From assembly GCA_964019135.1 (NCBI GenBank), contig OZ025248.1, forward strand, positions 15,197,574 to 15,261,573: a DNA stretch of 64,000 nt, read 5' to 3'. Below the pieces are notes generated by a model that was not told the origin of the DNA, did no database searches, and saw only the letters and a program-made list of their open reading frames with translations. This document shows, one piece after another, positions 1 through 64,000 of this stretch. The translations under genes were made by a program, and so were the position numbers. Source of the stretch: Arenicola marina. Lineage: Eukaryota; Annelida; Polychaeta; Arenicolidae. Numbering within the stretch: position 1 is the stretch's first letter; each line of letters opens with the position of its first letter.

Positions 1-2719
1 ACGATGCCGCGTGGTGTGGCTCCTATATCTAGGTCTGTGCCATGGCAGGCCGCCACCACGATGCCGCGTGGTGTGGCTCCTATATCTAGGTCCGTGCCAT
101 GGCTGGCCGCCACGACGATGCCGCGTGGTGTGGCTCCTATAACTAGATCTGTGCCATGGCAGGCCGCCACCAGGATGCCGCGTGGTGTGGCTCCTATATC
201 TAGGTCTGTGCCATGGCAGGCCGCCACCACGATGCCGCGTGATGTGGCTCCTATATCTAGGTCCGTGTCATGGCAGGCCGCCACCACGATGCCGCGTGGT
301 GTGGCTCCTATATCTAGGTCCGTGTCATGGCAGGCCGCCACCACGATGCCGCGTGACGTGGCTCCTATATCTAGGTCCGTGCCATGGCAGGCCGCCACCA
401 CGATGCCGCGTGATGTGGCTCCTATATCTAGGTCTGTGCCACGGCAGGCCGCCACCACGATGCCGCGTGGTGTGGCTCCTATATCTAGGTCCGTGCCATG
501 GCAGGCCGCCACCACGATGCCGCGTGGTGTGGCTCCTATATCTAGGTCTGTGCCATGGCAGGCCGCCACCACGATGCCGCGTGGTGTGGCTCCTATATCT
601 AGGTCTGTGCCATGGCAGGCCGCCACCACGATGCCGCGTGGTGTGGCTCCTATATCTAGGTCTGTGCCATGGCAGGCCGCCATCACGATGCCGCGTGGTG
701 TGGCTCCTATATCTAGGTCTGTGCCATGGCAGGCCGCCACCACGATGCCGCGTGGTGTGGCTCCTATATCTAGGTCTGTGCCATGGCAGGCCGCCACCAC
801 GATGCCGCGTGGTGTGGCTCCTATATCTAGGTCCGTGCCATGGCAGGCCGCCACCACGATGCCGCGTGGTGTGGCTCCTATATCTAGGTCCGTGCCATGA
901 CAGGCCGCCACCACGATGCCGCGTGGTGTGGCTCCTATATCTAGGTCTGTGCCATGGCAGGCCGCCACCACGATGCCGCGTGGTGTGGCTCCTATATCTA
1001 GGTCTGTGCCATGGCAGGCCGCGACCACGATGCCGCGTGGTGTGGCTCCTATATCTAGGTCTGTGCCATGGCAGGCCGCCACCACGATGCCGCGTGGTGT
1101 GGCTTCTATATCTAGGTCCGTGCCATGGCAGGCCGCCACCACGATGCCGCGTGGTGTGGCTCCTATATCTAGGTCCGTGCCAAGGCAGGCCGCCACCACG
1201 ATGCCGCGTGGTGTGGCTCCTATATCTAGGTCCGTGCCATGGCAGGCCGCCACCACGATGCCGCGTGGTGTGACTTCTATATCTAGGTCTGTGCCATGGC
1301 AGGCCGCCACCACGATGCCGCGTGGTGTGGCTCCTATATCTAGGTCTGTGCCATGGCAGGCCGCCACCACGATGCCGCGTGGTGTGGCTCCTATATCTAG
1401 GTCCGTGCCAAGGCAGGCCGCCACCACGATGCCGCGTGGTGTGGCTCCTATATCTAGGTCTGTGCCATGGCAGGCCGCCACCACGATGCCGCGTGGTGTG
1501 GCTCCTATATCTAGGTCCGTGCCAAGGCAGGCCGCCACCACGATGCCGCGTGGTGTGGCTCCTATATCTAGGTCCGTGCCATGGCAGGCCGCCACCACGA
1601 TGCCGCGTGGTGTGACTTCTATATCTAGGTCTGTGCCATGGCAGGCCGCCACCACGATGCCGCGTGGTGTGGCTCCTATATCTAGGTCTGTGCCATGGCA
1701 GGCCGCCACCACGATGCCGCGTGGTGTGGCTCCTATATCTAGGTCTGTGCCATGGCAGGCCGCCACCACGATGCCGCGTGGTGTGGCTCCTATATCTAGG
1801 TCTGTGCCATGGCAGGCCGCCACCACGATGCCGCGTGGTGTGGCTCCTATATCTAGGTCTGTGCCATGGAAGGCCGCCACCACGATGCCGCGTGGTGTGG
1901 CTCCTATATCTAGGTCTGTGCCATGGCAGGCCGCCACCACGATGCCGCGTGGTGTGGCTCCTATATCTAGGTCCGTGTCATGGCAGGCCGCCACCAGAAT
2001 ACCGCGTGGTGTGGCTCCTATATCTAGGTCTGTGCCATGGCAGGCCGCCACCACGATGCCGCGTGACGTGGCTCCTCTATCTAGGTCTGCGCCATGACAG
2101 GCCGCCACCACGATGCCGCGTGGTGTGGCTCCTATATCTAGGTCTGTGCCATGGCAGGCCGCCACCACGATGCCGCGTGGTGTGGCTCCTATATCTAGGT
2201 CCGTGTCATGGCAGGCCGCCACCACGATGCCGCGTGACGTGGCTCCTATATCTAGGTCCGTGCCATGGCAGGCCGCCACCAGGATGCCGCGTGACGTGGC
2301 TCCTATATCTAGGTCTGTGCCATGGCAGGCCGCCACCACGATGCCGCGTGGTGTGGCTCCTATATCTAGGTCTGTGCCATGGCAGGCCGCCACCACGATG
2401 CCGCGTGGTGTGGCTCCTATATCTAGGTCCGTGTCATGGCAGGCCGCCACCACGATGCCGCGTGACGTGGCTCCTATATCTAGGTCCGTGCCATGGCAGG
2501 CCGCCACCAGGATGCCGCGTGACGTGGCTCCTATATCTAGGTCTGTGCCATGGCAGGCCGCCACCACGATGCCGCGTGGTGTGGCTCCTATATCTAGGTC
2601 TGTGCCATGGCAGGCCGCCACCACGATGCCGCGTGGTGTGGCTCCTATATCTAGGTCTGTGCCATGACAGGCCGCCACCACGATGCCGCGTGGTGTGGCT
2701 CCTATATCTAGGTCCGTGT
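1..2719. repeat. 57-bp minisatellite, about 48 copies, running off the left edge
   Basis: Head-to-tail 57-bp units run without interruption from base 1. The core is recognisable by GATGCCGCGTGGTGTGGCTC and GCCATGGCAGGCCGCCACC. Because 57 is divisible by 3 and the unit holds few stops, two forward frames stay open for hundreds of codons: one reads MPRGVAPISRSVPWQAATT per unit, the other CRVVWLLYLGLCHGRPPPR. I treat both as by-products, because they are broken by ordinary substitutions such as TGG to TGA near 898 and show no start context. Variation is concentrated at a few sites: GGTCCGTG/GGTCTGTG, GTGGTG/GTGACG/GTGATG, GCCATGG/GTCATGG/GCCAAGG. The next exon at 3120 needs an upstream partner, so the array probably lies in an intron of the CNBD2-like gene; that placement is inferred. 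Confidence 0.95.
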
Positions 2720-3119
2720 CTGTCTCAGGCCGTGGGCCCAGTAGCTGACATGGTCGGGCTGTAATTAACATGATTTGTTTGTTTCTTCATATTGTGACAT
2801 GGGTGATTGCGGTGTGATCAATATGTCATACATGTTATCAATATGCATATGCCTATTGACTCTGACCAGTTGGCGGCCGAGGACTTGGTTATTATTGGGT
2901 TCAATTGACATTGTCATGAAATACCTATCTGGTTAGTGATAACAGTTGTTAACTTTAACTACAGACGCCATGGAGTAGCAATCGCGGGTGAAATCATGGC
3001 AGCCGTGGGTGTATAAAGGTGACTAAAGAAACTTTTGATTCATAAAGACCATTTTCGAAGGCGACGGGTTTAACGATACGGTCGATCGTAATTCAATGTG
3101 TTTGGTGTTTCCCATTCAG
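2720..3119. other. unique intronic DNA between minisatellite and first visible exon
   Basis: This is AT-moderate unique sequence. I tested the acceptor-like ACTACAG near 2964. None of the frames after it gives a plausible exon before a stop, so I see no coding exon here. It ends in the acceptor CCATTCAG directly before the exon at 3120. Confidence 0.5.
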
Positions 3120-6100
3120 GGGTCTCATGTTCCTGTCTGGTTGGCCCCTACACCTCATGGCAGAAAGGCCTAAGGACTGTATCTTCCTGTACTTCAAGTA
3201 AGTCAATCCGCTAGTCTGTTTTTATTATTTATGCTAATCGTATTGGATTACTAGTAAAGCAGTAGATACAAATACAGATAGATGATGGTATAATGATTGT
3301 TATTGGGTTAAACATCTTCCGTACATAGTCTCCCCTTAACGCTTGTCATTGGAGTCATGCATTCAAGGTGACCTTGATGCACGGCGTCCCGGCACGGGCA
3401 GCCGTGATGTTTAGAGATCCGACTGAGGTTCCGTGTTGGCTGACTTTAGTCTCCCTTTGTTCCAGGAACGATGATATTCTGGTTAAGGACAGCAACTACT
3501 CCGACTGGATCTATATTGTGAAATCGGTGTGAATTGAAAAACAGGAAATAAATAAATATAGATAGTTCAGCAACTAATCGCAAAGGCCAGTTGAATACTG
3601 ATTTTTGGACTCATCGATATAGATATTTGTTTTTCCGTGCGTGAGCTACGTGTGGTTATCAATACCTCTCCTGGATACAACATAGGTCTTCTTCTGAATA
3701 ATTGACTACATTTATTTTCGTAATTTCAAATTTGAAATGTAACACAACGTAACTTGTGACGCAATGCATAGCACTTGCACATGTAATCACCCATACTGGT
3801 GACAGGGTCAAGTAAACGAGACTCCCTCTGTGTTCCTCTGTATGTGCCTGAAACAATATGTTAGGTATGCTGTTTTATTCGTTAATGAACCATTGCATTT
3901 TGCCAGGGAAGCCTGCGAGTGTTGAAGAAACTGAAGCGAGTGAAGCCGCGGATATGGAGCAAACGCGAATTCCTCGGTAGGAAACGGAGTTTACCTGATG
4001 TGCATCCCCAGCAAATACACAACGTTTTCATAACGTTTTAAAATGGTTGCAATAACGTTAGAACCGTTTTAGAAACGTTACAGAAACGTTATTTGTTTGC
4101 TGGGTCGGTGATAACCTGATACGTTTGATGTCGAATGTAATGCATCATTGCACATGTAAGGCGCTATAAAAAGTTCAGCAAGGCAAGATTTGTGTCGCCA
4201 TTACTATTACAACATAACATAGGGGTCTGAATAACTATGCAATGCTCGGCCTTTACACCCACCGACCAGCGCCGGGGCGTCTCGGGGGCCAGCAGACTGA
4301 ACGACAGCGTCGAGAGGCCAGGGAGCGACACCGGCAGGAAACGCTCTCCGTCCTCTCGCAGCTCAGACTGCCGCTCAAGTCTCTTCGCGATGAGGACGAC
4401 ACGGATGACGATCTCATTCCTGAGTCTGATCAAGATCACGTGACCGCGAGAGTCGCAGAAGAAGAAGAAGATTGCCGCGAGAACAGGGTGAACAGAGGTC
4501 ACAACGCGAGCGGAGAACAACGCAATGTTGGGCGTCCCCGAGGCCAGGGCCGGACGGCCAGAGCCCCTCTGTTGCCTGCCCTCGGACAAGCCTTGAAGGA
4601 CGACCTGCCGCGCCGACCCCATTCCGTGGCCAGAATCAAAGGTCACACGCCCTCCAGAGGTCAGAGGCGTCAAGCCAAGCGGCCGCGAGGGAAGGTCCCG
4701 AATGTAGTGGCGGATGTGGACGAGGATCCGTCGTCGTCCGAGATTTCTGATAGCGAGTACGCGGTCAGCTCGTCACGTGATCGACGTGTGACGTCAGCCA
4801 TCGTGAACCTATCACACAAGAGCATGGCGGGTGCCAGCGGGAAAGCCGGAAATAAAGGCAATAAGCGGCCAAGGCCTTCTATGAAAGGTTTGTAGGATAC
4901 TACACATTACACTATGTCGACATGCTCCACTTTTAGGTACTTTTCACATGTTCGTAATTCTGCTGATATTTGTTTGGGATGTCAACAGTTTCATGTTTTA
5001 AAGTTAAAGGACAAGATAAGCCGTCGAAGTCCGCACTATTATGACGTAATACACGGAAAAGCTATAATTCACCATTCACCATTCAAGCAACTTTGTCTTG
5101 CCACCCACGTGTCCACCACAAGTCCGCCCTGATCTTCCGCCAGGTCAGGCAGAGGAGGAAGCTGAAGAACTCGGCGGGAAGCGACCAGAAATAAGGACCA
5201 TTGCTCACGACTTCAACGCTCCCATCAAACTGAAGGTATGCATTGTGGGTGGCTTCCTTTTTGCGACCTTGATACAGTTCGATTTATGTTCGTCTTGTAA
5301 TTATAACTTCTGGGGATTCTCATATTTTTACAATTATCGCATCACTATTATTATAATTGTTATTATACCGTCGCGGTTGTTGAGAACGACTCACATGACT
5401 ACTTAGCATTGTCATTGTTATTATTCTGTCGCGGTTGCGACCCTGCTGGACCCGTGCACGTTATAATACCTATAATTATTATATAGTGTTACTTTAACCT
5501 TCTAAGGGTGAAGAGGACATGACGGCTGCCGACAGAGACCCAGAGTTTGTCCACATTCAGACTTTAACGAAAGGCCAAGCTTTTGTGAGTACCAACTGTA
5601 TGTACCATGGAACCTATATCGATAGTTCTCCCACGTCCATTGTCACATTAACCGTATTAACTTGAAGGTACACCATCGCAGTTTATTGAAAAGTCCATCA
5701 ACGCAAATTTAGATGTAGTCTACATGTGTCATAATTGGGGCAATAATGTCATTTCACTTTCATGATAACATACGTTTCGGTAATGTAAGATTATTTTACA
5801 AATTGAAACTCCCTCTCGCGACCTTGATGACTGTACAGGGCATCCCAGAGACCGTCGTCGGCGCCCAACCCAGCTTCTGCGTCCTTAGCAACGGGGCTGA
5901 GTGCATTCTGTTACGGAAGTCGCTGTACCTGGAGCATGCGCCTGACGAGTTGCTACGGAATGTGGTCCACGAGGTATGAGGGTTGCTCCACACTGCGATG
6001 TTAGGAGAGACATGTTACAGTTCCTTATGCCCATTTTTTAGGACATAACATGTTACAGTTCCTTATGCCCCTTTTCAGAAAACAGCAATTACAATTTTCA

Positions 6101-6454
6101 CAATTATTTCATAAAAACGCCCTTAATATGCAATTATTAAATAACTAAATATATGTTAGCTGTGGTTGATTTTTTTGGGCGACGGAGGGGCTGGAAGGGT
6201 CGGGGGGGGGGGCGGCGGCGTCATAGGTAACTAATCAGTTTTCTTTGATGGAGAGGCCTGACCCCCATTCTGCTTGCGGTAATGTTCACTGTGTGTGTTG
6301 CCCGCAGTGTTCGCCCTACCCGAGCGACGAGGACATGCAGCAGGAGCTACAAGTGAGCGTGGATTGGTCGGCCTACAAGATGGCGATGTTTCAAGGGACG
6401 ATGCGGACCATCCAGCGCCATCACCGCCGGCTGCAGGACGTGTGCCAGCGTTAG
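3120..6454 (+). CDS. CNBD2-like cyclic nucleotide-binding domain protein, 3' eight exons (5' part off window)
   Basis: Eight exons can be chained with GT-AG borders and matching phases: 3120-3197, 3466-3526, 3907-3976, 4270-4887, 5144-5235, 5507-5584, 5839-5973, 6308-6454 (stop TAG 6452-6454). They encode about 425 residues plus a partial first codon. Recognisable pieces are IFLYFK, KDSNYSDWIYIVKSG followed by SLRVLKKLKRVKPRIW, then EFVHIQTLTKGQAFG, QPSFCVLSNGAECILL, and the C-terminal PYPSDEDMQQELQ. From memory these fit the C-terminal half of cyclic nucleotide-binding domain-containing protein 2. In mouse that protein (CRIS) binds cAMP and is needed for sperm flagellar function. The N-terminal CNB region must lie to the left, beyond the minisatellite. 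Exon 4 (206 residues, charged, low complexity) looks like a lineage-specific insertion. Exon 5 could instead start at 5122 in the same frame. The match is from recalled family motifs, not an alignment. Confidence 0.75.
4007..4104. mobile_element. short MITE-like element with AACGTT-rich core, in CNBD2-like intron 3
   Basis: A 98-bp palindromic element begins with CCCAGCAAATA and ends with TGTTTGCTGGG, giving imperfect ~11-bp terminal inverted repeats. Its interior repeats AACGTT or near copies about every 10-15 bases. Non-autonomous elements with CCCAGCAAA termini and AACGTT interiors recur in many marine invertebrate genomes, from general recollection. It sits between the exons ending at 3976 and starting at 4270, so splicing need not be affected. 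No clear target-site duplication is visible. Confidence 0.65.
6010..6070. repeat. 38-bp-spaced direct duplication in the CNBD2-like last intron
   Basis: ACATGTTACAGTTCCTTATG followed by CCC occurs at 6010-6032 and again at 6048-6070, with a similar T-rich stretch between. This is a simple two-copy tandem duplication inside the intron between the exons ending at 5973 and starting at 6308. Confidence 0.8.
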
Positions 6455-6465
6455 CGTGAGGCACC

Positions 6466-6838
6466 GGGAAGCCACCATTGACCCGTGTAACCACCCCCCC
6501 CCCAACCCCACCCCCTGCAACATTGGGAGGCCACCATTGACTCAATACCCCCCCCCCCCACACACCCCACCCCCTGCAACACTGGGAGGTCACCATTGAC
6601 CCGTGTACCCTCCCTCCACCCCCCCGCCCCCCTTCTGCAACACCGGGAGGCCACCATTGACCCGTGTACCCTCCCCCCCCACCCCACCCCCTTCAACACC
6701 AGGAGGCCACCATTGATCTATGTACTCCCTCCCACCCCCTGCAACAACGCGAGGCCACCATTGACCTATGTCCCCCCCCCCCCACACACCACCCCCTGCG
6801 ACATCGGGATGTCAACATTGACCCGTGTACGAGCGTCT
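6466..6838. repeat. C-rich 50-62 bp minisatellite in the CNBD2-like 3' UTR, about 7 copies
   Basis: The motif CCACCATTGACCCGTGTA recurs near 6471, 6530, 6590, 6650, 6706, 6756 and 6811. Each copy is followed by a long C/A-rich run and usually CCCTGCAACACCGGGAGG. The unit length varies with the C run. It begins 12 bases after the stop codon, so if the polyadenylation signal at 7076 is used the repeat is transcribed as 3' UTR. The minus-strand ORFs seen here are reading through the G-rich complement and are not credible genes. Confidence 0.85.
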
Positions 6839-7075
6839 AAATGCCGCCCAAATTGGATGAACTTTTTTTTATAGCAACGTACTTTTCATCAAGGCATTCA
6901 GTTGTGGCCTCAGTATATACGAATATATCTAGGTGTATATATACTATTATAGGGCATATCCCTAGGCCCGCACTTCCAAACGAAGCGGTCATACTTAATC
7001 TAATATTTGAATACGCAAACACTTTTTGGATGAGCTATTACAATTTTAAAGTATGTGTGACTTGTTATTCTTGGT

Positions 7076-7081
7076 AATAAA
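7076..7081 (+). promoter_or_regulatory. candidate polyadenylation signal AATAAA for the CNBD2-like gene
   Basis: The first canonical AATAAA downstream of the stop at 6454 lies here, about 620 bases on and beyond the C-rich repeat. Only the motif and its position support it. Confidence 0.4.
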
Positions 7082-9253
7082 CCAATCACGAAATCCATCA
7101 CTTCCACTGTTCGGGTGTGAATGCGACTGGTGAGGCGCGGATCCGGGGGATTTGGACCCCTTCCCACGCCCCTTGGGCGAGGATTATCTTCTTCAATGGT
7201 GACTGAACGTGACCGCCCTTTTTTGTACTGGAACACAGTTCTGCATTTGAAATTTCTAATGTCACGCGTATTACGCAGATTATAATCAACAGCTTCCCGA
7301 CTAATTGCGGACAGAGCTGTACCAAATAAGGGGGCGCTTTACCCGTTCTAATCCTGTGGAAGTAAGTGAGTTTACAGCGGAACGGTTAAATCAATCACTT
7401 GCTCTCGCCATTTTTGTCACCGCGGAGGGACGGGAGACTCTATGAATACCCAGATGCAGGGCTAAATGTAGAACGATATTTTTAGCTTTCGAGTATTTTG
7501 AAGACGGATTTTTCCTTGTACATTCCGAAAGTTCTGCGCTTCATCGCCTTCAAATATTTTAACGTATACCTTCCATAGCCATGTTTAGTGAAATGGGACT
7601 CGTAGTCTTTAGAATAAACCTGGAAAGAAAATGACGCACGTGTGTTTGTTTGTCCCTGTACTATATAGCCCTATATCCAACAATAACTGTCATATCCTGG
7701 TAACCTGCTATCGTTAAGCGACCAATCTCTACATCCATTTTGTCATTTTGACAGCCTGGCCTCCAACGCTGCTTTTCCGATTCATATAATACCCAAGTGT
7801 CTATCCTCTAAATTACAGAATTTTCCGTCCTGTCTGTAGCTCACAATAAAATTTAGAAGTGACCCCCAGCCACTATTTTACCGCTTAACAAGGCGGCAGC
7901 CCTTTTTGGAGGTGTGTCCGCGATTGACCAATAAAGAGGTGATACAAAACCGGAAATGACGCATACTGTGTGAGCCAAACATGAGCGCGTGATCATCGCA
8001 AATATAAATAGCTGCGATTCTCGTCATGGCTTTTTTTACGGAGACAATCGTTGCAAAATATGTATCAATATGCTTGGCGGCTAATTTTCCATGAAACACT
8101 AAGATCATGGTTTACTGAGCGGCTTGGAACTGCTGCAATTCATCCGTAAATCGCTGCCCTGATCTCTCGTTTCACGCGTTTCCCCTGAAGGGTACCTCCA
8201 CTGTGAAGAGTTCCCTCCCTTCCAGTTATAACGAAAGGCGGCGCCACATGTAGGGTCACAATATACGTCACTTGCTCCGGCAAAATGGCGCGTTGCTCGA
8301 CATGGATGGGGGCGGGTCGGCTTAATTTTTCTTCTCCTTACCAGTCGACCTAAACAAAGCGTTAAGACAATTTAATTTTAAGATGTAAACTTTTGGTGCA
8401 AATTGCGATTAGATTAGGTTGGACACCTGCTTTAATGACTTAGTGTCCTTTGCGGCAGACGTGTGAACGTTTCCCTGACACCGGGGCCTGTATCGTGATC
8501 AAGCTGCCGTGTACAAGGGTAGGCCCTGTGGGTACAATCAACCATCACGGAAACCCGTCATAACAAGCCTCTAAGTGCAGCGTATAGTCTGATTTTTGAA
8601 AATCGCAAACGTGCTATTTCGGTATGGCATATTTTCCCCCTCGTTGTGTCATCGCCATCGCATACCGTAGGCCTTTCGTAATGGAGTTTCCATGGAAGCG
8701 TCGTTGGCTTTTCGTGATATAGTTGCGAACAAAATGTCATATCGTAGGCCTTTTGTGATGGAGTTGCGATAAAGCTGATTTCTAGCCCCCACCCCCTCCC
8801 CCATCCCCGCTAGTTGGTCCTGTGATGCCCCCGCTGCGTGGGTGTGCGTGTGTGTGCGTGGGGATGGGGGGAGGGGGGTAATGGTAATGTATTAATTATG
8901 AGATTTAATTATCATGTAGCCATGGATAAGCCAATTTGTCTGAGTCCAGAGTGGAATCATAACCAGTCAATTTGGCTGCCGTAAGCCAGGATATGTGCTT
9001 AGGTAAATCTTTATATTTAAATACTCATCATAAGACACAATTAAAGCAACTTAGCGCATGTTCTAAAGTTTCGATTAACTTCACGATTAGGGGCCGGCGC
9101 GACAGCTCAGCACCTTCGGCAATGGACCCACCCCTCGGCACCTGGCTCTTGCGCAGGTAGTCTGGTTCCCTGTCTCTGTCTTTGCGTAACATATACGGCA
9201 CGCCTAAGTCACAGATAGTCAGGGTACCAGTGTGCGCAGAGATTCTGTATTAG
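7082..9253. other. intergenic region, no gene recognised
   Basis: Only short ORFs without recognisable domains occur. Small features are: a YY1-like AAAATGGCG at about 8282 with a nearby GC box GGGGGCGGG, which could be a CpG-type promoter on the plus strand for the receptor gene at 10295; a three-copy ~37-bp degenerate repeat (8660-8775); and a GT-rich stretch (8838-8862). None is strong enough to call a transcription unit. Confidence 0.4.
8660..8775. repeat. degenerate ~37-bp repeat, three copies
   Basis: Related segments containing GTAGGCCTTTCGTAATGGAG, GTTGGCTTTTCGTGATATAG and GTAGGCCTTTTGTGATGGAG follow one another at about 37-base spacing. The copies are diverged, which suggests an old local duplication. 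Confidence 0.55.
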
Positions 9254-9352
9254 ATAAGGAATGAGTTGTGGGTCATTATTGGGATCGAAGAACTTCGAGG
9301 CGTAGCCGAGAAGTTGTGAGATCCCAATAATGACCTACAACTCATTCCTTAT
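9254..9352. mobile_element. 99-bp hairpin element (MITE-like)
   Basis: Bases 9254-9286 and 9320-9352 are inverted repeats of 33 bases with one mismatch (arm begins ATAAGGAATGAGTTGT), around a 33-base spacer. The spacer itself has a short palindrome (GAACTTC / GAGAAGTT). The structure is that of a non-autonomous DNA-transposon relic or fold-back element. No transposase is present, so the superfamily is unknown. Confidence 0.7.
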
Positions 9353-9357
9353 ATGGC

Positions 9358-9541
9358 TTAATGCATACTTCTATTGTTTCCTCCGAGGAGGCGGCGATGG
9401 CATGGAGTGTGTGAGTGAGGGGTCATTATTGTGACGGAACTATAAGGACCCGCTCTGGTACAATAATGACCTCCTGCTCACGGTCCGCAGGTCATTACCG
9501 GCAAAACACGACTCCGAGGAAACAATAGAAGTATGCATTAA
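9358..9541. mobile_element. 184-bp element with perfect 26-bp terminal inverted repeats
   Basis: TTAATGCATACTTCTATTGT (9358 on, continuing to 9383) is matched exactly in inverse orientation at 9516-9541. Inside, GGTCATTATTG near 9421 and CAATAATGACC near 9463 form a second inverted pair. The same inner motif also occurs in the hairpin element only five bases to the left, so the two are related or nested. The outer TTAA on both ends could be a target-site duplication, as piggyBac-type elements use. The TIR itself is not a form I recognise. Confidence 0.75.
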
Positions 9542-10274
9542 ATACTCGTTCCGAACACATGCTTTGTTTGTCTGTCTCCAAAAAGAAGTAAATTGGCGAA
9601 CGAGACTATAACCTATGACGCAAATGGTTTCTGGCAGACAGAGCTGTCTGGGTATTCGACCCTAACTTGGTTGTGTGGCACAAAACTATACAAGTTGCAA
9701 ATTGCAATAGACTCTGCGTCTCATGAGTTATTCAAAACAATGGCCACCGCTTGCTAAATATACAAAGCAACTCGCTTCCCCTGTCTTGATCATTTGTGGG
9801 CTTCAACAGAACTCATGTAGGACTCAGTAATCCATTTCCTGGGCTCCAACATGGGTGATGAGCTCTTTTGGGTCCCTGAATCCTTTATGTTTAGCACTGG
9901 ACTGGCGCACGCGAGAGGTTTCTGAATGTTACAGTGGTCACAAGAACGCCCTTCATATGTTGACTGTGTTATGAATTGGCTTTGCGGTGTATAAAGTGAA
10001 TAGGATTTGTATCAACTGCGGTGTTGGTTGAGGTAAGGTTTTCTATAGGCCGCCAAATGTTAGCCGCTCTATTTGCGCTTCATGATACTGCCGCCCAACA
10101 CACCAAATGATGTCCCATATAATTTTGCATTTATTGTGTTATTGAATGTACATATAGTACTTGTTTATTATCTGTTGATTACATCGAAGGCATCTGTATG
10201 ATTCAAGATTCAAGAAGGCATCGGTATGAAATACATCATGAAAGATTAACATGACTTACATTGATTCTGTTGTA
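9542..10274. other. region upstream of the LRR receptor, no coding exon recognised
   Basis: Unique sequence. The stretch ends in TTCTGTTGTAG (AG at 10274-10275), a credible splice acceptor 19 bases before the receptor ATG. I infer that the receptor mRNA has an untranslated first exon somewhere in or beyond this region. It was not located. Confidence 0.35.
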
Positions 10275-10294
10275 GGACACCTTGAACCTTGACG

Positions 10295-12610
10295 ATGAGC
10301 TGGATCCGTGACCTAGCGTTATGCCTTGGGATGCTACAGATTGTCCACCGTGTCGCCAGCGCGTCACATCCGGGAACCGCGAAGAACATTCTATCGCATC
10401 GGCAGCTGGAACACTTCCCCAAGAACCTCTCTTCTGACACGGAATACTTGGATTTAAGCTTCAATAACCTGACCGCTATTTCGGCAAGCGATCTGACCTT
10501 CTATCAAAACCTGACGACGCTGAACGTCGAATTCAATGATATTCGCATTCTGAGTGCCAATATCTTTGCCAATGTTAGCAACCTTCGACGCTTGTACTTA
10601 CGCGGAAACAGGCTCAGCGAACTCGACAGCGATAGCTTCAGTTTCCTAACCGATATGGAAGAACTTTCTGTGACGACGAGGACCCTGGCGAGTGCCAACG
10701 TCTTCTTCAACTCTCCGAATCTTCTTGCTTTATACCTCGAAGTAGAGGCGGATGTCTCGCTGCCTGTTGAACTGTTTCGTAACCAGAGATTCTTGATAAA
10801 CTTGACGCTTGTCCTTCCAGCGTGTCAGTCTCTACCATCTGAATCTCCGAATCTGCTGCAGCCTTTGAATCAAACTATATTTAAGTTTACCTTGGTCGCA
10901 AAGAGCTTAGATGAATGGCCTTCCGGACTTCTCCATGAGTTGTTTGAAAACCTGACTCATATTAATCTACAGCTGGACATGCCTCGCATTCCAGAAGACG
11001 CGTTTCTTCACTCTTGCCTGTCAACTGATAAGCACATATGTCTCCTGATGAGAGAGGTCAGGGCCCGGCGGATCAAAGAGATCTCGCTTGATGGAGTACA
11101 AGTGATTCCGGAGAGGCTGATCAGGAGTTTAAAAGGTTTAAAGGTGTTGACCATAACGAGGTCCAACCTAACCAGCATTCTGACATGTCAGATATCGGGT
11201 CTGGAGGTGTTGAATATGTCTGACAATCACATAGAGAATGTTACCAGGGACGATTTATCCGGTATGCCAGGCTTACGCAGTTTGGATCTATCTCGTAATG
11301 AACTGAGAAACGTCAGCGGGGAGGCTTTCTGCCCTCTGTTGGGGGTGTTGGAGATCCTGGACCTCAGGGAGAACGGACCGTGTCCCTTAACCAGAGACAC
11401 GATGGAAGTCTTGTTGACGTTACCGACCTTCCGGCGGGATGACACGTGTGACTCCCCGGAGACCGTGACTCCCTCACGGCGCCTATGTGGGTACACTAGT
11501 ATGGCGGAACCCGGGGGTGTAACAACCACGCCTCAATCACAGGTCACTGGGGGTCTCACTGGTGCTTCTGTCACCACCCCGTCACCCTCCTCTGCATCAC
11601 CCCCCACCCCATCACCCTCCACCCCGTCACCCTCCACTCCATCACCCTCCACTCCGTCACCCTCCACCCCGTCACCCACCGAGCTGTCACTCTCCACCCC
11701 ATCACCATCCACCCCGTCACCCTCCACCCTGTCACCCTCCACCCAGATAACCTCCACCCCGTCATCCTCCACCATGTCACCCTCCACTCCGTCACCCTCC
11801 GCCCCGTCACCCTCGACTCCATCACCCGCCACTCAGTCACCCTCCTCTGCATCACCCTCCACCCCGTCACCCTCCACCCCGTCACCCTCCACCACTCCAT
11901 CACCCTCCACTCCGTCACCCTCCACTCCGTCACCCACCGAGCTGTCACCCTCCGAGCTGTCACTCTTCACCTCGTCACCCTCCACTCTGTCACCCTCCTC
12001 TGCCTCACCCTCCTCTGCGTCACCCTCCACTCAGTCACCCTCCTCTGCGTCACCCTCCACCCAGTCACCCTCTTCTGCATCACCCTCCACCCCGTCACCC
12101 TCCACCCTGTCCCCCTCGACCCTGTCACCCTCCACCCAGCTACCCTCCACCCAGCTACCCTCCACTCCATCATCCTCCACTCCTTCACCCTCCACCCCGC
12201 CACCCTCCACTCCGGCCGGTGGCCTGGCTGATTCAGTGGAACCCTCGACCAGGAGGTCCGAGATAGCAGACATGGGGGACTTTAACGCCGTGAAACTCAA
12301 GCCGCTGCCGCCCAACTGGCTCATCTGCCTATTGGTTTTGCTCTTTGTGGTTGCTGTTGTCCTAGTAACCTTTTTCTACTCTCGGAAGCTGATCTCTGGG
12401 AAGACGGGCAGACGACAACAGCGACACGAGCGGTCGTCGTCGACAACTACGACACCTTTCGGCGGCGGCATGATCCGGATTCCGCTCAGGTGGCTCGGTC
12501 ACCAGGACACAACTGCCTGGCCAGGTCCGCGCCGGATGACACAACCTCTGTTGGTAGACTCCAGACCAATGAGTTACGTTCCCAAGAAAGTCATAAACAA
12601 ACGCCATTAG
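10295..12610 (+). CDS. LRR ectodomain / mucin-like stalk / single-pass transmembrane receptor (GPIb-alpha-like architecture)
   Basis: Uninterrupted 771-residue ORF from ATG 10295 to TAG 12608-12610. Residues 1-~24 are a signal peptide (hydrophobic LALCLGMLQIV, then VASA). About nine leucine-rich repeats span residues ~45-390; clear ones are YLDLSFNNLTAIS, LRRLYLRGNRLSEL, LEVLNMSDNHIENV and LRSLDLSRNELRNV. Cysteines after the last repeat (GPC, DTC, RRLC) suggest a capping region. Residues ~405-645 are a Ser/Thr/Pro stalk built of SPSTP-type pentamers. Residues ~674-698 (NWLICLLVLLFVVAVVLVTF) are a transmembrane helix, followed by a ~70-residue basic tail without a TIR or kinase domain. The layout matches platelet GPIb-alpha and many invertebrate LRR adhesion or immune receptors; ligand and orthology are unknown. 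The start was chosen as the first ATG after a likely splice acceptor (AG 10274-10275), with the signal peptide directly following. Confidence 0.85.
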   Translation: MSWIRDLALCLGMLQIVHRVASASHPGTAKNILSHRQLEHFPKNLSSDTEYLDLSFNNLTAISASDLTFYQNLTTLNVEFNDIRILSANIFANVSNLRRLYLRGNRLSELDSDSFSFLTDMEELSVTTRTLASANVFFNSPNLLALYLEVEADVSLPVELFRNQRFLINLTLVLPACQSLPSESPNLLQPLNQTIFKFTLVAKSLDEWPSGLLHELFENLTHINLQLDMPRIPEDAFLHSCLSTDKHICLLMREVRARRIKEISLDGVQVIPERLIRSLKGLKVLTITRSNLTSILTCQISGLEVLNMSDNHIENVTRDDLSGMPGLRSLDLSRNELRNVSGEAFCPLLGVLEILDLRENGPCPLTRDTMEVLLTLPTFRRDDTCDSPETVTPSRRLCGYTSMAEPGGVTTTPQSQVTGGLTGASVTTPSPSSASPPTPSPSTPSPSTPSPSTPSPSTPSPTELSLSTPSPSTPSPSTLSPSTQITSTPSSSTMSPSTPSPSAPSPSTPSPATQSPSSASPSTPSPSTPSPSTTPSPSTPSPSTPSPTELSPSELSLFTSSPSTLSPSSASPSSASPSTQSPSSASPSTQSPSSASPSTPSPSTLSPSTLSPSTQLPSTQLPSTPSSSTPSPSTPPPSTPAGGLADSVEPSTRRSEIADMGDFNAVKLKPLPPNWLICLLVLLFVVAVVLVTFFYSRKLISGKTGRRQQRHERSSSTTTTPFGGGMIRIPLRWLGHQDTTAWPGPRRMTQPLLVDSRPMSYVPKKVINKRH
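11575..12215. repeat. 15-bp coding minisatellite (mucin stalk of the LRR receptor)
   Basis: Units such as CCCTCCACCCCGTCA encode SPSTP and repeat about 40 times, with variants SPSSA, SPTEL and SPSTL. All length changes keep the frame. The stalk is therefore a coding VNTR, predicted to carry dense O-glycans. Long ORFs on the opposite strand (MTEWRVT- and EGDGV-type) are complements of this repeat and not genes. Confidence 0.9.
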
Positions 12611-13585
12611 TATAATCGGTCAAAGTTCGATATGCTGGTACCTCGCAAAGTTGAGGCATCCGTGTTTGCAACATATAAATCAGGACTTGACTAGTAGGGT
12701 GCGCGTGGAAGGAGGGGGTGGGGGTCTCGGTCCGCACCAGCCACTCTCCTGTTAGTCACATGACCGACTAGAAGGTCGCCCGGCGGACTAAAAGGTCAAC
12801 CCGCCTACTGGAAGGTCATCCCGTTGATTGGAAGGTCACCCGACCGACCGATTCTCAGCAATGCGCATTGTGCAGAACCCTAGAGCGCGCCGCCACTTCA
12901 GTGACACTGCCTGTCATACATTTCGTAATCTTGTTATATTTCAAAGAGGAAGACAAACGCTCGGCGGCTGATATCCTTGCGAAGGACACACTGATATATA
13001 TAGCCTTCCTGATTTAATGGTACACACGTGTATATAGTGTTTCTTTGTATTATAGATTTCGGGCCGCAACACGGCGTGTTCATCTGACAGTTGTATTCAG
13101 TTTTTCAGTTTTCTTTTTTTTGCGCCATAACTTCTGTACAGATGTGCGATACCAGAGTATTTAGAGGATTTAAATACGCATATACTTTGTGATCTATCAT
13201 AGGAAAATTAAGAACCTACAAAGATCAATTGGAACATTTGTATGCTTTCTTATTGCCTTACTTAATATTTGGAAAAGAATAAATTTTGTTATCTTTTGTC
13301 TCAACATTGAAGTTTCGTGTTGCGAATGTCCCGAACGGTCTGAACGGTTAGGTGTAGTCGTTATCCCAGGCCAGTTCGACCTCTCGGCTGGTGATACATT
13401 GTCCTGGTCTAAGCTGGCATATTATACTGTGCTTTTGAGAACCCACTGCCGATCGTTGGATATCATTATAGATTATGCGCGGAAATAAACAGTGTGGCAC
13501 CTTGCGATAGACTGTGCCTGTGAGAACCCACTGCCGATCGTTTGATATCAAAGGTCTTTTTGAAGTTAGGAACACTTTTCTCTAA
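12611..13585. other. 3' region of the LRR receptor gene
   Basis: No gene is seen. Four ~23-base units around GACTAGAAGGTCGCCC / GACTAAAAGGTCAACC / ACTGGAAGGTCATCC / ATTGGAAGGTCACCC lie at 12763-12847. AATAAA occurs at 13278-13283 and 13484-13489 and could end the receptor transcript. A ~40-base segment containing GAGAACCCACTGCCGATCGT is present twice (about 13437 and 13521). Confidence 0.5.
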
Positions 13586-13940
13586 AGTTTATCAATAGCT
13601 AACTTTGATATGATAGGTTTCACATCGAAAGACTAAATTTATCAACTGCAAACATTGATGTCACAGGTTTCACTTTGAAAAACTTAGTTTGTCGATAGCT
13701 TACTTTGATGTGACGTGTTTCACTTCGCAAAAAGTAAGCTTATCGACTGCTTACTTTGATATCGCAGATTTCATTTCGCAAAAATAAGTTTATCGAGTGT
13801 TAACTTTGACAAGACCGGTTTCATCTGAAAAAAAACTTGGTTTGTCGACAGCTAACTTTGATATCACAGGTTTTATTTCGAAAAAGTATGTTTATCGGCT
13901 GCTAACATTGATATAAAAGGCGTCACATCGAAAAACGTCG
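13586..13940. repeat. degenerate ~51-bp tandem repeat, 7 copies
   Basis: Units of the type TTTATCGACTGCTAACTTTG followed by ATATCACAGGTTTCACTTCG and an A-rich spacer recur with AACTTTG/AACATTG starts at about 13601, 13651, 13701, 13752, 13802, 13854 and 13904. Copies differ at many positions, so this array is far older than the others in the window. Confidence 0.85.
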
Positions 13941-14843
13941 CCTCTCGACTTTCAAACAAAAACAGCTGGCGAGAACCCGATCATGGGGGACCTAAATGCA
14001 CGAACTGGAGATAGATTATATTAATAATTATGATCCCGATTGTCTCCCAATGCCCTACTGGTACGAACCGAGTAACTGACTATAATACAAGAATATATAT
14101 CTATCTATGTATTGTGAGATCCTCAATGGATAGAGGTAACGTCAAGACATTTGGTCAAGACTTGACAGAGAGGAAAGAAAACTATATCGATATTTTGAAC
14201 GGTCCGACTGTGAGTGAGTGTTCACGGTTGCAATTCTAAATGATTATGTTTTAATGTATGAGAAGATGTTTGAATGGAAAGTCGACTAATATGCCACGTA
14301 CTATGGCAAATCAAAGCACTTACTTGTCATATTAACCTTGCCTAGCCCCTCCCCTGACATTTGCCAGGCACTGGCGTTAGGATAACGATTAAACTCAAGT
14401 TAGGTGGAGAACGAAATCAATATGCACGAATATTCATGTAACTTACAGGACGAGGTATCAGGGTCTATGGTTAGAGAACGTTGTCAAGTTTGTTTGCAAG
14501 GTGACAGAGGTAGAGGTAGAGGTAGAGGTAGAGGTAGATAGAGCAACCTCATTATTTTCTTCAGTTACCCAAACGAGAACTGCTAGGGATGGGATACAGT
14601 CTGTGAGAAGGCCAAGAAAGAAAAGTGCAGATTATTAACCTGCCATAGGTGAACTAATTTAAATCCAGTGGTGCCAAGAATACATATTTTGATATAGAAG
14701 ATTGATGTTTAAGATGCAAAGAAGATGTTAAAGGCATTGTGCAAATCAAAGCAAGTGGCATACATATGAGACGGAATTACGATCATGCGACTGTATGATT
14801 CTTTACATGATCCAAAACTATGTTAGAAAACATTGAACAGTTT
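13941..14843. other. intergenic region with a GGTAGA microsatellite, no gene recognised
   Basis: Only short ORFs occur. A hexanucleotide run of about six AGGTAG units lies at about 14508-14540. Nothing else is identifiable before the 42-bp array. Confidence 0.5.
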
Positions 14844-16229
14844 GCGACGGACCAAGGCCGGTGTGACATTATAAACTGTCCGGGTGTGACCGACCATGGC
14901 CGGTGTGACATTATAAACTGTCTGGGTGTGACCGACCATGGCCGGTGTGACATTATAAACTGTCCGGGTGTGACCGACCATGGCCGGTGTGACATTATAA
15001 ACTGTCCGGGTGTGACCGACCATGGCCGGTGTGACATTATAAACTGTCCGGGTGTGACCGACCATGGCCGGTGTGACATTATAAACTGTCCGGGTGTGAC
15101 CGACCATGGCCGGTGTGACATTATAAACTGTCCGGGTGTGACCGACCATGGCCGGTGTGACATTATAAACTGTCTGGGTGTGACCGACCATGGCCGGTGT
15201 GACATTATAAACTGTCCGGGTGTGACCGACCATGGCCGGTGTGACATTATAAACTGTCTGGGTGTGACCGACCATGGCCGGTGTGACATTATAAACTGTC
15301 CGGGTGTGACCGACCATGGCCGGTGTGACATTATAAACTGTCCGGGTGTGACCGACCATGGCCGGTGTGACATTATAAACTGTCCGGGTGTGACCGACCA
15401 TGGCCGGTGTGACATTATAAACTGTCCGGGTGTGACCGACCATGGCCGGTGTGACATTATAAACTGTCTGGGTGTGACCGACCATGGCCGGTGTGACATT
15501 ATAAACTGTCTGGGTGTGACCGACCATGGCCGGTGTGACATTATAAACTGTCCGGGTGTGACCGACCATGGCCGGTGTGACATTATAAACTGTCTGGGTG
15601 TGACCGACCATGGCCGGTGTGACATTATAAACTGTCTGGGTGTGACCGACCATGGCCGGTGTGACATTATAAACTGTCCGGGTGTGACCGACCATGGCCG
15701 GTGTGACATTATAAACTGTCCGGGTGTGACCGACCATGGCCGGTGTGACATTATAAACTGTCTGGGTGTGACCGACCATGGCCGGTGTGACATTATAAAC
15801 TGTCCGGGTGTGACCGACCATGGCCGGTGTGACATTATAAACTGTCCGGGTGTGACCGACCATGGCCGGTGTGACATTATAAACTGTCTGGGTGTGACCG
15901 ACCATGGCCGGTGTGACATTATAAACTGTCCGGGTGTGACCGACCATGGCCGGTGTGACATTATAAACTGTCCGGGTGTGACCGACCATGGCCGGTGTGA
16001 CATTATAAACTGTCCGGGTGTGACCGACCATGGCCGGTGTGACATTATAAACTGTCCGGGTGTGACCGACCATGGCCGGTGTGACATTATAAACTGTCCG
16101 GGTGTGACCGACCATGGCCGGTGTGACATTATAAACTGTCTGGGTGTGACCGACCATGGCCGGTGTGACATTATAAACTGTCCGGGTGTGACCGACCATG
16201 GCCGGTGTGACATTATAAACTGTCCGGGT
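14844..16229. repeat. 42-bp minisatellite, exactly 33 copies, one main variable site
   Basis: The array is 1,386 bases, exactly 33 x 42. The unit contains GACCGACCATGGCCGGTGTG and ACATTATAAACTGTCCGGGT. Apart from the diverged first unit, copies differ essentially only at one base, TGTCCGGG versus TGTCTGGG. Because 42 is divisible by 3 and the unit is stop-free, frames on both strands stay open (for example VTDHGRCDIINCPG on the plus strand). The ORFs end as soon as the repeat ends, so they are by-products. The near-perfect homogeneity indicates recent expansion. Confidence 0.97.
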
Positions 16230-16336
16230 GTGATAATCGTGTCTGTAACACGTTATGATAGATTAGTGACATGACAATGCGTCCGGCCCGTCGGGATTGA
16301 CGCAACATGTGTCACCCTCCTCAGTCCTACTGTAAG

Positions 16337-17830
16337 CACTTGAGGACTCACTCGAAGACCCCATCCCGCTCTCCACCTCCGCTTGAGGCCCACTCGAGAG
16401 GCGCCATACCGCCCCCCCTCAGTTGAGGCCCACTCGAGAGGTGTCATCCCGCCCCCCTCACTTGAGGCCCACTCGAAATGCGTCATCCCGCCCCCCTCAC
16501 TTGAGGCCCACTCGAAAGGCGCCATACCGCCCCCCCTCAGTTGAGGCCCACTCGAGAGGTGTCATCCCGCCCCCCTCACTTGAGGCCCACTCGAAATGCG
16601 TCATCCCGCCCCCCTCACTTGAGGCCCACTCGAAAGGCGTCATTCAGCCCCCCCCCCACCCCCCCACTTGAGGCCCACCCGGGAGGCGTCATCCCGCCCC
16701 TCCCACTTGAGGCCCACTCGAGAGGCGTCATCCCGCCCCCCCCCATACTTGAGTCCCACCCGGGAGGCGTCATCCAGCCCCCCCCCTCTACTTGAGGCCC
16801 ACACGAGAGGCGTCATCCCCCCCACTTGAGCCCCCCTCGAGAGGCGTCATCCCGCCCCCCCCCCTCCGCCACTTGAAGCCCACTCAAGAGGCTTCATCCT
16901 GCCCCCCCCCACTTGAGGCCAACTCAAAAGGCGTCATCCAGCCCCCCCCCCTCACTTGAGGCCCACTCGAGAAGCGTCACCCCCCCCCCCCTCTTGAGCC
17001 CCCCTCGAGAGGCGTCATCCCGCCCCCCCCCCCCCACTTGAGGCCAACTCGAAACGCGTCATCCAGCCCCCCCCCCCTACTTGAGGCCAACTCGAAAGGC
17101 GTCATCCAGCCCCCCCTACTTGAGGCCCACCCGGGAGGCGTCATCCCCCCCCCACTTGAGGCCCACTTGAGAGGCGTCATCCCCCCCCCCACTTGAGCCC
17201 CCCATCGAGAGGCGTCATCCCGCCCCCCCTCCGCCACTTGAGGCCCACTCTAGAGGCTTCATCCAGCCCCCCCCCCTTGAGGCCAACTCGAAAGGCGTCA
17301 TCCAGCCCCCCCCTCCCACCCTCTCACTTGAGGCCCACTCGAGAGGCGTCATCGCGTCCCCCCCATTTGAGGCCAACTCGAAAGGCGTCATCCAGTCCCC
17401 CACTTGAGGCTCACTCGAGAAGCGTCAACTCGCACCCCCCCCCACTTAAGGCCCACTCGAGAAGCGTCATCCAGCCCCCCCCCCCACTTGAGGCCCACTC
17501 AAGAGGCGTCATCCCCCCCCACTTGGGGCCAACTCGAAACGCGTCATCCACCCCCCCCCCCCCCCCCTACTTGAGGCCAACTCGAAATGCGTCATCCAGC
17601 CCCCCCTACTTGAGGCCCACCCGGGAGGCGTCATCCCGCCCCCCTCACTTGAGGCCCACTCGAGAGGCGTCAACCCGCCCCCCTCCCACTTGAGGCCCAC
17701 TGGAGAGGCGTCATCCCGCCCCCCCCCACTTGAGGCCCACTGGAGAGGCGTCATCCCGCCCCCCCCCACTTGAGGCCCACTCGAGAGGCATCATCCCGCC
17801 CACCCGCCCCCCCCCGCTTGAGGCCCACTC
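16337..17830. repeat. ~38-bp poly-C-rich minisatellite, roughly 40 copies
   Basis: The core CTTGAGGCCCACTCGAGAGG plus CGTCATCC is followed by C runs of about 5 to 17, so unit length varies. Recurrent variants are CCCACCCGGGAGG and CCAACTCGAAAGG, alternating in blocks. The plus strand is extremely C-rich and its complement G-rich, which favours replication slippage. Many short ORFs on both strands are repeat by-products. Confidence 0.95.
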
Positions 17831-19096
17831 CATTGTGCTGCACGCTTTGGCATGCGTGTGGATGATCAAAACCTCCTCACACGAGGTGAATGTATTGTTG
17901 TCAAAACTATGGTAAGGCTAGCCCACGAAAGAACCTTCTGCGGTATCCTACGTGTAAGATAACATTACTGGCACTGTCATTAGGCCCAGTAAACCCTTAC
18001 CGAGCACGACATCACTATTGACATTAAGGTAAAGCTCGGTGTCGGTCTCGTGAGTCGCGTTTCTCAAATTCCTGGATCCGTCCCTGGTTGTCAGTGCCAA
18101 TCCGGAAAATAGTGACTAAATACGTGCTGGGTTAAAATCGACACACATTCTGGATCAGAAGCATATCTTGGTGGCCTTCTGCGGGTCTCTTCGTCCTGGT
18201 TGGGTTGGGTCGCAAGGCTGTGCGAGTCGGCTGGTGGTATGCCGGACAGGCTCACTCTCACGCCCATTCCAAGCTGAACACGCCCGTGTAGGTCGGACAT
18301 CTCGGCGGTTTACTACAGAATTCTCTTCGGGAGGTGGCTTAATCGTGCTTACTAAAGCCACAAACAAGCTCTGGATCGAAAGGTGACTGACCCACACGCC
18401 ACTGGTATCACCCCTTGACTCAAGTACAACATGTCGTCCCCACACGTGTTAAGCTTGCCCTTGGTCGCCCCTTTACCATCTTCACTCGCTGTAGGCGCGG
18501 ATCCAAGAATTTGAAAAAGCTGGGGGGGGAGGCGCGATCCATTGAAACTTGCTACCGGGGGGGTGGGGGTGATCCACGCCTCAGATAGCGTTCTTCGGCA
18601 AAAAGAGGCGGGGAGGGGGGGGGGGGGCGGGTGGTAGCGTTCTTGCTTAAAAATGCCTCAGGTGCTGCACCGAAAAACGGCATTGTTCCTGAAAAAAGTG
18701 GTCGAGAATAAAATAATGAACACCGTTGATTTATCTTATGATAATGTTTGACGATCTTCATGATTTGTGCAGTTCAGCAAGTGCAACATTCACGCGGACC
18801 GTTGATTTTGCGTTCGGTTTATCTTGCTCCGCACACGAGCGAAAAGCATACTCCAAGTATCTGCGCCGAATACTGCGGTCGTATATTTGAACTCACCCGT
18901 GTAATCAGTCAGTCATGTATGTGAGCCAACGACGAGAGATGCCCATCAACTGGCATTAATAGACGTCAGGTCAGATATACCTTGCCCCCTTGTTTGATAT
19001 TGCACTAGGCTGCGTGGTTCACCAAAACAAGGTTCAGCCCAGATCAATATTGGGTCATTAACTAGGAGCAAAGGCTAATCTAGTAAGAAAACGAAA
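17831..19096. other. intergenic region between minisatellite and TPR gene
   Basis: No gene is recognised. A G-rich, low-complexity stretch lies at about 18520-18635. The ORFs of 60-96 codons on either strand have no recognisable domain. Confidence 0.45.
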
Positions 19097-20445
19097 ATGT
19101 ACCTAGGCGACTTCGCGGCGCTTAACCAATCACCGGTCGTTTCTTGTCAAGACGTGTCCATAGATTGGTTGCCTCAACTGCATCGGACATCAATCATCAA
19201 TTTGATCGGCACTCTGCAATACTACGCTGGCGAGAAATATGAAGCCATTCAGTCTTTCAATGATGTCCTGAGGGAGGACCCGGAGAATGTAAATGCATTC
19301 GCCAACCTGGAGGCAGTCCATAGGAGCCTGCCAAACACTGCAAAGGCCAATGAATACATGGAGAAACTGAGAGACATCTGGCACGACGCCTCCTTCGCCA
19401 GCCCAGAGGTGGTAGGGAGGCAAGTGATATGTCTGGCTGAACAGGGCCCTGCGTTGGCCTTTGAAAATGCTGCATACCGCGAAGATGTGAAGGCGTATTC
19501 TTATTATGAGAAGGCACTCATTCTTGGCATAGATGCCTTCAGTAGCAGCGACCGCCTAAGCTGTTGGCATAATATGGCTGTATTGAAAAGTCGAGACCTC
19601 TTGAAAGCCAAATTTAAATGTTCAATGTTAGATGGGTATAATGAGGTTCTTGGTCTGTTCAGGGACATCTTGCTGGATCCAGAGGCTGAAATGTACCATG
19701 CTGACGCTTGGTGTCATGTTGGAAAGCTATTTATTAAAGCTGTCAACCATAACAGGCAAGAAATTAATGCGATTCCCACTCGCATATATTTGAGGGATGT
19801 CCATTATGATGCCACACAATGTTTCGAAGAAGCTGTACAGCTGCGCCCAGAAGATTCTGTTATACGCGTCGAGTATGGAAGATGGTTGTGCCACATAGGC
19901 AGGTTCAAGGCTTCTCTAGAACAGCTCAACTTCTCCTTCACAGCAGACCCCAGCGAAGATAACTGGTATGCATATGTCTCCAGAGCACGTACCATACTCC
20001 AGGCAGTCAAAGCGAATTGCATGCTCCCCGATCGTCTGTATGATGCTCTTAATGATCTGGTGAGTGGCACTACAGTAACCAGTCGCTACAAACTCTAGGT
20101 CTTATTTGCCATCGCCTCGCATCTGGTGCTGGCGACAGAAGCGACGAGTTCGGCATTAGGGCGCTGCAGTATTTCGAACAAGCGACGCGTTGTGAAGGAG
20201 GCTTGCAGGATCCTGTCAACTACGCTTTGCAAGGCGATTGTCTTCGTGACCTTGGAGAGCTAGAAGCTGCACTCGACAAATACAAAGCTGTGATTGTTCA
20301 CGAACCAGAGACCAACCTATCGCGTTTCAAGAACTTTACAAAATTATTACGTACTGGATTCGAAATTAAAAGAAAACGAGGCGGAAATGTCCTTGATCCA
20401 CTCATGGCAGATATGAAGACTTATTACGACAAAATGTGTAAATAA
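19097..20445 (+). CDS. TTC22-like tetratricopeptide-repeat protein, one frame break near 20,095
   Basis: The first 333 codons (19097-20098) encode TPR-type helices: LIGTLQYYAGEKYEAIQSF with DPENVNAFANLEAV at residues ~36-76, then the family signature VICLAEQGPALAFE, YYEKALILG, HADAWCHVGKLF, ATQCFEEAVQLRPED and RFKASLEQLNFSF. From memory these fit tetratricopeptide repeat protein 22, a family much expanded in amphioxus. After the TAG at 20096-20098 the homology continues in another frame: ICHRLASGAGD, ALQYFEQATRCEGG, NYALQGDCLRDLGELEAALDKY, ending KTYYDKMCK at 20445, near the usual family C-terminus. A 39-base GT...TAG stretch (20060-20098) is too short for a normal intron and gives the wrong phase. 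I therefore read this as a frameshift (recent pseudogene or assembly error). TPR proteins mediate protein-protein contacts; no enzymatic role is expected. Confidence 0.75.
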
Positions 20446-20561
20446 TGTTCTGAAGCAAATATGAAGAATGCTGTGAAATATCTAAGATCTAAGGGTTACA
20501 ATTCTGAACTAGATCAGTTGCGTGGTTAATTCTGCCAGAATGGTTTTCAAAGCATCAAGAA

Positions 20562-20567
20562 AATAAA
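20562..20567 (+). promoter_or_regulatory. candidate polyadenylation signal AATAAA of the TTC22-like gene
   Basis: AATAAA lies about 115 bases after the stop at 20445, a normal spacing. This suggests the locus kept a complete 3' end despite the frame break. Confidence 0.5.
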
Positions 20568-21778
20568 TAACCTTTATCTTCATCAAGATGGAGATTGTTA
20601 CTCTAACTGTTAATCCTATGTATACAGAAGTATGTATTTTAGATGTCCTGAATTTTGTGTGGCGCTTTAAACGCCATGGCTCTCCTTCGGAGCGCCCACA
20701 TCGCTCTCTCACTGCAGGCTGCATGCTGCCTAGGGCCTGGTACTTTCCTATTTATGACGTCATCGATATTGGAGCCGCACTAAGCACCTTTGTTGAAAAC
20801 CAAACACGGTCACCTGACGTTTTAGTAGTATAACGACATATATTATATGTTATTTCCATGATATAAGGTTATGTGTTCTACGTTATCGTAAGGAGATCAG
20901 ACTTTATATGATCCGTGAGGTAGCTTAGTTATTCTACATTGGGCATCTATGCAGTGAATGCATTCAGTTACCAGGTATGGCAGAGAACGTTGATACTATA
21001 GCCCTATATGTAATGGAGTGGGGCATTTGGTGTATGGGTGTTTAATGTCGACACCTGTGCCTTGAGTGAATGACAAGTTACTTCGATATCCTCGCAATGA
21101 TTTTCTGAGTGTATGGCGTCTACACAAAGCGGACATGGGATCAAGTAAATCTTAATATTTTGTGCATGTAAATCATGTGATGTGTGGGAATTCTATACTA
21201 ATTGTGCTTGCATGTACTACATACAGCCAGGTTCGGACGAGTTAGAGAAGGTATCGACTTACGAAGGGTGCAGTTGATATGCGGGAAGGATACGAGTTAT
21301 AAAGCAGCCTGGCATGATTAGTCCCTGAGTACGTTGAACCCCACCGTTCCCTTTCACAATCATGGATCCGACCCTGCATCTGATGTATGTGGCCTGATGA
21401 TGTTTCATAGAACTTTATGACTCAGAAACCCGCATGTACAGTCTTTGGCGTCTTACGCTTTACATGCCATGCTCGATTACTCCATTACTACACTTTCAAT
21501 ATCGACCTCTTACTAATGATTGAGCGGTATTACACTGTCTCCTCATATTGTTCTCTGACTATTCTATTATTCTTGAGTTGCCCACTTGATTAACGACGGT
21601 CCTTATAGTGAGGACAATAACATTGTCGTAATGATTAAGCGATGTCAAATGTCAATAACCTCAGGTTTCAGTCACAGTTTGCTCTGTATGTTGTGTTTTT
21701 TACTCTTAACGCGATTGGCAATGGACAATACACGGATCCGACAATGCGCTGAGTCAGGTTTATTATATGGCTCTGGCG
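20568..21778. other. intergenic region, no gene recognised
   Basis: Unique sequence with only short ORFs. A consensus CRE-type palindrome TGACGTCA lies at 20755-20762, but with no associated gene start its meaning is unclear. Confidence 0.4.
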
Positions 21779-21882
21779 CTACCTTACTACCGGAATATGG
21801 TAGGGCATTGTTATCAGTTGTTACTCTGCAGAGACTGCACTCCGAAAGTCCTACCCTACTACCGGAATATGGCAGCGTATTA
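21779..21882. repeat. isolated 1.4 copies of the 74-bp satellite, outside the main arrays
   Basis: CTACCTTACTACCGGAATAT through TTACTCTGCAGAGACTGCAC and then a second CTACCCTACTACCGGAATAT match the satellite that fills 24.8-64 kb, about 2.9 kb before that array begins. Both copies carry GGAATATGG, as does the first unit of array 1, instead of the array's usual GGGATATGG. They are more diverged elsewhere, for example CCGAAAGTCC. Confidence 0.9.
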
Positions 21883-22033
21883 GGCCCTAAGCCAATACAG
21901 AAATATGTTTATCTTCCAACACTATTGTCGAAGAAATTCCACGATGGACGTTATAGCCAAACATTTCTTTTGGCTTCGACGGATGCAACATTATGCTTTT
22001 TACCGTCAATTCATATCACAATTGAGTTACACT

Positions 22034-22490
22034 TTAAAGAGTTTGAGAGAGGGTCCCATTTCTTTGCAAAGTTGGAGATTTTGGACGTGTACTTTTCTGA
22101 TTTATAATGATATATAATAATGTTTTTATACCGATAAAATTCGGAGCTATATTCATGCACTTACATCTATATATACACTTCTTAGTTATTAGAAATACAT
22201 GATTAATGAGTTGGCTGCATAAGGTCTTACGTTCACCCAATATACATGACTGAAAATCAACTGGTAAGGATATATTGCAGGACTCATTTAACCATAATAC
22301 CAAGAGAAACCACAAAGGCTTTATATGCCGGCAACTAGACAACAAATGCTCTATAGTTTCTAGTTCGATTCCGCAAACATCACAACTGTCATTGGGTTTC
22401 AACTTACATTTATAAAGAAACATATTCGTCACAAGTGCTCGATGTAAGATTAAATACTGGAAGCTTTGTATAAGTGATATAAAACTATTT
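22034..22490 (-). mobile_element. LINE retrotransposon 3' fragment (zf-RVT C-terminus)
   Basis: The minus-strand frame reads ISLIQSFQYLILHRALVT, then NMFLYKCKLKPNDSCDVCGI and ETIEHLLSSCRHI, ending at a stop at 22034. The CxxC...HLLxxC pattern after an FQYLILHR stretch is the zinc-binding domain that follows reverse transcriptase in many LINE ORF2 proteins. Only about 150 C-terminal codons remain. A stop and unrelated sequence lie upstream, so it is 5'-truncated as usual for LINE copies. The clade is not identifiable from this piece. Confidence 0.75.
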
Positions 22491-22622
22491 TATTTTTACT
22501 TTATTTTCACCCTGGTGCAGCCAGATTTCAGGGGGGGGGGGGGGGGGCGTGTTCCCGAAGACTCCACTGGGCGAAATCATGATTCCACTACAATGCGGAT
22601 TCATGGTACCACTGTAACACAA
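22491..22622. other. short unique segment with a long poly-G tract
   Basis: A run of about 18 G lies at about 22530-22547. The segment separates the LINE fragment from the start of the duplicated fucosyltransferase block at 22623. No gene is seen. Confidence 0.6.
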
Positions 22623-22701
22623 AGTCTCAAGCAGAGACAGATTTTGCCATATATTCAACATGTAAAGGTCCACAATACTTTAACAGCGCACTTGCATGCA
22701 G

Positions 22702-22707
22702 TTTATT
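22702..22707 (-). promoter_or_regulatory. candidate polyadenylation signal (minus strand) of fucosyltransferase exon A
   Basis: TTTATT on the plus strand is AATAAA on the minus strand, about 50 bases after the stop codon at 22756-22758. The same signal is kept in copy B at 34319-34324. Confidence 0.5.
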
Positions 22708-22755
22708 GGATCGGAGATCTTTGGTACACGACCCCTGCTGCCCAATGCCCCCTCG

Positions 22756-23468
22756 TTATGGTTTGATCTTAGGCTTGCTCCATTTCTTTCTCTGTGGCAT
22801 CCGCTTGCCCATGATGCTATCGAAGACCTCATCGTGACACATACTGTCGGACCACCAACGGTAAACATCTTCGTACGTCTTTGACAAGTTTGCGTCATGC
22901 AACTTTTGGCAAAGGTGGCAAAATTGTTCAGGCCGAGTATTAAATATTATTTTGTATTTGTTTTTCCACTCGAAGTATTTCAGATATTCCGTTTCATTGC
23001 CACCAAGCCAGGTTAAGTACTCAGCCAGCTTACGAGGCGACGTGAAGTCCATGACGTTTATAACGGAATGAGGAGGTGTGTCTCTCGTGTAGTTTGTCCC
23101 TCCATACACCACTGGAATGATCTCGGTGTCCAGCGTTCTGAAGCATTTTTCAGTGATATAGTCGCGGCAGACACTGTTTTCAAATCCCAAATAGTATTTA
23201 TACTTTGAGGGAATCGTGGTTGTGAAGCAAGACTTATCATTTGACTTGCACAGGTCATGTTTAGACCCACATCCGCCATAGATATCCACGTCGATATGTT
23301 TAGACAGCTCTCGGACATAGCGCTCTCTCTGGCTGAAAGTCTTACAATGGCTGACAACCCACGCCACGCTCCGGGCTCTCGTAGCCAGAGGGAATCGCAG
23401 GCTGGGAGGTGGGCTGATGGCGCCATCTACCGGCACCACGAGCGACACAGGTATGGGGAGATCGGAAT
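22756..23468 (-). CDS. GT10 alpha-1,3-fucosyltransferase, C-terminal exon, copy A (partial gene)
   Basis: The minus-strand frame encodes about 236 residues of a family GT10 fucosyltransferase C-terminal domain. Landmarks are SDLPIP at the exon start, VAWVVSHC with RERYVRELSKHIDVDIYG, the donor-binding signature LGFENSVCRDYITEKCF, IIPVVYGG, PPHSVINVMDFTSPRKLAEYL and YLKYFEWK, ending in a basic tail and TAA. Known members transfer fucose from GDP-fucose to GlcNAc of glycans in the Golgi. The cytoplasmic, transmembrane, stem and N-terminal catalytic parts are absent. A likely acceptor (AG = plus 23469-23470) and an upstream in-frame stop show the exon begins at about 23468. No upstream exon is found in the block, and beyond it lies only satellite. 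It is therefore either the last exon of a gene whose 5' part lies far to the right, or an orphan fragment. Confidence 0.85.
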
Positions 23469-24791
23469 CTCGTCATTGATAAATCAATGCGTGATTGCAC
23501 GCGTAACACAAGGCGCTGACACTGTCGGGCGTTGCAAAGGCAACTGGATGTACTCTCCCAATACTGTCAAAAATGATGACTGCGTGTTAATACTGAAAAA
23601 AACACGGGAATAATTGTGGTCAGGAATGAAGGAGTCCTGCGATTAAATGAGAAATGGTTTCCAAACGATGAGTGGTTGAACGTAGTGACACATAGTAAAT
23701 ATCAAGGTTTAATGCTGTCATCGCGCTTAATCTGGCCCGTCGAACTGAACACGTTGGCTGCTCAGGCGGGTCCACAAGAACTAAGGGGCGAGTAAGACTT
23801 TTCGCTTACCGTGATCCGTGATTACACCTCATTATTATCGTGATCGGGTAATCAGGAAACTCATTTTCGAGATCCGTGATCGAAGTAATTCTCGTGATCG
23901 TGATTTTCATAAAACTGCCAATCCGTGATGCGTGATTGGAAACGATTATTTTCGTGATCTGTGACCTCCGATTAACTTGTGACCATGATTTGTACTTTTA
24001 GTTATTATCGTGATTGTGATATGCGACTTTTTGTGTTTTTTTCCGTGATTCTCGGCACTTATTTCCTTCATTGTTGCCATGACATTAACCTGGTACCACG
24101 CGCTTGTGCCGAGAGAACGTTTCGACCGCGAGCCCTTCTATTATGAAAATGCTGGTTCCCGGACCCATTCGACACTTTGGATACCAGGGAACCAGGTTGT
24201 TTATATACATGTTCACCGAACAGGTCCTTATCAAATACTGATACTGGAGAGAAGTATTGACTTAGAGTTGGGGAAATAATCTAAGCTTATATATACTCAT
24301 ATTATCCGAGAAGAGAGACGAGGTAAGAAATTAACATAAAAATTCTTTATTTCTAAAAACATGAAACAAGCACTGATACAAACACTGCCTTCCTTTTTTT
24401 CTTATTTTGCTGTCGACATTGTTGTTCAGGACATCATGTGTGCCAAATTGCATCGACATCGAAAGAGTCCCCAAATTATTAAATTTAACATAGCCATCTC
24501 CGAGCTAAAGTGTCGATACGCTGAATAAGCTGAATAACGGATGGCACCAGGTGACGTTTTGGTCAAACACCCGGTCGATTATTCCGCCTTGGTTTTAGTC
24601 GGCCTTAATGTGTTTTAGTTAGTTGGTGGACGGACGGACGGATGCCTAGGACGTTCCGGCCTAGGACGATTCGACCTAGGACGTTTCGGCCAGGTATTTT
24701 GGGGAGGGCGAAATTTTCGGCCAAGTATAATATTACAAAACTTATATAATGTTTTATCTGGTATAAAACTAAAAACTATAATCACACTTCC
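23469..24791. other. non-coding remainder of block A, with a CGTGAT-rich patch
   Basis: The short ORFs here (for example 24079-24279 +) have no recognisable domain. At 23805-24050 the strings CCGTGAT, TCGTGAT and GTGATC recur more than a dozen times. At about 24640-24720, CCTAGGACG(T/A)TTCG recurs three times. I found no fucosyltransferase exon on the minus strand. The duplicate is 35086-36408. Confidence 0.5.
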
Positions 24792-27700
24792 ACTACCGGA
24801 ATATGGTAGCGTATTGTCACCAGTTTGTTACTCTGCAGAGACTGCACTCCGGGATGTCCTACCCTACTACCGGGATATGGTAGCGTATTGTTATCAGTCT
24901 GTAACTCTGCAGAGGCTGCACTCCGGATGTCCTACCCTACTACCGGGATATGGTAGCGTATTGTTATCAGTTTGTTACTCTGCAGAGACTGCACTCCGGG
25001 ATGTCCTACCCTACTACCGGGATATGTTAGCGTATTGCTATCAGTTTGTTACTCTGCAGAGACTGCACTCCGGGATGTCCTACCCTACTACCGGGATATG
25101 GTAGCCTATTGCTATCAGTTTGTTACTCTGTAGAGACTGCACTCCGGGATGTCCCACCCTACTACCGGGATATGGTAGCGTATTGTTATCAGTTTGTTAC
25201 TCTGCAGAGCCTGCACTCCGGGATGTCCTACCCTACTACCGGGATATGTTAGCATATTGTTATCAGTTTGTTACTCTGCAGAGACTGCACTCTGGGATGT
25301 CCTACCCTACTACCGGGATATGGTAGCGTATTGTTATCAGTTTGTTACTCTGCAGAGACTGCACTCCGGATGTCCTACCCTACTACCGGGATATGGTAGC
25401 GTATTGTTATCAGTTTGTTACTCTGCAGAGACTGCACTCCGGGATGTCCTACCCTACTACCGGGATATGTTAGCGTATTGCTATCAGTTTGTTACGCTGT
25501 AGAGACTGCACTCCGGATGTCCTACCCTACTACCGGGATATGGTAGCGTATTGTTATCAGTTTGTTACTCTGCAGAGCCTGCACTCCGGGATGTCCTACC
25601 CTACTACCGGGATATGTTAGCATATTGTTATCAGTTTGTTACTCTGCAGAGACTGCACTCTGGGATGTCCTACCCTACTACCGGGATATGGTAGCGTATT
25701 GTTTTCAGTTAGTTACTCTGCAGAGACTGCACTCCGAGATGTCCTACCCTACTACCGGGATATGGTAGCGTATTGTTATCAGTTTGTTACTCTGCAGAGA
25801 CTGCACTCCGGATGTCCTACCCTACTACCGGGATATGGTAGCGTATTGTTATCAGTTTGTTACTCTGCAGAGACTGCACTCCGGATGTCCTACCCTACTA
25901 CCGGGATATGGTAGCGTATTGTTATCAGTTAGTTACTCTGCAGAGACTGCACTCCGGGATGTCCTACCCTACTACCGGGATATGGTAGCGTATTGTTATC
26001 AGTTAGTTACTCTGTAGAGACTGCACTCCGGGATGTCCTACCCTACTACCGGGATATGGTAGCATATTGTTATCAGTTTGTTACTCTGCAGAGGCTGCAC
26101 TCCGGGATGTCCTACCCTACTACCGGGATATGGTAGCGTATTGTTATCAGTTAGTTACTCTGTAGAGACTGCACTCCGGGATGTCCTACCCTACTACCGG
26201 GATATGGTAGCGTATTGTTATCAGTCTGTTACTCTGTAGAGACTGCACTCCGGGATGTCCTACCCTACTACCGGGATATGGTAGCGTATTGTTATCAGTT
26301 AGTTACTCTGCAGAGACTGCACTCCGGGATGTCCTACCCTAGTACCGGGATATGGTAGCGTATTGTTATCAGTCTGTTACTCTGTAGAGACTGCACTCCG
26401 GGATGTCCTACCCTACTACCGGGATATGGTAGCATATTGTTATCAGTTTGTTACTCTGCAGAGACTGCACTCCGGGATGTCCTACCCTACTACCGGGATA
26501 TGGTAGCGTATTGTTATCAGTCTGTTACTCTGTAGAGACTGCACTCCGGGATGTCCTACCCTACTACCGGGATATGGTAGCGTATTGTTATCAGTTTGTT
26601 ACTCTGCAGAGACTGCACTCCGGGATGTCCTACCCTACTACCGGGATATGGTAGCGTATTGTTATCAGTTAGTTACTCTGTAGAGACTGCACTCCGGGAT
26701 GTCCTACCCTACTACCGGGATATGGTAGCGTATTGTTATCAGTCTGTTACTCTGTAGAGACTGCACTCCGGGATGTCCTACCCTACTACCGGGATATGGT
26801 AGCGTATTGTTATCAGTCTGTTACTCTGTAGAGACTGCACTCCGGGATGTCCTACCCTACTACCGGGATATGGTAGCATATTGTTATCAGTTTGTTACTC
26901 TGTAGAGACTGCACTCCGGGATGTCCTACCCTACTACCGGGATATGGTAGCGTATTGTTATCAGTCTGTTACTCTGTAGAGACTGCACTCCGGGATGTCC
27001 TACCCTACTACCGGGATATGGTAGCATATTGTTATCAGTTTGTAACTCTGCAGAGACTGCACTCCGGATGTCCTACCCCACTACCGGGATATGGTAGCAT
27101 ATTGTTATCAGTTTGTTACTCTGTAGAGACTGCACTCCGGGATGTCCTACCCTACTACCGGGATATGGTAGCATATTGTTATCAGTTTGTTACTCTGCAG
27201 AGACTGCACTCCGGGATGTCCTACCCTACTACCGGGATATGGTAGCGTATTGTTATCAGTTAGTTACTCTGCAGAGACTGCACTCCGGGATGTCCAACCC
27301 TACTACCGGGATATGGTAGCGTATTGTTATCAGTTAGTTACTCTGCAGAGACTGCACTCCGGTATGTCCTACCCTACTACCGGGATATGGTAGCGTATTG
27401 TTATCAGTTAGTTACTCTGCAGAGACTGCACTCCGGATGTCCTACCCTACTACCGGGATATGGTAGCATATTGTTATCAGTTAGTTACCCTGCAGAGACT
27501 GCACTCCGGATGTCCTACCTTACTACCGGGATATGGTAGCGTATTGTTATCAGTTAGTTATTCTGTAGAGACTGCACTCCGGATGTCCTACCCTACTACC
27601 GGGATATGGTAGCATATTGTTATCAGTTAGTTACCCTGCAGAGACTGCACTCCGGGATGTCCTACCCTACTACCGGGATATGGTAGCGTATTGTTATCAG

Positions 27701-30700
27701 TTTGTTACTCTGCAGAGACTGCACTCCGGATGTCCTACCCTACTACCGGGATATGGTAGCGTATTGTTATCAGTTAGTTACTCTGCAGAGCCTGCACTCC
27801 GGGATGTCCTACCCTACTACCGGGATATGGTAGCGTATTGTTATCAGTAAGTTACTCTGCAGAGACTGCACTCCGGATGTCCTACCCTAGTACCGGGATA
27901 TGGTAGCGTATTGCTATCAGTCTGTAACTCTGCAGAGGCTGCACTCCGGATGTCCTACCCTACTACCGGGATATGGTAGCGTATTGTTATCAGTTAGTTA
28001 CTCTGTAGAGACTGCACTCCGGGATGTCCTACCCTAGTACCGGGATATGGTAGCCTATTGCTATCAGTCTGTAACTCTGCAGAGGCTGCACTCCGGATGT
28101 CCTACCCTACTACCGGGATATGGTAGTGTATTGTTATCAGTTAGTTACTCTGCAGAGACTGCACTCCGGGATGTCCTACCCTACTACCGGGATATGGTAG
28201 CATATTGTTATCAGTCTGTAACTCTGCAGAGGCTGCACTCCGGGATGTCCTACCCTAGTACCGGGATATGGCAGCGTATTGTTATCAGTTTGTTACTCTG
28301 TAGAGACTGCACTCCGGGATGTCCTACCCTACTACCGGGATATGGTAGCGTATTGTTATCCGTTAGTTACTCTGTAGAGACTGCACTCCGGGATGTCCTA
28401 CCCTACTACCGGGATATGGTAGCGTATTGTTATCCGTTAGTTAATCTGCAGAGACTGCACTCCGGGATGTCCTACTCTACTACCGGGATATGGCAGCGTA
28501 TTGTTATCAGTTTGTTACTCTGTAGAGACTGCACTCCGGGATGTCCTACCCTACTACCGGGATATGGTAGCGTATTGTTATCCGTTAGTTACTCTGTAGA
28601 GACTGCACTCCGGGATGTCCTACCCTACTACCGGGATATGGTAGCGTATTGTTATCCGTTAGTTACTCTGCAGAGACTGCACTCCGGGATGTCCTACTCT
28701 ACTACCGGGATATGGCAGCGTATTGTTATCAGTTTGTTACTCTGTAGAGACTGCACTCCGGGATGTCCTACCCTACTACCGGGATATGGTAGCGTATTGT
28801 TATCCGTTAGTTACTCTGTAGAGACTGCACTCCGGGATGTCCTACCCTACTACCGGGATATGGTAGCGTATTGTTATCCGTTAGTTACTCTGCAGAGACT
28901 GCACTCCGGGATGTCCTACTCTACTACCGGGATATGGCAGCGTATTGTTATCAGTTTGTTACTCTGTAGAGACTGCACTCCGGGATGTCCTACCCTACTA
29001 CCGGGATATGGTAGCGTATTGTTATCCGTTAGTTACTCTGTAGAGACTGCACTCCGGGATGTCCTACCCTACTACCGGGATATGGTAGCGTATTGTTATC
29101 AGTTAGTTACTCTGTAGAGACTGCACTCCGGATGTCCTACCCTACTACCGGGATATGGTAGCGTATTGTTATCAGTTAGTTACTCTGTAGAGACTGCACT
29201 CCGGATGTCCTACCCTACTACCGGGACATGGTAGCGTATTGTTATCCGTTAGTTACTCTGTAGAGACTGCACTCCGGGATGTCCTACCCTACTACCGGGA
29301 TATGGCAGCGTATTGTTATCAGTTAGTTACTCTGCAGAGACTGCACTCCGGATGTCCTACCCTACTACCGGGATATGGCAGCGTATTGTTATCAGTTAGT
29401 TACTCTGCAGATGCAGAGACTGCACTCCGGGATGTCCTACCCTACTACCGGGATATGGTAGCGTATTGTTATCAGTCTGTAACTCTGCAGAGGCTGCACT
29501 CCGGATGTCCTACCCTACTACCGGGATATGGTAGCCTATTGTTATCAGTTAGTTACTCTGTAGAGACTGCACTCCGGGATGTCCTACCCTACTACCGGGA
29601 TATGGTAGCGTATTGTTATCAGTCTGTTACTCTGTAGAGACTGCACTCCGGGATGTCCTACCCTACTACCGGGATATGGCAGCGTATTGTTATCAGTTAG
29701 TTACTCTGCAGAGACTGCACTCCGGATGTCCTACCCTAGTACCGGGATATGGCAGCGTATTGTTATCAGTTAGTTACTCTGCAGATGCAGAGACTGCACT
29801 CCGGGATGTCCTACCCTACTACCGGGATATGGTAGCGTATTGTTATCAGTTAGTTACTCTGCAGAGGCTGCACTCCGGATGTCCTACCCCACTACCGGGA
29901 TATGGTAGCGTATTGTTATCAGTTTGTAACTCTGCAGAGACTGCACTCCGGGATGTCCTACCCTACTACCGGGATATGGTAGCATATTGTTATCAGTTTG
30001 TAACTCTGCAGAGGCTGCACTCCGGATGTCTTACCCCACTACCGGGATATGGTAGCGTATTGTTATCAGTTTGTAACTCTGCAGAGACTGCACTCCGGGA
30101 TGTCCTACCCTACTACCGGGATATGGTAGCATATTGTTATCAGTTTGTAACTCTGCAGAGGCTGCACTCCGGATGTCCTACCCCACTACCGGGATATGGT
30201 AGCGTATTGTTATCAGTTTGTAACTCTGCAGAGACTGCACTCCGGGATGTCCCACCCTACTACCGGGATATGGTAGCATATTGTTATCAGTTTGTAACTC
30301 TGCAGAGACTGCACTCCGGGATGTCCTACCCTACTACCGGGATATGGTAGCGTATTGTTATCAGTTTGTAACTCTGCAGAGGCTGCACTCCGGATGTCCT
30401 ACCCCACTACCGGGATATGGTAGCGTATTGTTATCAGTTTGTAACTCTGCAGAGACTGCACTCCGGGATGTCCTACCCTACTACCGGGATATGGTAGCGT
30501 ATTGTTATCAGTTAGTTACTCTGTAGAGACTGCACTCCGGGATGTCCTACCCTACTACCGGGATATGGTAGCGCATTGTTATCAGTTTGTAACTCTGCAG
30601 AGACTGCACTCCGGGATGTCCTACCCTACTACCGGGATATGGTAGCGTATTGTTATCAGTTTGTAACTCTGCAGAGACTGCACTCCGGGATGTCCTACCC

Positions 30701-33700
30701 TACTACCGGGATATGGTAGCGTATTGTTATCAGTTAGTTACTCTGTAGAGACTGCACTCCGGGATGTCCTACCCTACTACCGGGATATGGTAGCGTATTG
30801 TTATCAGTTAGTTACTCTGCAGAGACTGCACTCCGGGATGTCCTACCCTACTACCGGGATATGGTAGCGTATTGTTATCAGTTAGTTACTCTGTAGAGAC
30901 TGCACTCCGGGATGTCCTACCCTACTACCGGGATATGGTAGCGTATTGTTATCAGTCTGTTACTCTGTAGAGACTGCACTCCGGGATGTCCTACCCTACT
31001 ACCGGGATATGGTAGCATATTGTTATCAGTTAGTTACTCTGTAGAGACTGCACTCCGGGATGTCCTACCCTACTACCGGGATATGGTAGCGTATTGTTAT
31101 CAGTCTGTTACTCTGTAGAGCCTGCACTCCGGATGTCCTACCCTACTACCGGGATATGGTAGCGTATTGTTATCAGTTAGTTACTCTGCAGAGACTGCAC
31201 TCCGGGATGTTCTACCCTACTACCGGGATATGGTAGCGTATTGTTATCAGTTTGTTACTCTGTAGAGACTGCACTCCGGGATGTCCTACCCTACTACCGG
31301 GATATGGTAGCGTATTGTTATCAGTTAGTTACTCTGCAGAGACTGCACTCCGGATGTCCTACCCTACTACCGGGATATGGTAGCGTATTGTTATCAGTTA
31401 GTTACTCTGTAGAGACTGCACTCCGGGATGTCCCACCCTACTACCGGGATATTGTAGCGTATTGTTATCAGTTAGTTACTCTGTAGAGACTGCACTCTGG
31501 GATGTCCTACCCTACTACCGGGATATGGTAGCGTATTGTAATCAGTTAGTTACTCTGTAGAGACTGCACTCCGGGATGTCCTACCCTACTACCGGGATAT
31601 GGTAGCGTATTGTTATCAGTTAGTTACTCTGTAGAGACTGCACTCCGGATGTCCTACCCTACTACCGGGATATGGTAGCGTATTGTTATCAGTTAGTTAC
31701 TCTGTAGAGACTGCACTCCGGGATGTCCTACCCTAGTACCGGGATATGGTAGCGTATTGTTATCAGTTAGTTACTCTGTAGAGACTGCACTCCGGGATGT
31801 CCTACCCTACTACCGGGATATGGTAGCGTATTGTTATCAGTTAGTTACTCTGCAGAGACTGCACTCCGGGATGTCCTACCCTACTACCGGGATATGGTAG
31901 CGTATTGTTATCAGTTAGTTACTCTGCAGAGACTGCACTCCGGGATGTCCTACCCTACTACCGGGATATGGTAGCGTATTGTTATCAGTTTGTTACTCTG
32001 CAGAGACTGCACTCCGGGATGTCCTACCCTACTACCGGGATATGGTAGCGTATTGTTATCAGTTAGTTACTCTGTAGAGACTGCACTCCGGGATGTCCCA
32101 CCCTACTACCGGGATATGGTAGCGTATTGTTATCAGTTTGTTACTCTGCAGAGACTGCACTCCGGGATGTCCTACCCTACTACCGGGATATGGTAGCGTA
32201 TTGTTATCAGTTAGTTACTCTGTAGAGACTGCACTCCGGGATGTCCCACCCTACTACCGGGATATGGTAGCGTATTGTTATCAGTTTGTTACTCTGTAGA
32301 GACTGCACTCCGGGATGTCCTACCCTACTACCGGGATATGGTAGCGTATTGTTATCAGTTAGTTACTCTGTAGAGACTGCACTCCGGGATGTCCTACCCT
32401 AGTACCGGGATATGGTAGCGTATTGTTATCAGTTTGTTACTCTGCAGAGACTGCACTCCGGATGTCCTACCTTACTACCGGGATATGGTGGCGTATTGTT
32501 ATCAGTTTGTTACTCTGTAGAGACTGCACTCCGGGATGTCCTACCCTACTACCGGGATATGGTAGTGTATTGTTATCAGTTAGTTACTCTGTAGAGACTG
32601 CACTCCGGATGTCCTACCCTACTACCGGGATATGGTAGTGTATTGTTATCAGTTAGTTACTCTGTAGAGACTGCACTCCGGATGTCCTACCCTACTACCG
32701 GGATATGGTAGTGTATTGTTATCAGTTAGTTACTCTGTAGAGACTGCACTCCGGATGTCCTACCCTACTACCGGGATATGGTAGTGTATTGTTATCAGTT
32801 AGTTACTCTGTAGAGACTGCACTCCGGATGTCCTACCCTACTACCGGGATATGGTAGCGTATTGTTATCAGTCTGTAACTCTGCAGAGACTGCACTCCGG
32901 ATGTCCTACCCTACTACCGGGATATGGTAGCGTATTGTTATCAGTTAGTTACTCTGTAGAGACTGCACTCTGGGATGTCCTACCCTAGTACCGGGATATT
33001 TTAGTGTACTGTTATCAGTTAGTTACTCTGTAGAGACTGCACTCCGGGATGTCCTACCCTAGTACCGGGATATGGTAGTGTATTGTTATCAGTTAGTTAC
33101 TCTGCAGAGACTGCACTCCGGATGTCCTACCCTACTACCGGGATATGGTAGTGTATTGTTATCAGTTAGTTACTCTGTAGAGACTGCACTCCGGATGTCC
33201 TACCCTACTACCGGGATATGGTAGTGTATTGTTATCAGTTAGTTACTCTGTAGAGACTGCACTCCGGATGTCCTACCCTACTACCGGGATATGGTAGTGT
33301 ATTTTTATCAGTTAGTTACTCTGTAGAGACTGCACTCCGGATGTCCTACCCTACTACCGGGATATGGTAGCGTATTGTTATCAGTTAGTTACTCTGCAGA
33401 GACTGAACTCCGGGATGTTCTACCCTACTACCGGGATATGGTAGCGTATTGTTATCAGTTAGTTACTCTGTAGAGACTGCACTCCGGATGTCCTACCCTA
33501 CTACCGGGATATGGTAGCGTATTGTTATCAGTTAGTTACTCTGTAGAGACTGCACTCCGGATGTCCTACCCTACTACCGGGATATGGTAGCGTATTGTTA
33601 TCAGTTTGTAACTCTGCAGAGGCTGCACTCCGGATGTCCTACCCTACTACCGGGATTGGGTAGCGTATTGTTATCAGTTAGTTACTCTGCAGTGACTGCA

Positions 33701-34240
33701 CTCCGGATGTCCTACCCTACTACCGGGATATGGTAGCGTATTGTTATCAGTTTGTTACTCTGCAGAGGCTGCACTCCGGATGTCCTACCCTACTACCGGG
33801 ATTGGGTAGCGTATTGTTATCAGTTAGTTACTCTGTAGAGACTGCACTCCGGATGTCCTACCCTACTACCGGGATATGGTAGCGTATTGTTATCAGTTTG
33901 TAACTCTGCAGAGGCTGCACTCCGGATGTCCTACCCTACTACCGGGATTGGGTAGCGTATTGTTATCAGGTAGTTACTCTGCAGTGACTGCACTCCGGAT
34001 GTCCTACCCTACTACCGGGATATGGTAGCGTATTGTTATCAGTTAGTTACTCTGTAGAGACTGCACTCCGGGATGTCCTACCCTACTACCGGGATATGGT
34101 AGCGTATTGTTATCAGTTTGTTACTCTGCAGAGACTGCACTCCGGGATGTCCTACCTACTACCGGGATATGGTAGCGTATTGTTATCAGTTTGTTACTCT
34201 GCAGAGGCTGCACTCCGGATGTCCTACCCTACTACCGGGA
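24792..34240. repeat. 74-bp satellite, array 1 (~9.45 kb, ~128 copies)
   Basis: Head-to-tail monomers of 74 bases, or 73 when CCGGGATGTC is CCGGATGTC, all in one orientation. Landmarks are CTACTACCGGGATATGGTAG, CGTATTGTTATCAGTTAGTT, and ACTCTGCAGAGACTGCACTC. Common alternates are TAGCG/TAGCA/TAGTG, CTGCAG/CTGTAG, and TTAGTTAC/TTTGTTAC/TCTGTAAC. Since 74 is not a multiple of 3, monomers are read in rotating frames and stops occur in every frame. The ~68-codon ORFs are by-products. A 222-bp trimer repeats at about 28270-29080. The array ends abruptly at ACCGGGA before block B. Confidence 0.97.
28271..29080. repeat. 222-bp trimeric higher-order repeat inside array 1
   Basis: A block of three monomers, one marked GGCAGCG and two marked GTTATCCGTTAG, recurs almost exactly with GGCAGCG at about 28271, 28492, 28714 and 28936. 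Three monomers of 74 give 222, a multiple of 3. This explains the unusually long 356-codon frame across it. Confidence 0.9.
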
Positions 34241-34318
34241 GTCTCAAGCAGAGACAGATTTTGCCATATATTCAACACGTAAAGGTCCACAATACTTTAA
34301 CAGCGCACTTGCATGCAG

Positions 34319-34324
34319 TTTATT
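34319..34324 (-). promoter_or_regulatory. candidate polyadenylation signal (minus strand) of fucosyltransferase exon B
   Basis: AATAAA on the minus strand, at the same distance after the stop as in copy A. Confidence 0.5.
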
Positions 34325-34372
34325 GGATCGGAGATCTTTGGTACACGACCCCTGCTGCCCAATGCCCCCTCG

Positions 34373-35085
34373 CTATGGTTTGATCTTAGGCTTGCTCCAT
34401 TTCTTTCTCTGTGGCATCCGCTTGCCCATGATGCTATTGAAGACCTCATCGTGACACATACTGTCGGACCACCAACGGTAAACATCTTCGTACGTCTTTG
34501 ACAAGTTTGCGTCATGCAACTTTTGGCAGAGGTGGCAAAATTGTTCAGGCCGAGTATTAAATATTATTTTGTATTTGTTTTTCCACTCGAAGTATTTCAG
34601 ATATTCCGTTTCATTGCCACCAAGCCAGGTTAAGTACTCAGCCAGCTTACGAGGCGACGTGAAGTCCATGACGTTTATAACGGAATGAGGAGGTGTGTCC
34701 CTCGTGTAGTTTGTCCCTCCATACACCACTGGAATGATCTCGGTGTCCAGCGTTCGGAAGCATTTTTCAGTGATATAGTCGCGGCAGACACTGTTTTCAA
34801 ATCCCAAATAGTATTTATACTTTGAGGGAATCGTGGTTGTGAAGCAAGACTTATCATTTGACTTGCACAGGTCATGTTTAGACCCACATCCGCCATAGAT
34901 ATCCACGTCGATATGTTTAGACAGCTCTCGGACATAGCGCTCTCTCTGGCTGAAAGTCTTACAATGGCTGACAACCCACGCCACGCTCCGGGCTCTCGTA
35001 GCCAGAGGGAATCGCAGGCTGGGAGGTGGGCTGATGGCGCCATCTACCGGCACCACGAGCGACACAGGTATGGGGAGATCGGAAT
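34373..35085 (-). CDS. GT10 alpha-1,3-fucosyltransferase, C-terminal exon, copy B (partial gene)
   Basis: Same exon as 22756-23468, with the intact signature FENSVCRDYITEK. Across the exon I see five single-base differences: three synonymous, one stop change (TAA to TAG), and one Asp-to-Asn in EVF(D/N)SIMGK near the C-terminus, outside the donor-binding motif. The frame, splice acceptor and polyadenylation signal are all preserved. As with copy A, no 5' exons are visible: the block continues as non-coding sequence and then at least 27 kb of satellite. Confidence 0.85.
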
Positions 35086-36408
35086 CTCGTCATTGATAAA
35101 TCAATGCGTGATTGCACGCGTAACACAAGGCGCTGACACTGTCGGGCGTTGCAAAGGCAACTGGATGTACTCTCCCAATACTGTCAAAAATGATGACTGC
35201 GTGTTAATACTGAAAAAAACACGGGAATAATTGTGGTCAGGAATGAAGGAGTCCTGCGATTAAATGAGAAATGGTTTCCAAACGATGAGTGGTTGAACGT
35301 AGTGACACATAGTAAATATCAAGGTTTAATGCTGTCATCGCGCTTAATCTGGCCCGTCGAACTGAACACGTTGGCTGCTCAGGCGGGTCCACAAGAACTA
35401 AGGGGCGAGTAAGACTTTTCGCTTACCGTGATCCGTGATTACACCTCATTATTATCGTGATCGGGTAATCAGGAAACTCATTTTCGAGATCCGTGATCGA
35501 AGTAATTCTCGTGATCGTGATTTTCATAAAACTGCCAATCCGTGATGCGTGATTGGAAACGATTATTTTCGTGATCTGTGACCTCCGATTAACTTGTGAC
35601 CATGATTTGTACTTTTAGTTATTATCGTGATTGTGATATGCGACTTTTTGTGTTTTTTCCCGTGATTCTCGGCACTTATTTCCTTCATTGTTGCCATGAC
35701 ATTAACCTGGTACCACGCGCTTGTGCCGAGAGAACGTTTCGACCGCGAGCCCTTCTATTATGAAAATGCTGGTTCCCGGACCCATTCGACACTTTGGATA
35801 CCAGGGAACCAGGTTGTTTATATACATGTTCACCGAACAGGTCCTTATCAAATACTGATACAGGAGAGAAGTATTGACTTAGAGTTGGGGAAATAATCTA
35901 AGCTTATATATACTCATATTATCCGAGAAGAGAGACGAGGTAAGAAATTAACATAAAAATTCTTTATTTCTATAAACATGAAACAAGCACTGATACAAAC
36001 ACGGCCTTCCTTTTTTTCTTATTTTGCTGTCGACATTGTTGTTCAGGACATCATGTGTGCCAAATTGCATCGACATCGAAAGAGTCCCCAAATTATTAAA
36101 TTTTAACATAGCCATCTCCGAGCTAAAGTGTCGATACGCTGAATAAGCTGAATAACGGATGGCACCAGGTGACGTTTTGGTCAAACACCCGGTCGATTAT
36201 TCCGCCTTGGTTTTAGTCGGCCTTAATGTGTTTTAGTTAGTTGGTGGACGGACGGACGGATGCCTAGGACGTTCCGGCCTAGGACGATTCGACCTAGGAC
36301 GTTTCGGCCAGGTATTTTGGGGAGGGCGAAATTTTCGGCCAAGTATAATATTACAAAACTTATATAATGTTTTATCTGGTATAAAACTAAAAACTATAAT
36401 CACACTTC
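35086..36408. other. non-coding remainder of block B
   Basis: Same content as 23469-24791, including the CGTGAT-rich patch (about 35422-35670) and the CCTAGGACG repeats (about 36262-36306). No additional gene is seen. Confidence 0.5.
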
Positions 36409-37011
36409 TACTACCGGGATATGGTAGCGTATTGTCACCAGTTTGTTACTCTGCAGAGCCTGCACTCCGGGATGTTCTACCCTACTACCGGGATATGGTA
36501 GCGTATTGTTATCAGTTTGTTATTCTGCAGAGACTGCACTCCGGGATGTCCTACCCTACTACCGGGATATGGTAGCGTATTGTTATCAGTTAGTTACTCT
36601 GCAGAGACTGCACTCCGGGATGTCCTACCCTACTACCGGGATATGTTAGCGTATTGTTATCAGTTTGTTACTCTGCAGAGACTGCACTCCGGGATGTCCT
36701 ACCCTACTACAGGGATATGGTAGCGTATTGTTATCAGTTAGTTACTCTGTAGAGACTGCACTCCGGGATGTCCTACCCTACTACCGGGATATGGTAGCGT
36801 ATTGTTATCCGTTAGTTACTCTGTAGAGACTGCACTCCGGGATGTCCTACCCTACTACAGGGATATGGTAGCGTATTGTTATCAGTTAGTTACTCTGCAG
36901 AGACTGCACTCCGGGATGTCCTACCCTACTACAGGGATATGGTAGCGTATTGTTATCAGTTAGTTACTCTGTAGAGACTGCACTCCGGATGTCCTACCCT
37001 ACTACCGGGAT

Positions 37012-40000
37012 ATGGTAGCATATTGTTATCAGTCTGTAACTCTGCAGAGGCTGCACTCCGGATGTCCTACCCTAGTACCGGGATATGGTAGCATATTGTT
37101 ATCAGTCTGTAACTCTGCAGAGCCTGCACTCCGGGATGTCCTACCCTACTACCGGGATATGTTAGCGTATTGTTATCAGTTTGTTACTCTGCAGTGACTG
37201 CACTCCGGGATGTCCTACCCTACTACAGGGATATGGTAGCGTATTGTTATCAGTTAGTTACTCTGTAGAGACTGCACTCCGGATGTCCTACCCTAGTACC
37301 GGGATATGGTAGCGTATTGTTATCAGTTTGTTACTCTGCAGAGACTGCACTCCGGGATGTCCTACCCAACTACCGGGATTGGGTAGCGTATTTTTTATCA
37401 GTTTGTTACTCTGCAGAGACTGCACTCCGGGATGTCCTACCCAACTACCGGGATATGGTAGCATATTGTTATCAGTTTGTTACTCTGCAGAGACTGCACT
37501 CCGGATGTCCTACCCTACTACCGGGATATGGTAGCGTATTGTTATCAGTTAGTTACTCTGCAGAGACTGCACTCCGGGATGTCCTACCCTACTACCGGGA
37601 TATGGTAGCCTATTGCTATCAGTCTGTAACTCTGCGGAGGCTGCACTCCGGATGTCCTACCCTACTACCGGGATATGGTAGTGTATTGTTATCAGTTAGT
37701 TACTCTGCAGAGACTGCACTCCGGGATGTCCTACCCTACTACCGGGATATGGTAGTGTATTGTTATCAGTTAGTTACTCTGCAGAGACTGCACTCCGGGA
37801 TGTCCTACCCTACTACCGGGATATGGTAGCGTATTGTTATCAGTTATTTACTCTGTAGAGACTGCATTCCGGGATGTCCTACCCTACTACCGGGATATGG
37901 TAGCGTATTGTTATCAGTTAGTTACTCTGCAGAGACTGCACTCCGGATGTCCTACCCTACTACTGGGATATGGTAGCGTATTGTTATCAGTTAGTTACTC
38001 TGTAGAGACTGCACTCCGGATGTCCTACCCTACTACCGGGATATGGTAGCGTATTGTTATCAGTTAGTTACTCTGCGGAGACTGCACTCCGGATGTCCTA
38101 CCCTACTACCGGGATATGGTAGCGTACTGTTATCAGTTAGTTACTCTGTAGAGACTGCACTCCGGGATGTCCTACCCTAGTACCGGGATATGGTAGCGTA
38201 TTGTTATCAGTTAGTTACTCTGCAGAGACTGCACTCCGGATGTCCTACCCTACTACCGGGATATGGTAGCGTATTGTTATCAGTTAGTTACTCTGTAGAG
38301 ACTGCACTCCGGATGTCCTCCCCTACTACCGGGATATGGTAGCGTATTGTTATCAGTTAGTTACTCTGTAGAGACTGCACTCCGGATGTCCTACCCTACT
38401 ACCGGGATATGGTAGCGTATTGTTATCAGTTAGTTACTCTGTAGAGACTGCACTCCGGATGTCCTACCCTACTACCGGGATATGGTAGCGTACTGTTATC
38501 AGTTAGTTACTCTGTAGAGACTGCACTCCGGGATGTCCTACCCTAGTACCGGGATATGGTAGCGTATTGTTATCAGTTTGTTACTCTGTAGAGACTGCAC
38601 TCCGGATGTCCTACCCTACTACCGGGATATGGTAGCGTATTGTTATCAGTTAGTTACTCTGTAGAGACTGCACTCCGGATGTCCTCCCCTACTACCGGGA
38701 TATGGTAGCGTATTGTTATCAGTTAGTTACTCTGTAGAGACTGCACTCCGGGATGTCCTACCCTACTACCGGGATATGGTAGTGTATTGTTATCAGTTAG
38801 TTACTCTGTAGAGACTGCACTCGGGGATGTCCTACCCTACTACCGGGATATGGTAGTGTATTGTTATCAGTTAGTTACTCTGTAGAGACTGCACTCCGGG
38901 ATGTCCTACCCTAGTACCGGGATATGGTAGCGTATTGTTATCAGTTAGTTACTCTGTAGAGACTGCACTCCGGATGTCCTCCCCTACTACCGGGATATGG
39001 TAGCGTATTGTTATCAGTTAGTTACTCTGTAGAGACTGCACTCCGGGATGTCCTACTCTACTACCGGGATATGGTAGCATATTGTTATCAGTTAGTTACT
39101 CTGCAGAGACTGCACTCCGGATGTCCTACCCTACTACCGGGATATGGTAGCGTATTGTTATCAGTTAGTTACTCTGCAGAGACTGCACTCCGGGATGTCC
39201 TACCCTACTACCGGGATATGGTAGCGTATTGTTATCAGTTAGTTACTCTGTAGAGACTGCACTCCGGGATGTCCTACCCTACTACCGGGATATGGTAGCG
39301 TATTGTTATCAGTTAGTTACTCTGTAGAGACTGCACTCCGGGATGTCCTACCTTACTACCGGGATATGGTAGTGTATTGTTATCAGTTAGTTACTCTGTA
39401 GAGACTGCACTCCGGGATGTCCTACCCTACTACCGGGATATGGTAGCGTATTGTTATCAGTTAGTTACTCTGTAGAGACTGCACTCCGGGATGTCCTACC
39501 CTACTACCGGGATATGGTAGCGTATTGTTATCAGTTAGTTACTCTGTAGAGACTGCACTCCGGGATGTCCTACCCTACTACCGGGATATGGTAGTGTATT
39601 GTTATCAGTTTGTTACTCTGCAGAGACTGCACTCCGGGATGTCCTACTCTACTACCGGGATATGGTAGCGTATTGTTATCAGTTAGTTACTCTGCAGAGA
39701 CTGCACTCCGGATGTCCTACCCTACTACCGGGATATGGTAGCGTATTGTTATCAGTTTGTTACTCTGTAGAGACTGCACTCCGGGATGTCCTACCCTACT
39801 ACCGGGATATGGTAGCGTATTGTTATCAGTTAGTTACTCTGCAGAGACTGCACTCCGGGATGTCCTACTCTACTACCGGGATATGGTAGCATATTGTTAT
39901 CAGTTTGTTACTCTGCAGAGACTGCACTCCGGGATGTCCTACCCTACTACCGGGATATGGTAGCGTATTGTTATCAGTTTGTTACTCTGCAGAGACTGCA

Positions 40001-43000
40001 CTCCGGGATGTCCTACCCTACTACCGGGATATGGTAGCGTATTGTTATCAGTTTGTTACTCTGCAGAGACTGCACTCCGGGATGTCCTACCCTACTACCG
40101 GGATATGGTAGCGTATTGTTATCAGTTAGTTACTCTGCAGAGACTGCACTCCGGGATGTCCTACCCTACTACCGGGATATGGTAGCGTATTGTTATCAGT
40201 TAGTTACTCTGTAGAGACTGCACTCCGGATGTCCTACCCTACTACCGGGATATGGTAGCGTATTGTTATCAGTTAGTTACTCTGCAGAGACTGCACTCCG
40301 GATGTCCTACTCTACTACCGGGATATGGTAGCGTATTGTTATCAGTTTGTTACTCTGTAGAGACTGCACTCCGGGATGTCCTACTCTACTACCGGGATAT
40401 GGTAGCGTATTGTTATCAGTTTGTTACTCTGCAGAGACTGCACTCCGGATGTCCTACCCTACTACCGGGATATGGTAGCATATTGTTATCAGTTTGTTAC
40501 TCTGCAGAGACTGCACTCCGGATGTCCTACTCTACTACCGGGATATGGTAGTGTATTGTTATCAGTTTGTTACTCTGTAGAGACTGCACTCCGGGATGTC
40601 CTACTCTACTACCGGGATATGGTAGCGTATTGTTATCAGTTTGTTACTCTGCAGAGACTGCACTCCGGATGTCCTACCCTACTACCGGGATATGGTAGCA
40701 TATTGTTATCAGTTTGTTACTCTGCAGAGACTGCACTCCGGGATGTCCTACCCTACTACCGGGATATGGTAGCGTATTGTTATCAGTTAGTTACTCTGCA
40801 GAGACTGCACTCCGGGATGTCCTACTCTACTACCGGGATATGGTAGCGTATTGTTATCAGTTTGTTACTCTGCAGAGACTGCACTCCGGATGTCCTACCC
40901 TACTACCGGGATATGGTAGCATATTGTTATCAGTTTATTACTCTGCAGAGACTGCACTCCGGGATGTCCTACCCTACTACCGGGATATGGTAGCGTATTG
41001 TTATCAGTTAGTTACTCTGCAGAGACTGCACTCCGGGATGTCCTACCCTACTACCGGGATATGGTAGCGTATTGTTATCAGTTAGTTACTCTGCAAAGAC
41101 TGCACTCCGGATGTCCTACCCTACTACCGGGATATGGTAGCGTATTGTTATCAGTTTGTTACTCTGCAGAGACTGCACTCCGGGATGTCCTACCCTACTA
41201 CCGGGATATGGTAGCGTATTGTTATCAGTTAGTTACTCTGCAGAGACTGCACTCCGGGATGTCCTACCCTACTACCGGGATATGGTAGCGTATTGTTATC
41301 AGTTAGTTACTCTGTAGAGACTGCACTCCGGGATGTCCTACCCTACTACCGGGATATGGTAGCGTATTGTTATCAGTTTGTTACTCTGCAGAGACTGCAC
41401 TCCGGATGTCCTACCCTACTACCGGGATATGGTAGCATATTGTTATCAGTTTGTTACTCTGCAGAGACTGCACTCCGGGATGTCCTACCCTACTACCGGG
41501 ATATGGTAGCGTATTGTTATCAGTTAGTTACTCTGCAGAGACTGCACTCCGGGATGTCCTACTCTACTACCGGGATATGGTAGCGTATTGTTATCAGTTA
41601 GTTACTCTGCAGAGACTGCACTCCGGATGTCCTACCCTACTACCGGGATATGGTAGCGTATTGTTATCAGTTTGTTACTCTGCAGAGACTGCACTCCGGG
41701 ATGTCCTACCCTACTACCGGGATATGGTAGCGTATTGTTATCAGTTAGTTACTCTGCAGAGACTGCACTCCGGGATGTCCTACCCTACTACCGGGATATG
41801 GTAGCGTATTGTTATCAGTTAGTTACTCTGTAGAGACTGCACTCCGGGATGTCCTACCCTACTACCGGGATATGGTAGCGTATTGTTATCAGTTAGTTAC
41901 TCTGTAGAGACTGCACTCCGGGATGTCCTACCCTACTACCGGGATATGGTAGCGTATTGTTATCAGTTAGTTACTCTGTAGAGACTGCACTCCGGGATGT
42001 CCTACCCTACTACCGGGATATGGTAGCGTATTGTTATCAGTTTGTTACTCTGTAGAGACTGCACTCCGGGATGTCCTACCCTAGTACCGGGATATGGTAG
42101 CATATTGTTATCAGTTAGTTACTCTGTAGAGACTGCACTCCGGATGTCCTACCCTACTACCGGGATATGGTAGCGTATTGTTATCAGTTTGTTACTCTGC
42201 AGAGACTGCACTCCGGATGTCCTACCCTACTACCGGGATATGGTAGCATATTGTTATCAGTTAGTTACTCTGTAGAGACTGCACTCCGGATGTCCTACCC
42301 TACTACCGGGATATGGTAGCGTATTGTTATCAGTTAGTTACTCTGCAGAGACTGCACTCCGGGATGTCCTACTCTACTACCGGGATATGGTAGCGTATTG
42401 TTATCAGTTAGTTACTCTGCAGAGACTGCACTCCGGGATGTCCTACTCTACTACCGGGATATGGTAGCGTATTGTTATCAGTTTGTTACTCTGCAGAGAC
42501 TGCACTCCGGGATGTCCCACTCTACTACCGGGATATGGTAGCGTATTGTTATCAGTTTGTTACTCTGTAGAGACTGCACTCCGGATGTCCTACCCTACTA
42601 CCGGGATATGGTAGCGTATTGTTATCAGTTAGTTACTCTGCAGAGACTGCACTCCGGATGTCCTACCCTACTACCGGGATATGGTAGCGTATTGTTATCA
42701 GTTAGTTACTCTGTAGAGACTGCACTCCGGGATGTCCTACCCTACTACCGGGATATGGTAGCGTATTGTTATCAGTTTGTTACTCTGTAGAGACTGCACT
42801 CCGGATGTCCTACCCTACTACCGGGATATGGTAGCGTATTGTTATCAGTTAGTTACTCTGCAGAGACTGCACTCCGGGATGTCCTACCCTACTACCGGGA
42901 TTGGGTAGCGTATTGTTATCAGTTAGTTACTCTGCAGAGACTGCACTCCGGGATGTCCTACCCTACTACCGGGATATGGTAGCGTATTGTTATCAGTTAG

Positions 43001-46000
43001 TTACTCTGCAGAGACTGCACTCCGGATGTCCTACCCTAGTACCGGGATATGGTAGCGTATTGTTATCAGTTAGTTACTCTGTAGAGACTGCACTCCGGGA
43101 TGTTCTACCCTACTACCGGGATATGGTAGCCTATTGTTATCAGTTAGTTACTCTGCAGAGACTGCACTCCGGGATGTTCTACCCTACTACCGGGATATGG
43201 TAGTGTATTGTTATCAGTTAGTTACTCTGTAGAGACTGCACTCCGGGATGTCCTACCCTACTACCGGGATATGGTAGCGTATTGTTATCAGTTAGTTACT
43301 CTGTAGAGACTGCACTCCGGATGTCCTACCCTAGTACCGGGATATGGTAGCATATTGTTATCAGTCTGTAACTCTGCAGAGGCTGCACTCCGGATGTCCT
43401 ACCCTACTACCGGGATATGGTAGCATATTGTTATCAGTTTGTTACTCTGCAGAGACTGCACTCCGGATGTCCTACCCTACTACCGGGATATGGTAGCATA
43501 TTGTTATCAGTTAGTTACTCTGTAGAGACTGCACTCCGGGATGTCCTACCCTACTACCGGGATATGGTAGCGTATTGTTATCAGTTAGTTACTCTGCAGA
43601 GACTGCACTCCGGATGTCCTACCCTACTACCGGGATATGTTAGCGTATTGTTATCAGTTAGTTACTCTGCAGAGACTGCACTCCGGATGTTCTACCCTAC
43701 TACCGGGATATTGTAGCGTATTGTTATCAGTTAGTTACTCTGCAGAGACTGCACTCCGGATGTCCTACCCTACTACCGGGATATGGTAGCGTATTGTTAT
43801 CAGTTAGTTACTCTGCAGAGACTGCACTCCGGGATGTCCTACCCTAGTACCGGGATATGGTAGCGTATTGTTATCAGTTAGTTACTCTGCAGAGACTGCA
43901 CTCCGGATGTCCTACCCTACTACCGGGATATTGTAGCGTATTGTTATCAGTTAGTTACTCTGCAGATGCAGAGACTGCACTCCGGGATGTCCTACCCTAC
44001 TACCGGGATATGGTAGCATATTGTTATCAGTTAGTTACTCTGTAGAGACTGCACTCTGGGATGTCCTACCCTACTACAGGGATATGGTAGCATATTGTTA
44101 TCAGTCTGTAACTCTGCAGAGACTGCACTCCGGGATGTCCTACCCTACTACCGGGATATGGTAGCGTATTGTTATCCGTTAGTTACTCTGTAGAGACTGC
44201 ACTCCGGGATGTCCTACCCTACTACCGGGATATGGTGGCATATTGTTATCAGTTTGTTACTCTGCAGTGACTGCACTCCGGGATGTCCTACCCTACTACC
44301 GGGATATGTTAGCGTATTGTTATCAGTTAGTTACTCTGCAGAGACTGCACTCCGGGATGTCCTACCCTACTACCGGGATATGGTGGCATATTGTTATCAG
44401 TTTGTTACTCTGCAGAGACTGCACTCCGGGATGTCCTACCCTAGTACCGGGATATGGTAGCGTATTGTTATCAGTTTGTTACTCTGTAGAGACTGCACTC
44501 CGGATGTCCTACCCTACTACCGGGATATGGTAGCGCATTGTTATCAGTTTGTTACTCTGTAGAGACTGCACTCCGGGATGTCCTACTCTACTACCGGGAT
44601 ATGTTAGCGTATTGTTATCAGTTTGTAACTCTGCAGAGACTGCACTCCGGGATGTCCTACCCTACTACCGGGATATGGTAGTGTATTGTTATCAGTTAGT
44701 TACTCTGCAGAGGCTGCACTCCGGATGTCCTACCCTACTACCGGGATATGGTAGCGTATTGTTATCAGTTAGTTACTCTGCAGAGACTGCACTCCGGATG
44801 TCCTACCCCACTACCGGGATATGGTAGCATATTGTTATCAGTTAGTTACTCTGCAGAGACTGCACTCCGGGATGTCCTACCCTACTACCGGGATATGTTA
44901 GCGTACTGTTATCAGTTTGTTACTCTGCAGAGACTGCACTCCGGGATGTCCTACCCTACTACCGGGATATGGTGGCATATTGTTATCAGTTTGTTACTCT
45001 GCAGAGACTGCACTCCGGGATGTCCTACCCATCTACCGGGATTGGGTAGCGTATTTTTTATCAGTTTGTTACTCTGCAGAGACTGCACTCCGGGATGTCC
45101 TACCCAACTACCGGGATATGGTAGCATATTGTTATCAGTTTGTTATTCTGTAGAGACTGCACTCCGGATGTCCTACCCTACTACCGGGATATGGTAGCGT
45201 ATTGTTATCAGTTTGTTACTCTGCAGAGACTGCACTCCGGATGTCCTACCCTACTACCGGGATATTGTAGCGTATTGTTATCAGTTAGTTACTCTGCAGA
45301 TGCAGAGACTGCACTCCGGGATGTCCTACCCTACTACCGGGATATGGTAGCGTATTGTTATCAGTTAGTTACTCTGCAGTGACTGCACTCCGGGATGTCC
45401 TACCCTAGTACCGGGATATGGTAGCGTATTGTTATCAGTTAGTTACTCTGTAGAGACTGCACTCCGGATGTCCTACCCTACTACCGGGATATGGTGGCAT
45501 ATTGTTATCAGTTAGTTACTCTGTAGAGACTGCACTCCGGGATGTCCTACCCTACTACCGGGATATGGTAGCGTATTGTTATCAGTTAGTTACTCTGTAG
45601 AGACTGCACTCCGGATGTCCTACCCTACTACCGGGATATGGTAGCGTATTGTTATCAGTTAGTTACTCTGTAGAGACTGCACTCCGGATGTCCTACCCTA
45701 CTACCGGGATATGGTGGCATATTGTTATCAGTTAGTTACTCTGTAGAGACTGCACTCCGGGATGTCCTACCCTACTACCGGGATATGGTAGCGTATTGTT
45801 ATCAGTTAGTTACTCTGCAGAGACTGCACTCCGGGATGTCCTACCCTACTACCGGGATATGGTAGCGTATTGTTATCAGTTAGTTACTCTGCAGAGGCTG
45901 CACTCCGGATGTCCTACCCTAGTACCGGGATATGGTAGCGTATTGTTATCAGTTAGTTACTCTGCAGAGACTGCACTCCGGGATGTCCTACCCTACTACA

Positions 46001-49000
46001 GGGATATGGTAGCGTATTGTTATCAGTTAGTTACTCTGCAGAGACTGCACTCCGGGATGTCCTACCCTACTACCGGGATATGGTAGCGTATTGTTATCAG
46101 TTAGTTACTCTGTAGAGACTGCACTCCGGATGTCCTACCCTACTACCGGGATATGGTAGCGTATTGTTATCAGTTAGTTACTCTGTAGAGACTGCACTCC
46201 GGATGTCCTACCCTACTACCGGGATATGGTGGCATATTGTTATCAGTTAGTTACTCTGTAGAGACTGCACTCCGGGATGTCCTACCCTACTACCGGGATA
46301 TGGTAGCGTATTGTTATCAGTTAGTTACTCTGTAGAGACTGCACTCCGGATGTCCTACCCTACTACCGGGATATGGTAGCGTATTGTTATCAGTTAGTTA
46401 CTCTGCAGAGACTGCACTCCGGGATGTCCTACCCTACTACAGGGATATGGTAGCATATTGTTATCAGTCTGTAACTCTGCAGAGGCTGCACTCCGGATGT
46501 CCTACCCTAGTACCGGGATATGGTAGCATATTGTTATCAGTCTGTAACTCTGCAGAGACTGCACTCCGGGATGTCCTACCCTACTACCGGGATATGTTAG
46601 CGTATTGTTATCAGTTTGTTACTCTGCAGTGACTGCACTCCGGGATGTCCTACCCTACTACAGGGATATGGTAGCATATTGTTATCAGTCTGTAACTCTG
46701 CAGAGGCTGCACTCCGGATGTCCTACCCTAGTACCGGGATATGGTAGCGTATTGTTATCAGTTTGTTACTCTGCAGAGACTGCACTCCGGGATGTCCTAC
46801 CCAACTACCGGGATTGGGTAGCGTATTTTTTATCAGTTTGTTACTCTGCAGAGACTGCACTCCGGGATGTCCTACCCAACTACCGGGATATGGTAGCATA
46901 TTGTTATCAGTTTGTTACTCTGCAGAGACTGCACTCCGGATGTCCTACCCTACTACCGGGATATGGTAGCGTATTGTTATCAGTTAGTTACTCTGCAGAG
47001 ACTGCACTCCGGGATGTCCTACCCTAGTACCGGGATATGGTAGCCTATTGCTATCAGTCTGTAACTCTGCAGAGGCTGCACTCAGGATGTCCTACCCTAC
47101 TACCGGGATATGGTAGCGTATTGTTATCAGTTAGTTACTCTGTAGAGACTGCACTCCGGGATGTCCTACCCTAGTACCGGGATATGGTAGCCTATTGCTA
47201 TCAGTCTGTAACTCTGCGGAGGCTGCACTCCGGATGTCCTACCCTACTACCGGGATATGGTAGTGTATTGTTATCAGTTAGTAACTCTGCAGAGACTGCA
47301 CTCCGGGATGTCCTACCCTACTACCGGGATATGGTAGTGTATTGTTATCAGTTAGTTACTCTGCAGAGACTGCACTCCGGGATGTCCTACCCTACTACCG
47401 GGATATGGTAGCGTATTGTTATCAGTTATTTACTCTGTAGAGACTGCATTCCGGGATGTCCTACCCTACTACCGGGATATGGTAGCGTATTGTTATCAGT
47501 TAGTTACTCTGAAGAGACTGCACTCCGGGTGTCCTACCCTACTACTGGGATATGGTAGCGTATTGTTATCAGTTAGTTACTCTGTAGAGACTGCACTCCG
47601 GATGTCCTACCCTACTACCGGGATATGGTAGCGTATTGTTATCAGTTAGTTACTCTGCAGAGACTGCACTCCGGATGTCCTACCCTACTACCGGGATATG
47701 GTAGCGTACTGTTATCAGTTAGTTACTCTGTAGAGACTGCACTCCGGGATGTCCTACCCTAGTACCGGGATATGGTAGCGTATTGTTATCAGTTAGTTAC
47801 TCTGCAGAGACTGCACTCCGGATGTCCTACCCTACTACCGGGATATGGTAGCGTATTGTTATCAGTTAGTTACTCTGTAGAGACTGCACTCCGGATGTCC
47901 TCCCCTACTACCGGGATATGGTAGCGTATTGTTATCAGTTAGTTACTCTGTAGAGACTGCACTCCGGATGTCCTACCCTACTACCGGGATATGGTAGCGT
48001 ATTGTTATCAGTTAGTTACTCTGTAGAGACTGCACTCCGGATGTCCTACCCTACTACCGGGATATGGTAGCGTACTGTTATCAGTTAGTTACTCTGTAGA
48101 GACTGCACTCCGGGATGTCCTACCCTAGTACCGGGATATGGTAGCGTATTGTTATCAGTTTGTTACTCTGTAGAGACTGCACTCCGGATGTCCTACCCTA
48201 CTACCGGGATATGGTAGCGTATTGTTATCAGTTAGTTACTCTGTAGAGACTGCACTCCGGATGTCCTCCCCTACTACCGGGATATGGTAGCGTATTGTTA
48301 TCAGTTAGTTACTCTGTAGAGACTGCACTCCGGGATGTCCTACCCTACTACCGGGATATGGTAGTGTATTGCTATCAGTTAGTTACTCTGTAGAGACTGC
48401 ACTCCGGGATGTCCTACCCTACTACCGGGATATGGTAGTGTATTGTTATCAGTTAGTTACTCTGTAGAGACTGCACTCCGGGATGTCCTACCCTAGTACC
48501 GGGATATGGTAGCGTATTGTTATCAGTTAGTTACTCTGTAGAGACTGCACTCCGGATGTCCTCCCCTACTACCGGGATATGGTAGCGTATTGTTATCAGT
48601 TAGTTACTCTGTAGAGACTGCACTCCGGGATGTCCTACTCTACTACCGGGATATGGTAGCATATTGTTATCAGTTAGTTACTCTGCAGAGACTGCACTCC
48701 GGATGTCCTACCCTACTACCGGGATATGGTAGCGTATTGTTATCAGTTAGTTACTCTGCAGAGACTGCACTCCGGGATGTCCTACCCTACTACCGGGATA
48801 TGGTAGCGTATTGTTATCAGTTAGTTACTCTGTAGAGACTGCACTCCGGATGTCCTACCCTACTACCGGGATATGGTAGCGTATTGTTATCAGTTAGTTA
48901 CTCTGTAGAGACTGCACTCCGGGATGTCCTACCTTACTACCGGGATATGGTAGTGTATTGTTATCAGTTAGTTACTCTGTAGAGACTGCACTCCGGGATG

Positions 49001-52000
49001 TCCTACCCTACTACCGGGATATGGTAGCGTATTGTTATCAGTTAGTTACTCTGTAGAGACTGCACTCCGGGATGTCCTACCCTACTACCGGGATATGGTA
49101 GCGTATTGTTATCAGTTAGTTACTCTGTAGAGACTGCACTCCGGGATGTCCTACCCTACTACCGGGATATGGTAGTGTATTGTTATCAGTTTGTTACTCT
49201 GCAGAGACTGCACTCCGGGATGTCCTACTCTACTACCGGGATATGGTAGCGTATTGTTATCAGTTAGTTACTCTGCAGAGACTGCACTCCGGATGTCCTA
49301 CCCTACTACCGGGATATGGTAGCGTATTGTTATCAGTTTGTTACTCTGTAGAGACTGCACTCCGGGATGTCCTACCCTACTACCGGGATATGGTAGCGTA
49401 TTGTTATCAGTTAGTTACTCTGCAGAGACTGCACTCCGGGATGTCCTACTCTACTACCGGGATATGGTAGCATATTGTTATCAGTTTGTTACTCTGCAGA
49501 GACTGCACTCCGGGATGTCCTACCCTACTACCGGGATATGGTAGCGTATTGTTATCAGTTTGTTACTCTGCAGAGACTGCACTCCGGGATGTCCTACCCT
49601 ACTACCGGGATATGGTAGCGTATTGTTATCAGTTTGTTACTCTGCAGAGACTGCACTCCGGGATGTCCTACCCTACTACCGGGATATGGTAGCGTATTGT
49701 TATCAGTTAGTTACTCTGCAGAGACTGCACTCCGGGATGTCCTACCCTACTACCGGGATATGGTAGCGTATTGTTATCAGTTAGTTACTCTGTAGAGACT
49801 GCACTCCGGATGTCCTACCCTACTACCGGGATATGGTAGCGTATTGTTATCAGTTAGTTACTCTGCAGAGACTGCACTCCGGATGTCCTACTCTACTACC
49901 GGGATATGGTAGCGTATTGTTATCAGTTTGTTACTCTGTAGAGACTGCACTCCGGGATGTCCTACTCTACTACCGGGATATGGTAGCGTATTGTTATCAG
50001 TTTGTTACTCTGCAGAGACTGCACTCCGGATGTCCTACCCTACTACCGGGATATGGTAGCATATTGTTATCAGTTTGTTACTCTGCAGAGACTGCACTCC
50101 GGATGTCCTACTCTACTACCGGGATATGGTAGTGTATTGTTATCAGTTTGTTACTCTGTAGAGACTGCACTCCGGGATGTCCTACCCTACTACCGGGATA
50201 TGGTAGCGTATTGTTATCAGTTTGTTACTCTGCAGAGACTGCACTCCGGATGTCCTACCCTACTACCGGGATATGGTAGCATATTGTTATCAGTTTGTTA
50301 CTCTGCAGAGACTGCACTCCGGGATGTCCTACCCTACTACCGGGATATGGTAGCGTATTGTTATCAGTTAGTTACTCTGCAGAGACTGCACTCCGGGATG
50401 TCCTACTCTACTACCGGGATATGGTAGCGTATTGTTATCAGTTTGTTACTCTGCAGAGACTGCACTCCGGATGTCCTACCCTACTACCGGGATATGGTAG
50501 CATATTGTTATCAGTTTGTTACTCTGCAGAGACTGCACTCCGGGATGTCCTACCCTACTACCGGGATATGGTAGCGTATTGTTATCAGTTAGTTACTCTG
50601 CAGAGACTGCACTCCGGGATGTCCTACTCTACTACCGGGATATGGTAGCGTATTGTTATCAGTTAGTTACTCTGCAGAGACTGCACTCCGGATGTCCTAC
50701 CCTACTACCGGGATATGGTAGCGTATTGTTATCAGTTTGTTACTCTGCAGAGACTGCACTCCGGGATGTCCTACCCTACTACCGGGATATGGTAGCGTAT
50801 TGTTATCAGTTAGTTACTCTGCAGAGACTGCACTCCGGGATGTCCTACCCTACTACCGGGATATGGTAGCGTATTGTTATCAGTTAGTTACTCTGTAGAG
50901 ACTGCACTCCGGGATGTCCTACCCTACTATCGGGATATGGTAGCGTATTGTTATCAGTTTGTTACTCTGCAGAGACTGCACTCCGGATGTCCTACCCTAC
51001 TACCGGGATATGGTAGCATATTGTTATCAGTTTGTTACTCTGCAGAGACTGCACTCCGGGATGTCCTACCCTACTACCGGGATATGGTAGCGTATTGTTA
51101 TCAGTTAGTTACTCTGCAGAGACTGCACTCCGGGATGTCCTACTCTACTACCGGGATATGGTAGCGTATTGTTATCAGTTAGTTACTCTGCAGAGACTGC
51201 ACTCCGGATGTCCTACCCTACTACCGGGATATGGTAGCGTATTGTTATCAGTTTGTTACTCTGCAGAGACTGCACTCCGGGATGTCCTACCCTACTACCG
51301 GGATATGGTAGCGTATTGTTATCAGTTAGTTACTCTGCAGAGACTGCACTCCGGGATGTCCTACCCTACTACCGGGATATGGTAGCGTATTGTTATCAGT
51401 TAGTTACTCTGTAGAGACTGCACTCCGGGATGTCCTACCCTACTACCGGGATATGGTAGCGTATTGTTATCAGTTAGTTACTCTGTAGAGACTGCACTCC
51501 GGGATGTCCTACCCTACTACCGGGATATGGTAGCGTATTGTTATCAGTTAGTTACTCTGTAGAGACTGCACTCCGGGATGTCCTACCCTACTACCGGGAT
51601 ATGGTAGCGTATGGTTATCAGTTTGTTACTCTGTAGAGACTGCACTCCGGGATGTCCTACCCTAGTACCGGGATATGGTAGCATATTGTTATCAGTTAGT
51701 TACTCTGTAGAGACTGCACTCCGGATGTCCTACCCTACTACCGGGATATGGTAGCGTATTGTTATCAGTTTGTTACTCTGCAGAGACTGCACTCCGGATG
51801 TCCTACCCTACTACCGGGATATGGTAGCATATTGTTATCAGTTAGTTACTCTGTAGAGACTGCACTCCGGATGTCCTACCCTACTACCGGGATATGGTAG
51901 CGTATTGTTATCAGTTAGTTACTCTGCAGAGACTGCACTCCGGGATGTCCTACTCTACTACCGGGATATGGTAGCGTATTGTTATCAGTTAGTTACTCTG

Positions 52001-54630
52001 CAGAGACTGCACTCCGGGATGTCCTACTCTACTACCGGGATATGGTAGCGTATTGTTATCAGTTTGTTACTCTGCAGAGACTGCACTCCGGGATGTCCCA
52101 CTCTACTACCGGGATATGGTAGCGTATTGTTATCAGTTTGTTACTCTGTAGAGACTGCACTCCGGATGTCCTACCCTACTACCGGGATATGGTAGCGTAT
52201 TGTTATCAGTTAGTTACTCTGCAGAGACTGCACTCCGGATGTCCTACCCTACTACCGGGATATGGTAGCGTATTGTTATCAGTTAGTTACTCTGTAGAGA
52301 CTGCACTCCGGGATGTCCTACCCTACTACCGGGATATGGTAGCGTATTGTTATCAGTTTGTTACTCTGTAGAGACTGCACTCCGGATGTCCTACCCTACT
52401 ACCGGGATATGGTAGCGTATTGTTATCAGTTAGTTACTCTGCAGAGACTGCACTCCGGGATGTCCTACCCTACTACCGGGATTGGGTAGCGTATTGTTAT
52501 CAGTTAGTTACTCTGCAGAGACTGCACTCCGGGATGTCCTACCCTACTACCGGGATATGGTAGCGTATTGTTATCAGTTAGTTACTCTGCAGAGACTGCA
52601 CTCCGGATGTCCTACCCTAGTACCGGGATATGGTAGCGTATTGTTATCAGTTAGTTACTCTGTAGAGACTGCACTCCGGGATGTTCTACCCTACTACCGG
52701 GATATGGTTACCGTATTGTTATCAGTTAGTTACTCTGCAGAGACTGCACTCCGGGATGTTCTACCCTACTACCGGGATATGGTAGTGTATTGTTATCAGT
52801 TAGTTACTCTGTAGAGACTGCACTCCGGGATGTCCTACCCTACTACCGGGATATGGTAGCGTATTGTTATCAGTTAGTTACTCTGTAGAGACTGCACTCC
52901 GGATGTCCTACCCTAGTACCGGGATATGGTAGCATATTGTTATCAGTCTGTAACTCTGCAGAGGCTGCACTCCGGATGTCCTACCCTACTACCGGGATAT
53001 GGTAGCATATTGTTATCAGTTTGTTACTCTGCAGAGACTGCACTCCGGATGTCCTACCCTACTACCGGGATATGGTAGCATATTGTTATCAGTTAGTTAC
53101 TCTGTAGAGACTGCACTCCGGGATGTCCTACCCTACTACCGGGATATGGTAGCGTATTGTTATCAGTTAGTTACTCTGCAGAGACTGCACTCCGGATGTC
53201 CTACCCTACTACCGGGATATGTTAGCGTATTGTTATCAGTTAGTTACTCTGCAGAGACTGCACTCCGGATGTTCTACCCTACTACCGGGATATTGTAGCG
53301 TATTGTTATCAGTTAGTTACTCTGCAGAGACTGCACTCCGGATGTCCTACCCTACTACCGGGATATGGTAGCGTATTGTTATCAGTTAGTTACTCTGCAG
53401 AGACTGCACTCCGGGATGTCCTACCCTAGTACCGGGATATGGTAGCGTATTGTTATCAGTTAGTTACTCTGCAGAGACTGCACTCCGGATGTCCTACCCT
53501 ACTACCGGGATATTGTAGCGTATTGTTATCAGTTAGTTACTCTGCAGATGCAGAGACTGCACTCCGGGATGTCCTACCCTACTACCGGGATATGGTAGCA
53601 TATTGTTATCAGTTAGTTACTCTGTAGAGACTGCACTCTGGGATGTCCTACCCTACTACCGGGATATGGTAGCATATTGTTATCAGTCTGTAACTCTGCA
53701 GAGACTGCACTCCGGGATGTCCTACCCTACTACCGGGATATGGTAGCGTATTGTTATCCGTTAGTTACTCTGTAGAGACTGCACTCCGGGATGTCCTACC
53801 CTACTACCGGGATATGGTGGCATATTGTTATCAGTTTGTTACTCTGCAGAGACTGCACTCCGGGATGTCCTACCCTAGTACCGGGATATGGTAGCGTATT
53901 GTTATCAGTTTGTTACTCTGTAGAGACTGCACTCCGGATGTCCTACCCTACTACCGGGATATGGTAGCGCATTGTTATCAGTTTGTTACTCTGTAGAGAC
54001 TGCACTCCGGGATGTCCTACTCTACTACCGGGATATGTTAGCGTATTGTTATCAGTTTGTAACTCTGCAGAGACTGCACTCCGGGATGTCCTACCCTACT
54101 ACCGGGATATGTTAGCGTACTGTTATCAGTTTGTTACTCTGCAGAGACTGCACTCCGGGATGTCCTACCCTACTACCGGGATATGGTGGCATATTGTTAT
54201 CAGTTTGTTACTCTGCAGAGACTGCACTCCGGGATGTCCTACCCAACTACCGGGATTGGGTAGCGTATTTTTTATCAGTTTGTTACTCTGCAGAGACTGC
54301 ACTCCGGGATGTCCTACCCAACTACCGGGATATGGTAGCATATTGTTATCAGTTTGTTATTCTGTAGAGACTGCACTCCGGATGTCCTACCCTACTACCG
54401 GGATATGGTAGCGTATTGTTATCAGTTTGTTACTCTGCAGAGACTGCACTCCGGATGTCCTACCCTACTACCGGGATATTGTAGCGTATTGTTATCAGTT
54501 AGTTACCCTGCAGATGCAGAGACTGCACTCCGGGATGTCCTACCCTACTACCGGGATATGGTAGCGTATTGTTATCAGTTAGTTACTCTGCAGAGACTGC
54601 ACTCCGGGATGTCCTACCCTACTACCGGGA
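37012..54630. repeat. ~9.58-kb higher-order repeat within array 2, two copies
   Basis: Distinctive monomers recur in the same order at a near-constant distance. The AGTTATTTACTCTG / GCATTCCGGG monomer is at 37834 and 47416. Offsets of 9,581-9,582 hold for 39008/48590, 40252/49833, 42901/52482 and 43857/53439. To the left the offset is 9,435 (37012/46447), meaning two monomers were gained or lost between 37.5 and 37.8 kb relative to 47 kb. Toward the right end it falls to 9,434 and then 9,214. The two copies are almost identical over about 8 kb. Confidence 0.85.
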
Positions 54631-56780
54631 TTGGGTAGCGTATTGTTATCAGTTAGTTACTCTGCAGAGACTGCACTCCGGGATGTCCTACCCTACTACC
54701 GGGATATGGTAGCGTATTGTTATCAGTTAGTTACTCTGCAGAGACTGCACTCCGGATGTCCTACCCTAGTACCGGGATATGGTAGCGTATTGTTATCAGT
54801 TAGTTACTCTGTAGAGACTGCACTCCGGGATGTTCTACCCTACTACCGGGATATGGTAGCCTATTGTTATCAGTTAGTTACTCTGCAGAGACTGCACTCC
54901 GGGATGTTCTACCCTACTACCGGGATATGGTAGTGTATTGTTATCAGTTAGTTACTCTGTAGAGACTGCACTCCGGGATGTCCTACCCTACTACCGGGAT
55001 ATGGTAGCGTATTGTTATCAGTTAGTTACTCTGTAGAGACTGCACTCCGGATGTCCTACCCTAGTACCGGGATATGGTAGCATATTGTTATCAGTCTGTA
55101 ACTCTGCAGAGGCTGCACTCCGGATGTCCTACCCTACTACCGGGATATGGTAGCATATTGTTATCAGTTTGTTACTCTGCAGAGACTGCACTCCGGATGT
55201 CCTACCCTACTACCGGGATATGGTAGCATATTGTTATCAGTTAGTTACTCTGTAGAGACTGCACTCCGGGATGTCCTACCCTACTACCGGGATATGGTAG
55301 CGTATTGTTATCAGTTAGTTACTCTGCAGAGACTGCACTCCGGATGTCCTACCCTACTACCGGGATATGTTAGCGTATTGTTATCAGTTAGTTACTCTGC
55401 AGAGACTGCACTCCGGATGTTCTACCCTACTACCGGGATATTGTAGCGTATTGTTATCAGTTAGTTACTCTGCAGAGACTGCACTCCGGATGTCCTACCC
55501 TACTACCGGGATATGGTAGCGTATTGTTATCAGTTAGTTACTCTGCAGAGACTGCACTCCGGGATGTCCTACCCTAGTACCGGGATATGGTAGCGTATTG
55601 TTATCAGTTAGTTACTCTGCAGAGACTGCACTCCGGATGTCCTACCCTACTACCGGGATATTGTAGCGTATTGTTATCAGTTAGTTACTCTGCAGATGCA
55701 GAGACTGCACTCCGGGATGTCCTACCCTACTACCGGGATATGGTAGCATATTGTTATCAGTTAGTTACTCTGTAGAGACTGCACTCTGGGATGTCCTACC
55801 CTACTACCGGGATATGGTAGCATATTGTTATCAGTCTGTAACTCTGCAGAGACTGCACTCCGGGATGTCCTACCCTACTACCGGGATATGGTAGCGTATT
55901 GTTATCCGTTAGTTACTCTGTAGAGACTGCACTCCGGGATGTCCTACCCTACTACCGGGATATGGTGGCATATTGTTATCAGTTTGTTACTCTGCAGAGA
56001 CTGCACTCCGGGATGTCCTACCCTAGTACCGGGATATGGTAGCGTATTGTTATCAGTTTGTTACTCTGTAGAGACTGCACTCCGGATGTCCTACCCTACT
56101 ACCGGGATATGGTAGCGCATTGTTATCAGTTTGTTACTCTGTAGAGACTGCACTCCGGGATGTCCTACTCTACTACCGGGATATGTTAGCGTATTGTTAT
56201 CAGTTTGTAACTCTGCAGAGACTGCACTCCGGGATGTCCTACCCTACTACCGGGATATGTTAGCGTACTGTTATCAGTTTGTTACTCTGCAGAGACTGCA
56301 CTCCGGGATGTCCTACCCTACTACCGGGATATGGTGGCATATTGTTATCAGTTTGTTACTCTGCAGAGACTGCACTCCGGGATGTCCTACCCAACTACCG
56401 GGATTGGGTAGCGTATTTTTTATCAGTTTGTTACTCTGCAGAGACTGCACTCCGGGATGTCCTACCCAACTACCGGGATATGGTAGCATATTGTTATCAG
56501 TTTGTTATTCTGTAGAGACTGCACTCCGGATGTCCTACCCTACTACCGGGATATGGTAGCGTATTGTTATCAGTTTGTTACTCTGCAGAGACTGCACTCC
56601 GGATGTCCTACCCTACTACCGGGATATTGTAGCGTATTGTTATCAGTTAGTTACCCTGCAGATGCAGAGACTGCACTCCGGGATGTCCTACCCTACTACC
56701 GGGATATGGTAGCGTATTGTTATCAGTTAGTTACTCTGCAGTGACTGCACTCCGGGATGTCCTACCCTAGTACCGGGATA
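52482..56780. repeat. ~2.15-kb tandem higher-order repeat (29 monomers), two copies
   Basis: The segment starting at 52482 is repeated from 54631. Marker pairs 52999/55147, 53439/55587, 53983/56131, 54131/56279 and 54354/56502 all lie 2,148 bases apart. The related single segment in the first 9.58-kb copy begins at 42901, so this tandem step occurred after or independently of the larger duplication. Confidence 0.85.
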
Positions 56781-59700
56781 TGGTAGCGTATTGTTATCAG
56801 TTAGTTACTCTGTAGAGACTGCACTCCGGATGTCCTACCCTACTACCGGGATATGGTGGCATATTGTTATCAGTTAGTTACTCTGTAGAGACTGCACTCC
56901 GGGATGTCCTACCCTACTACCGGGATATGGTAGCGTATTGTTATCAGTTAGTTACTCTGTAGAGACTGCACTCCGGATGTCCTACCCTACTACCGGGATA
57001 TGGTAGCGTATTGTTATCAGTTAGTTACTCTGTAGAGACTGCACTCCGGATGTCCTACCCTACTACCGGGATATGGTGGCATATTGTTATCAGTTAGTTA
57101 CTCTGTAGAGACTGCACTCCGGGATGTCCTACCCTACTACCGGGATATGGTAGCGTATTGTTATCAGTTAGTTACTCTGTAGAGACTGCACTCCGGATGT
57201 CCTACCCTACTACCGGGATATGGTAGCGTATTGTTATCAGTTAGTTACTCTGCAGAGACTGCACTCCGGGATGTCCTACCCTACTACCGGGATATGGTAG
57301 TGTATTGTTATCAGTTTGTAACTCTGCAGAGACTGCACTCCGGGATGTCCTACCCTACTACCGGGATATGGTAGTGTATTGTTATCAGTTAGTTACTCTG
57401 CAGAGGCTGCACTCCGGATGTCCTACCCTACTACCGGGATATGGTAGCGTATTGTTATCAGTTAGTTACTCTGCAGAGACTGCACTCCGGATGTCCTACC
57501 CCACTACCGGGATATGGTAGCATATTGTTATCAGTTAGTTACTCTGCAGAGACTGCACTCCGGGATGTCCTACCCTACTACCGGGATATGGTAGCGTATT
57601 GTTATCAGTTAGTTACTCTGTAGAGACTGCACTCCGGGATGTCCTACCCAACTACCGGGATATGGTAGCATATTGTTATCAGTTTGTTACTCTGCAGAGA
57701 CTGCACTCCGGGATGTCCTACCCTACTACCGGGATATGGTAGCGTATTGTTATCAGTTAGTTACTCTGCAGAGACTGCACTCCGGGATGTCCTACCCTAC
57801 TACCGGGATATGGTAGCATATTGTTATCAGTTTGTTACTCTGCAGAGACTGCACTCCGGGATGTCCTACCCTACTACCGGGATATGTTAGCGTACTGTTA
57901 TCAGTTTGTTACTCTGCAGAGACTGCACTCCGGGATGTCCTACCCTACTACCGGGATATGGTGGCATATTGTTATCAGTTTGTTAATCTGCAGAGACTGC
58001 ACTCCGGGATGTCCTACCCAACTACCGGGATTGGGTAGCGTATTTTTTATCAGTTTGTTACTCTGCAGAGACTGCACTCCGGGATGTCCTACCCAACTAC
58101 CGGGATATGGTAGCATATTGTTATCAGTTTGTTACTCTGTAGAGACTGCACTCCGGATGTCCTACCCTACTACCGGGATATGGTAGCGTATTGTTATCAG
58201 TTAGTTACTCTGCAGAGACTGCACTCCGGATGTCCTACCCTACTACCGGGATATTGTAGCGTATTGTTATCAGTTAGTTACTCTGCAGATGCAGAGACTG
58301 CACTCCGGGATGTCCTACCCTACTACCGGGATATGGTAGCGTATTGTTATCCGTTAGTTACTCTGTAGAGACTGCACTCCGGGATGTCCTACCCTACTAC
58401 CGGGATATGGTAGCGTATTGTTATCAGTTTGTTACTCTGAAGAGACTGCACTCCGGATGTCCTACCCTACTACCGGGATATGGTAGCGCATTGTTATCAG
58501 TTTGTAACTCTGCAGAGACTGCACTCCGGATGTCCTACCCTACTACCGGGATATGGTAGCCTATTGTTATCAGTTTGTTACTCTGTAGAGACTGCACTCC
58601 GGGATGTCCTACCCTACTACCGGGATATGGTAGCGTATTGTTATCAGTTTGAAACTCTGCAGAGACTGCACTCCGGGATGTCCTACCCTACTACCGGGAT
58701 ATGGTAGCGTATTGTTATCAGTTAGTTACTCTGCAGTGACTGCACTCCGGGATGTCCTACCCTAGTACCGGGATATGGTAGCGTATTGTTATCAGTTAGT
58801 TACTCTGTAGAGACTGCACTCCGGATGTCCTACCCTACTACCGGGATATGGTGGCATATTGTTATCAGTTAGTTACTCTGTAGAGACTGCACTCCGGGAT
58901 GTCCTACCCTACTACCGGGATATGGTAGCGTATTGTTATCAGTTAGTTACTCTGTAGAGACTGCACTCCGGATGTCCTACCCTACTACCGGGATATGGTA
59001 GCGTATTGTTATCAGTTAGTTACTCTGTAGAGACTGCACTCCGGATGTCCTACCCTACTACCGGGATATGGTGGCATATTGTTATCAGTTAGTTACTCTG
59101 TAGAGACTGCACTCCGGGATGTCCTACCCTACTACCGGGATATGGTAGCGTATTGTTATAAGTTAGTTACTCTGTAGAGACTGCACTCCGGATGTCCTAC
59201 CCTACTACCGGGATATGGTAGCGTATTGTTATCAGTTAGTTACTCTGCAGATGCAGAGACTGCACTCCGGGATGTCCTACCCTACTACCGGGATATGGTA
59301 GCGTATTGTTATCCGTTAGTTACTCTGTAGAGACTGCACTCCGGGATGTCCTACTCTACTACCGGGATATGGTAGCATATTGTTATCAGTTAGTTACTCT
59401 GCAGAGACTGCACTCCGGGATGTCCTACCCTACTACCGGGATATGGTAGCGTATTGTTATCAGTTAGTTACTCTGTAGAGACTGCACTCCGGATGTCCTA
59501 CCCTACTACCGGGATATGGTAGCGTATTGTTATCAGTTAGTTACTCTGTAGAGACTGCACTCCGGATGTCCTACCTTACTACCGGGATATGGTAGCGTAT
59601 TGTTATCAGTTAGCTACTCTGCAGAGACTGCACTCCGGATGTCCTACCCTACTACCGGGATATGGTAGCGTATTGTTATCAGTTAGTTACTCTGCAGAGA

Positions 59701-62700
59701 CTGCACTCCGGGATGTCCTACCCTACTACCGGGATATGTTAGCGTACTGTTATCAGTTTGTTACTCTGCAGAGACTGCACTCCGGGATGTCCTACCCTAC
59801 TACCGGGATATGGTGGCATATTGTTATCAGTTTGTTACTCTGCAGAGACTGCACTCCGGGATGTCCTACCCAACTACCGGGATTGGGTAGCGTATTTTTT
59901 ATCAGTTTGTTACTCTGCAGAGACTGCACTCCGGGATGTCCTACCCAACTACCGGGATATGGTAGCATATTGTTATCAGTTTGTTACTCTGTAGAGACTG
60001 CACTCCGGATGTCCTACCCTACTACCGGGATATGGTAGCGTATTGTTATCAGTTTGTTACTCTGTAGAGACTGCACTCCGGGATGTCCTACCCTAGTACC
60101 GGGATATGGTAGTGTATTGTTATCAGTTAGTTACTCTGCAGAGACTGCACTCCGGGATGTCCTACCCTACTACCGGGATATGGTAGCGTATTGTTATCAG
60201 TTAGTTACTCTGCAGAGACTGCACTCCGGGATGTCCTACCCTACTACCGGGATATGGTAGCGTATTGTTATCAGTTTGTTACTCTGCAGAGACTGCACTC
60301 CGGATGTCCTACCCTACTACCGGGATATGGTAGCGTATTGTTATCAGTTAGTTACTCTGCAGAGACTGCACTCCGGGATGTCCTACCCTACTACCGGGAT
60401 ATGGTAGCGTATTGTTATCAGTTTGTTACTCTGTAGAGACTGCACTCCGGGATGTCCTACCCTACTACCGGGATATGGTAGCGTATTGTTATCAGTTAGT
60501 TACTCTGCAGAGACTGCACTCCGGGATGTCCTACCCTACTACCGGGATATGGTAGCGTATTGTTATCAGTTTGTTACTCTGCAGAGACTGCACTCCGGAT
60601 GTCCTACCTTACTACCGGGATATGGTAGCGTATTGTTATCAGTTAGTTACTCTGCAGAGACTGCACTCCGGGATGTCCTACCCTACTACCGTGATATGTT
60701 AGCGTATTGTTATCAGTTTGTTATTCTGCAGAGACTGCACTCCGGGATGTCCTACCCTTGTACCGGGATATGGTAGCATATTGTTATCAGTTTGTTACTC
60801 TGTAGAGACTGCACTCCGGATGTCCTACCCAACTACCGGGATATGGTACCATATTGTTATCAGTTTGTTACTCTGTAGAGACTGCACTCCGGGATGTTTT
60901 ACCCTACTACCGGGATATGGTAGCGTATTGTTATCAGTTAGTTACTCTGCAGAGACTGCACTCCGGGATGTCCTACCCTACTACCGGGATATGGTAGCGT
61001 ATTGTTATCAGTTAGTTACTCTGTAGAGACTGCACTCCGGGATGTCCTACCCTACTACCGGGATATGGTAGCGTATTGTTATCAGTTAGTTACTCTGTAG
61101 AGACTGCACTCCGGGATGTCCTACTCTACTACCGGGATATGGTAGCATATTGTTATCAGTTTGTTACTCTGCAGAGACTGCACTCCGGGATGTCCTACCC
61201 TACTACCGGGATATGGTAGCGTATTGTTATCAGTTAGTTACTCTGTAGAGACTGCACTCCGGATGTCCTACCCTACTACCTGGATATGGTAGCGTATTGT
61301 TATCAGTTAGTTACTCTGTAGAGACTGCACTCCGGATGTCCTACCTTACTACCGGGATATGGTAGCGTATTGTTATCAGTTAGTTACTCTGTAGAGACTG
61401 CACTCCGGGATGTCCCACCCTACTACCGGGATATGGTAGCGTATTGTTATCAGTTAGTTACTCTGCAGAGACTGCACTCCGGGATGTCCTACCCTACTAC
61501 CGGGATATGGTAGCGTATTGTTATCAGTTAGTTACTCTGTAGAGACTGCACTCCGGATGTCCTACCCTAGTACCGGGATATGGTAGCATATTGTTATCAG
61601 TCTGTAACTCTGCAGAGGCTGCGCTCCGGATGTCCTACCCTACTACCGGGATATGGTAGTGTATTGTTATCAGTTTGTTACTCTGCAGAGGCTGCACTCC
61701 GGATGTCCTACCCTACTACCGGGATATGGTAGCGTATTGTTATCAGTTAGTTACTCTGCAGAGACTGCACTCCGGGGTGTCCTACCCTACTACCGGGATA
61801 TGGTAGCGTATTGTTATCAGTTAGTTACTCTGCAGAGACTGCACTCCGGATGTCCTACCCCACTACCGGGATATGGTAGCATATTGTTATCAGTTAGTTA
61901 CTCTGCAGAGACTGCACTCCGGATGTCCTACCCCACTACTGGGATATGGTAGCGTATTGTTATCAGTTAGTTACTCTGCAGAGACTGCACTCCGGGATGT
62001 CCTACCCTACTACCGGGATATGTTAGCGTACTGTTATCAGTTTGTTATTCTGCAGAGACTGCACTCCGGGATGTCCTACCCTACTACCGGGATATGGTAG
62101 CATATTGCTATCAGTTTGTTACTCTGTAGAGACTGCACTCCGGATGTCCTACCCTACTACCGGGATATGGTAGCGTACTGTTATCAGTTTGTTATTCTGC
62201 AGAGACTGCACTCCGGGATGTCCTACCCTACTACCGGGATATGGTAGCATATTGTTATCAGTTTGTTACTCTGTAGAGACTGCACTCCGGGATGTCCTAC
62301 CCTACTACCGGGATATGTTAGCGTACTGTTATCAGTTTGTTATTCTGCAGAGACTGCACTCCGGGATGTCCTACCCTACTACCGGGATATGGTAGCGTAT
62401 TGTTATCAGTTTGTTACTCTGCAGAGACTGCACTCCGGATGTCCTACCCTACTACCGGGATATGGTAGCGTATTGTTATCAGTTAGTTACTCTGCAGAGA
62501 CTGCACTCCGGGATGTCCTACCCTACTACCGGGATATGGTAGCGTATTGTTATCAGTTTGTTACTCTGTAGAGACTGCACTCCGGGATGTCCTACCCTAC
62601 TACCGGGATATGGTAGCGTATTGTTATCAGTTAGTTACTCTGCAGAGACTGCACTCCGGGATGTCCTACCCTACTACCGGGATATGGTAGCGTATTGTTA

Positions 62701-64000
62701 TCAGTTTGTTACTCTGCAGAGACTGCACTCCGGATGTCCTACCCTACTACCGGGATATGGTAGCGTATTGTTATCAGTTAGTTACTCTGCAGAGACTGCA
62801 CTCCGGGATGTCCTACCCTACTACCGGGATATGGTAGCGTATTGTTATCAGTTTGTTACTCTGTAGAGACTGCACTCCGGATGTCCTACCCTACTACCGG
62901 GATATGGTAGCGTATTGTTATCAGTTAGTTACTCTGCAGAGACTGCACTCCGGATGTCCTACCTTACTACCGGGATATGGTAGCGTATTGTTATCAGTTA
63001 GTTACTCTGCAGAGACTGCATTCCGGGATGTTCTACCCTAGTACCGGGATATGGTAGCGTATTGTTATCAGTTTGTTACTCTGCAGAGACTGCACTCCGG
63101 GATGTCCTACCCTACTACCGTGATATGTTAGCGTATTGTTATCAGTTTGTTATTCTGCAGAGACTGCACTCCGGGATGTCCTACCCTTGTACCGGGATAT
63201 GGTAGCATATTGTTATCAGTTTGTTACTCTGCAGAGACTGCACTCCGGGATGTCCTACCCTACTACCGGGATATGGTGGCATATTGTTATCAGTTTGTTA
63301 CTCTGCAGAGACTGCACTCCGGGATATCCTACCCAACTACCGGGATTGGGTAGCGTATTTTTTATCAGTTTCTTACCCTGCAGAGACTGCACTCCGGGAT
63401 GTCCTACCCAACTACCGGGATATGGTAGCATATTGTTATCAGTTTGTTACTCTGTAGAGACTGCACTCCGGATGTCCTACCCTACTACCGGGATATGGTA
63501 GCGTATTGTTATCAGTTTGTTACTCTGCAGAGACTGCACTCCGGATGTTCTACCCTACTACCGGGATATGGTAGCGTATTGTTATCAGTTTGTTACTCTG
63601 TAGAGACTGCACTCCGGGATGTCCTACCCAACTACCGGGATATGGTAGCATATTGTTATCAGTTTGTTACTCTGTAGAGACTGCACTCCGGATGTCCTAC
63701 CCAACTACCGGGATATGGTACCATATTGTTATCAGTTTGTTACTCTGTAGAGACTGCACTCCGGGATGTTTTACCCTACTACCGGGATATGGTAGCGTAT
63801 TGTTATCAGTTAGTTACTCTGCAGAGACTGCACTCCGGGATGTCCTACCCTACTACCGGGATATGGTAGCGTATTGTTATCAGTTAGTTACTCTGTAGAG
63901 ACTGCACTCCGGGATGTCCTACCCTACTACCGGGATATGGTAGCGTATTGTTATCAGTTAGTTACTCTGTAGAGACTGCACTCCGGGATGTCCTACTCTA

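Follow-up and report, generated by a model that had tools for sequence, protein, structure and literature searches.

The locus described here is probably a small, recombining cluster of duplications built around one GT10 gene, together with a satellite that grew from the 3' flank of that gene. We analyzed the window (C1:15197574-15261573, a stretch of 64,000 nucleotides from Arenicola marina) together with flanks of 20 kb on the left and 60 kb on the right, 144 kb in all, and searched the genome in one assembly (867 Mb, 762 contigs). We also read 50 kb around a sister gene at 7.6 Mb on C1 and two 10-kb stretches of C13 with distant GT10 genes. Genes on the mitochondrial contig follow the order ND3-Ser-ND2-COX1-Asn-COX2-Asp, followed by Tyr and Gly (ND3, ND2 and COX2 identified by eye), an arrangement that points to an annelid. 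Positions are those of the window; positions beyond its right end are given as window-equivalents. A search of the literature at the level of titles and abstracts, including work on annelid fucosyltransferase expansion, found nothing on this locus.

Organization of the locus

Two blocks, A (22623-24790) and B (34240-36408), lie in direct orientation with a spacing of 11617 bp. Over ~2168 bp, 10 substitutions and a single 1-bp indel separate them (99.5% identity); the likeness is far beyond chance and bears out the two ~99.5%-identical blocks described in an earlier, sequence-only reading of this DNA. Among the best 40 of 520 matches to the block in the whole genome, four places reached at least 95% identity: A, B and two copies beyond the window, C (C1:15281764-15282615; 99%) and D (C1:7595370-7596213, reverse; 95%), each matching the first 852 bp of the block. 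The weaker matches in this set were two on C13 at 72-73% and many short repeat matches. The features of the locus are as follows.

21786-21881, plus strand: satellite left of A, one 72-bp monomer and 24 bp, at the place matching the partial monomer of D
21882-23474, minus strand: copy A, GT10 3' part and 3' flank, homologous to C at window-equivalent 83397-85042
22037-22489, minus strand: fragment of a LINE-type reverse-transcriptase zinc-binding domain (PF13966), tested in A
22756-23472, minus strand: open frame A, 238 codons and a stop, corresponding to residues 167-404 of C
23475-24790, no strand assigned: repeat-rich filler, with joint J1 (23474/23475) to the broken gene and joint J2 (24790/24791)
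24791-34239, plus strand: first array, S1, 74-bp unit, with an odd edge monomer at 24791-24864
34240-36408, minus strand: copy B, 99.5% identical to 22623-24790
34373-35089, minus strand: open frame B, 238 codons and a stop, GT10 (PF00852)
36409-64000, plus strand: second array, S2, opening on the left with the same odd edge monomer

Homology between A and C reaches left to 21882, well beyond the block edge at 22623, and includes the sequence at 22037-22489, which D does not have at the corresponding place. To the right, A and B can be aligned to C and D only up to 23474/35091. S2 extends past the window to window-equivalent 83396, where it adjoins C. In the output of Tandem Repeats Finder (TRF), the 74-bp satellite starts at 24792, reaches the end of the window and stops beyond it at window-equivalent 83396, with B lying inside it. 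S1 is 9449 bp and S2 46988 bp long, about 763 units by length; the TRF count of 794 copies over 24792-83396 takes in block B too.

Minisatellites crowd the surroundings, at 1-2718, 14846-16233 and 16337-17805 (units of 57, 42 and 39 bp), and the flanks hold others, with units that include 15, 25 and 63 bp. At 19079-20445 on the plus strand a TPR-type frame is split into two overlapping frames, whose matches to Pfam TPR are weak and do not reach the curated cut-offs; it is a frameshifted gene, a gene with a missed intron or the product of a base error. The stretch that holds it has no counterpart at the sister locus D.

A and B are truncated pieces of a single-exon gene

C is an intact single-exon GT10 gene on the minus strand (window-equivalent 84327-85538; 404 amino acids from the first Met, no stop), situated just right of the array, on the far side from A, with A and B downstream of it and in its orientation. 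It matches PF17039 and PF00852 (E 3e-58), its best relative of solved structure is fucosyltransferase 9 (PDB 8d0o; E 3e-37), and a membrane anchor was read by eye. From its sequence, C is a predicted alpha-1,3-fucosyltransferase-type gene; it is the intact parent of the fragments. D, the sister gene of C on the same contig 7.6 Mb away, likewise has PF17039 and PF00852 (E 6e-60). A tandem neighbor of C on the same strand, E, is a GT10 frame at window-equivalent 88113-89150 with 55% identity to C over 355 aligned positions. GT10 is a large family in this genome: PF00852 matches 125 stretches, 27 of them within C17:7.43-7.85 Mb, and many members lie in open frames of at least 380 codons.

The frames in A and B each match PF00852 (E 7e-59), and a profile search of both for the N-terminal domain PF17039 did not find it. 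Both lack the N-terminal part, residues 1-166 of C, and in both an in-frame stop stands immediately ahead of the GT10 fragment. The sequence-only reading had called each an intact GT10 C-terminal exon. The 238-codon frame is indeed open in both copies, and its edge at 23474 is no exon edge: C and D read through it in open frames of 438 and 421 codons, respectively, C continuing through TMTYRRDSD. We therefore rejected a duplicated terminal exon, C and D being open across 23474 in one frame and the edge coinciding with no splice site; the 238-codon frames are part of a single-exon protein. A and B are 5'-truncated pieces of a single-exon gene, joined to 1.3 kb of repeat-rich filler.

These observations bear equally on the suggestion that A and B serve as alternative last exons of an upstream promoter, with the satellite as intron. 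Their frames are intact and they lie downstream of C on its strand, as such exons would, but C and D cross the supposed exon edge without an intron, and we give the suggestion almost no credence. Open frames are expected without any function when there have been few changes since the last exchange between copies. A and B differ in 4 of 238 codons, 3 of them silently, too few changes for a test of constraint, and both are most likely non-functional, dead fragments. Neither an open frame nor 99.5% identity proves function or youth, as exchange between copies can reset both.

Filler and joints

Among the candidates scored for the filler (18 of 18, the best 40 of 229 and the best 40 of 520), full-length matches were confined to A and B, with no other that could represent its source, and pieces of it matched dispersed repeats at 77-93%. 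One such repeat, at 24644-24790 and 36262-36408, contains an inner 15-bp tandem, GCCTAGGACGTTTCG, and has many copies in the genome, some with longer inner arrays. In all six copies examined, out of the many listed, the sequence runs on beyond the point equivalent to 24790; the continuations are the copies' own, with four resembling one another and two doing so only in part. Position 24790 is thus a break within the repeat and not its end. Since the filler ends on the right within a dispersed repeat, insertion of the block as a transposon was considered; it was rejected, as 24790 breaks that repeat and the odd monomer common to A and B is found farther right.

The left joint of B with the satellite, J3 (34239/34240), is non-homologous, with 1 bp of microhomology, and is absent from the other copies examined (A, C and D). 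The breakpoints that had been proposed for B, one at the position equivalent to 22623 and one in satellite, are confirmed by this joint. The proposal that the rearrangement was satellite-mediated is weakened: one breakpoint does lie in satellite, but with J3 non-homologous, homology between satellite sequences can account for one end at most. The statement that only B has satellite on its left holds in that B directly abuts satellite; A also has some, 741 bp left of the block. An 11-12 bp repeat around B in the satellite, noticed by eye, was considered as a target-site duplication and rejected, the right joint of B being common to A.

J3 also bears on the question of whether A and B are one block doubled in the assembly, by haplotype merging or by a false join in satellite. 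Satellite arrays are error-prone and only a single assembly was available, but if two haplotypes with A-type left flanks had been merged, a joint found in none of the other copies could not have resulted. Moreover, A and B differ at 11 places, and a false doubling would leave near-identical arrays to the right of the two blocks, which is not what is seen. We regard an artefact as quite improbable.

Extent of the duplicated unit

The claim that a gene end was duplicated together with the edge of the array is supported by the filler, the filler-satellite junction and the odd first monomer that A and B share. Each array, S1 and S2, contains the sequence TCACCAG a single time, at offset 26 of the first monomer; the common TTATCAG occurs 112 times in S1 and 613 times in S2. 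Both blocks thus pass into the satellite through the same odd monomer, as had been noticed. The edge monomers of A and B differ at 4 of ~74 sites, and the filler shows 5 changes in ~1317 bp.

Satellite carried along with the block would be expected to be as alike in register as the block itself (99.5%). We compared S1 with S2 in 300-bp tiles; 43 of 61 S1 tiles matched in register at 92-97% identity, and the other 18 had no match within 40 bp of register. No S1 tile (0 of 61) had a match of at least 99.5% anywhere in S2, whereas 61% of 312 S2 tiles had one elsewhere in S2. A search of the locus for matches of at least 700 bp listed 17, of which 15 fall within S2 (99.6-100%), one joins A and B and one joins B and C; none joins S1 and S2. 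That the duplicated unit included the 9.4 kb of satellite separating A from B, as implied by the original reading, is not borne out by these comparisons. What was copied may have been no more than the block and part of the edge monomer; alternatively, the arrays may have turned over afterwards. The poor likeness in register is compatible with such turnover and also with insertion of a block that brought hardly any satellite.

A simple, recent tandem duplication of 22623-34239 (block and 9.4 kb of satellite), with no later exchange, would account for two direct copies at their observed spacing, with a common array edge and one breakpoint in satellite. It also draws some support from the first S1 tile to the right of A, which matches best in register (96.7% vs 96.3% elsewhere); later tiles match equally well or better elsewhere. 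It predicts in-register satellite at ~99.5%, however, and long S1-S2 matches of the kind seen 15 times inside S2. On these grounds we consider a simple duplication unlikely, and prefer copying of the block and array edge within a cluster whose members continue to recombine.

Several kilobases of S2 are themselves repeated, at 37593-44267 and 47175-53849 (offset ~9.58 kb, 99.6-99.9% identity), and S2 contains more such pairs. They represent recent large amplifications or doubling in the assembly.

Divergence and probable exchange among copies

Differences between A and C are unevenly distributed, with 36 in 517 positions (7.0%) in 21882-22403 and 12 in 1068 (1.1%) in 22404-23474 (Fisher p 1.2e-9, for a boundary at ~22404 placed by eye along the listed differences). 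Because this step falls outside the GT10 frame, it is not accounted for by coding constraint; it also falls left of where B starts, so B cannot have mediated all of it. A sharp change in divergence within homologous sequence, unrelated to coding limits, is a pattern expected of gene conversion.

Ten sites in 22623-23474 vary among A, B and C. At four of these (22661, 22912, 23083 and 23139) B agrees with C and A with D; A alone deviates at 22756 and 22821, C alone at 22712, 22803 and 23302, and at one site (23417) A and B agree against C and D. Three more distant GT10 genes were informative at three of the four sites where B agrees with C. At 23083 and 23139, two of the three carry the base of A and D, and E carries that of B and C, which could reflect recurrent change or exchange with E. 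At 22912, one of the three (E) has the base of A and D, and two have a third base. B appears to share four derived sites with C, a small number. That these are common to B and C and not to A is a further point against the simple tandem duplication.

Together, the divergence step and the shared derived sites point to later exchange. The copies probably stay alike through repeated exchange, for which gene conversion is the best reading, so the 99.5% identity need not date the duplication. A more far-reaching idea, that gene conversion with the truncated GT10 cassettes as donors overwrites the 3' half of C time and again, strikes us as very doubtful; if it were true, a satellite derived from the flank of the gene itself would hold a reservoir of enzyme variants.

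Origin of the satellite

We counted matches to a 23-base core of the satellite, allowing up to 2 mismatches, over the 867 Mb of the genome and found 766 forward matches and 1 reverse match (reversed-pattern control, 0). All but one of the 767 lie at this locus: 2 left of A (21787 and 21859), 127 in S1 and 637 in S2. The repeat forms long head-to-tail arrays of a short unit, as a satellite does, and is not spread over many genome loci; it is better termed a single-locus satellite.

The one remaining match is a partial copy in the 3' flank of D, a partial monomer of 45 bp that is 82% identical to the consensus. The 3' flanks of A and D share eight collinear pieces, with the partial monomer of D in the matching place. 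The base state CCGGAATATGG is present in D and in both copies left of A; over 22000-85700 it occurs once, at the edge of A, vs 681 occurrences of CCGGGATATGG. The array probably grew from the 3' flank of the GT10 gene, a reading for which the main ground is the collinearity of the A and D flanks with the partial monomer of D in place. That monomer may be in either an original or a reduced state.

A proposed history

In the history we propose, the intact parent is the single-exon gene C, seen on the minus strand to the right of the array. A short satellite-like sequence in its 3' flank, the seed still visible beside D, would predate the split from D, and tandem duplication with unequal exchange may have expanded it into the private array of ~760 monomers. 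An old duplication of the 3' side of the gene would have produced A, which now differs by 7% from C in part of the non-coding flank. A would have lost its 5' half at 23474 and become joined to the 1.3-kb filler and then to the array; both joints are present in the sequence and may have formed in that order.

Subsequently, B would have arisen as a copy, placed within the array, of the array edge at A: a segment that starts at 22623, spans the filler and takes in at least part of the first monomer. Tandem duplication and break repair that copied from the edge are both candidate mechanisms, and either would give a non-homologous left joint and a right side continuous with satellite. Exchange between copies would since have held A, B and C ~99% alike over the 0.85-1.07 kb that they share.

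Comparison with known systems

The kinds of change involved here (duplication of gene fragments, a single-locus satellite and conversion) are already known, and the probable surviving seed adds to the use of the locus. A young satellite, its likely unamplified seed, the adjoining gene and a rearranged array edge can be compared within one genome. Should the seed be confirmed in relatives, the locus could serve to gauge the pace at which a new array grows and disturbs the adjoining gene.

Tandem paralogues are subject to concerted evolution by gene conversion, and the present locus resembles them in its recent homogenization and sharp step in divergence. It differs in that the presumed partners are an intact gene and fragments at a distance of ~47-60 kb from it, most of the intervening sequence being satellite. 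In vertebrates, segmental duplications of gene fragments bordered by satellite are found near centromeres. The likeness to these is that gene fragments adjoin satellite; here there is one local array, of a satellite that appears to have arisen at the locus.

Yeast CUP1 arrays, as outlined in PMC4232551, arose through gene duplication by unequal non-homologous recombination, and are similar to the present case in having direct copies with non-homologous joints. Here, in contrast, one breakpoint lies in satellite and the copies are truncated. The birth of a satellite from arbitrary sequence by tandem duplication and unequal crossing-over (Smith's model, which PMC8822648 cites, and the model of that paper itself) is matched here by the short seed, the private array, the large and apparently recent internal duplications and an edge monomer with an apparently older base state. 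Unlike in those models, a partial, unamplified copy persists here at a sister locus, in the 3' flank of a named gene.
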